Assembly (NCBI GenBank): GCA_016187925.1
Contig: JACPIS010000044.1
Coordinates: 1-39,379 of the forward strand
Length of the DNA stretch: 39,379 bases
DNA from: Opitutia bacterium
Lineage (GTDB): Bacteria > Verrucomicrobiota > Verrucomicrobiia > Opitutales > Opitutaceae
Direction: 5' to 3'
Shown here: in pieces, positions 1 to 39,379 of the stretch
Layout of the letters: each line of letters starts with the position of its first letter
How positions within the stretch are numbered: the stretch's first letter is position 1
Position numbers and translations under genes: made by a program
Notes under the pieces: model-generated
Told to the model about the DNA's origin: nothing
What the model saw: only the letters and a program-made list of their open reading frames with translations
Databases searched by the model: none

Positions 1-834
<834 letters not shown>

Positions 835-975
835 GGAATGACTGGTCGGTGACTCCACCAGCCCCCGCGGGGCTTGGCAACCCTCAAGACCGGGATCGCG
901 CAGACGGGTTTTTTGCCTTCGCGCTTGGCACAAGTGCGCGGAACCGCACACTGCACGCGTCCCACGCCACGCCTC

Positions 976-2412
976 ATGCATTCCGACGTCCTTTGGCTGG
1001 TCAGCCTAGGCCTCAGCCAGAACCTTTTCAGTCTCCCTCAAGCCCGTCAGGTGCGCGCCGCGCTCGGCGATGGCGTTGAGCTGATGGATTTTGCCCAAAA
1101 GCTCATCGACGACGGCATCGTGCACGATGTCGAGACGCTCGAAAAGATCGCCGGGCTGGCCATGACCAAGGCCGAGAAGGGCGCGCCGCCGGTCGATCCG
1201 TTCGACGACAGTGACGAGGCGCCGGCCGCCGCCGCTCCGGCGGCTCCGACGCGGCTGGCCATGCCCGGCGTCAAAAAACCCGCGGCGGCAACCGGCCCGA
1301 CTCCGAAATTCCCCTTCGAGTCCATCGCCGCGATGAGCGACGACGCGCTGGCGGCCGGCTTTCGCGAGCTGCTCAAGGCCACCGCGGCCAGCGGCGCGAG
1401 CGACCTGCACCTCTCGACCGGCGCGCGGCCGTTCATCCGGCAAAACCGGGCGCTCTCGATGCTCTCGGACCACGTGCTCAGCGCGGACGACGCGCTGCGG
1501 CTCAACACCGCGCTGCTTTCAGAGGGACACCGCCAGATTTATCTCGAGCAAAAGGACCTCGATTACGCGCTCGCCCTCGAGAACGGCGGCGGGCGTTTCC
1601 GCGTGAACCTCATGTTCCACAAGCAGGGCGCGGCCGGCGCCTACCGCATGGTGCCCGCCGAGACGAAGTCGCTCGCCGACCTCGGTTTCGCGAAGCACAT
1701 CGACACGATCAAGAAACTCCTCTCCTACCACAACGGCCTGATCCTCGTCACCGGCCCCGTCGGCTCCGGCAAGACCACCACGCTCGCCTCGATGGTTTCC
1801 TACCTCAACGACACGCGCGAAGACCACATCATTACCGTCGAGGATCCCATCGAGGTCGTCCAGCCGGCCAAGGGCTGCAACGTCACGCAACGCGAGGTCG
1901 GCTCGCACACCAAGACGTTCTTCTCCGCCCTCAAGGGCGCCCTGCGCGAAGACCCCGACGTCATCGTCATCGGCGAGCTGCGCGACCTCGAGACCATCGA
2001 GATGGCGATCAGCGCCTCCGAGACCGGCCACCTTGTCATCGGCACGATGCACACGAGCGACGCCGCCACCACGCTCAACCGCCTGCTCGACGTCTTCGCC
2101 CCTTCGCAACAGGCGCAGATCCGCGCCAGCGTGGCCGAGAGCCTGCGCGGCATCGTCTGCCAACGGCTCCTCCCCGCCTCCGCGGGCGGCGTCACCCTCG
2201 CCTGCGAAATCCTCGTCAGCAACCTCGCCATCCAGGCGCTCATCCGCGAAAACAAGACCTCCGGCCTGCGCAACACGATGGAGACCGGCGTGAAGGAGGG
2301 AATGTGCCTGATGGACAATGTCGTCTACGGCCTCTGGCAGGAGAAGAAGATCACCGCCGAGACCGCCCTCGCCAACATCACCAACCGCGTGCTGAAGCAG
2401 AAGATCACGTGA
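976..2412 (+). CDS. PilT-type secretion/twitching ATPase paralog with N-terminal extension
   Basis: Hexameric ATPase of the GspE/PilT family, expected at the cytoplasmic base of a type IV pilus where it drives pilus retraction or regulates it (family role). From the ATG at 976 (478 aa): an N-terminal region of about 120 residues followed by an Ala/Pro-rich linker, then the PilT core. Walker A is GPVGSGKT (260-267), the Asp box ITVEDPIE is at 286-293, Walker B DVIVIGELRD is at 328-337 with likely catalytic E334, and the His box GTMHTSD starts at 356. The C-terminus has the PilT-like segment ALIRENKTSGLR. A longer frame is open upstream to 874, but those residues look unlike protein and the 976 start gives the first sensible sequence. 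The extension makes it longer than a standard PilT of about 345 aa. Its similarity to the gene at 3102 indicates a paralog pair, as with PilT and PilU. Confidence 0.9.
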   Translation: MHSDVLWLVSLGLSQNLFSLPQARQVRAALGDGVELMDFAQKLIDDGIVHDVETLEKIAGLAMTKAEKGAPPVDPFDDSDEAPAAAAPAAPTRLAMPGVKKPAAATGPTPKFPFESIAAMSDDALAAGFRELLKATAASGASDLHLSTGARPFIRQNRALSMLSDHVLSADDALRLNTALLSEGHRQIYLEQKDLDYALALENGGGRFRVNLMFHKQGAAGAYRMVPAETKSLADLGFAKHIDTIKKLLSYHNGLILVTGPVGSGKTTTLASMVSYLNDTREDHIITVEDPIEVVQPAKGCNVTQREVGSHTKTFFSALKGALREDPDVIVIGELRDLETIEMAISASETGHLVIGTMHTSDAATTLNRLLDVFAPSQQAQIRASVAESLRGIVCQRLLPASAGGVTLACEILVSNLAIQALIRENKTSGLRNTMETGVKEGMCLMDNVVYGLWQEKKITAETALANITNRVLKQKIT

Positions 2413-2455
2413 TGCACGCGCTTGCTTCAGCCGGATATTGCCCTACCCTGACTCC

Positions 2456-2686
2456 ATGGAAAATCTCGACCGCATCACCCACAATCCCGCCGTCATGGGC
2501 GGGCAGGCGTGCATTCGCGGAATGCGCGTCACGGTGAGCATGATCGTCGGCATGATCGGCACCGGACTTTCCAAGCGGGAACTGCTCGCCCTTTATCCTT
2601 ATCTGGAGGCGGCGGACATCGACCAAGCCCTGGCTTACGCGGCTTGGCGGTTGCGCGAGCGCGAGGTTCCAATCGCCGCCGGCTGA
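2456..2686 (+). CDS. DUF433 family antitoxin
   Basis: Small 76-aa protein of the DUF433 family, recognised from the start MENLDRITHNPAVMGGQ, the CIRGMRVTV segment and the helix-turn-helix-like LSKRELLALYPYLEAADI followed by ALAYAAW. DUF433 proteins commonly act as the antitoxin and DNA-binding autorepressor of a type II toxin-antitoxin pair (family knowledge). The ATG at 2456 is preferred over an in-frame ATG at 2438 because the family usually begins at this point. It lies 43 bp upstream of the DUF5615 gene on the same strand, which is the normal antitoxin-first order. The pair sits between two PilT-type genes, suggesting insertion into a pilus operon. Confidence 0.88.
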   Translation: MENLDRITHNPAVMGGQACIRGMRVTVSMIVGMIGTGLSKRELLALYPYLEAADIDQALAYAAWRLREREVPIAAG

Positions 2687-2729
2687 CCGCCATTGGCGTC
2701 TCATCGTGTACTTTTGATCTAAGGGCGGT

Positions 2730-3098
2730 GTGAAGATCGTCATCGACATGAACCTTTCGCCCGCGTGGGTTTCCGTCTTTGCCCAACACGGAATACCGGC
2801 GACCCACTGGAGTACGGTTGGTTCGCCCACTGCGCCCGACAGTGAAATTTTTGCCTGGGCGCGTGCTCACGATCATGCGATTTTCACCCACGATTTGGAC
2901 TTTGCCATGATCCTGGCTGTTTCCCGCTCGTCCAAACCAAGCGTGGTTCAGCTCCGACACCCCGATGTTCATCCTGCCCGGCACGGCGAACGCATTGTCC
3001 GGGTAATCGCACAATTCTCCTCGGAGCTTGGCGCAGGAGCATTGATCTCCATCGAGCCCGACAAGGAGCGCGTGCGCCTGCTGCCTCTCAACGACTGA
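2730..3098 (+). CDS. DUF5615 PIN-like toxin
   Basis: 122-aa protein of the DUF5615 (PIN-like, Mut7-C-related) family, predicted ribonuclease toxin partner of the upstream DUF433 antitoxin. The family start MKIVIDMNLSPAW, the middle acidic PDSEIFAWA and the FTHDLDFAMIL motif supply the Asp/Glu residues expected to bind catalytic metal. It starts at GTG 2730, which is preceded by an AAGGG at 2721-2725 at plausible ribosome-binding distance; no ATG fits the conserved N-terminus. The stop is only 3 nt from the ATG of the next PilT gene, so that gene may depend on read-through transcription and reinitiation from the toxin-antitoxin pair. RNase activity is inferred from the family. Confidence 0.87.
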   Translation: MKIVIDMNLSPAWVSVFAQHGIPATHWSTVGSPTAPDSEIFAWARAHDHAIFTHDLDFAMILAVSRSSKPSVVQLRHPDVHPARHGERIVRVIAQFSSELGAGALISIEPDKERVRLLPLND

Positions 3099-3101
3099 CC
3101 T

Positions 3102-4175
3102 ATGGCCGCCATCGATTCCCTCCTCAAGACCATGCTCGACAAGGGCGGCTCGGACCTGCACCTGACCGTCGGGCTGCCGCCGAAGTCGCGCATCTCCGGA
3201 TCGCTCCAGCCCATCGGCGAAAGGCCGCTCGACACGAAGACCATGGAGTCGCTGCTGAAAGAGATCTGCCCCGAGAAGCGCTGGCACGATTTCCTGGAGC
3301 GCCGCGACCTCGACCTCGCGCACGAGGTGCCCGGCCTGGCGCGTTTCCGCGGCAACTATCTCTACAACCACTGGGGCCCGGCCGCGGTCTTCCGCCAGAT
3401 TCCGGCGAAGATCCTCTCGTTCGACGACCTGAAGCTGCCCGAGGCGCTCAAGAAGCTCTGCCACCTCGACCAGGGCCTCGTCGTCGTCACCGGCCCGACC
3501 GGCTCCGGCAAGTCGACGACGCTCGCGGCGATGATCGACTACATCAACACGAACCTCGCACGGCACATCATCACGATCGAGGACCCGATCGAGTTCGTGC
3601 ACCAGAACAAGAAGTCCGTCATCGTCCACCGCGAGGTCGGCGAGCACACCGCGTCGTTCGGCGCCGCGCTCAAGGGCGCCATGCGGCACGACCCCGACAT
3701 CCTGCTCCTCGGCGAGATGCGCGAACTGGAGACCATCAAACTTGCGCTCGGCTGCGCCTCGATGGGCATGCTCGTCTTCGGCACGCTGCACACGAACAAC
3801 GCGCCCAAGACGGTCGACCGCATCATCAACACCTTTCCGGCCGACGAGCAGAACCAGGTGCGCGTGATGCTCGCCGGCTGCCTCGCCGGCGTCGTCGCCC
3901 AGTTGCTCTGCAAGCGCGTGCCGAAGGGCCGCTGCGCCGTGCATGAGATCCTGCTCACCCATGAGGCGCTGCCCAACACGATCCGCTCCGGTCAGATCGC
4001 CAACATCCGCTCCATCATCGAGAGCGGCGCCGCCGACGGCATGGTCACGATGGACAACAGTCTCATGGCGCGCGTGAAGGACGGCACCGTCGAGGCGAAG
4101 GAGGCCTACATGAAGGCCTCGAACAAGGCGCTCTTCGCCGGCCTGCTCTCCCCCAGCGACCTCGGCGGGCACTGA
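3102..4175 (+). CDS. pilT: Type IV pilus twitching ATPase PilT
   Basis: 357-aa ATPase of standard PilT length, expected to power pilus retraction and twitching motility. The N-terminal PAS-like region starts with LLKTMLDKGGSDLHLTVG, typical of PilT. Then come Walker A GPTGSGKST, the Asp box ITIEDPIEFVH, Walker B DPDILLLGEMRE with catalytic Glu, the His box GTLHTNNA, and the C-terminal NTIRSGQIANIRSIIESGA, corresponding to the PilT AIRNLIRE region. It starts at the ATG 3 nt after the toxin stop. It is a clear paralog of the gene at 976 but lacks that protein's long N-terminal extension. Other pilus genes (pilB, pilC, pilin) are not in this window. Confidence 0.93.
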   Translation: MAAIDSLLKTMLDKGGSDLHLTVGLPPKSRISGSLQPIGERPLDTKTMESLLKEICPEKRWHDFLERRDLDLAHEVPGLARFRGNYLYNHWGPAAVFRQIPAKILSFDDLKLPEALKKLCHLDQGLVVVTGPTGSGKSTTLAAMIDYINTNLARHIITIEDPIEFVHQNKKSVIVHREVGEHTASFGAALKGAMRHDPDILLLGEMRELETIKLALGCASMGMLVFGTLHTNNAPKTVDRIINTFPADEQNQVRVMLAGCLAGVVAQLLCKRVPKGRCAVHEILLTHEALPNTIRSGQIANIRSIIESGAADGMVTMDNSLMARVKDGTVEAKEAYMKASNKALFAGLLSPSDLGGH

Positions 4176-4217
4176 TCCAGACGCCGCCGACCTGCAGCTA
4201 GCAAAAACAGGCACCCC

Positions 4218-5675
4218 CTACTGCGGAGCGACGGGCTTTGCGGCAGCCCTTGCCGCAGGCGCTGCGGCCGGCAATTCGCCGGACTTGCGCGGATGGAAGA
4301 TTTCGTCCGCCAACTCGCGGTTGTGCTCCACCGAATCGAGCGTTGTGACCAACCGCATGGCGGGATTCGTGATGGTATTGGAAAACGCGATCAGTTCGCC
4401 ATCGATCCGCCGATAATCGCCGATATCGGCCGTGACCTTGAGCATGCCGCCCGGACCGGCTTGAATAATAGTCTCTACCCGCACGAGCAAACCGGTCGCG
4501 ACATCGAAATAATGGACGCCGGCAGAGCCTTGCACGGTCGCTAGCTCAATCACGGCCAGCTTGCGACCGTCCTTTTCCGTGCGCTCGCCAAGCCATTTGC
4601 GCAGCGGAATCTGCTCGCCGAGCTTGGTAATCGGGTGCAACTCACCGATGGCAACCAGCTGTGCCAACTCGGGTCCGACAAGCTGTCGATAACCCTGCAA
4701 CTCCGACCATGCCCACCCGATCGCGCCATCGAAGCCCTGCAGGACCTTGCCCATGCCCGGCACTTCCTGCTCGATCAATATTTTGTTCGGTGCTTTCTGC
4801 GAGATGATGGTGGCGAACGTCACGCCGGAGGTCGTCACCTCAACATGCCCCCGCGAAAAGCGGGTCTTCACCTTGGCCAGATCCACCGGTTGGCCAGCGG
4901 CAGCGCGGAAGCGCGCGAGCGTCTGTTCGATGCGCTCGAGATCGGCCACGAGTTCGGCGGGCGGCGACCACGAACTTTCATCCGGCTTTGCGCGGTGGTT
5001 CGCCGAAAGCACCTCGATTGTAGTCACGTTGCCGTTCTGGGTCGAAACGCCGTGAAATGGCTCGATTACCCCGTCGATCTTTCGGAAATCCGAATAATCG
5101 ACCACTTGCCTTCCCTTCGGGTCGTATACCTCGCGCCGCACACGCAAGCCGGTGGTCACGGAGAAAACCCAATGCTCGCGCCAGCCTTTCGCATCGATCA
5201 GCTCGATCACATGCACGGTCTTGCCGTTGATCGTCTCGTCCGACAGCAGCTGGCGCTGCGGGAAACTCGCACGCACCCGCAGCGATTCTTGCGGTCCGGA
5301 CGTACGTCGGTTACGTTCAACTTCGTCGGTCGGCAACAAACCTGCCCCGAATGCGACATGTTGCATCCAGCCCGTGTGACCATCATCGTAGATGACGAGT
5401 TCACCCGAACGCGTCTGCATCACACCGCGATGGGCACCATCGGAACGACACTGCTCGCGCAATTCCCATACAAACCCCTGGGCGTTGGTATAGCGGGTCT
5501 GATATTCGGTGGCCTTGATTGCCTTGAGACGCTCGTCTCCGCCGCAGGCCCCAATCCAGCGATCTAGCACGCTATCGGCGGTCGTATTGTCGGTGGACTT
5601 TGCGCGCACCAAGGGGCCAAGCGCGAGCAGCAGGAGCATGAGTAATCCCCGAGAGAGAGGAAGTGGGTTGGGCAT
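4218..5675 (-). CDS. Secreted protein with two LolA-like (lipoprotein-sorting-type) domains
   Basis: 485-aa exported protein of uncertain function. The start at 5675 gives a clear signal peptide (MPNPLPLSRGLLMLLLLALG, cleavage near LVRAKS). The mature part appears to be two similar halves: each has an FD/YD-DG-GW segment (YDDGHTGW; FDGAIGWAW), a VIEL segment (KTVHVIELIDAKG; RKLAVIELATVQG), a D-x-x-TGL turn followed by VRRE or VRVE, and a DYR/F-x-K/R-IDG strand (YSDFRKIDGV; IGDYRRIDGEL). This resembles outer-membrane lipoprotein-sorting/LolA-like folds that bind hydrophobic ligands, but no specific substrate can be named. Its ATG lies 1 nt after the stop of the S41 peptidase gene, so the two are almost certainly co-transcribed and translationally coupled, and probably work together in the envelope. 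The C-terminus is Ala/Pro-rich. Confidence 0.75.
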   Translation of the reverse strand: MPNPLPLSRGLLMLLLLALGPLVRAKSTDNTTADSVLDRWIGACGGDERLKAIKATEYQTRYTNAQGFVWELREQCRSDGAHRGVMQTRSGELVIYDDGHTGWMQHVAFGAGLLPTDEVERNRRTSGPQESLRVRASFPQRQLLSDETINGKTVHVIELIDAKGWREHWVFSVTTGLRVRREVYDPKGRQVVDYSDFRKIDGVIEPFHGVSTQNGNVTTIEVLSANHRAKPDESSWSPPAELVADLERIEQTLARFRAAAGQPVDLAKVKTRFSRGHVEVTTSGVTFATIISQKAPNKILIEQEVPGMGKVLQGFDGAIGWAWSELQGYRQLVGPELAQLVAIGELHPITKLGEQIPLRKWLGERTEKDGRKLAVIELATVQGSAGVHYFDVATGLLVRVETIIQAGPGGMLKVTADIGDYRRIDGELIAFSNTITNPAMRLVTTLDSVEHNRELADEIFHPRKSGELPAAAPAARAAAKPVAPQ

Positions 5676-5676
5676 G

Positions 5677-7014
5677 TCAGTTGTTGGTTTGTATTTGGCC
5701 CGTGGAAATTTTTGCCCGCTCGGCGAGCAGCCATGCCCGCGCCGCATCGAGTACCGAATCCCGCCCGGCCGCCAGATCAGCGCCCGTGCGCAGCACGATC
5801 TCATCCGGCACGACCCCCGCACCCTCAAGCGAACGACCGCGGGGCGTGACGATGTCCGCCATGGCAAACTGGAAAAGATCGCCGCTCGGCAGCTGCTTGA
5901 AGGACGAGGGCAGCGCCTGTCCCGCGCTGCGCTCGCCAAAGATTCTCGCGCGGCCGGTCTCCTGGAGACCGGCCGCCATCAACTCGGCCGTTGATGCCGA
6001 GGTGCCGTCGATCAACACCGCCAGCGGGCCAGTGAACGCGCCCTCCTGCGGGAACGCCGCGAACTGCATCACTCCCTGCCGAAGCTTCATGCGGCCCAAC
6101 CAGAGCTGCCGGTCGGTCAGCCAGCCGGTGATGCCTGGCGCCATGGTGGCGAGACCGCCGGGATTGCCACGCAGATCAAGCACGAGTCCGCCACCGGGCG
6201 GCAGCGCAAGGAGAAACTCCCGGATGTCCTTCATCACCTGCCGGGCAAAAACATTGAAACGCAGATAGGCCACGCCGTCTGTGCTGACCGCACTCGCCAA
6301 CTCAAGCGGCCACGACGGGAAGTTGCCCACCGGCTCGGACCACGCGCCCTCGTACGAGACGCTCTCCAACTCAAATTCCTGCTCGTTTTCTCCGCCAGAG
6401 AGTTGCGCACGGAGCTTGAGCCTTTTTCCCACCGCCGCTCGGAAATGCGAAGCCGTCCACTGCGCCAGGTAGCGACCGGCACGAAGAGTATCCCACCTAC
6501 CGCTTTGCTGCACGGCTGCGAGCAATTCATGAAGATCGCGCCCATCAAGAACGCGCAGCGCCGCGCCGGGCCGTAGCCCAGCTTTCTCGGCTGGACCGCC
6601 CGTCGTCACATGGGTCACGACCACGGCATCGTCCATCCAGCCGACCTCCACCCCCATCGTACCGATGCGCACGCGCTCTTCCGGTGTGAAAACGGCCGCC
6701 TCGCGCGGTAGGATCGCGAAATGAGAGCGATCGAGTTCGTTGAGCATCTGTTGGAGCAGGATTCGCAGTGCAGGGTTGTCGCCCGCCTCGGTAAGCCGCG
6801 GCTCGTATTGGGCGCGCACCGCAGCCCAATCGACACCGCCGAACCGAGGATCGAAATACGCTTCGTTTACCGTGCTCCATACCATCTCGAACGTCTGCTG
6901 TCGTGTTGCCGCCCACTTTGTTTCATCCGGCGAAGACACCAACGCACCGGCTGCGAGGGTCCCCGCACCGATGCACCACGCGAGAAGCGAACCCGCCCAA
7001 TTGTGCCGCAGCAT
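5677..7014 (-). CDS. S41-family (C-terminal-processing/tricorn-type) serine peptidase
   Basis: 445-aa exported serine peptidase. The ATG start at 7014 gives MLRHNWAGSLLAWCIGAG, a signal peptide or anchor; a TTG start at 7050 would only add 12 polar residues. Domains: an N-terminal helical region with the WSTVNEAYFDPRFGGVDW signature of S41 proteins; LDRSHFAIL, whose His matches the catalytic His of tricorn-like members; a PDZ domain (TTGGPAEKAGLRPGAALRVL); and the S41 core with VLDLRGNPGG and DGTSASTAELMAAGL, in which Ser341 is the likely nucleophile. The Ser-Lys dyad lysine of CtpA-type enzymes is not obvious (the region reads FGERSAGQALPS), so a Ser-His type mechanism is more likely. It is followed after 1 nt by the LolA-like gene. 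Substrate unknown. Confidence 0.88.
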   Translation of the reverse strand: MLRHNWAGSLLAWCIGAGTLAAGALVSSPDETKWAATRQQTFEMVWSTVNEAYFDPRFGGVDWAAVRAQYEPRLTEAGDNPALRILLQQMLNELDRSHFAILPREAAVFTPEERVRIGTMGVEVGWMDDAVVVTHVTTGGPAEKAGLRPGAALRVLDGRDLHELLAAVQQSGRWDTLRAGRYLAQWTASHFRAAVGKRLKLRAQLSGGENEQEFELESVSYEGAWSEPVGNFPSWPLELASAVSTDGVAYLRFNVFARQVMKDIREFLLALPPGGGLVLDLRGNPGGLATMAPGITGWLTDRQLWLGRMKLRQGVMQFAAFPQEGAFTGPLAVLIDGTSASTAELMAAGLQETGRARIFGERSAGQALPSSFKQLPSGDLFQFAMADIVTPRGRSLEGAGVVPDEIVLRTGADLAAGRDSVLDAARAWLLAERAKISTGQIQTNN

Positions 7015-7097
7015 GGCGCGGAGCGAACCGTCTGCGCGCAAAACCGTCAAGGCACGATGTGCGCCCGGCTTTAGCGGGGCGACGCTTGGTGCGCATG

Positions 7098-7122
7098 AAA
7101 AAGCCGGGCCGTGAGGCCCGGC
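7098..7122 (-). terminator. Rho-independent terminator for the DUF3568 gene
   Basis: Perfect 8-bp GC stem GCCGGGCC/GGCCCGGC (7103-7110 and 7115-7122) with a 4-nt loop. Read on the minus strand it is followed by five T. It lies about 40 bp beyond the stop of the minus-strand lipoprotein gene and upstream of the S41 gene, so the two transcripts are likely separate. Confidence 0.85.
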
Positions 7123-7164
7123 GAGACGGGATCGGGCCGCGCGACCTTCGCGCGCGGCTGCGGC

Positions 7165-7569
7165 TCAGAGGTTCGACTTGATCTTGTCGAGGATGGAGAC
7201 GGACATCTGTTCGTCGCCGAACAGGCCGACGCGGATCTGCACCTTGGTGGACTTGTCGCCGACCTTCTCCACGGTGACCTCGACCTTCTTGTCGAGCGCC
7301 GTGCGGGACACGAAGACGGCCTTCAGGGCGTCCTTGTTTTCGCTCACGCGGGCGAACTCGAGCTCCTTGAGCGCGGTGCGCGTGGCGTCGACGACCTTGT
7401 TGTAGTTGTTGCCCAGCGTGGTGTCCAATTCACCGCGCACATAGGCCATCGTGCCCGCGCCGGCGCCGGCGGCGGCAATGATGCAACCGGACAGGACCGG
7501 CAGGGCGAGCAGCGCGAGCGCCAGGCTGAGCACGGTGAATGGGCGGAAGCGGGAAATGGTAGTTTTCAT
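7165..7569 (-). CDS. DUF3568 family lipoprotein
   Basis: 134-aa predicted lipoprotein. There is an N-terminal signal sequence ending in the lipobox LSGC, followed by a Gly/Ala stretch (IIAAAGAGAGTMAYVRGEL). The rest matches the DUF3568 pattern: a conserved helix NNYNKVVDATRTALKELEF, then beta strands around KAVFVSRTALDKKVEVTVEK and VQIRVGLFGDEQMS, ending ILDKIKSNL. The family has no established biochemical function; the protein is probably anchored to the outer or inner membrane facing the periplasm. It is monocistronic, with its own terminator at 7098-7122. Confidence 0.88.
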   Translation of the reverse strand: MKTTISRFRPFTVLSLALALLALPVLSGCIIAAAGAGAGTMAYVRGELDTTLGNNYNKVVDATRTALKELEFARVSENKDALKAVFVSRTALDKKVEVTVEKVGDKSTKVQIRVGLFGDEQMSVSILDKIKSNL

Positions 7570-7631
7570 GTGTGATGGAGGGGAGTTAACCGTGCAGACA
7601 GGGCGGGGTCAAATATGCTCCGTGAAAAAAC

Positions 7632-10600
7632 CTACGAAACTCTGTCTTCATCCGGACGGGGTGTCAGGACCTCGCGCAGGACATGGCGCAACTGTTCGAG
7701 CCCGTAGGGCTTGGGCAGGATGCCGCAGAAGCCGTGCGCCCGGTAGTTGGCGAGCACCGGGTCGCGCGAATAGCCGCTGGAGACGATCGCCCGGACCCCG
7801 GGATCGAGTTTCTTGAGGTGCTCCAACGCCTCGCGCCCGCCCATGCCGCCCGGCACGGTGAGGTCCATCAGCACGACGTCGAAACGCCGGCCGGCCGCCC
7901 CGGCCGCGCGATATTTCTCCACCGCCTCGGCTCCATCCGCCGCCTCCTCGCATTCCACGCCGAGCCGGCGCAGGAACAGGCCGACCATGTTGCGGATGGG
8001 CTCCTCGTCGTCCATGAACAACACCCGCGCGCGCAGCGACGCCGCGACCGGCGGGTGCACCGGTGGCTCAGCCTGCGCCTCGTGCGCCGCGGGGATCCAG
8101 ATGTGGAAAGCCGTGCCCTCGCCGAGCCGCGACTCCACCTCGATGTGACCCTGGTGTTTCTTGACGATGGAGTAGACGGTCGCGAGGCCCAGGCCGCTGC
8201 CCTGCTGCTTGGTGGTGAAATAGGGATCGAAAATCTTCGCGAGGTGGTCCGCCGCGATGCCGACGCCGGTGTCCGCCACGGTCAGGTGCACGTAGCGCCC
8301 GGCGGGCAGCGGCACACCGCTCCCGGCGGCGGGCAACAGAGCGTTGTTGGCCGTGATTTTCACCACCCCGCCCTGCGGCATGGCCTGCACGGAGTTGATG
8401 ACGAGATTCTGCACGACCTGACCGACCTGGCCCTTGTCGGCGTTGGCCGCCCACAGATCGGGCGCGAGGGCGAACTCCGCCCGCGCCTTCGCGCCGTGCA
8501 GCGCGAAGCCCGCCGACTCGCGCAGCAGCTCGGGCAACGCGACGGCCGCGCGCACGGGATCGCCGCCTTTGGCAAAGGTCAGGAGCTGCTGCGTGAGGTC
8601 GCGCGCGCGCAACGTGGCGCGCTTCGCGTCGTCGAGCATGTGGCGGAGGGAGGTATCCGGATCGGTGTCCATCTCCGCCAACGTCACGTTGCCGAGCACG
8701 ACGGTGAGGATGTTATTGAAATCATGCGCGATGCCGCCGGCTAGGATGCCCACGGCCTCGAGCTTGGAGGCGCGCGTCATCTCGGCCTCCAGCCGGCGGC
8801 GCGCGGTGATGTCCGCCACGAAACCCTCGAAGTACTGCACCTGGCCCGTTGCGGCGCGCACGACGCGGACGTTCTCGGAAATCCACACCGTGCTCCCGTC
8901 GCGCCGGCGGACCTCGGATTCGAAATTATCCAGCCGGTCGGTGGCCTTGACCGCCGCGAGGAAGTCCTCCCGGCGCCGGGGCTGTACATACAGCGTGCCG
9001 AGCGCCCGCTCGTTCGCGTAGTCCATAAGCTCACCGACCGTCGCGCAGCCCAGCAGCTGGGCCATGGCGGGGTTGACCGCCAGAAACCGGCCCGCGACGG
9101 TCGAGCGGTAGACGCCGCCGGCGGCGTTCTCGAACAGCTCGCGGTAACGCGTCTCGCTCTCGCGCAGCGCGTGCTCGGCGGCGAGCTTGGCCGTCATGTC
9201 GAACGGCAGCACGAGCACGCAGGTACGGCCGTTGAACACGAGCGAGTGGGTGAAGACCTCCACCAGCATGATGGTGCCGTCCTTGCGGCAGTGGCGCCAG
9301 ACACCGGCGGCGAAGGAATCCTCCGGCGGCGCGGGATGCGCGCGGTACTCCTGCATCGCCGTGCTCAGGCGCGCGGCCTCGTCCGGCGGCCGGATGTCGA
9401 GGACGGTGCGGGCGGCGAACTCCTCGCGAGTGTAGCCGTAGCGCTCGACGGCGGCCTCGTTCACCATCACGAAGCGGAGCGTCTCGGCGTCGAAGATGTA
9501 CATCGGGTTCGGCGTCGTCTCGAAGAGCCGCCGGTAGCGGTCCTCGCTCTCCTGCAGCGCCTGCACGGCGTTTTTCTGCTCGGTGATGTCGACCAGCGCC
9601 GTGAGCGAGCGGCGGAAGGTCAGCCGCCCGTCCTTCAGCGGCATGCGCCAGCTGTAATGAAAGCGGCGCAACTCGCCGGTGAGCAGACGCAGCGTGACCT
9701 CGCCTTCCGTGCTCTCGCGATTTTCCCAGAGTTCGTGCACCAGCTCCACCCGGCTGGCCATGAACTCCTCCGTGAAGAGACGCGGCACATGGGCGATCAG
9801 GGCCTCCCGGTTTTCGGCGCCAAACGCCCGCAGCGCCGCCTGGTTGACCTCCGTCAGGGGCGGGAGCCGCGCCATCTCGGCCGCCTCGGGCGGATGGCCG
9901 GCCAGATAGGCCCGCAGGTCCGTGACGCCGGCGGCGCGGAGCTCGGCGAACCGCTCGCCCAACGCCTGGTAATCGAACTCCACGAGCGGCACCGGCGACA
10001 GGTCGAACAACTCGCGGTAGCGCGCCTCGCTCTCCAGCCGGGCCTGCTCGGCCGCGCGCTGCTCGGTGATGTCGACCATCACCGTCTGGGTGCGCGAGCT
10101 GTCCGCCGTGCCGTCGCCGAGGCGGACGAGCCGCCAGCGGTACCACATGGTGCGCAGGCTGCCGTCGATCCGGTGGATCTTGAACTCGCCCTCGGAAAAA
10201 TACTCGCCCTGCCACGCATGCACGATGTTGCCCAGGCGCACCCGGCGGATCTCGTCGGTGTAGATACGCGCCAGGTTCTCGACGACCTCGCGCTTGCTGC
10301 GGCCACCGACGAGCCGGACCGCCGCCTCGTTGATGTCGACCACCGGCATCTGCTGCAGCGCGAATTCCTCCCGCGCCGGATCCGCCGCCAGGTAGGCGGT
10401 CAGGTCGGTGACGCCCTCCTGGCGGAGCTGCCGGAACCATTTCAACGCCGGGGCGTAGTCGTATTCGACGATGGCCAGCGGGGACTGCTCGAAGAACAGC
10501 CGGAAGCGCGCCTCGTTCTCGCGCAGCGCCTGTTCGGTCTTCCGCAACGCGGTGATCTCGGTGAAGACGAGGCGGACGTTGGCCAGGTCGCGCCGCCCCT

Positions 10601-12158
10601 CGGGAGTGCGGCCCACCTCCCAGTGCAGCAGCGCATGGAGCGTCTCGCCGGCCTTGTTGACATAGCTCGTCTCCAGCGCGAGCCGGTCGGTGCCCTCCCA
10701 CAGGGCGGCGAGTTCCTCGATGAAATGCACGTAGCCCTGCTCGGTCATGATCGCCGGCAGCCCCCGGTCCATCTCCTCGACGGACCTGAAGCCGTTGCGG
10801 GCGAGCGTAAGCCGGTTCGCGGCGATCACGCGCTTCAGCCGGTGCAGCTCGCGCACCAGTTGCGGGCGCGCCCGCAGGTGCGCCCGCAGGTCGGTCACGC
10901 CCTCGGCGCGGAGCCGTTCGAGCTCGGGCTCGAGCGCGAGGTAGCTCTCGACCACGATGGGGGCCGGGGCGAGGTCGAAGATTTCGTACTGCCGGCGCTG
11001 CGCCTCCTGCAACTCGCGGGTCCGGCGCGCGATCAGGCGTTGCAACCGCCGGTTGGCCAGCACCGCGAGCACGGCCACCGCCACGGCGATCGCGAGCCCC
11101 CAGAGCAGCCAGTGCACGACATCCTTGAAGCGCTCGGCCCACGGCACCGGCGGTTCGTAAAGCATGCCGTCCAGGCGCGCGAGACTGCCTTGCGGTTGAT
11201 AGAGATTGACGCCCTCGCCCATGCGCCGCCAGCGGCCGGGATTGATGCGGCCGAGCTCCACGAGGTCGGCATTGATCAACAGGCTCACCTGCCCCGCCTC
11301 GTATTTCATCGCCTCGCGGTCCAGGCCGGACCGGCGCGAGGCGGCGGAGGCGGCGGGGTGATGCTCCAATATCCAGTCGATGAGCTCGTCCGGATGGCGC
11401 AAGGCGTACGCCCAGCCGCGCAGGAGCGCGGCCCGCATGCGCGCGACCCGGTCGGGCGTCGCCGCAAGCACGCGCTCGCTCGTGAACAGGCAGTCGCCGT
11501 AGAAATCCACGCCGTAGTCCAGCGGCCGGATCACCCGCACGGCCACGCCTTCGCGCGCCATGATATAGGGCGCATCGATGACGAAGGCGCTCATCGCGTC
11601 GGCGGTGCCGCTCGTGAGCTCGTTCACGGACCACTCGTTCGGCACGATGGTGATGTGATCGAAGCCCACGCCCTCGCGCTCGAGCATCAGGCGGATTTCC
11701 GAGCCGAGCGAGGTCTGGTCGAGCGCGACGCGCCGGCCGATGAGATCGTGCGGGGAATTGAGATTGTCCGCCGCCCGCGTCAGCAACACCTGCGGTGAAT
11801 GCTGCATGATGGCGGCCACGACCACGGGCCCCTGCCCCGCGAGCCGGCTGGCGATCAACTGCGGACCCTGCGAAATGCCGAAGTCGGCCCGGCCTTCCTC
11901 GACCTCCCGGAGCGCCGAGTGTATTTGCTGCGTCGTCGGGCGCACGTCCACCTCCAGCCCCGCCTCCCGGAAATAGCCCTTGGCCTCGGCGGCATAGATG
12001 CCCGCGAACTGGAACTGGTGCGTGTAGGGCAGCTGCAGCACCACCTTCTCCAGGTTTTCCGCTCCCCCGGCCGGGCCCGTCCAAGCCAGCAACGCCGCGA
12101 AGCCGCCCAGCCGGGCGGCAAACCGCAGTATCAGGGTGTGTCGCGCGGGGTAGCTCAT
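7632..12158 (-). CDS. Hybrid sensor histidine kinase with NMT1/THI5-like periplasmic domain and five PAS domains
   Basis: 1508-aa membrane hybrid kinase, much longer than typical. Order from the ATG at 12158 (a TTG at 12182 adds only 8 residues): signal peptide 1-31; NMT1/THI5-like substrate-binding domain about 36-330 (LQLPYTHQFQFAGIYAAEAK); transmembrane helix about 347-370; short coiled coil; PAS domains starting near 393, 551, 714, 874 and 1005; HisKA with phospho-acceptor H1145 in GGIAHDFNN; HATPase_c with NLVINSVQAMP, DTGVGI and GSGLGLATV; and a C-terminal receiver with phospho-acceptor D1432 in VLMDLTVPGG. The first three PAS units share an inserted GVTDL-x-A(Y/H)L segment. The THI5-like domain suggests sensing of a small periplasmic ligand such as a pyrimidine or thiamine precursor (inference). 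No response regulator or transporter gene adjoins it, so its output partner is unknown. Confidence 0.92.
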   Translation of the reverse strand: MSYPARHTLILRFAARLGGFAALLAWTGPAGGAENLEKVVLQLPYTHQFQFAGIYAAEAKGYFREAGLEVDVRPTTQQIHSALREVEEGRADFGISQGPQLIASRLAGQGPVVVAAIMQHSPQVLLTRAADNLNSPHDLIGRRVALDQTSLGSEIRLMLEREGVGFDHITIVPNEWSVNELTSGTADAMSAFVIDAPYIMAREGVAVRVIRPLDYGVDFYGDCLFTSERVLAATPDRVARMRAALLRGWAYALRHPDELIDWILEHHPAASAASRRSGLDREAMKYEAGQVSLLINADLVELGRINPGRWRRMGEGVNLYQPQGSLARLDGMLYEPPVPWAERFKDVVHWLLWGLAIAVAVAVLAVLANRRLQRLIARRTRELQEAQRRQYEIFDLAPAPIVVESYLALEPELERLRAEGVTDLRAHLRARPQLVRELHRLKRVIAANRLTLARNGFRSVEEMDRGLPAIMTEQGYVHFIEELAALWEGTDRLALETSYVNKAGETLHALLHWEVGRTPEGRRDLANVRLVFTEITALRKTEQALRENEARFRLFFEQSPLAIVEYDYAPALKWFRQLRQEGVTDLTAYLAADPAREEFALQQMPVVDINEAAVRLVGGRSKREVVENLARIYTDEIRRVRLGNIVHAWQGEYFSEGEFKIHRIDGSLRTMWYRWRLVRLGDGTADSSRTQTVMVDITEQRAAEQARLESEARYRELFDLSPVPLVEFDYQALGERFAELRAAGVTDLRAYLAGHPPEAAEMARLPPLTEVNQAALRAFGAENREALIAHVPRLFTEEFMASRVELVHELWENRESTEGEVTLRLLTGELRRFHYSWRMPLKDGRLTFRRSLTALVDITEQKNAVQALQESEDRYRRLFETTPNPMYIFDAETLRFVMVNEAAVERYGYTREEFAARTVLDIRPPDEAARLSTAMQEYRAHPAPPEDSFAAGVWRHCRKDGTIMLVEVFTHSLVFNGRTCVLVLPFDMTAKLAAEHALRESETRYRELFENAAGGVYRSTVAGRFLAVNPAMAQLLGCATVGELMDYANERALGTLYVQPRRREDFLAAVKATDRLDNFESEVRRRDGSTVWISENVRVVRAATGQVQYFEGFVADITARRRLEAEMTRASKLEAVGILAGGIAHDFNNILTVVLGNVTLAEMDTDPDTSLRHMLDDAKRATLRARDLTQQLLTFAKGGDPVRAAVALPELLRESAGFALHGAKARAEFALAPDLWAANADKGQVGQVVQNLVINSVQAMPQGGVVKITANNALLPAAGSGVPLPAGRYVHLTVADTGVGIAADHLAKIFDPYFTTKQQGSGLGLATVYSIVKKHQGHIEVESRLGEGTAFHIWIPAAHEAQAEPPVHPPVAASLRARVLFMDDEEPIRNMVGLFLRRLGVECEEAADGAEAVEKYRAAGAAGRRFDVVLMDLTVPGGMGGREALEHLKKLDPGVRAIVSSGYSRDPVLANYRAHGFCGILPKPYGLEQLRHVLREVLTPRPDEDRVS

Positions 12159-12298
12159 GCGCAGGGTAATCGCTCTAGACAATAACCGCTCCGGGGCATG
12201 TCGAGCCGCAATCCCATTTCAACCCGCATCATTTGCGCGGTGCCGTTCCCCGTGCGAAGTGACTGGCGCCCGCGGGCCTCCGCGCTAGGTTGCGCGCC

Positions 12299-12805
12299 AT
12301 GACCCTCTCCATCCGCCCGGCCACCCGCGCCGATGTCCCGCTCATCTGTGAATTCATCCGCGGCCTCGCCGAATACGAGAAGCTGCTCCACGAATGCGAA
12401 GCCACCGACGAACAGCTCGCCCGCACGCTCTTCCCCGCCGACGGCGCCGAGGGTCAAGGCGCCGGCGGTGCGGCGCCGGCGGCCCACGTCGTCATCGGCG
12501 AGATCGACGGCACGCCGGCCGGGTTCGCGCTGTATTTTTTCAACTACTCCACCTTCCTCGCGAAGCCCGGCCTCTATCTCGAAGATCTGTTCGTGCTGCC
12601 CGCGCACCGCGGCTCCGGCCTCGGCAAGGCGCTGCTGCTGCACCTCGCGAAAATCGCCAACGCGCGCGGCTGCGGCCGCATGGAGTGGTCGGTGCTCGAC
12701 TGGAACCAGCCCGCGATCGGCTTCTACCGGAAAATCGGCGCCGTGCCCCTGAACGAGTGGACCGTCCAGCGGCTCACCGGTCCGGCCCTCGCCCAATACG
12801 CCTGA
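12299..12805 (+). CDS. GNAT acetyltransferase, spermidine/diamine N-acetyltransferase-like
   Basis: 168-aa GNAT-fold enzyme that transfers acetyl from acetyl-CoA to an amine. It strongly resembles the SSAT (spermidine/spermine acetyltransferase) branch: FALYFFNYSTFLAKPGLYLE, the acetyl-CoA-binding VLPAHRGSGLGKALL, and LDWNQPAIGFYRKIGA are all typical, whereas general GNATs differ at the YFFNYST and DWN segments. The ATG at 12299 is chosen over a TTG at 12290. A Gly/Ala-rich insert (about residues 47-62) between the first helices is somewhat longer than usual. The real substrate could be polyamines, thialysine or another small amine. Confidence 0.88.
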   Translation: MTLSIRPATRADVPLICEFIRGLAEYEKLLHECEATDEQLARTLFPADGAEGQGAGGAAPAAHVVIGEIDGTPAGFALYFFNYSTFLAKPGLYLEDLFVLPAHRGSGLGKALLLHLAKIANARGCGRMEWSVLDWNQPAIGFYRKIGAVPLNEWTVQRLTGPALAQYA

Positions 12806-12886
12806 AGCGCGCGCCGCGCTGTGCCGCCGGTCCGGCGCACGCATTGCCCCTGCCCCCGCCCTCCCGATCCCTGCTAAGCTGCGCGC

Positions 12887-13687
12887 ATGAAATTTCCTCT
12901 CTACTGGGTCGATGCGTTCACACCCACGGTCTTCGCCGGCAACCCCGCGGCCGTGGTGCCGCTCACGGCTTGGCCGGACGACCGCGTGATGCAGCAGATC
13001 GCCTTCGAGAACGGCCTGGCCGAGACGGCGTTCTTCGTGCGCACGGGGCCCGACCGCTTCCACCTGCGCTGGTTCACACCGGAGCTCGAGATGGACCTCT
13101 GCGGCCACGCCACGCTCGCCAGCGCCTTCGTGGTGTTCACCCAGATCGGCCAGACCGGCGACCGCCTCGTGTTCGACTCGCGCAGCGGCCCGCTCATCAT
13201 CACGCGCCGGCCCGACGCGCGCCTGGAGCTCGATTTCCCCGCGCGCCCGCCCGCGCCCGTGCCGGCCACCGAGATCCCGCCCACGCTACTGCCCGGGCTC
13301 GGCGGCGCCGCGCCGACGTGGATCGGCCGGTCGCGCGATTACCTCTGCGTCTATCCGACCGCCGCGGACGTGCTGGCGATCAAGCCCGACTTCACCGAGC
13401 TCAACCAGATCGACGTCATCGGCATCATCGTCACCGCGCCGGGCACGGACGGCGTGGACTTCGTCTCGCGCTTCTTCGCGCCAAACTGCGGTGTGCCCGA
13501 GGATCCCGTCACCGGCTCGTCCCACTGCACGCTCGTGCCCTACTGGGCCGGACGCCTCGGCAAGACCCAGCTGCGCGCGCGGCAGGTCTCCCCGCGGGGC
13601 GGTGAGCTGCTCTGCCGCCTCGCGGGCGACCGCGTCGCGATGGCGGGGCACGCCGCCCTCTATCTGCGCGGCGAGATCGAGCTGTAG
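12887..13687 (+). CDS. PhzF family isomerase/epimerase-like protein
   Basis: 266-aa protein of the PhzF/diaminopimelate-epimerase-like fold. Recognised by the N-terminal YWVDAFTPTVFAGNPAAVV, the catalytic Glu46 in ENGLAETAFF (equivalent to the general acid/base Glu of PhzF), the EMDLCGHATLAS motif and the second-half EDPVTGSSHCTLVPYWAGRLGK. Most bacterial members outside phenazine clusters have unknown substrates; nothing nearby suggests phenazine production. Length and ends are normal. It is followed by a strong terminator, so it is probably transcribed alone or with the upstream GNAT gene (81-bp gap). Confidence 0.92.
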   Translation: MKFPLYWVDAFTPTVFAGNPAAVVPLTAWPDDRVMQQIAFENGLAETAFFVRTGPDRFHLRWFTPELEMDLCGHATLASAFVVFTQIGQTGDRLVFDSRSGPLIITRRPDARLELDFPARPPAPVPATEIPPTLLPGLGGAAPTWIGRSRDYLCVYPTAADVLAIKPDFTELNQIDVIGIIVTAPGTDGVDFVSRFFAPNCGVPEDPVTGSSHCTLVPYWAGRLGKTQLRARQVSPRGGELLCRLAGDRVAMAGHAALYLRGEIEL

Positions 13688-13722
13688 TCGTTTTCCCGGC
13701 CTGACACCCCGAAGAATCCCCC

Positions 13723-13749
13723 AAGACGGCCCGCCCGGCCGTCTTTTTT
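13723..13749 (+). terminator. Rho-independent terminator after the PhzF gene
   Basis: Nine-bp stem AAGACGGCC/GGCCGTCTT (13723-13731 and 13737-13745) with a 5-nt loop, running into six T at 13744-13749. It starts 36 bp after the phzF-type stop codon. Confidence 0.88.
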
Positions 13750-13789
13750 CGGTCCGTTTTTCCCGCTTCCGGGAAAATTGTCATGGTCA

Positions 13790-13836
13790 CAGCACACGTT
13801 TAAGGTAACTGTACCGGTGCCAATTAAACTGTGCTG
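13790..13836. promoter_or_regulatory. Candidate MocR operator: inverted repeat upstream of the regulator gene
   Basis: Arms CAGCACACGTTTAA (13790-13803) and TTAAACTGTGCTG (13824-13836) are reverse complements apart from one extra base in the left arm. They are separated by 20 nt that contain the near-palindrome GTACCGGTGC and GGTA-N4-TACC. The site is unusually AT-rich for this genome and lies 54 bp before the start of the MocR gene. A TATAGT at 13864-13869 is a possible -10 element with no convincing -35, which would fit an activator bound upstream. Autoregulation is inferred; MocR regulators often bind next to their own gene. Confidence 0.55.
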
Positions 13837-13889
13837 CCGCTACTGCCCCCCGCCCTGTCCCGGTATAGTCCGCCGCCTTTTTACCCGCC

Positions 13890-15356
13890 ATGATCCAGAC
13901 CGTCGCCGCTCCCAAGCCGCTTTCGCCCGCGAAAGCCGCCGCCCGCCCGCTCTACGCGGAACTGGCTGACTCGCTTCAAAACCTCATCGAGCAAGGCACG
14001 CTTCGCCCCGGTCACCGCGTGCCGTCCGTGCGCACGATGTCGCGCCAGCGCGACGTGAGCATCGCCACGGTGCTGCAGGCTTACACGGTGCTGGAAAATC
14101 GCGGCTACCTGGAAGCCCGGCCGCAATCCGGCTACTACGTCCGCCCGCGCCCGCCGTCCCTCGCGCCCGAGCCGCGCATGGCCAAGGCCATGGCGAAGCC
14201 GTCTTACGTCGGCGTGAACGACCTCACCACCGAGGTCATGGAATACGCGCTGAACCAGAACTACGTGCCCTTCGGCTCAGCCTGTCCGCACCACAGCCTG
14301 TTCCCGAACAAGAAGCTCGCGCGCATCATCGGCTCCGTCGCCCGCCGCGACCCCACCCTCATCGGCCGCGCCGGCATGAACTGGGGCTACGAGCCGCTCA
14401 CGCGCGAGATCGCCCGCCGCTACCTCCAGGCCGGCGTGCCCATCCCGCACGACGAGCTCGTCGTCACCGACGGCTGCACCGAGGCGCTCAACCTCTGCCT
14501 GCGCGCCGTCACGAAGCCCGGTGACACCGTCGCCATCGAGACGCCCGCCTACTTCGGCTTCCTCGAGATCATCCAGAGCCTCAACCTCCGCGCCCTCGAG
14601 ATCCCCACCTCGTCGCGCGAGGGCGTGTGCCTCGACGAGCTGCGCGACGCCATCGAGCAGAACGACGTGAAGGCCGTCATGATCATGCCGAGCTTCCACA
14701 ACCCGCTCGGTTCGCTCATGCCCGACGAGAAGAAGCAGCGCCTCTACAACCTGCTCTGCGAATACGACCTGCCCGTCATCGAGGACGATATCTACGCCGA
14801 CACGCATTTCGGCGACGTGCGCCCGAAGCCCCTCAAGGCGTGGGACCGCGACGGCCGCGTGATGCTCTGCTCGTCGTTCGGCAAGACGCTCGCGCCCGGT
14901 CTGCACGTCGGTTGGACGGCGCCCGGCCGCTACCTCGAGCGCGTCCGCCGCCTCAAGTTCACCAACACGATGGGCACGACCGTCCTGTTGCAGAAGGCGC
15001 TCGCCGAGTTCCTGCGCGACGGCGGCTACGACCACCACCTGCGCTCGCTGCGCCGCGCCTACCACCAGCACCTGCACCTCTTCCTGCAGGGCATGCAGAA
15101 GCATTTCCCCGAGGGCACGCGCTACAGCCGACCGCAGGGCGGCAACTTCATCTGGGTCGAGCTGCCCGCGCGCGTCGACACGCTCAGGCTCCGGCGCGAC
15201 GCGTTGAAGCACAACATCAACACCGCGCCCGGCGTCCTCTTCTCCGTGAAAGACCGCTACCGCAACTGCCTCCGCATGAGCTGCAGCCTGCCGTGGTCCG
15301 ACGAGATCGAGGCCGCGCTCCGCACGCTCGGTGAGCTCATCAAACAGCAGCTCTGA
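13890..15356 (+). CDS. MocR-type transcriptional regulator (GntR helix-turn-helix fused to PLP aminotransferase domain)
   Basis: 488-aa regulator. The N-terminal winged helix-turn-helix of the GntR type is at about residues 20-90 (YAELADSLQNLIEQGTLRPG, then RVPSVRTMSRQRDVSIATVL). The C-terminal fold type I aminotransferase domain keeps TDGCTEALNL, PSFHNPLGS, EDDIYAD and the PLP-binding lysine K332 in SSFGKTLAPG. MocR proteins use PLP or PLP-amino-acid adducts as signals. The target is unknown; the closest genes are the cupin/DJ-1/EamA set downstream, so control of an amino-acid or small-metabolite exporter is plausible (inference). A candidate operator lies at 13790-13836. The fully conserved lysine suggests that PLP binding is intact. 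Confidence 0.92.
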   Translation: MIQTVAAPKPLSPAKAAARPLYAELADSLQNLIEQGTLRPGHRVPSVRTMSRQRDVSIATVLQAYTVLENRGYLEARPQSGYYVRPRPPSLAPEPRMAKAMAKPSYVGVNDLTTEVMEYALNQNYVPFGSACPHHSLFPNKKLARIIGSVARRDPTLIGRAGMNWGYEPLTREIARRYLQAGVPIPHDELVVTDGCTEALNLCLRAVTKPGDTVAIETPAYFGFLEIIQSLNLRALEIPTSSREGVCLDELRDAIEQNDVKAVMIMPSFHNPLGSLMPDEKKQRLYNLLCEYDLPVIEDDIYADTHFGDVRPKPLKAWDRDGRVMLCSSFGKTLAPGLHVGWTAPGRYLERVRRLKFTNTMGTTVLLQKALAEFLRDGGYDHHLRSLRRAYHQHLHLFLQGMQKHFPEGTRYSRPQGGNFIWVELPARVDTLRLRRDALKHNINTAPGVLFSVKDRYRNCLRMSCSLPWSDEIEAALRTLGELIKQQL

Positions 15357-15385
15357 CGCGACGGCGATCTTCCACGCCGTTCTCC

Positions 15386-15413
15386 CGCGGCTGGCCGAAC
15401 GGCCAGTTCCGCG
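15386..15413 (+). other. Intergenic hairpin between MocR and cupin genes
   Basis: CGCGG-CTGGCC-gaac-GGCCAG-tt-CCGCG forms an 11-bp interrupted stem with a 4-nt loop and a 2-nt bulge. No T-run follows, so it is not a standard intrinsic terminator; it may be a transcript-processing or partial terminator structure, or have no function. Confidence 0.35.
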
Positions 15414-15441
15414 CCGGGGACTCCTCGTCCAGACTCCGTCC

Positions 15442-15783
15442 ATGAAAGCCACCGTCGCCGCAATGCTCGCGCGCCTGCCCGGCCCGGCCACCGCCCGGTG
15501 GCCGCAAGGCGAGCCCTTCGCCGTCGCGCTGAAGCACGGCTCGATGAGCGTAGAACTCTATGCTCCGCGCGGACGCGACCGGCAGACGCCGCACACACGC
15601 GACGAGCTCTACTTCGTCGTCTCCGGCCGCGGCGAGTTCGTGCACGGCGGCCGGCGCGACCCGTTCGGCCCCGGCGATACTTTCTTCGTCCCCGCGCGGC
15701 AGGAGCACCGCTTCGAGAACTTCACCGCCGACTTTGCCGCGTGGGTTGTTTTCTACGGACCCGAGGGAGGCGAGCAGTCATGA
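15442..15783 (+). CDS. Cupin-domain protein
   Basis: 113-aa single-domain cupin with the two metal-site motifs in recognisable form: QTPHTRDELYFVVSGRGEF (motif 1, with His and Glu ligands) and FGPGDTFFVPARQEHRFENF (motif 2, with His). Small cupins of this type bind a metal and may be enzymes or ligand-binding proteins; no substrate can be assigned. The ATG at 15442 is chosen because the in-frame sequence upstream reads through the intergenic hairpin. Its stop overlaps the next start (ATGA at 15780-15783), so it is translationally coupled to the DJ-1/PfpI gene. Confidence 0.82.
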   Translation: MKATVAAMLARLPGPATARWPQGEPFAVALKHGSMSVELYAPRGRDRQTPHTRDELYFVVSGRGEFVHGGRRDPFGPGDTFFVPARQEHRFENFTADFAAWVVFYGPEGGEQS

Positions 15784-16382
15784 AACGCCACGTCGCCATC
15801 CTGGTCTTCGACGAGGTCGAGGTGCTCGACTTCGCCGGGCCGTTCGAAGTCTTCGCCGTCACCGACGAACTGCGCGGCTACCACACCTTCAACACCTACA
15901 CGGTGGCGGAGCTGCCCGGCACGGTGCGCGCCCGCAACGGCCTGAAGATCATGCCGGCCTACACGCTCGAGACGGCGCCCGCCCCGCACCTCCTCGTCGT
16001 GCCCGGCGGCGCCGGCACCCGCGCGCTGTTGAAAAAACCCTCCGTGCTCGACTGGGTGCGCCAGCGCGCGGCCGGAGCGGAGCACATCGTCTCCGTCTGC
16101 ACCGGCTCGCTCGTGCTCGGTGCCGCCGGCCTGCTCGACGGCCTGCCGGCCACCACGCATTACGAAAACTTCGCCGAGCTCCGCCACATCGCTCCGCGCG
16201 CCGAGGTGGTCCAGGACCGCCGCTTCCTCGACAATGGCAAGGTGCTCACCTCCGCGGGCATTGCCGCCGGCATCGACGTGTCGTTGCACCTCGTGGCGAA
16301 GCTGCTGGGCGTCGAAACTGCGCAGGCCACCGCCCGCTATATGGAATACCACTGGCGCAACGACGCCGGCCAAACCCGCTGA
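15780..16382 (+). CDS. DJ-1/PfpI family protein (class I glutamine-amidotransferase-like)
   Basis: 200-aa protein of the DJ-1/PfpI superfamily, in the group that includes isonitrile hydratase and the sensor domain of some AraC regulators. The start HVAILVFDEVEVLDFAGPFE, LLVVPGGAGTRAL and the nucleophile elbow VCTGSLVLGAAGLL with the conserved cysteine are clear, as is the later TTHYENFAEL. There is no AraC DNA-binding domain, so it is a stand-alone enzyme-like protein. The reaction is uncertain: an isonitrile-hydratase-like hydrolase or a chaperone/deglycase role are both possible. It overlaps the cupin gene by 4 nt and is followed after 8 nt by an EamA exporter. Confidence 0.87.
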   Translation: MKRHVAILVFDEVEVLDFAGPFEVFAVTDELRGYHTFNTYTVAELPGTVRARNGLKIMPAYTLETAPAPHLLVVPGGAGTRALLKKPSVLDWVRQRAAGAEHIVSVCTGSLVLGAAGLLDGLPATTHYENFAELRHIAPRAEVVQDRRFLDNGKVLTSAGIAAGIDVSLHLVAKLLGVETAQATARYMEYHWRNDAGQTR

Positions 16383-16390
16383 ATCTTTTC

Positions 16391-17380
16391 ATGTCCGCCC
16401 ACTCCGCCACCGCCACGCGCGCCCAGTTCATCGGCGCCTTCACCGCGATCTACCTCGTCTGGGGCTCCACCTATCTCGCGATCCGCATCGCGGTCGAGAC
16501 GTTGCCGCCGTTCCTCATGGCCGGCTCGCGCTTCGCCGTGTCCGGCGCGCTGCTCTACGGGTTCCTGTGGTTCACCAAGCGCATCAAGCCCACGGCGCGT
16601 CAGTGGCGGGACAACGCCATCGTCGGCGGTTTCCTCATGCTCGGCGGCAACGGCCTCGTGTGCTGGGCCGAGCAGACCGTGCCCTCCAGCATCGCCACGC
16701 TCGTCATCTCCATCGGGCCGCTCGTCGTCGTGCTGCTCGACTGGGCGGTGCTCGTCTGGGGCAAGGACGAGAAGCGCGGCGCGCGGCCCAACGCCGCCAC
16801 CTTCACCGGACTCGCCCTCGGTTTTGCGGGCCTCGTCCTGCTCGTCGGCCCCGGCATCATGCACGGCACCGGCGGCCTGGCGCCCATTCCCGTCGGCGCG
16901 CTCGCGCTCGCCAGTGCGCTCTGGAGCGCCGGCTCGCTCTACGGCCGCTACTCGCAGCAACCGGCCGAACCTTTCACCGCCTCCGCCATCCAGATGCTCA
17001 CCGGCAGCCTGTGGCTGTTCGCCGCCAGCTTCTTGGCCCACGAGCCCGCGCGCCTGCATGCGGCCGACCTCACGGTGCGCGCCCTCAGCGCGTGGGCCTA
17101 CCTCACGCTGGTCGGCTCGCTCGTGGGTTTCACGGCCTTCGTCTGGCTCATGAAGCACAGCACGCCCGCGCGCGTCTACACCTACACCTACGTGAACCCG
17201 ATCGTCGCCGTGTTCCTCGGCTGGCTGATCCTGCACGAGGAGGTTAACTCCCGCATCTTCACCGCCGCAGCCGTGATCGTCGCCGGCGTCGCCATCATCA
17301 CGATGGCCAAGACCCGCAAGACGTCCGCACCGGCTTCCGCTCCGGTCGCCACCCCGCAACCCGCCGGCGGCAGCCGCTGA
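16391..17380 (+). CDS. EamA/DMT family exporter (YedA/RhaT-like)
   Basis: 329-aa integral inner-membrane protein with about ten hydrophobic segments and the duplicated EamA arrangement. The first repeat has YLVWGSTYLAIRIAVETLPP, GSRFAVSGALLYG and GGNGLVCWAEQTVPSSIATL; the second has ALASALWSAGSLYGRYSQ, GSLVGFTAFVWLMKHSTPA and YVNPIVAVFLGWLILHE. These match YedA-type drug/metabolite transporters that export amino acids or other small metabolites. The C-terminus is a hydrophilic Ala/Pro tail. The start is the ATG 8 nt after the DJ-1 gene stop. It probably exports a compound handled by the cupin and DJ-1 proteins, possibly under MocR control; the substrate is unknown. Confidence 0.9.
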   Translation: MSAHSATATRAQFIGAFTAIYLVWGSTYLAIRIAVETLPPFLMAGSRFAVSGALLYGFLWFTKRIKPTARQWRDNAIVGGFLMLGGNGLVCWAEQTVPSSIATLVISIGPLVVVLLDWAVLVWGKDEKRGARPNAATFTGLALGFAGLVLLVGPGIMHGTGGLAPIPVGALALASALWSAGSLYGRYSQQPAEPFTASAIQMLTGSLWLFAASFLAHEPARLHAADLTVRALSAWAYLTLVGSLVGFTAFVWLMKHSTPARVYTYTYVNPIVAVFLGWLILHEEVNSRIFTAAAVIVAGVAIITMAKTRKTSAPASAPVATPQPAGGSR

Positions 17381-17473
17381 GCCCGGCACGCCGCACGCGG
17401 ACCGTCCCGTCGCCCAAGTACCAGCGGACAAGCGGTTCCCGCAGCTGCGCGCAGCAAAAGCCAAGATTTGCCC

Positions 17474-17509
17474 GGCAATAAACGTTGCCCGGAGCACTCG
17501 TATGGTTAT
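17474..17509 (+). promoter_or_regulatory. Conserved promoter/operator of metal module 1
   Basis: Inverted repeat GGCAA-TAAACG-TTGCC (17474-17489), then exactly 15 nt, then GTTAT (17505-17509), 14 nt before the first gene start. The same arrangement with the same spacing occurs at 25826-25861 before the paralogous gene; CTC-N2-AT is also shared in the spacer. It could be a repressor operator at a promoter or the two elements of an ECF sigma promoter (GGCAATAAA with CTCGTA). No match to the MerR/CueR 19-bp-spacer design was found. Pattern seen directly; function inferred. Confidence 0.65.
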
Positions 17510-17523
17510 CCATGCTCCTTAGC

Positions 17524-17892
17524 ATGAAACGCCTCGCCTGGCTTTTCCTCGCCGTCTTCTGCACCGCGCTCGCGCAGGTGCAACCGGTCGAGCCGTTGCT
17601 GCCGCAGGCGAAGGAGCCATGCTGCTGTGAGAGCGACGGCGCGTGCGGCATGCCCGAGTGTGCGCTGCCCCCTGCGTTCACCCAGTCACAAACGACCACA
17701 CTGGAACGCGCCGGCACCGAGCTGCGCCAGGTCGCCCGCCGCGGTGCAGCCCGGCTTCCGCAGGTCACACCCAAGTTTTATTCGTTCGTCACGGAGCAAG
17801 TCGTGGCCACCACGATGCTCCCCGCGTCTGCTTTCGCGACGCCCGCTGCCAGTCCGTCCCTGTTCCGGCTGCACTGCAGCTTCTTGATCTGA
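17524..17892 (+). CDS. Small exported cysteine-rich protein, copy 1 (unknown family, probable metal binding)
   Basis: 122-aa protein that I do not recognise. It begins with a signal peptide (MKRLAWLFLAVFCTALAQ). The mature N-terminus carries a cysteine cluster: C33-C34-C35, C41 and C46 (KEPCCCESDGACGMPEC). The C-terminal half contains an amphipathic stretch (LRQVARRGAARLPQVTPKF), the invariant TPKFYSFVTE and ends in HCSFLI with a further Cys. The paralog at 25874 keeps all of these features, which fixes the start at 17524 rather than in-frame codons at 17485 or 17512. It is the first gene of metal module 1. A role as periplasmic or membrane-attached copper/silver binding protein is inferred from the cysteines and context only. 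Confidence 0.8.
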   Translation: MKRLAWLFLAVFCTALAQVQPVEPLLPQAKEPCCCESDGACGMPECALPPAFTQSQTTTLERAGTELRQVARRGAARLPQVTPKFYSFVTEQVVATTMLPASAFATPAASPSLFRLHCSFLI

Positions 17893-18004
17893 GGCCGTCG
17901 GCCTGCGCACACCCGCGCGCCGGTTTCGCTCCGTCCTGTCCTCACGCGCCGCTGTGCGCCCGACAGGATTCCCAGCCCTCATTCCGCCTTCGATTCATTC
18001 CGCC
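17892..18004 (+). promoter_or_regulatory. Structured intergenic leader, module 1
   Basis: A short hairpin AGGCC-gtc-GGCCT (17892-17904) overlaps the stop codon, followed by about 100 bp containing GCGCCGCTGTGCGC and a GGATTCCC segment before the next ATG. The matching region after the paralogous gene (26245-26362) preserves the stop-codon hairpin, a GCGC-N-GCGC hairpin and a GATTCCC segment. Neither copy has a terminating T-run. A role in mRNA stability or expression ratio is inferred. Confidence 0.45.
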
Positions 18005-18346
18005 ATGAAACATCTTCTTTCCCTGTACCTCGCTCTCCTGTTTTCCGTCAGCGCACCGCTGGCGTTCGCCGCGCACGATCACTCCCACGCCGATCAGCCC
18101 GCCGCCCCCGACGCGGCCTGGCTCGCCAAGGCCAAGGTCGACTATCCGCTCAAGACCTGTGTCGTCTCTGGCGAGGAAATCGGCGGGAGCATGGGCGAGG
18201 GCATCGACTACGTCTACCATCAGAAGGGCAAGCCCGACCGGCTCGTCCGTTTCTGCTGCAAGGATTGCCGCAAGGACTTCGACCGGGAGCCCGCCCAGTA
18301 CCTCAAGCTCATCGACGAGGCCGTCGCCCGGGCGAAGAAAAACTGA
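18005..18346 (+). CDS. Exported YHS/TRASH-like heavy-metal-binding protein
   Basis: 113-aa periplasmic protein. Signal peptide MKHLLSLYLALLFSVSAPLA, then a His-rich stretch (HDHSHADQ). The core has C52 in KTCVVSGEEIGG, then FCCKDCRKDFDREPAQYL with C84, C85 and C88; this is the YHS/TRASH-type layout in which one Cys from the first strand and a C-x2-C hairpin bind metal. Proteins of this kind often accompany Cus-type efflux systems as periplasmic metal carriers. It lies between the small Cys-rich protein and the efflux lipoprotein, with 3 nt to the next gene, so it is in one operon. Copper or silver binding is inferred. Confidence 0.82.
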   Translation: MKHLLSLYLALLFSVSAPLAFAAHDHSHADQPAAPDAAWLAKAKVDYPLKTCVVSGEEIGGSMGEGIDYVYHQKGKPDRLVRFCCKDCRKDFDREPAQYLKLIDEAVARAKKN

Positions 18347-18349
18347 CCC

Positions 18350-19720
18350 ATGCACACCCGACGACATGCCTGCATCGCGGCGGCCGTCTTCACGGTTGCA
18401 GGCGCCACGTTCCTGGCCGGTTGCACCACCCCGCCGCTCGCGGCGGAAAAATCCGCCCGGGCGGATGTGCGTGCGACCGGCGCCGCCTTGCTGGCCCGGC
18501 AAGGCCGGCCGGCTTTGCCGGTGTTGGGCGCCGACTCGCCGCCCGACGAGTTCGTGCGCTATGCCGTGCTCAACCACCCCGCGGTCGCCGCTGCGTATTA
18601 CGACTGGCGCGCGGGCGTCGAGGCCATCGCGCCCACCCGGGCCCTGCCGGAACCGGCGCTCACCTTCGAAGCCGACATCGTGGACACGCTGATGACGTTC
18701 ATGCCGGGCCTGATGTTCGACTTCATGGGCGCCGGCAAGCGCGCCGCGATGGGCCGCGAGGCCACCGCCGCCGCGGATGTCACACGCCGTGGTTACATCT
18801 CCGTGGTCCTGAACACCGCCGCCGCCGCGCGGAAGGCCTGGATCGAGCTCGCGTTCATTGACGAGGCCGCCGGGTTGCGTGAGTTGTCGCTGGGGGCGCT
18901 CGAGCGGTCGCTCGCACTCGCCAATGCCGATTACACGACCGGGAAAGGCATGGGGACGCTGACCGACCAGGTCCGCTTCGCCAATGAAGCCGCCAAGGTG
19001 CGCAGCGATCTCACGACGCTCGCCGACCGCCGGACGGCCGCCCGCGCCCGCTTCAAATCCGCGCTGGGATTGGCGCCCGCCGATCCCGATCCCGCCTGGC
19101 CGAAGGCCGTGCTCGCTCCGACCGCCCTGCCCAGCGAGGACGAACTCTGGCGCCGCGCCACTGCGGCCAATGCCGAACTCGGCCGCATGCGCGCCATGGT
19201 CGAGATGGCGGTCGCCGGCGTCGAGGTGGCGCGCAGGACCGGCCGGCCTGATTTCACCCTCGGAATGATGGCCGATCTCAAAGCCGATCCACTCATGCTC
19301 CGGCCTACGGCCACCCTCAAACTGCCCATCTGGCGCGAAAAGATCGCCGCCACCATCGCCGCCGCGGAGGCCCGGCGCGACGCCAGCGTGGCGCGCGTCT
19401 CAGCCGAACAGCTCAACCTCGCCGCCGAACTCGCGCAGATGCTCTACATGGTGCGTGAGGCCGATCGCATGATCGCCTACATCGACGGCACCGCCCTGCC
19501 GAATTTCGACCGCATGATCGCGACGGCTGAGGCCGGTTATCAAGCCGGCATGGCGGGCCCCGGCATGATTCCCGAAACGCAGCTCATGGCCCTCGGCATG
19601 CGCCTGGAACGCGCCGCCGCCCTGCGTGAACGCGAGACCGCCGTCACGGAACTGCTGCTGCTGACCGCCAACGTCGCCCCCGTCGGCTCGCCTCTTCCCA
19701 TAGCCACGCCCTCCTCCTGA
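18350..19720 (+). CDS. Outer-membrane efflux lipoprotein (TolC/CusC-type)
   Basis: 456-aa TolC-superfamily outer-membrane factor that would form the outer channel for the CusBA pump. The N-terminal lipobox FLAGC predicts lipidation after about 25 residues. The two repeats of the OEP domain are visible from long Ala/Arg/Glu-rich helices (YAVLNHPAVAAAYYDWRAG; LSLGALERSLALANADYTTG; AATIAAAEARRDASVARVSA; ETAVTELLLLTANV). PEPALTFEAD and the second-repeat RPDFTLGMMADLKAD are typical of metal-efflux OMFs. It is the only outer-membrane factor in the window, yet two CusBA sets are present, so it probably serves both. It starts 3 nt after the YHS-like gene and ends 13 nt before cusB1. Confidence 0.86.
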   Translation: MHTRRHACIAAAVFTVAGATFLAGCTTPPLAAEKSARADVRATGAALLARQGRPALPVLGADSPPDEFVRYAVLNHPAVAAAYYDWRAGVEAIAPTRALPEPALTFEADIVDTLMTFMPGLMFDFMGAGKRAAMGREATAAADVTRRGYISVVLNTAAAARKAWIELAFIDEAAGLRELSLGALERSLALANADYTTGKGMGTLTDQVRFANEAAKVRSDLTTLADRRTAARARFKSALGLAPADPDPAWPKAVLAPTALPSEDELWRRATAANAELGRMRAMVEMAVAGVEVARRTGRPDFTLGMMADLKADPLMLRPTATLKLPIWREKIAATIAAAEARRDASVARVSAEQLNLAAELAQMLYMVREADRMIAYIDGTALPNFDRMIATAEAGYQAGMAGPGMIPETQLMALGMRLERAAALRERETAVTELLLLTANVAPVGSPLPIATPSS

Positions 19721-19733
19721 ATTTTTTCGTCCC

Positions 19734-21779
19734 ATGAACTCCTCCCTGCGTTTCCTCGCCCTCGCTTTCGTCGCTCTGATTTTTGCCCTCGGTCTCGCCG
19801 CCGCCGAGCAGCTCTACACCTGCGGCATGCACCCGCAGATACTCAAGAAGGAACCGGGCAACTGCCCGATCTGCGGCATGGCCCTCACGCCGGTTCGCAA
19901 CAACAGCGTCACTCCGTCCGCGGCGGGTGAGCGCAAGATCCGGTACTACAAATCCTCCATGAATCCCGGCGAAGTCAGCGACCAGCCTGGCAAGGACTCG
20001 ATGGGCATGGACCTGGTCCCGGTCTACGAAGGCGGTGACACCTCCGCGCAGACCATCCGAATCGACGCCGCCACGGTCCAGCGCATGAACCTCAAGACCA
20101 GTCTCGTCACCCGCGGGCCCGTGCTCCGCGAGCTCCGCACCGTCGGCTCCGTCTCCTACAACGAGGCGGGCCTCCGTGACATCACGCTGAAATACGAGGG
20201 CTGGATCGAGAAGCTTTTCGTCAACACCACCTGGACCGCGGTGAAGGCCGGCGATCCGCTGTTCGAAATCTACTCGCCTGATCTCTATAATGCCGGACTC
20301 AACTACCTCGTCGCCCTCCGCACCGAGGGCGCGTCCGGCGGGCCGCTCACCCGCGCCTCACTCGCCCGGCTGCAGCTTTTCGACCTGCCGGCCGATTACC
20401 TCGCGGAACTCGCCCGCGCAGGCGAGGCGCCCCGCACCTATGTTTATCGCGCCCCGGCGGACGGCATGGTCATCGAAAAGATGGCCGTCGCCGGCCAGAT
20501 GATGAAGCCCGGCGAACGCATCTACCGCCTGGCGGATCTTTCGTCCGTCTGGGTGCTCGCGCAAATCTACGAGCAAGACCTGGCCTTTGTCCGCGCCGGA
20601 CAGGACGCCACCGTCCGCGTGACCTACGGCCCCGAGCGGCTGCTCGAGGGTCGCGTCGAGACGCTCCTGCCGCAGGTCGAGGAGCAGACGCGCACCGCCA
20701 CCGCGCGCATCGTGCTGCCGAATCCCGACGCCAGCCTGCGGCCCGGCATGTTCGTCGACGTGCGGTTCGTGGCCAAGCTGGCGGACGACGCCGTGCTCGT
20801 GCCCGACCTGGCCGTGCTGCGCAGCGGCGAGCACAACACGGTGTTCATCGCCCGCGACAACGGCACGTTCGAGCCGCGCGAGGTCAGGCTCGGTGTCCGC
20901 TCGCAGGGCAATTTCTACGAGGTGCTCTCCGGTCTCGCCGCCGGCGAGCGGGTGGTCGTCTCGGGCCAGTTCATGCTCGATTCCGAGAGCCAGTTGCGCG
21001 ACGCGATTCAAAAGATGCTCAACGCCGCCGGTCAGACTCCGGCCAGCCGGGCGACACCCCCGCCTGCTCGGCAAAGGGAAGAGGACGGGCCAGAGCCGCA
21101 CCCGACCGCCGACGCCGCCGCCACGATGGTCGGCATGGATGACGCCTCCGCACTGCCGGAGTCCGCGATGATTCGGCTGCGGGAACTGGCCGAAACCACC
21201 ATCGACGGAGCCACCGCGCTGGCGGCGGACGACTTTGCCCAATATCAGAAAGTTCTTCCGACCATGCGGCAGGCGCTGGCGAACTATCTCGGCAGCTACG
21301 AGCACGCCACCCATGGCCCGCTCGGGAAATTCAAGGACGCCCTGCCCGACCGCCCCGACCTCAAGGCGGCGCGGCGCGACTTCGCCTATTTCAGCACCGC
21401 AATCGCCGACCTCGCCCGGGAAAACCACCTTCACCACACGGGAGGCTTGCACATCTTCCAATGCCCCATGGCGCCCGGCATCGGCACCGGCCGGTGGCTG
21501 CAGCGCTCCGGTGAAATAAAAAATCCCTTCTACGGCGCCGCCATGCCCGGGTGTGGCGATGAGCTCGATGCTGCGGGATCGGCCGGCTCCATTCCCGGCG
21601 GAATGGCGACACTGCCGCCCGGCCATCCCTCCATCACCGGCTTGTCCATCGCAACCTACCTGCGCTCCCTGCCCGGCTCCAAGGCCACGGGCGCCGCAGC
21701 CGGCGGCACCTGCGGCAGTTGCGGCATGAGCGAGGCCGCCATGGCGGCGGGCGAGCCGTGCGCCACCGGCACCCCGTAA
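19734..21779 (+). CDS. cusB: CusB-type periplasmic adaptor with metal-binding domains at both ends
   Basis: 681-aa membrane-fusion protein of an HME-RND copper/silver pump. Order: signal peptide (1-24); heavy-metal-binding domain YTCGMHPQILKKEPGNCPIC with C30, C44 and C47; a second Met-rich, Cys-free domain (KSSMNPGEVSDQPGKDSMGM) like that of CusB; then the barrel-sandwich, hairpin and beta-barrel adaptor core (GWIEKLFVNTTWTAVKAGD; GMVIEKMAVAGQMMKPGERI; VLPNPDASLRPGMFVDV). After a low-complexity linker follows a DUF3347-type domain (ADDFAQYQKVLPTMRQALAN to QCPMAPGIGTGRWLQRSGEI and MPGCGDEL). A final tail holds CGSCGM and one more Cys. Standard CusB is about 400 aa, so the C-terminal 250 residues are extra metal-binding modules. 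It is followed by the broken cusA1. Confidence 0.9.
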   Translation: MNSSLRFLALAFVALIFALGLAAAEQLYTCGMHPQILKKEPGNCPICGMALTPVRNNSVTPSAAGERKIRYYKSSMNPGEVSDQPGKDSMGMDLVPVYEGGDTSAQTIRIDAATVQRMNLKTSLVTRGPVLRELRTVGSVSYNEAGLRDITLKYEGWIEKLFVNTTWTAVKAGDPLFEIYSPDLYNAGLNYLVALRTEGASGGPLTRASLARLQLFDLPADYLAELARAGEAPRTYVYRAPADGMVIEKMAVAGQMMKPGERIYRLADLSSVWVLAQIYEQDLAFVRAGQDATVRVTYGPERLLEGRVETLLPQVEEQTRTATARIVLPNPDASLRPGMFVDVRFVAKLADDAVLVPDLAVLRSGEHNTVFIARDNGTFEPREVRLGVRSQGNFYEVLSGLAAGERVVVSGQFMLDSESQLRDAIQKMLNAAGQTPASRATPPPARQREEDGPEPHPTADAAATMVGMDDASALPESAMIRLRELAETTIDGATALAADDFAQYQKVLPTMRQALANYLGSYEHATHGPLGKFKDALPDRPDLKAARRDFAYFSTAIADLARENHLHHTGGLHIFQCPMAPGIGTGRWLQRSGEIKNPFYGAAMPGCGDELDAAGSAGSIPGGMATLPPGHPSITGLSIATYLRSLPGSKATGAAAGGTCGSCGMSEAAMAAGEPCATGTP

Positions 21780-21809
21780 ACCGACCACGAATTTCAATCC
21801 TTCCTCCGC

Positions 21810-24800
21810 ATGCTCACGCGCCTCATCGATTTCTCGCTGAAGAACAAGTTCCTCGTCCTCGCCGCGACCGCGGCGCTGGTGCTGGGCGGCGTCTATGCGC
21901 TGAAGAAAATCCCGCTCGACGCGATCCCCGACCTGTCCGACACGCAGGTCATCGTCTACACCGAGTGGCCGGGCCAGGCGCCGCAGATCGTGCAGGACCA
22001 GGTCACCTACCCCATCACCACGAAGATGCTCTCCGTGCCCGCGGCCAAAGTCGTGCGCGGCTACTCGTTCTACGGCTTCTCCTTCGTCTATGTCATTTTT
22101 GAGGACGGCACCGATCCCTACTGGGCACGCAGCCGGGTGCTCGAATACCTGAACGGCCTCCAAGGCAGCCTGCCGGCCAATGTCGCCCCGCGCCTCGGCC
22201 CGGATGCCACCGGCGTAGGCTGGGCGTTCATGTATTCGCTCAACTCCAAGAAACACGACCTCGCCGAACTGCGCTCCATGCAGGACTGGTTCCTGCGCTA
22301 CCAGCTCTCCAGCGTCGAAGGCGTGGCCGAGGTGGCGTCGGTCGGCGGACACGTGAAGCAATACCAGATCACCGTCGATCCGCACCGCCTGCACGCCTAC
22401 AATCTCTCGATCAGCGATGTCGCCATGGCCGTGCAAAAGAGCAACGGCGAGGTCGGCGGCCGCTCGGTCGAGATGGGCGAGAAGGAATTCATCCTGCGCG
22501 TCCGCGGCTACGCGCAGAGCGTGGGGGATTTCCGGAAAATCGCCGTCGGTCGCGGCCCGGGCGGCACGCCCATCCAGCTGGGCGAGGTGGCCAACGTCCA
22601 AGTCGGCCCCGACATGCGCCGCGGCATCGCCGAGCTCAATGGCGAGGGCGAGACCGTCGGCGGCATCGTCGTGGTGCGCTACGGCGTCGACACCCGTCAG
22701 GTCATCCAAGGCGTGAAAGCGCGGCTCGACCAGGCGATGAAAAGCCTGCCGGAGGGCGTGGAATACACCATCGTCTACGACCGCACGGCCCTGATCGATC
22801 GCGCCGTCGAAACGCTCCAGGCCAAGCTCATCGAGGAGAGCATCGTGGTGGCGCTCATCTGCCTGCTGTTCCTGATGCATTTCCGCAGCGCCCTGGTGGC
22901 GATCATCATCCTGCCGGTCGCGGTGCTGGCATCGTTCATCATCATGAACACGCAGGGCCTCAGCTCGAATATCATGTCGCTCGGCGGCATCGCCATCGCC
23001 ATCGGCGCGATGGTGGACGCCGTGATCATCATGATCGAAAACGCCCACAAGCACATGGAGCAGGACGGTGGAAAGAAGCCCCACTGGGACATCATCCGCG
23101 ACGCTTCTATCGAGGTCGGCCCCACGCTCTTCTACTCCCTGCTGGTCATCACGGTGTCATTCCTGCCCGTGTTCACGTTGCAGGCGCAGGAAGGCCGGAT
23201 GTTCAAGCCGCTCGCCTTCACCAAGACCTACTCGATGGCCGCCGCCGCCCTGCTCTCGGTCACGCTCGCGCCGGTCCTCATGGGTTTCTTCATCCGGGGC
23301 AAGATTCCCGCCGAGGGGAAAAATCCGGTGAACCGCTTTCTCATCTGGCTCTATCACCCGATGATCGACCTCGTCATCCGGTTCCGCTGGGCCGTGATCA
23401 TCGGCGCGGCGGCGATCATCGCCTGGGTGTTCTTCCCCTGGAACGCCCTCGTGGTCGCGCCGCTGCCCGGGGGCGGCGTGAAAAATTTCGCCGCGAAACT
23501 CGGCCGTGTCTTCCCCTACCAGAATCTCGGCTCCGAGTTCATGCCGCCGCTTTACGAGGGCGACCTGCTCTACATGCCGACGACCTTTCCCGGCATTTCC
23601 CCCACCAAGGCGCGCGAGGTGCTCCAGCAGACCGACCAGATGATCCGCACCTTCCCCGAGGTCCATCACGTCTTCGGCAAGATGGGGCGCGCCGAATCCG
23701 CCACTGATCCCGCGCCGATGGACATGATCGAGACCACCATCATGCTCAAGCCCGAGGAGGAATGGCCGGCCGCCGACATTAAGGACCTGGAGGGCAAAGT
23801 CGTCGCCCACCGCCGCCGCACGCTTGACGAACTGGTCGCGGCCATGAACTCCGCTGTGCAGATCCCCGGCCTGACTAACGCCTGGACGATGCCGATCAAG
23901 ACCCGCATCGACATGCTCGCTACCGGCATCAAGACGCCCGTCGGCATCAAGGTCGCCGGACCCAACCTCGCCGAGCTGGAGCGCATCGCCGGCCAGATCG
24001 AAGCACTCGTCCACCGCGTGCCCGGCACCGGCAGCGTCTTCGCCGAGCGCGTCATGGGCGGCAACTACGTCGAGTTCGACATCGATCGCGACGCCATCGC
24101 CCGCTATGGCCTGACCGTCGGCGAGGTGCAGGAAGTCCTGCAGGTCGCACTTGGCGGCATGCCGCTCACCACTACCGTCGAGGGCCTCGAACGCTACGGC
24201 GTCATTCTCCGCTACGACCGCGACTACCGCGAAAACCTCGAGGCGTTGCGCGACATCGTCATTCCCGTGAAGTCCGCCGGCACTTCCTCCACGATGAGTG
24301 GCACCGCTACCGGCCAGATGGCGCAGGTGCCGCTCAGCCAGCTCGCCAAGGTCCGCGTGGTCGCCGCGCCCATGGGCGTGAAGAGCGAGGGAGCCGTGCC
24401 CAACGCCTGGATTTACGTCGACGTGCAGGGCTCGGACATCGGCGGTTATGTGCAGCGCGCCCAGCAGACCGTCAATGACGCCCTGCGCGGCTCACGCTGC
24501 TCATCATCATCTTCATCATCTACCTCAACACGAAGTCCTGGATCAAGACCGCCATCGTGCTCCTCGCCGTGCCATTCTCCCTCGTCGGCGCGTTCTGGAT
24601 GCTCCACTTCTTCGGCTACAACCTGAGCGTGGCCGTCTGGGTCGGCATCATCGCGCTCGCCGGTCTCGATGCCGAGACCGGTGTCGTCATGCTCCTTTAC
24701 CTCGACCTGGCCTATGACGACTGGAAAAAAAACGGCCGGCTCAATACCACCACCGACCTTCGCAACGCCATCTATCACGGCGCGGTGAAGCGTGTCCGCC

Positions 24801-25051
24801 CGAAGGCCATGACTGCCGCCGTCATCATCGCCGGCCTCATGCCCATCCTCTGGAGCCACGGCGCCGGGGCCGATGTGATGAAACGCATCGCCACGCCCAT
24901 GATCGGCGGCGTGGTCACTTCCACGCTGATGGAACTGCTCGTTTATCCCGCCATCTTCTACGTGTGGCGGCGTCGCGGCCTGCCGCCGCTTGAGCCGCTC
25001 CCCGGGCCCAGCGCCGGCTCTGCCGGACCACTGCCACAACCCCCTCTATGA
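21810..25051 (+). pseudogene. cusA: cusA1: HME-RND copper/silver efflux pump disrupted by an internal deletion with frameshift
   Basis: The inner-membrane proton-driven pump of module 1, broken near position 24490. Frame 1 (21810 to about 24490) encodes a normal CusA as far as GSDIGGYVQRAQQTVNDAL. The rest, starting LTLLIIIFIIYLNTKSWIKT, continues in a different frame to 25051. Compared with the intact CusA2, about 28 residues covering the end of the second periplasmic region (the SGQYE segment) and the start of the following membrane helix are missing. The frame change fits a lost length of 3n+1 nt, near 85 bp. Frame 1 alone ends at 24626 in an out-of-frame Ser/Arg tail. Otherwise the protein looks functional: the HME4-type GAMVDAVIIMIEN motif and Met residues 589, 639 and 702, which align with the Met triad of E. 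coli CusA. Real mutation or assembly error cannot be told from sequence alone. Confidence 0.85.
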
Positions 25052-25269
25052 GCGACGCCACTGAGACATGCATCGTGTGCGACAAGGTGACGACGGAAGA
25101 CCATGCCGCCGCCCATCGCTACTTCGACGGCCGCCGATTCACGCTCTGCTGCCCCATCTGTCTGCGTATCTTCGAGCAGGCGCCGGACCGTTTCGCCCGC
25201 GGCGACCGGCCTCAAACTCTGATCCAGCAATTGATCGACGAGATCAAATGGAGAGATCCGTCTTCCTAA
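25048..25269 (+). CDS. Small YHS/TRASH-like cysteine-motif protein
   Basis: 73-aa cytoplasmic protein without signal peptide. Two cysteine pairs, C8/C11 (CIVCDKV) and C34/C35/C38 (CCPICLRIFEQAPDRF), frame a strand RYFDGRRFTL, the layout of a YHS/TRASH metal-binding finger. It overlaps the end of cusA1 by an ATGA, showing that it was co-translated with the pump. A role as cytoplasmic metal chaperone or sensor for the pump is inferred; no catalytic residues are evident. Confidence 0.75.
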   Translation: MSDATETCIVCDKVTTEDHAAAHRYFDGRRFTLCCPICLRIFEQAPDRFARGDRPQTLIQQLIDEIKWRDPSS

Positions 25270-25326
25270 CCCAACGCACCTCCGCGCGCCTCGGCGCGCT
25301 CAATGCAAAACCAACCCGGAATCCAC

Positions 25327-25701
25327 ATGAAAACTTCCCTCACCCTCCTCACGGCATTCGCCCTCGGCGTCGCCGCGCCGGTTTTCGCCGGCCCCCCGTG
25401 CAATTACTATGAGACCATCCGTCGCGAAGCCCAAGCCCGGGCCCTTCAGACTGGAACGAAGGTGCTCTACGTCTGCACTCAGTGCAAATCCGTCAGCGAG
25501 CACACCATCGAATCCGAAGCCCAGGCCATGGACCACTGCCGGGAAAACGCGACCGTCACCTGTCCTATCTGCAAGACCACGTATCGGGTGGTGCTCGTCG
25601 GTCCACCGAAGAATCCCACGCCCAAGCGCGAAATCAAATACGTCAACGACAAGGGCGAGGAATGCCTCTTTGTCGTCAAGGTCAGTGATAAAAAGGACTG
25701 A
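25327..25701 (+). CDS. Exported small protein with two CxxC motifs
   Basis: 124-aa protein of no recognised family. The ATG at 25327 begins a good signal peptide (MKTSLTLLTAFALGVAAPVF, cleavage near AGPP). The mature protein has C25, a knuckle YVCTQCKSV (C50/C53), C71 and a second knuckle TCPICKTTYRVVLVG (C79/C82), resembling a zinc-ribbon or rubredoxin-like metal site. The C-terminal part KREIKYVNDKGEECLFVVKV looks like beta strands. It is the last gene of module 1, 57 nt after the preceding gene, and is followed by a terminator. Periplasmic metal binding is inferred from the cysteines and context. Confidence 0.7.
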   Translation: MKTSLTLLTAFALGVAAPVFAGPPCNYYETIRREAQARALQTGTKVLYVCTQCKSVSEHTIESEAQAMDHCRENATVTCPICKTTYRVVLVGPPKNPTPKREIKYVNDKGEECLFVVKVSDKKD

Positions 25702-25788
25702 GCGATAGCCATCGCGCCCGAGACGGGCGCTCTCGCGGCAGCCCGGCACGGCAACACGCCAAACGCCTGGGCTGCCGGCCATTGCCGT

Positions 25789-25825
25789 AAATGCGCCGCA
25801 TCCCGCGATGCGGCGCATTTTGTTT
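25789..25825 (+). terminator. Strong intrinsic terminator between the two metal modules
   Basis: Perfect 13-bp stem AAATGCGCCGCAT/ATGCGGCGCATTT (25789-25801 and 25808-25820) with a 6-nt loop, followed by TGTTT. It separates module 1 from the promoter/operator of module 2, which starts immediately after. Confidence 0.88.
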
Positions 25826-25861
25826 GGCAATAAAATTTGCCAGCGACGCTCTAATTGTTAT
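25825..25861 (+). promoter_or_regulatory. Conserved promoter/operator of metal module 2
   Basis: Inverted repeat TGGCAA-TAAAAT-TTGCCA (25825-25842), then GTTAT at 25857-25861, with the same 15-nt distance from the TTGCC core as in module 1 (17474-17509) and 12 nt before the gene start. The arms are one base pair longer here. Sharing of the element implies co-regulation of both modules by one factor. Confidence 0.65.
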
Positions 25862-25873
25862 TCGTCCCCCCGC

Positions 25874-26245
25874 ATGAAACGCCTCGTCTGGCTCTTCCTC
25901 GCCGTCTTCTGCACCGCGCTCGCGCAAGTGCAGCCGGTGGATTTGCCGCTGCCGAAGGCGAATTCCGAGTGTTGCTGCTGCGAAGGCGACGGGGCGTGCG
26001 GCATGCCCGAGTGCGCCCTCCCTCCCGCGGCCGCCCAGACGCAGACCCCCGCGCTGGCGCGCGCCGGCATCGTATTGCGCCAGGTCGCCCGCCGCGATGC
26101 GGCCCGGCTCCCGCAGATCACGCCCAAGTTTTATTCGTTCGTCACGGAGCGGATCGTGGCCGCCACGATGCTTCCCGCGCCCGCCTCAGTGGCGCCTGCT
26201 GCGAGTCCACCCCTGTTCCGGGTGCACTGCAGCTTCCTGATCTAA
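25874..26245 (+). CDS. Small exported cysteine-rich protein, copy 2 (unknown family, probable metal binding)
   Basis: 123-aa paralog of the protein at 17524; most residues are identical. Signal peptide MKRLVWLFLAVFCTALAQ; cysteine cluster C33-C34-C35-C36, C42 and C47 (four consecutive cysteines here against three in copy 1); conserved ITPKFYSFVTE; C-terminal HCSFLI. It heads module 2, directly behind the conserved promoter/operator. Conservation is strongest in the signal peptide, cysteine cluster, TPKFYSFVTE and C-terminus, which marks these as the functional parts. No known domain is recognised; copper/silver binding in the periplasm is inferred. Confidence 0.8.
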   Translation: MKRLVWLFLAVFCTALAQVQPVDLPLPKANSECCCCEGDGACGMPECALPPAAAQTQTPALARAGIVLRQVARRDAARLPQITPKFYSFVTERIVAATMLPAPASVAPAASPPLFRVHCSFLI

Positions 26246-26362
26246 GGCCGCCGGCCTGAATGCGCCCGCGCGTTGCCGCGCGCCGCCTCCCGCTCTTGTC
26301 CCGCCGCGCAACTGCGCGCCCGGGTAAGATTCCCCGTCCACGCCCGTCTCCGTCTGATTCCC
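26245..26362 (+). promoter_or_regulatory. Structured intergenic leader, module 2
   Basis: Homologous to 17892-18004: stop-codon hairpin AGGCC-gcc-GGCCT (26245-26257), then GCGC-aact-GCGC, then GTAAGATTCCCC (26324-26335) and CTCCGTCT (26348-26355) before the cusB2 ATG. It lacks a T-run, so transcription probably continues into cusB2. Confidence 0.45.
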
Positions 26363-28027
26363 ATGAAAACTTTCCTCCCTTTCCTGCTCCTCTCTTTCAC
26401 CCTCGGCCTGACGCTCACCGCCGCCGGACCGGCCGGCCACGACCACGCTACGGTCTACCAGTGCCCGATGCATCCGTGGATCAAGTCCGACAAACCCGGC
26501 GCCAAGTGCACCATCTGCGGCATGGAACTCGTCGCCGCTCCCGCCGGCGACTCCGGCGCCACCGCCGATCCCAATCTCGTCACGCTCACCCCGGCCAGCG
26601 CCACCGTCGTCGGCGTCCGCACCGTCGAGGCGCGCCGCGGCGCGCTGGTGCGCACGTTGCGCGTCAACGGCATCGTGGACGACGACGACACCCGCCACCG
26701 CATCCTCACCGCCCGCGTGCCGGGCCGGGTGGAAAAACTCTTCGTCAACTACGTCGGCGCCGAGGTGCGCGAGGGCGAACCGCTCGCGACCATCTACAGC
26801 CCGATGATGCTCACGGCGCAGCGCCAATACGTCGAGCGGCTCCGCGCCGGCAACACGGCGTTCACCGCCTCGGACCGTGCCGCCGCCCGCGAGCGCTTGC
26901 TCGAACTCGGCCTCACCGAGGAGGAGGTCAACATCCTCGAACATACGCTCGAGCCCGTCGCCATAGTCAACGTCCGCGCGCCCATGTCCGGCACGGTCGT
27001 GGCCCGCCATGTTTACGAAGGGCAGGAACTCAACAAGGACGAGTCCTCCGCCGAAACCCAGCTGTTTGAGATCGGTGATTTCTCCTCGATGTGGTTCATG
27101 TTCGACGCCTACGAACCCGACCTTGCGTGGCTGCGGACCGGCCTGTCGGTCGAGGTGACGGTCGCCTCGCAACCCGGCCGGATCTACACGGCCCCGATCG
27201 CCTTCATCGATCCCAACCTCGACCCGATGACCCGCACCGCCAAGGTCCGCGTCGTGCTGCCCAACCGCGACCGCGCGCTCCTGCACAAGCAGACCGGGCT
27301 CGCCCGCGTGCGGCTCGAGGTGCCGGACGTGCTCATCGTCCCGCGCAGTGCGGTGCTCCAACATGGCGCCGAACCCATCGTGTTCGTCGAGCAGACCGAC
27401 CGCGCCTACCTCGCCCGCCGCGTGCGGCCCGGCCGCGTCGGCGACCAGACCGTCGAGATCGTCGACGGACTCAAGGAAGGCGACCGCGTCGTCACCGAGG
27501 GCGGCCTCATCCTCGATGGGCAGGCTCAGCTGGCGCGCGCCGCCATCACCGGCGAGTTGCCCGAGCATAACCACGGCGCACCCGCCCCGGCTCCCGCGCC
27601 CGTCGCCGCCGTCGACCACGGTTACGAACAACTCAAGGCCCTGGCTTTCACGGCGGCCGATGCCGCCGCGCTGCTCGCGGCCGATGATTTCACCGGCTAC
27701 CAAAAGCACCTGCCGGCGTTCCGCGCCGCACTGCAAGCCTACCTCGCCAGCAGCGAGGATGCCACGCGCGGTCCGCTCGGCAAATTCAAGGACGGCCTGC
27801 CCGACCGCGCCGACCTGCGCAGCGCCCGCCGCGACTTCGAGCCGCTCAGCACCGCGCTGGCCGACCTCGCCCGCGAGCATCACCTGCACCACCGCGAAGG
27901 TTTCCATGTGTTCGAGTGTCCGATGGCGCCCGTGCTCGGCACCGGCCGCTGGCTGTCGCGCGGTGACCAGACCCGCAATCCGTTTTTCGGCTCCGCCATG
28001 CTCGAGTGCGGCGAGGAGCTAAAGTGA
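26363..28027 (+). CDS. cusB: CusB-type periplasmic adaptor of module 2
   Basis: 554-aa membrane-fusion protein. Signal peptide (1-21); His-containing GHDHATVY; heavy-metal-binding domain YQCPMHPWIKSDKPGAKC with C34, C49 and C52; adaptor core (RVPGRVEKLFVNYVGAEVRE; ARHVYEGQELNKDE; VVLPNRDRALLHKQTGLARV). A C-terminal DUF3347-type domain follows (AADDFTGYQKHLPAFRAALQ to ECPMAPVLGTGRWLSRGDQT and MLECGEELK). It differs from CusB1 by lacking the second Met-rich domain and the Cys tail. The ATG at 26363 is the first one that gives a signal peptide. It lies 7 nt upstream of cusA2, forming a coupled pair, and would deliver Cu+/Ag+ to CusA2 and dock to the outer-membrane factor. Confidence 0.9.
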   Translation: MKTFLPFLLLSFTLGLTLTAAGPAGHDHATVYQCPMHPWIKSDKPGAKCTICGMELVAAPAGDSGATADPNLVTLTPASATVVGVRTVEARRGALVRTLRVNGIVDDDDTRHRILTARVPGRVEKLFVNYVGAEVREGEPLATIYSPMMLTAQRQYVERLRAGNTAFTASDRAAARERLLELGLTEEEVNILEHTLEPVAIVNVRAPMSGTVVARHVYEGQELNKDESSAETQLFEIGDFSSMWFMFDAYEPDLAWLRTGLSVEVTVASQPGRIYTAPIAFIDPNLDPMTRTAKVRVVLPNRDRALLHKQTGLARVRLEVPDVLIVPRSAVLQHGAEPIVFVEQTDRAYLARRVRPGRVGDQTVEIVDGLKEGDRVVTEGGLILDGQAQLARAAITGELPEHNHGAPAPAPAPVAAVDHGYEQLKALAFTAADAAALLAADDFTGYQKHLPAFRAALQAYLASSEDATRGPLGKFKDGLPDRADLRSARRDFEPLSTALADLAREHHLHHREGFHVFECPMAPVLGTGRWLSRGDQTRNPFFGSAMLECGEELK

Positions 28028-28034
28028 GGCTGCC

Positions 28035-31000
28035 ATGATCAACCGCCTCATCTCCTGGTCGCTGCACAACCGCTTCCTCGTGCTCGCCGGCTTCCTCGCG
28101 CTGTGCGCGTGGGGCTTCGTGGCACTGTCGCGCGTGCCGATCGACGCCATCCCCGACTTGTCCGAAAACCAAGTCATCGTCTACGCCGACTGGCCGGGCC
28201 GCAGCCCGCAGGAGGTGGAGGACCAGATCACCTACCCGCTCAGCGGCGCGCTGCAGGGCCTCGCGGGCGTAAAGAGCGTGCGCGCCACCTCGATGTTCGG
28301 GTTCTCGTTTCTCACCGTCATCTTCGAGGACAAGATCGACCCCTACTTCGCCCGCACGCGCGTGCTCGAGCGGCTCAATTCCCTCGGCAACCTACTGCCC
28401 GAGGCCGTCGTCGCCCGGCTCGGGCCCGACGCCACCGGTCTCGGCTGGGTTTACCAGTATTATCTGAAGGATGACTCCGGTGCGCTGGATCTCGGGGCGT
28501 TGCGCACGCTGCAGGACACGTTCATCCGCTACCAACTCTCCTCCGTGCCGGGTGTGGCCGAGGTCGCCAGCGTCGGCGGTTTCGTGCGCCAGTGGCAGGT
28601 CGAGGTCTCCGCGCTCAAGCTCAAGCAATACGGCCTGATGCTCGGCGAGGTCATGGACGCCGTCGCCGCCAGCAACCGCAACGTCGGCGGCACGACCATC
28701 GAGGAGAACGGCGCCGAGTTCATCGTGCGCGGCATCGGCCTCGTGCAGAGCGTCGCCGACCTCGAGGCCGTCGCGCTCGCGCCGCGCAACGGCACGCCGC
28801 TCTACCTGCGCGACGTGGCGACGGTGCGCATCGGCGGCGAGTTCCGCCGCGGCGCGCTCGACGTCAACGGCCGCGCCGTGGTCGGCGGCATCGTGGTCAT
28901 GCGCTACGGCGAGAACGCCTACCGCGTCATCTCGGACGTGAAGGCGCGCCTGGCCGCGCTGGCTTCCGGTTTGCCAAAGGGCGTGAGCGTCGAGGCGTTC
29001 TACGACCGCAGCGACCTCATCGGCCGTGCCATCAACACGCTGAAGCACACGCTGGTCGAGGAAGTCATCCTCGTGACGCTGGCGCACATCCTGTTCCTGT
29101 TTCACTTCCGCAGCATCCTCATCGTCACGCTGCCGCTGCCGGCCTCGATCCTGATCTCGTTCATCCTGATGGACCGCTTCGGCATCCCGTCGCACATCAT
29201 GTCGCTCACCGGCATCGCCATCTCCATCGGTGTGCTGGTCGACGCCGGCATCGTCATGACGGAAAATGTCATCCGCCACTGCGAGCGCGCCCTGGAAGAA
29301 AAAGGTAGGGCGCGACCGCTGGGCGCGCCGCAAGGACTCTCGAACGACGGCGGGCCCGGCGGTCCCGCCCTACCACCCGAACTCACCGCGCGCGAAGTTT
29401 TCGACCACACGCTGGCCGCCGCCACGCAGGTCGGCCGGCCGATGTTCTTCGCGATGGCGATCATCATCCTGGCGTTCGTGCCGGTGTTCCTGCTCACCGG
29501 GCAGGAGGGCAAGCTCTTCCACCCGCTGGCCTACACCAAAAGCTTCGCGCTGCTCGGCGCCGTGCTGCTGGCGCTCACCGCCGTGCCGGTGTTCTGCACG
29601 TTCCTCGTGCGCGGACCCTTCAAGCCCGAGAGCGAGAACTGGCTGATGAAGTTCCTGCTGAAAATCTACGACCCAGTGCTCGACTGGGCGCTGGCGCACC
29701 GCAAAACCGTGCTCAGCCTCGCGGGCACGCTGCTCGTGGCGTCGTGCCTCGTCGCCTTCGGCCTGCCGCGCGCCGTCACCGCGCGCCTGCCCGAGCCGGT
29801 GGCGAAGCACCTCACGGGCTTCGGCAGCGAGTTCATGCCGACGCTCGAGGAGGGTTCGCTGCTCTTCATGCCGGTGCTGCTGCCCGCCACCTCGCTGACC
29901 GAGGTGCAGCGCATCATGGCCTGGCAGGACAAGGTCATGAGCACCGTGCCGGAGGTCGCCTCCGTCGCCGGCAAGCTCGGCCGCTCCGAGTCCGCCACCG
30001 ATCCCGCGCCGGTCGAGATGATCGAGACCACCATCATGCTCAAGCCCGTCAGCCAGTGGCGCCCCGGCCTGACCAAGCAGAAGATCATCGCCGAACTTTC
30101 CGCCAAGCTCATGAACGTCCCCGGCTACGTGCCTGGCTTCCTCCAGCCGATCGAGAACCGCATCCTGATGACGAGCACCGGCATTCGCGCACAGGTCGGC
30201 GTGAAGATCTTCGGTGACAACCTCGACGCCCTGCAGCAAAAGGCCTTCGAAGTGCAGCGTGTCATCGAGCAGGTGCAAGGCGCTACCGGCGTCGCGCCGT
30301 CGCGGGTGCAGGGCAAGCCTTACCTCGAGATCGCCGTGCGCCGCGAGGACATGGGGCGCTACGGCCTGCGCGTCGAGGACGTGTTCCGCTACGTCGAGGC
30401 CGGCCTCGGCGGCGCCACCGTCAGCACCTCGCTGAAGGGCCGCGAACGCTGGCCCATCCAGGTGCGCCTCGAACAGGCCGATCGCGAGGACCTCGACAAA
30501 CTCGGCGAGCTGCCGATCCCGACGCCCTCCGGCGCGGCGGTGCAACTGCGCCAAGTCGCCGACATCAAGCGCGTCGTCGGTCCGAACGAGATCCAGAGCG
30601 AAAACGGTCGCCTGCGCGTCTTCGTGCAGGCCAACGTCGGCGACCGCGACCTCGGCGGCTTCGTCGGCGAGATCAAGGAGCGCGTCGCCCGCGACGTGAA
30701 GCTCGATGCCGGCATGACCGTCGAATACTCCGGCCAATACGAGCACCAGCTCCGCGCGCGCCAGACACTGATCTACGTCTTCCCCGCCGTGCTGCTCATC
30801 ATCTTCGTGCTGCTCGTCATGACCTTCAAGTCGGTCGCCGAGGCCGCGCACGTCATCCTCGCGGTGCCGTTCGCCCTCACCGGCGGCGTGATGCTGCAGG
30901 CGCTGCTCGGCTACAACTTCAGCGTGGCCGTCTGGGTCGGCTACATCGCGCTCTTCGGCACCGCCATCCAGACCGGCGTCATCATGGTCATCTATCTGGA

Positions 31001-31298
31001 AGAAGCCCTGGCGAAGAAGCGCACCGAACTGAACGGCCCGCTGACGCGCCCCGCCCTGCTCGACGCCATCAAGGCCGGCGCGCGCCTGCGCCTGCGCCCG
31101 AAGGTCATGACCGTCGCCACCGCCATCGCCTCGCTGCTGCCGATCTTCTGGCTCGACCGCACCGGCGTCGAGGTCATGCGCCCGCTCGCCGCACCCGTCG
31201 TCGGCGGCATGCTGTCGAGCCTCGTGCACATCCTCGTCGTCACGCCCGTCATTTTCGCGTGGCTGCGCGAACGCGAGCTGACCAAACCCACGGCCTGA
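28035..31298 (+). CDS. cusA: CusA-type HME-RND copper/silver efflux pump (intact)
   Basis: 1087-aa inner-membrane proton/metal antiporter with the RND layout of 12 membrane helices and two large periplasmic loops. The N-terminal DAIPDLSENQVIVYADWPG is characteristic of heavy-metal RND pumps; the TM4 segment GVLVDAGIVMTEN carries the proton-relay Asp. Met612, Met662 and Met712 fall where the copper-binding Met triad of E. coli CusA is expected (50-residue steps). Residues about 424-447, in the cytosolic loop between TM4 and TM5, are encoded by an inserted palindromic repeat (29304-29374) and have no counterpart in CusA1. Since cusA1 is broken, this is probably the only working pump of the island. 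It is followed 14 nt later by the ECF sigma gene. Confidence 0.93.
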   Translation: MINRLISWSLHNRFLVLAGFLALCAWGFVALSRVPIDAIPDLSENQVIVYADWPGRSPQEVEDQITYPLSGALQGLAGVKSVRATSMFGFSFLTVIFEDKIDPYFARTRVLERLNSLGNLLPEAVVARLGPDATGLGWVYQYYLKDDSGALDLGALRTLQDTFIRYQLSSVPGVAEVASVGGFVRQWQVEVSALKLKQYGLMLGEVMDAVAASNRNVGGTTIEENGAEFIVRGIGLVQSVADLEAVALAPRNGTPLYLRDVATVRIGGEFRRGALDVNGRAVVGGIVVMRYGENAYRVISDVKARLAALASGLPKGVSVEAFYDRSDLIGRAINTLKHTLVEEVILVTLAHILFLFHFRSILIVTLPLPASILISFILMDRFGIPSHIMSLTGIAISIGVLVDAGIVMTENVIRHCERALEEKGRARPLGAPQGLSNDGGPGGPALPPELTAREVFDHTLAAATQVGRPMFFAMAIIILAFVPVFLLTGQEGKLFHPLAYTKSFALLGAVLLALTAVPVFCTFLVRGPFKPESENWLMKFLLKIYDPVLDWALAHRKTVLSLAGTLLVASCLVAFGLPRAVTARLPEPVAKHLTGFGSEFMPTLEEGSLLFMPVLLPATSLTEVQRIMAWQDKVMSTVPEVASVAGKLGRSESATDPAPVEMIETTIMLKPVSQWRPGLTKQKIIAELSAKLMNVPGYVPGFLQPIENRILMTSTGIRAQVGVKIFGDNLDALQQKAFEVQRVIEQVQGATGVAPSRVQGKPYLEIAVRREDMGRYGLRVEDVFRYVEAGLGGATVSTSLKGRERWPIQVRLEQADREDLDKLGELPIPTPSGAAVQLRQVADIKRVVGPNEIQSENGRLRVFVQANVGDRDLGGFVGEIKERVARDVKLDAGMTVEYSGQYEHQLRARQTLIYVFPAVLLIIFVLLVMTFKSVAEAAHVILAVPFALTGGVMLQALLGYNFSVAVWVGYIALFGTAIQTGVIMVIYLEEALAKKRTELNGPLTRPALLDAIKAGARLRLRPKVMTVATAIASLLPIFWLDRTGVEVMRPLAAPVVGGMLSSLVHILVVTPVIFAWLRERELTKPTA
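29304..29374 (+). repeat. REP-like palindromic element inserted in frame within cusA2
   Basis: Arms at 29304-29329 and 29349-29374 (26 nt each) are reverse complements at 23 of 26 positions, with a 19-nt loop. The outer ends read GGTAGGGCG and CGCCCTACC. The element codes for a Gly/Pro/Arg-rich peptide without stop codons (including GGPGGPALP) that interrupts an otherwise conserved loop of the RND pump. No second copy was seen in the window. It resembles mobile palindromic repeats able to enter coding sequence, such as Rickettsia palindromic elements. Confidence 0.75.
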
Positions 31299-31312
31299 AC
31301 CATCCTGCCGCC

Positions 31313-31894
31313 ATGAACCGCCGTGCCGATCAGGTCGCCCAAGCGCTCAACGCGCAACGCGAGGCCTTCAAGGCGTTCCTGGTCGCGCGCGTCGGCAACG
31401 CGGCCGAGGCGGAGGACATCCTGCAGAACGGCCTGCTCAAGGCGCTGCACCACGCCGGGGAAATCGCCGACACCGACAAGACTGTGGCGTGGTTCTACCA
31501 GGTGCTGCGCCACGCCGTCATCGACCACTACCGCAGCCGCGGAGCCGTCAAGCGCCGCAACGACGCGCTCGGCGCGACGATCGAGGCGCTCGGTGAGGAC
31601 GTCGCCGCCGCCCCGCCCGGCTGGGAGGCGCAGCTTTGCGGCTGCCTCGGCAGCGTGATCGGCTCGCTCAAGCCCCGTTACGCCGAACTGCTGCGCCGCG
31701 TCGAGCTGGAGGGCGAACCGGTCAACGCCGCCGCCCGCGCGCTCGGCATCACGCCGGGCAACGCCAGCATCACCCTGCACCGCGCCCGCCAGGAGCTGCG
31801 CGACAAGCTCCGTGCCTTCTGCGGAGCCTGCGCCGACGGCGCGTGTCTGGACTGCCATTGCGCCCCCACCGCGGAAAAGCGCGGCGGCGCGTAA
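31313..31894 (+). CDS. ECF sigma factor with C-terminal cysteine-rich domain (CorE-like)
   Basis: 193-aa extracytoplasmic-function sigma factor. Sigma region 2: FLVARVGNAAEAEDILQNGL and VAWFYQVLRHAVIDHYRSRG; sigma region 4: LKPRYAELLRRVELEGEPV and ALGITPGNASITLHRARQEL. C109 and C111 (CGC) lie in the linker between them, and the tail has C170, C173, C178, C181 and C183 (CGACADGACLDCHC). The metal-sensing CorE sigma factors of Myxococcus likewise carry a C-terminal cysteine-rich domain and sense copper without an anti-sigma factor (recalled knowledge). No anti-sigma gene is adjacent. Its place inside a copper/silver efflux operon, after cusA2 and before the ATPase, supports direct metal sensing and feedback control. 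It is the best candidate to act at the promoters at 17474 and 25825. Confidence 0.88.
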   Translation: MNRRADQVAQALNAQREAFKAFLVARVGNAAEAEDILQNGLLKALHHAGEIADTDKTVAWFYQVLRHAVIDHYRSRGAVKRRNDALGATIEALGEDVAAAPPGWEAQLCGCLGSVIGSLKPRYAELLRRVELEGEPVNAAARALGITPGNASITLHRARQELRDKLRAFCGACADGACLDCHCAPTAEKRGGA

Positions 31895-31916
31895 GATTCG
31901 TTGGCCGGCTCCGTCT
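31891..31916 (+). promoter_or_regulatory. Leader motif shared with 33063-33088 (copy A)
   Basis: GTAAGATT (31891-31898), 10 nt, then CTCCGTCT (31909-31916); the TAA is the stop of the ECF gene. 33063-33088 has the same two blocks at the same distance, with 20 of 26 positions identical, also beginning at a stop codon and also just before a metal gene. 26324-26355 carries the blocks 16 nt apart. It may be a regulatory leader or remnants of gene duplication; function unknown. Confidence 0.4.
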
Positions 31917-31939
31917 GCAGGGATGAACCCAACCATCCC

Positions 31940-32104
31940 ATGAAGGACAATCCTACCGCCAAGAACGCCGTGCCGCCCTGCGGCTGCGCTCAATGCCTGT
32001 GCCGCCGCGGCCCGCGCTGCCGCTGCCATGCCTACAACGCCCTGCTGGCCCTCGCCTTCTGGGACTTCGGCCGCTCCTTCCGCCGGTCGCGTCCGGCCAA
32101 GTGA
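31940..32104 (+). CDS. 54-aa cysteine-rich peptide (metallothionein-like candidate)
   Basis: Short protein with six cysteines and a histidine in 17 residues (CGCAQCLCRRGPRCRCH; C14, C16, C19, C21, C27, C29, H30), a density typical of small metal-binding peptides. A polar N-terminus precedes it; ALLALAFWDFGRSF is a short hydrophobic or amphipathic helix, and the basic tail ends RRSRPAK. The ATG at 31940 lies 45 nt after the sigma gene. No family recognised. It could be a cytoplasmic copper buffer, a chaperone for the downstream ATPase, or a modulator of the sigma factor; its cysteine spacing resembles the sigma tail. The frame is open and well placed, but so short a gene needs independent support. 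Confidence 0.6.
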   Translation: MKDNPTAKNAVPPCGCAQCLCRRGPRCRCHAYNALLALAFWDFGRSFRRSRPAK

Positions 32105-32174
32105 CGGCCGCCCGTCCTTTTGCTGGATTGCTCCCCCAGTGCAACCGACACAACCTTCGTCGCTGCACCTGCCC

Positions 32175-32636
32175 ATGCGTTTCCTCGAACTTAAAATCCC
32201 GCCGGTTGCGCTCGGGCTGTTGCTGACGGGATTGATGTGGACGACCGCGCGCCTCACGCCTTTTTGCGAATTCAGGCTGCCGGCCGGTCCCGCGCTCGCC
32301 GCCGGCCTGATGCTGGCCGGCGCCGGCATCGCCGTTGCCGGAGTGGTTTCATTCCGTCGCGCCAAAACCACGGTCAATCCCCTGGCGCCCGCCACCGCGT
32401 CCGCGCTGGTAGTGACCGGCATCTACCGCCGGACCCGCAATCCGATGTATCTGGGCATGCTGCTGGTTCTGCTGAGTGGCGCGGTGCTGCTCGCCAACGC
32501 GCTGTCCTTGGTCTGGGCGACCGCCTTCATTCCGCTGATGAACCGGCTGCAGATCGGCCCGGAGGAAAAAGTCCTGGCCGCGAAGTTCGGCGCCGGATTC
32601 GCGGCCTATCGGGCCCAAGTGCGGCGTTGGTGCTGA
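32175..32636 (+). CDS. Membrane methyltransferase of the isoprenylcysteine carboxyl methyltransferase (ICMT) family
   Basis: 153-aa integral membrane protein with four to five hydrophobic segments. The second half has the family signature: TGIYRRTRNPMYLGMLL, then NRLQIGPEEKVLAAKFG and AGFAAYRAQVRRW, which together bind S-adenosylmethionine and substrate in ICMT-like enzymes. Small bacterial members are common in metal-resistance clusters but their substrates are mostly unknown. The start at 32175 yields the first hydrophobic helix (IPPVALGLLLTGLMW). It follows the 54-aa peptide by 70 nt and precedes another membrane protein by 16 nt, so it is within the operon. Confidence 0.82.
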   Translation: MRFLELKIPPVALGLLLTGLMWTTARLTPFCEFRLPAGPALAAGLMLAGAGIAVAGVVSFRRAKTTVNPLAPATASALVVTGIYRRTRNPMYLGMLLVLLSGAVLLANALSLVWATAFIPLMNRLQIGPEEKVLAAKFGAGFAAYRAQVRRWC

Positions 32637-32652
32637 TCCACCGAGGACACCC

Positions 32653-33066
32653 ATGCAATATCTCATCGGCATAGTTCTGGCGCTGGTCGTCTTCCTTTTC
32701 GCCCGGCTCGTCCGGCTCGACCGCGACCGGGCCTTCTATCCGACCGTGCTGATCGTCGTCGCCTCGTATTACGGGCTGTTCGCCATCGTGGGCGGCTCGC
32801 TGGTGACGCTGGCGCTGGAATCGATCGCCATCGTCGGTTTCATCGCCCTTTCAGTCGCCGGATTCAAATTCAGCCTCTGGCTGGTGGCTGCCGCCTTGTT
32901 CGCGCACGGCATCTACGATTTTTTCCACGGGCACCTTATCGCCAACACCGGAATGCCCGCCTGGTGGCCGGGATTCTGCATGGCCTATGACGTGACAGCC
33001 TCGGTCTGCCTGGCCTGGTTGCTCCGACCAGCCAAGACGGCCGCCACGGAAAACCAATCGCTGTAA
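32653..33066 (+). CDS. Small multipass membrane protein of unknown function
   Basis: 137-aa protein with about four hydrophobic segments ([59 protein letters not shown]). A striking conserved-looking core, [20 protein letters not shown] followed by WPGFCMAYD, places His, Asp, Asn and Cys at the membrane edge and suggests a metal or haem site or an enzyme active site. I recall similar HG-x-YD and N-x-G-x-P-x-WWP motifs in small uncharacterised bacterial membrane proteins but cannot name a function. Its TAA stop is the start of the shared leader motif upstream of the ATPase gene. Membership in the metal operon is by position. Confidence 0.72.
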
Positions 33067-33103
33067 GATTTTTTCGGATGCTCCGTCTTTGGGAAAAGCA
33101 TCC
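33063..33103 (+). promoter_or_regulatory. Leader motif (copy B) and hairpin before the copper ATPase gene
   Basis: GTAAGATT (33063-33070), 10 nt, CTCCGTCT (33081-33088), as at 31891-31916. A 7-bp stem GGATGCT/AGCATCC (33076-33082 and 33097-33103) with a 14-nt loop ends 6 nt before the ATG and could shield the translation start. Confidence 0.4.
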
Positions 33104-33109
33104 AGCGCC

Positions 33110-35179
<2,070 letters not shown>

Positions 35180-35238
35180 GAATTGCCCGTGGCGTTTTCG
35201 GGGAACCCGGCTAGATTTCCCGCGTCCCACCCCCTGCC

Positions 35239-35682
35239 ATGAAAACGCGCCTGTCCCTGCTCGCCCTCGCCGTACTTTTCTTTGCCGGCTGCCAATCGAT
35301 CGACGACCGTATCAAGGAGAAACCCGAGGTCTTCGCGCAGGTCGACAAGGCCACGCAGGACAAGATCAAGCAGGGCATCATCGACATCGGCTATACGCCG
35401 GACATGGTCTATTTTGCGCTCGGCGCGCCGAACGAGAAGCGCGAATCCATCAGCGCCGCCGGCCGCTCGGAAATCTGGATCTACAACACCTATTACGAGC
35501 GCTACGACGGCACCGCCTACATCGGCTACTACCGCCGCGTTTACTACGATCCTTTCCTGCGCACCTACCGGCTCTACTATCACCCGGCCTTTGCCGACGC
35601 CTATTCCTCTGCGAAGGAGGAGCGCATCCGCATCGTGTTCAAGGACGGCAAAGCCGCCGTGATCGAGCAGACCAAGCCCTGA
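35239..35682 (+). CDS. BamE/SmpA-like outer-membrane lipoprotein
   Basis: 147-aa lipoprotein with lipobox FAGC (cleavage near residue 17). The segment KIKQGIIDIGYTPDMVYFAL followed by GAPNEKRES and EIWIYN recalls the BamE/SmpA small-lipoprotein fold, in which a helix pair precedes a GxPxxxxxxxxxxxWxY strand. The region after it is unusually Tyr-rich (YYERYDGTAYIGYYRRVYY, then RLYYHP). True BamE function is not established. Its stop codon is immediately adjacent to the stop of the convergent gene (35682/35683) within the palindrome CCTGATCAGG. Confidence 0.78.
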   Translation: MKTRLSLLALAVLFFAGCQSIDDRIKEKPEVFAQVDKATQDKIKQGIIDIGYTPDMVYFALGAPNEKRESISAAGRSEIWIYNTYYERYDGTAYIGYYRRVYYDPFLRTYRLYYHPAFADAYSSAKEERIRIVFKDGKAAVIEQTKP

Positions 35683-36690
35683 TCAGGCTTGACGCAGCAA
35701 CCGGCGCAGCACCGGACCGATGCGTCGCGCCAACGCCGGGTTGGCGTAGCCGACCCACGCCACGGGGCTGGTCGTGTCGAGCGGCGCGCGCAACGGCCGT
35801 CCGTCCGGCGCCGTGACGACGCAGCCCGCCTCCCGCGCAATGAGCGCGGTGCAGATGTCGTAAGGGTGGCACGGCAACGAGGCCGTGCCGGCAAGCCCGA
35901 GCCGTCGGAAGGCGATCGGCCGCAGGTCCGCGATGAAGCGATCGTGCCCCGCAATCAGCGCGTAGAGCTGGCCGCCGGTGCTGAGATATTGATCGTCGAA
36001 GACCGGCTCGCCGCCGCTCGCACCGCTGAGCTTCAGCTCGCGCCACAGCTTTTCCTCGAGCGCCGCGAGCCACGTTTTTCCCTCCGGAAAAAACTTCACC
36101 AGCGAAGCGAAACCATGGGCAACGGTGGGCGACGACGACGGCTTCGGCGTGAACCCACCCCGCCGTCCGGTCCGCAAGTCCAGTCGCTCCGCGCACACTC
36201 CGTGACCGAGCACGGCGCTCAGCCGGTCGGCATATCCGGCCTTGCTGGTGGGCAGCTCGGTCATGGCGGCGACCACAATGTCGGAAAGATTGGTCTTCGC
36301 CCCGCGTTGCGGCGCCAGCGCCGCGAGGCTCCACGCGCTGCGCTTGTCGTACATCAGCCCGCGCGTGCCGTCGATGGGATCGAGGATCAGTTTCCACCTG
36401 GTTTGCGCGACCGGTGTGCCGCGCGGGTACGTCACCGCGCCGTGCTCGTCGAGTCCCTCCATCACCAGCTCGACCGGCTCGCGCCGCGGCCAGCGCGCCT
36501 CGAACCACGCGAGCACGGCCGCTTCGCTGACCTTGTCGACGGCGTAGATGGTGTCGGCCGCCGTGACCGCCGCGACCCTGCTCAGCCGGACCGCACCGCG
36601 CCGGCGTGAGGCCAGCACCGAAACGCGAATCACCTCCTGCAGGCCGCAAAGCAGGCGGCGGAATGATTCGAGTTGGGTCGCGGCACGCAT
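35683..36690 (-). CDS. Inositol-monophosphatase-family phosphatase
   Basis: 335-aa enzyme of the Mg2+-dependent inositol monophosphatase/bisphosphate nucleotidase superfamily, which removes phosphate from sugars or nucleotides. Metal site: VMEGLDE (Glu), LDPIDGTRGLMYDKRSAWSL with the signature DPIDGT, and PCHPYDICTALIAREAGCVV, where the late Asp of the family's W/YD motif is in HPYD. A long insert between the halves (about residues 165-235) is larger than in classical IMPases. The ATG at 36690 is used; a TTG directly before it would add one residue. The exact substrate (inositol phosphate, fructose bisphosphate or PAP) cannot be decided. Confidence 0.83.
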   Translation of the reverse strand: MRAATQLESFRRLLCGLQEVIRVSVLASRRRGAVRLSRVAAVTAADTIYAVDKVSEAAVLAWFEARWPRREPVELVMEGLDEHGAVTYPRGTPVAQTRWKLILDPIDGTRGLMYDKRSAWSLAALAPQRGAKTNLSDIVVAAMTELPTSKAGYADRLSAVLGHGVCAERLDLRTGRRGGFTPKPSSSPTVAHGFASLVKFFPEGKTWLAALEEKLWRELKLSGASGGEPVFDDQYLSTGGQLYALIAGHDRFIADLRPIAFRRLGLAGTASLPCHPYDICTALIAREAGCVVTAPDGRPLRAPLDTTSPVAWVGYANPALARRIGPVLRRLLRQA

Positions 36691-36785
36691 CAACGCATCT
36701 ACATTTCTGAATTAACTCCGTCGCTGACGAGCCGGAAAGGCACCGGCTGCTTGCGTCGTGTCATAAGGCGGCGCAAACTCGCCGC

Positions 36786-38606
36786 ATGTCAACCGCCCAT
36801 ACTTCCGCGAAGAGGGGCGCCGCCAAGGAGGCCCCCGCCGCCCGGATTCTTTCTCCCCGCCGCAAGACCACCCAGGCCACCTCGCTGCACGAACTCGCCA
36901 TCGAGCAACTCGTGCACTTCAACATCGATCCGCGCAGTCCCGTCGGCCAGCCGCTGCTGGCGCTCGCGGAAAAACTCTACGCCGCGCACGGCGACGTGAC
37001 CGACCTCTGGGAGGTGACGCTGCGCGAGCTCTCCCGCCTGCCCCGTGAGGACCGGCTCGCGCTGTTCAACGCGAAGAAATTCCTCTCCTTCCAGCTGGCG
37101 AAGCTGCTCGACACGCTGCAAAGCCCGGCGCGCAAGACGCACCAGTCGCTCGGCTACAGCAACACCACGATGCTGGCGAAGGGCCCCTACCCGGTCTTCG
37201 ACAACGTCACCGCGCTCTTCTCGGCCAACCCCGTCGTCACGCGCACCGCGACCTACCTCTACGCGTGCTCCGAGTGGATCGACGACGCCTTCCAGGGCAA
37301 GGAGCTCCTGCTCGAGATCTACTCGCGGTTGATGAACCCGACCTCGATCTCGCTCGCCAACCACATCGTCGACGTCGAGTGCGGCCCGCTCGCCGGGCAA
37401 TACATGGCGTGGAACTTCAACTCCGGCATGAGCGCCATCGACGCCATCCTCTCCCACCTCGTGGGCTACCAGGACGTCATTCTCTCCTCGCGCAACATCT
37501 ACGGCGGCGCCTACCAGCTCATCCACGACTGGTTCGGCAAGCGCAGCAATCTCGACGCCGGCGTCGTGTTCTTCGACGGCGCCACGCAGACCGACTTCGC
37601 CACGGCACTCGCCGCCGTGCGCAGGAAATACGCCGAGCGTCTCGCCGCCGGCCGCCGCATCTACGTCTACCTCGAGAGCCCGTGCAATCCGCACGGCGTT
37701 TTCCTCGACGTGCCCGCCATCTGCCAGGCCGCGCACGCCGAAGGCCTCACCGTCATCCTCGACTCGACCGTCGGCACGCCGTTCCTCGTCCGCCCGCTGC
37801 GCCACCCGAATCCCGCCGCGCGGCCCGACTACGTGCTGCACAGCTACACCAAGGACCTCACCGGCCACGGCACCACCACCGCCGGCGTCGTCCTCGGCCG
37901 CAATGAGGACATGTTCATCCCGAAGGGCGAGACCACGCCCTCCGGCAAGAGCTGGCACGACACGCTTTTCTGGAACGTCTACTACATCAAGGGCGCCTTC
38001 CTCGACTCCGACAAGGCCTTCGAGGTGCTCACCGGCATGAAGACGCTCGAGGAGCGCATGCTCAAGAAGTGCGGCAACACGCTCATCTTCGCCCGCTGGC
38101 TGGCGTCGAATCCGCTCGTCACCGTCACTGGACCCGCCAACCCGGGCGACCCGAACTTTGCCGTCGCGAAAAAGATCTCCTACCTCGAGCTGCCCGCGCC
38201 GCTCTTCACGATCAACTTCGAGAAGGCCAAGATCTCGCGCGTCACGCTCGAGCGGTTCTTCGATTCGCTCGCGCCGATGTTCGGCCACATGGTCTCGCTC
38301 GGTCAGAGCAACACGCTCGTGCTCTGCCCCGCGCTCACCTCGCACTCCGAGCTCGACGCCGACGCGCTCAAGGAGGCCGGCATCACGCCCACGACCATCC
38401 GCATCGCCGTCGGCGACGAGGCGCCGCGCGAACTCATCGGCGACTTCCTCGCCGCCGTGCACAACTCGCTCGACCACGACCTGCCCGGCTTCAGCAAAAA
38501 ATTCCTGCAGGGCGAGGCCGTGGACAAGCTGGTCGATGAGACCTACGTCGACCTGCACCGCCGCCACGCGGCGGCACAGCCGCGCTTCGCGACTTGCCTG
38601 AAGTGA
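36786..38606 (+). CDS. PLP-dependent Cys/Met-metabolism-type enzyme with long N-terminal extension
   Basis: 606-aa fold type I PLP enzyme related to cystathionine gamma-synthase/lyase and methionine gamma-lyase. In the core: FNSGMSAIDAILSHLVG, SSRNIYGGAYQLIHDWFGK, YLESPCNPHGVFLDVPAI, ILDSTVGTPFLVRPL and PLP lysine K356 in SYTKDLTGHGTTTAG. Typical members are about 400 aa; here about 130 residues precede the core, including a predicted helical, non-PLP part (LHELAIEQLVHFNIDPRSPV; LSRLPREDRLALFNAKKF). The first 35 residues are basic and probably disordered. The sequence is equally compatible with an atypical family of sulfur amino-acid enzymes. Upstream, 36691-36785 shows no recognised riboswitch. 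Divergent from the phosphatase gene. Confidence 0.85.
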   Translation: MSTAHTSAKRGAAKEAPAARILSPRRKTTQATSLHELAIEQLVHFNIDPRSPVGQPLLALAEKLYAAHGDVTDLWEVTLRELSRLPREDRLALFNAKKFLSFQLAKLLDTLQSPARKTHQSLGYSNTTMLAKGPYPVFDNVTALFSANPVVTRTATYLYACSEWIDDAFQGKELLLEIYSRLMNPTSISLANHIVDVECGPLAGQYMAWNFNSGMSAIDAILSHLVGYQDVILSSRNIYGGAYQLIHDWFGKRSNLDAGVVFFDGATQTDFATALAAVRRKYAERLAAGRRIYVYLESPCNPHGVFLDVPAICQAAHAEGLTVILDSTVGTPFLVRPLRHPNPAARPDYVLHSYTKDLTGHGTTTAGVVLGRNEDMFIPKGETTPSGKSWHDTLFWNVYYIKGAFLDSDKAFEVLTGMKTLEERMLKKCGNTLIFARWLASNPLVTVTGPANPGDPNFAVAKKISYLELPAPLFTINFEKAKISRVTLERFFDSLAPMFGHMVSLGQSNTLVLCPALTSHSELDADALKEAGITPTTIRIAVGDEAPRELIGDFLAAVHNSLDHDLPGFSKKFLQGEAVDKLVDETYVDLHRRHAAAQPRFATCLK

Positions 38607-38667
38607 ACCGGTCGCAGCGGACAAAGCACTCGCCGGGCTCGCCGGACTTGTTGCATAACCGGAGGCG

Positions 38668-39159
38668 ATGAATCCGTCGCCTCCGCCCACGCTCCGCGCC
38701 GCCACGCTGGCGGACGCCGCCCGTGCGCTGGCGTGGACACCGGAGGCCGGCGCACTCCGGCGCTGGGCCGGACCGAGCACGCGCCATCCGGCGACGCCGG
38801 AATCTCTCTGGGAGGACATCAACCACTCCGACGCCACCACGTTCGCCCTCGAGTTGCCGGAGCACGGATTGGCCGCCTTTGGGCAGGTGCGTTACCGCGA
38901 GCAGACCTACGGACACCTGGCGCGGCTGATCGTGTCGCCGGAGTTGCGCGGCCGCGGGCTCGGCCGGTTGCTGTGCCTGGCGCTGATGCGCGAGGCCGTG
39001 CGGCTGCACGCCATCAAGGCGTTCTCGCTCTATGTTTTTCCCGACAACCTGAACGCCATCGGACTCTACCGTTCGCTCGGCTACGTCGAGGTCGGGCGGC
39101 ATCCCCAGGTCAATTGCCTCCTGATGGAGGCGCCGTTGTCCGCCCTGCCGGCAGAATAA
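38668..39159 (+). CDS. GNAT family N-acetyltransferase
   Basis: 163-aa GNAT-fold acetyltransferase. The acetyl-CoA-binding motif A is clear in RLIVSPELRGRGLGRLLCLA, followed by the motif B region LYVFPDNLNAIGLYRSLGYV, ending EVGRHPQVNCLLM. It has no strong resemblance to a specific subfamily such as RimI; substrate unknown. It starts at ATG 38668, 61 bp after the PLP enzyme gene. It is not obviously related to the spermidine-acetyltransferase-like gene at 12299. Confidence 0.86.
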   Translation: MNPSPPPTLRAATLADAARALAWTPEAGALRRWAGPSTRHPATPESLWEDINHSDATTFALELPEHGLAAFGQVRYREQTYGHLARLIVSPELRGRGLGRLLCLALMREAVRLHAIKAFSLYVFPDNLNAIGLYRSLGYVEVGRHPQVNCLLMEAPLSALPAE

Positions 39160-39190
39160 GGGCCCGTCGCATAATCCCGTATCTGCGACT

Positions 39191-39241
39191 GTCTATGACC
39201 GCCGTCGAGAATCAAGTGTCTCCCATCCGGCGGCCATAGAC
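39191..39241. repeat. Intergenic inverted repeat at right edge
   Basis: GTCTATGACCGCCG (39191-39204) and CGGCGGCCATAGAC (39228-39241) pair at 13 of 14 positions around a 23-nt loop. No T-run follows, so it does not look like a terminator for the GNAT gene. It may be one unit of a genome-wide repeat; this cannot be tested inside the window. Confidence 0.5.
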
Positions 39242-39289
39242 CACAGACATCCCACAGCGCACCCGACTTCCGGCGCCAACTTCGTATCC

Positions 39290-39354
39290 TGTCATTCTGA
39301 GCGCAGCGAAGAATCCACGCGTGCGAATCCTGCATCGCGCCCGAGCACGTGGAT
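39290..39354. repeat. Dispersed intergenic repeat of the TCATTCTGAGCG type
   Basis: TGTCATTCTGAGCGCAGCGA (39290-39309) followed by AGAATCCACG is a sequence I recognise as a common intergenic repeat in several bacterial phyla. It continues into an imperfect hairpin, ATCCACGCGTGC (39313-39324) with GCACGTGGAT (39345-39354). The remaining right-edge DNA, 39160-39379, contains no gene. Confidence 0.6.
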
Positions 39355-39379
39355 CCTTGTATGTTCAACCTGATGTTAA

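Follow-up and report, generated by a model that had tools for sequence, protein, structure and literature searches.

Cys-rich open reading frames ahead of two Cus-type efflux modules in an Opitutia bacterium: probable metal-sensing leader ORFs of the nascent-chain type

The stretch of DNA analysed here (the window, 39,379 nucleotides) carries two Cus-type RND modules, each preceded by a cassette that consists of a shared promoter element, a gene for an exported Cys-rich protein and a GC-rich leader (Table 1). Both cassettes (17474-18004 and 25826-26362) start at the first base of GGCAATAAANNTTGCC and end directly 5' of the next ATG. With at most one mismatch, GGCAATAAANNTTGCC occurs twice in the 4.0 Mb genome, both times in the window (reversed-pattern control, 0 matches). 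The two proteins, here called Ccx1 (122 aa) and Ccx2 (123 aa), are 78% identical, are the sole two matches to the protein in their own genome, and have no match at E<=1 in Pfam or NCBIfam. The original prediction had described a duplicated cassette with a shared promoter element, one copy ahead of each Cus module, encoding a protein of no recognised family with a CCC or CCCC cluster, CGMPEC, TPKFYSFVTE and a terminal HCSFLI, and followed by a short AGGCC-loop-GGCCU hairpin at the stop codon. Its coordinates proved exact, and every one of these elements is present in both copies. Two further features emerged from the present analysis, namely a conserved RNA stem, larger than the short hairpin, around the stop codon and, in the leader of copy 2 only, an ECF-type promoter box.

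Table 1. Features of the two ccx cassettes and their neighbouring genes (positions in the window)
Feature	Position	Strand	Basis
Promoter element of ccx1: GGCAATAAACGTTGCC overlapping a TTGC -35-like box; TTATCC -10-like box	17474..17511	+	Sequence, two-match genome search
ccx1, exported Cys-rich candidate leader ORF, copy 1, 122 aa	17524..17892	+	Family of 51 full copies
Cys cluster codons of ccx1 (CCC..CGMPEC)	17620..17661	+	Conserved family columns
ccx1 C-terminal motif codons SLFRLHCSFLI and stop	17857..17892	+	Family conservation
Short hairpin AGGCC-GUC-GGCCU at ccx1 stop codon	17892..17904	+	
Exported YHS-like protein, next gene after ccx1	18005..18346	+	YHS match below Pfam cut-off
TolC-like outer membrane efflux protein	18350..19720	+	Pfam OEP
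CusB1 periplasmic adaptor	19734..21779	+	Pfam HlyD_D23 and HMBD
CusA1 RND pump, frame broken near 3' end	21810..25051	+	TIGR00914, aligned to residue 891/938
Promoter element of ccx2: GGCAATAAAATTTGCC and TTATTC	25826..25863	+	Sequence, genome search, family pattern
ccx2, exported Cys-rich candidate leader ORF, copy 2, 123 aa	25874..26245	+	
Cys cluster codons of ccx2 (CCCC..CGMPEC)	25970..26014	+	Conserved family columns
ccx2 codons of PLFRVHCSFLI and stop	26210..26245	+	Family conservation
5' arm of predicted stop-straddling stem, inside ccx2 coding region	26221..26230	+	Stem pairing, RNAalifold
3' arm of the stem, copy-2 GUGUGYCC form AUGCGCCC, 2 mismatches to the motif	26257..26267	+	Motif, pairing
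Second predicted hairpin, overlapping 3' arm of the first stem	26264..26286	+	Folding
ECF-type promoter box GTAAGAT-N13-CCGTCT upstream of cusB2	26324..26349	+	Genome pattern search, family
CusB2 adaptor	26363..28027	+	Pfam/NCBIfam
CusA2 RND pump	28035..31298	+	TIGR00914
CorE-like ECF sigma factor	31313..31894	+	LCGCLG in linker, Cys-rich C-terminus
ECF-type box before 54-aa Cys-rich ORF	31891..31916	+	Genome pattern search
ECF-type box before P-type ATPase	33063..33088	+	Genome pattern search

The first module runs in the order ccx1, YHS-like exported protein, TolC, CusB1, CusA1, and the second in the order ccx2, CusB2, CusA2, ECF sigma factor. The reading frame of CusA1 is broken near 24.5 kb: the ORF at 21810-24626 and the one at 24557-25051 do not share a frame, either through an assembly error or through true decay. 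Two genes lie between the modules: one (25048-25269) encodes a 73-aa TRASH/YHS-like protein and the other (25327-25701) an exported, Zn-ribbon-like protein that has two C-x2-C pairs and scores below the Pfam cut-off.

Relatives were collected with a profile built from 13 ccx copies and searched against 252 genomes of the same GTDB family, 53 of which gave a match at E<=0.01. Weak matches in three of these (G091, locus L098; G135; G591) were left out, and 50 genomes, that of the window included, were retained with 51 full copies. Also dropped were additional matches in G687 (L096, an incomplete copy that precedes another CusB2), in G616 and in G638 (L097, a chance match); loci L003-L005 are duplicates of L061, L060 and L059, their contigs being equal in length. 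The profile includes the C-terminus, so the collection is biased toward copies that keep it. In a sample of 384 genomes from the class, only seven weak matches (E 7e-4 to 0.008) fell outside the GTDB family, and 273 genomes from the order gave a single partial match, interrupted by stops (E 2e-4). Three loci from a collection of named genomes are labelled Opitutaceae or Opitutia. Relatives outside the one GTDB family were thus not convincingly found in the genomes sampled.

In the downstream DNA that was fetched, RND efflux genes (CusB, CusA or OEP) are recognisable after 49 of the 51 copies, which lends strong support to the metal link proposed in the original prediction. The prediction had named homologs lying for the most part elsewhere than at metal genes as its refutation, and the family does not show this. 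The two exceptions have nothing recognisable downstream but a YHS-like exported protein, over 7 kb of DNA at L090 and up to the contig end, 1.5 kb downstream, at L095. The next gene encodes CusB in 35 cases, a YHS-like exported protein in eight (all at or below weak Pfam scores) and an outer membrane efflux protein in six, and in the other two it is an unassigned ORF followed by efflux genes. Its ATG, by an automatic choice of start, lies 65-202 nt past the ccx stop codon.

CusB2-like proteins are more widely spread than ccx, occurring in 116 of the 252 family genomes at E<=1e-60, and many relatives have cusB2 with no ccx detected. Inspection by eye of 25 cusB2 loci without a profile match revealed a YHS-like protein in the place of ccx in 13. 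Genomes G207 and G144 have divergent ccx relatives that the profile missed, with ends TQCRWRL or TQCRFLI. At yet another such locus (L151 in G594), cusB2 is preceded by a Cys-containing ORF without a Pfam match that ends in GQAPPAAA. By eye, this ORF resembles the proline-type copper leaders discussed below, as if one type of leader had replaced another.

The Ccx proteins are 115-127 aa long and conserved in a distinctly uneven way. Mean pairwise identity is 0.49 over residues 1-22 and 0.48 over the Cys region (33-51), falls to 0.20 in the spacer (52-107), and rises to 0.63 over the last 12 residues. For the 332 pairs whose identity over residues 1-107 is below 25%, identity in the last 12 residues still amounts to 62%. 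The family C-terminal motif can be written VPLFxAHCSFLI-stop, with F115 kept in 45, H118 in 47, C119 in 48 and L122 in 48 of the 51 copies; in the Cys region, C42 is kept in 50 and C47 in 46. The spacer, unconserved in sequence, is nearly constant in length, with 73-76 residues after C47 in 46 of the 51 copies. At the 34 loci where the next gene (CusB) has a QCPMHP-type motif, the standard deviation of the post-C47 length is 0.8 residues, compared with 7.6 for the distance from the CusB start (chosen automatically) to that motif.

A second conserved element lies in the RNA just beyond the stop codon. The sequence GTGTGYCCG is present exactly in 30 of the 51 copies and with at most one mismatch in 41; counted from the stop codon's first base, 40 of these lie at 14-20 nt and the remaining one at 24 nt. 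By comparison, 5100 shuffles contained 30 exact matches and 380 with one mismatch, and 141 kb of downstream DNA contained 2 exact matches and 42 within one mismatch. In the 384 class genomes the RNA pattern was matched in three, all of the same GTDB family, and two of these matches are known ccx copies.

The GUGUGYCCG motif pairs with the codons around A-H-C of the C-terminal motif to give a stem that straddles the stop codon. Over the 51 copies, 423 of the 510 cells of the 10-bp stem are paired, against 412.6 +/- 3.0 with permuted partners (3 of 2000 permutations reach 423) and at most 290 with slid partners. Unguided RNAalifold predicts 7 of the 10 pairs from an alignment of 45 sequences, which omits L015 and L057 (both close to L056) as well as L077, L080, L082 and L083 (all four with a divergent element); the motif counts, hairpin stability, stem pairing and folding test include all 51. 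Compensating changes are exemplified by L020 and L066 (GGCCCAC with GUGGGUCC), though covariation is weak overall: in tests on the same 45-sequence alignment that ignore relatedness, 5 cells changed on both sides were matched by 90 of 500 shuffles, 4 stem pairs with two-sided change by 131, the number of paired cells by 19, and the covariation score by 6. Codon choice also points to the RNA, in that GCG is the Ala codon within the stem in 28 of the 34 copies with Ala there but makes up 453 of the 1141 Ala codons in the remainder of the ccx ORFs (binomial p about 4e-7, with relatedness not taken into account). The Ser codons at residue 120 are all AGY (40/40), which we do not count as proof because AGY and TCN cannot be interconverted by a single change. 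The peptide appears to be selected as well as the RNA, since the codons of L122 and I123, which lie outside the 10-bp stem, change synonymously while the residues are kept.

Copy 2 in the window has 3 of the 10 stem pairs broken; in copy 1, 6 of 10 are broken and the stem is largely lost. The module of copy 1 is also the one with the CusA1 frame break. A second hairpin starts inside the GUGUG element (mean z -1.08); it and the complete first stem are mutually exclusive. Free-energy folding predicted a switch in only 12 of the 51 copies and so does not support a uniform two-state switch. The short stop-codon hairpin was rejected as a conserved RNA unit, its stability across the family being no better than that of shuffles (mean z 0.02). 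Over the final 60 nt ahead of the next gene the leaders are rich in C (C 0.42, G 0.23), but C exceeds twice G in only 17 of the 51 copies; this composition is no more than suggestive of a Rho site.

How are these two sets of constraints to be explained? We consider it likely that ccx1 and ccx2 are cis-acting metal (copper)-sensing leader ORFs of the nascent-chain type, which act during their own synthesis. The sequence comparisons suggest that the making of Ccx, rather than the finished protein, would sense copper and control the pump genes. The main rival is a plain metal binder, that is, a periplasmic chaperone or buffer for the Cus pump that is made first and in large amounts, with the C-terminal motif serving as a ligand or docking site. 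The composition of Ccx would suit such a protein, with a signal peptide-like start (by pattern match, 47 of the 51 copies have A-x-[AV] around residue 15), 6-9 Cys after residue 22 in 49 copies, and the neighbouring efflux genes already described. A binder, however, would leave a spacer of near-fixed length and unconserved sequence unexplained, and AlphaFold prediction from a shallow alignment of five sequences gives no confident fold (mean pLDDT 50.8, with the signal helix alone confident). Moreover, a protein that acts in trans would have no need of RNA-level constraint across its stop codon. For these reasons - the spacer, the missing fold, and the constraint on the last residues and on the stop-straddling RNA - we favor a sensor and regard the binder as unlikely. 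The original prediction had offered a high-copy periplasmic metal binder or a sensor, and it is the second half of that proposal that the comparisons favor.

It could also be argued that the C-terminal motif serves as a tag for degradation or sorting, and that the stem works on its own as an attenuator or an element of mRNA stability, independent of any stall of the peptide. The C-terminal FLI is nonpolar, as are C-termini described as marking proteins for proteolysis (PMC9426467), and the stem and peptide constraints are partly separable. A tag would nevertheless leave it unexplained why the stop codon follows the Cys cluster at a near-fixed distance, and we rate this explanation as improbable, somewhat more so than the binder.

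The proposed nascent-chain mechanism can be pictured as follows. Ccx would be exported while it is being made, so that when its C-terminus is at the catalytic centre of the ribosome the Cys cluster would just have arrived in the periplasm; the 73-76 residues that follow C47 would be just enough for the cluster to emerge from the ribosome and translocon by the time of termination. Binding of copper (or silver) at the cluster would delay termination at HCSFLI-stop. A ribosome paused there, its A site occupied by the stop codon, would sit over the coding arm of the stem, with its leading edge directly 5' of the GUGUG element, and would thereby free GUGUGYCC. With the stem open, RNA polymerase or ribosomes could continue into the efflux operon. 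Without metal, the ribosome would depart, the stop-straddling stem would form, and read-through would be low. The step acted upon may be Rho-type termination or translation, and both the direction of the effect and the target step are our reading of the layout. Weighing against this model are the stem pairs broken in copy 1, the weak covariation, the small number of copies in which folding predicts the switch, and the relatives with cusB2 but no detected ccx.

Several systems studied experimentally provide precedents, namely CutF (PMC9973294), CruR (PMC9426467) and stop-dependent arrest peptides (PMC10987492). CutF of Rhodobacter capsulatus acts in cis and, as described (PMC9973294), shares with ccx a length below 150 aa, a signal peptide, a Cys metal motif, a position upstream of copper genes that include OEP and CusB, and RNA structure in the leader. 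Ccx agrees with the filters used there for CutF-like proteins in its length (<150 aa), putative signal peptide and same-strand next gene within 1000 nt (PMC9973294). CutF-like proteins were, however, chosen for PP in the last 15 residues (PMC9973294), a feature found in 4 of the 51 Ccx proteins (in the window, in copy 2 and not in copy 1). In addition, the CutF stem-loop masks a Shine-Dalgarno sequence (PMC9973294), whereas none was seen by eye before the next gene across the family leaders, and masking of the ribosome binding site as in CutF is accordingly not evident. The main text of the CutF paper does not mention Verrucomicrobiota (PMC9973294). CopL of Xanthomonas, by its description in that paper, likewise lies upstream of copper resistance genes and does not act in trans (PMC9973294).

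CruR of Bordetella pertussis, as described (PMC9426467), is like ccx the first gene of a copper operon, poorly structured, followed by a GC-rich intergenic region (100-200 nt), and conserved in the spacing between its Cys motif and its C-terminal motif. The spacing differs, being 45 residues between the motifs in CruR (PMC9426467) and about 75 from the last Cys to the stop codon in Ccx, and the downstream genes serve uptake for CruR (PMC9426467) and efflux for ccx. Membership of the DUF2946/CruR family was rejected: PF11162 has no match to Ccx1 or Ccx2 at E<=1, nor any match in their own genome, and RAPP, RGPP or RAGP is found in the last 20 residues of none of the 51 Ccx proteins. The exported arrest-peptide uORFs described in PMC10987492 share the layout of ccx, being small, with a localisation signal, a conserved extreme C-terminus, a spacer of more than 30 residues, and a proposed pause with the stop codon in the A site, as we propose for ccx. 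The published criteria for these name sec/yidC genes downstream, where ccx precedes efflux genes, and arrest-peptide uORFs have been tested experimentally (PMC10987492), while arrest at HCSFLI-stop with a Cys cluster is a prediction. Considering that, downstream genes apart, the layout of ccx matches the published arrest-peptide criteria, and that its proposed working resembles that of CutF and CruR while it fails the sequence tests for both, ccx would represent a new variety of a kind of control already known. Our literature search found no paper on such a leader in Opitutaceae, which does not prove that there is none.

Transcriptional signals at these loci complicate the picture. An AAT-N4-7-TTGC pattern lies upstream of ccx in 32 of the 51 copies (shuffles: mean 0.6, maximum 3). 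The GGCAA-N6-TTGCC dyad was rejected as a family-wide operator; by eye, only the window copies and L076 have the full dyad, and L062 and L064 come close to it. The ECF-type box GTAAGAW-N13-CCGTCT has, with at most one mismatch, three matches in the genome, all of them exact and all in the window (reversed-pattern control, 1). An ECF-type box with at most two mismatches is present in 14 of the 51 copies, starting 37-41 nt before the next ATG; in the other 37 it has at least 4 mismatches, and one shuffle per copy gave at least 3.

The sigma factor gene at the end of the second module is probably the one whose product uses the three boxes, judging from its sequence and its co-occurrence with the box. 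CorE-like ECF factors are described as having CXC in the sigma2-sigma4 linker and a Cys-rich C-terminal domain (PMC8999054). Both are found here, with LCGCLG between regions 2 (20-77) and 4 (111-162) and the C-terminal sequence CGACADGACLDCHC. The type of sigma factor is not new, because an Opitutus terrae protein is already listed among ECFs with such a Cys-rich end (PMC3107203). Across the family, the ECF gene was found in 8 of the 14 genomes with the box and 6 of the 36 without it (Fisher p 0.011). Two points speak against the assignment: the -35 region of CorE itself is described with AAC (PMC3107203), which the box in the window lacks, and two single-contig genomes (G154 and G228) have the box yet give no match to this ECF at E<=1e-25.

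Perhaps, then, the modules are controlled mainly at transcription, through the promoter element and the CorE-like ECF box, with ccx as a passenger or minor cistron. The confinement of all three exact genomic boxes to the window and the regular placement of the box in 14 copies would fit such control, but most of the 37 copies without the box keep the RNA motif, and all keep ccx. In addition, G154 and G228 have the box without a match to the ECF, and conservation of the last 12 residues is not what one would expect of a passenger. We therefore find this explanation highly improbable. The ECF box of copy 2 lies 3' of the ccx element, so that the leader could control only read-through transcription, and much expression may bypass the element in the 14 copies with such a box. 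The read-through transcript of copy 2 would also carry the ECF sigma gene, which could then amplify cusBA from its own box; the copy-2 leader plausibly controls the starting supply of sigma factor.

A more specific reading, which we offer tentatively and hold to be less likely than its alternatives taken together, is that ccx represents a new class of metal-sensing arrest peptide, from nearly all members of which the proline motif is absent. A Cys sensor that reaches the periplasm on a fixed ruler would stall translation at HC(S)xL(I)-stop and flip the stem; copy 2 would gate, as a two-stage switch, an operon whose final gene encodes its own copper-responsive CorE-like sigma factor; and the nearly invariant His-Cys, inside the exit tunnel at the stall, might itself contribute to metal sensing. 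The worked examples of nascent-chain metal control that we found are few (CruR and CutF), both dependent on a proline motif as described in their papers. If the sensing role of ccx is correct, this family from one lineage of Verrucomicrobiota, whose arrest-like end differs, whose metal cluster sits on a near-fixed ruler and whose RNA stem crosses the stop codon, would show copper leader ORFs to exist in different sequence families. Such a role would also explain small genes of no assigned function at the head of efflux operons, and could yield a compact copper sensor part.

Additional small genes accompany the sigma factor. A 54-aa Cys-rich ORF (PCGCAQCLCRRGPRCRCH; 31940-32104), 3' of the ECF gene and with its own ECF-type box, has no Pfam match and has relatives at several other loci; it is possibly a metallothionein-like protein or a sigma partner. 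Between the ECF gene and the P-type ATPase also lie a phospholipid/isoprenylcysteine methyltransferase-like gene (32175-32636) and a small gene without assignment (32653-33066), and the same pair is found between the ECF and P-type ATPase genes in at least one relative (L004/L060).
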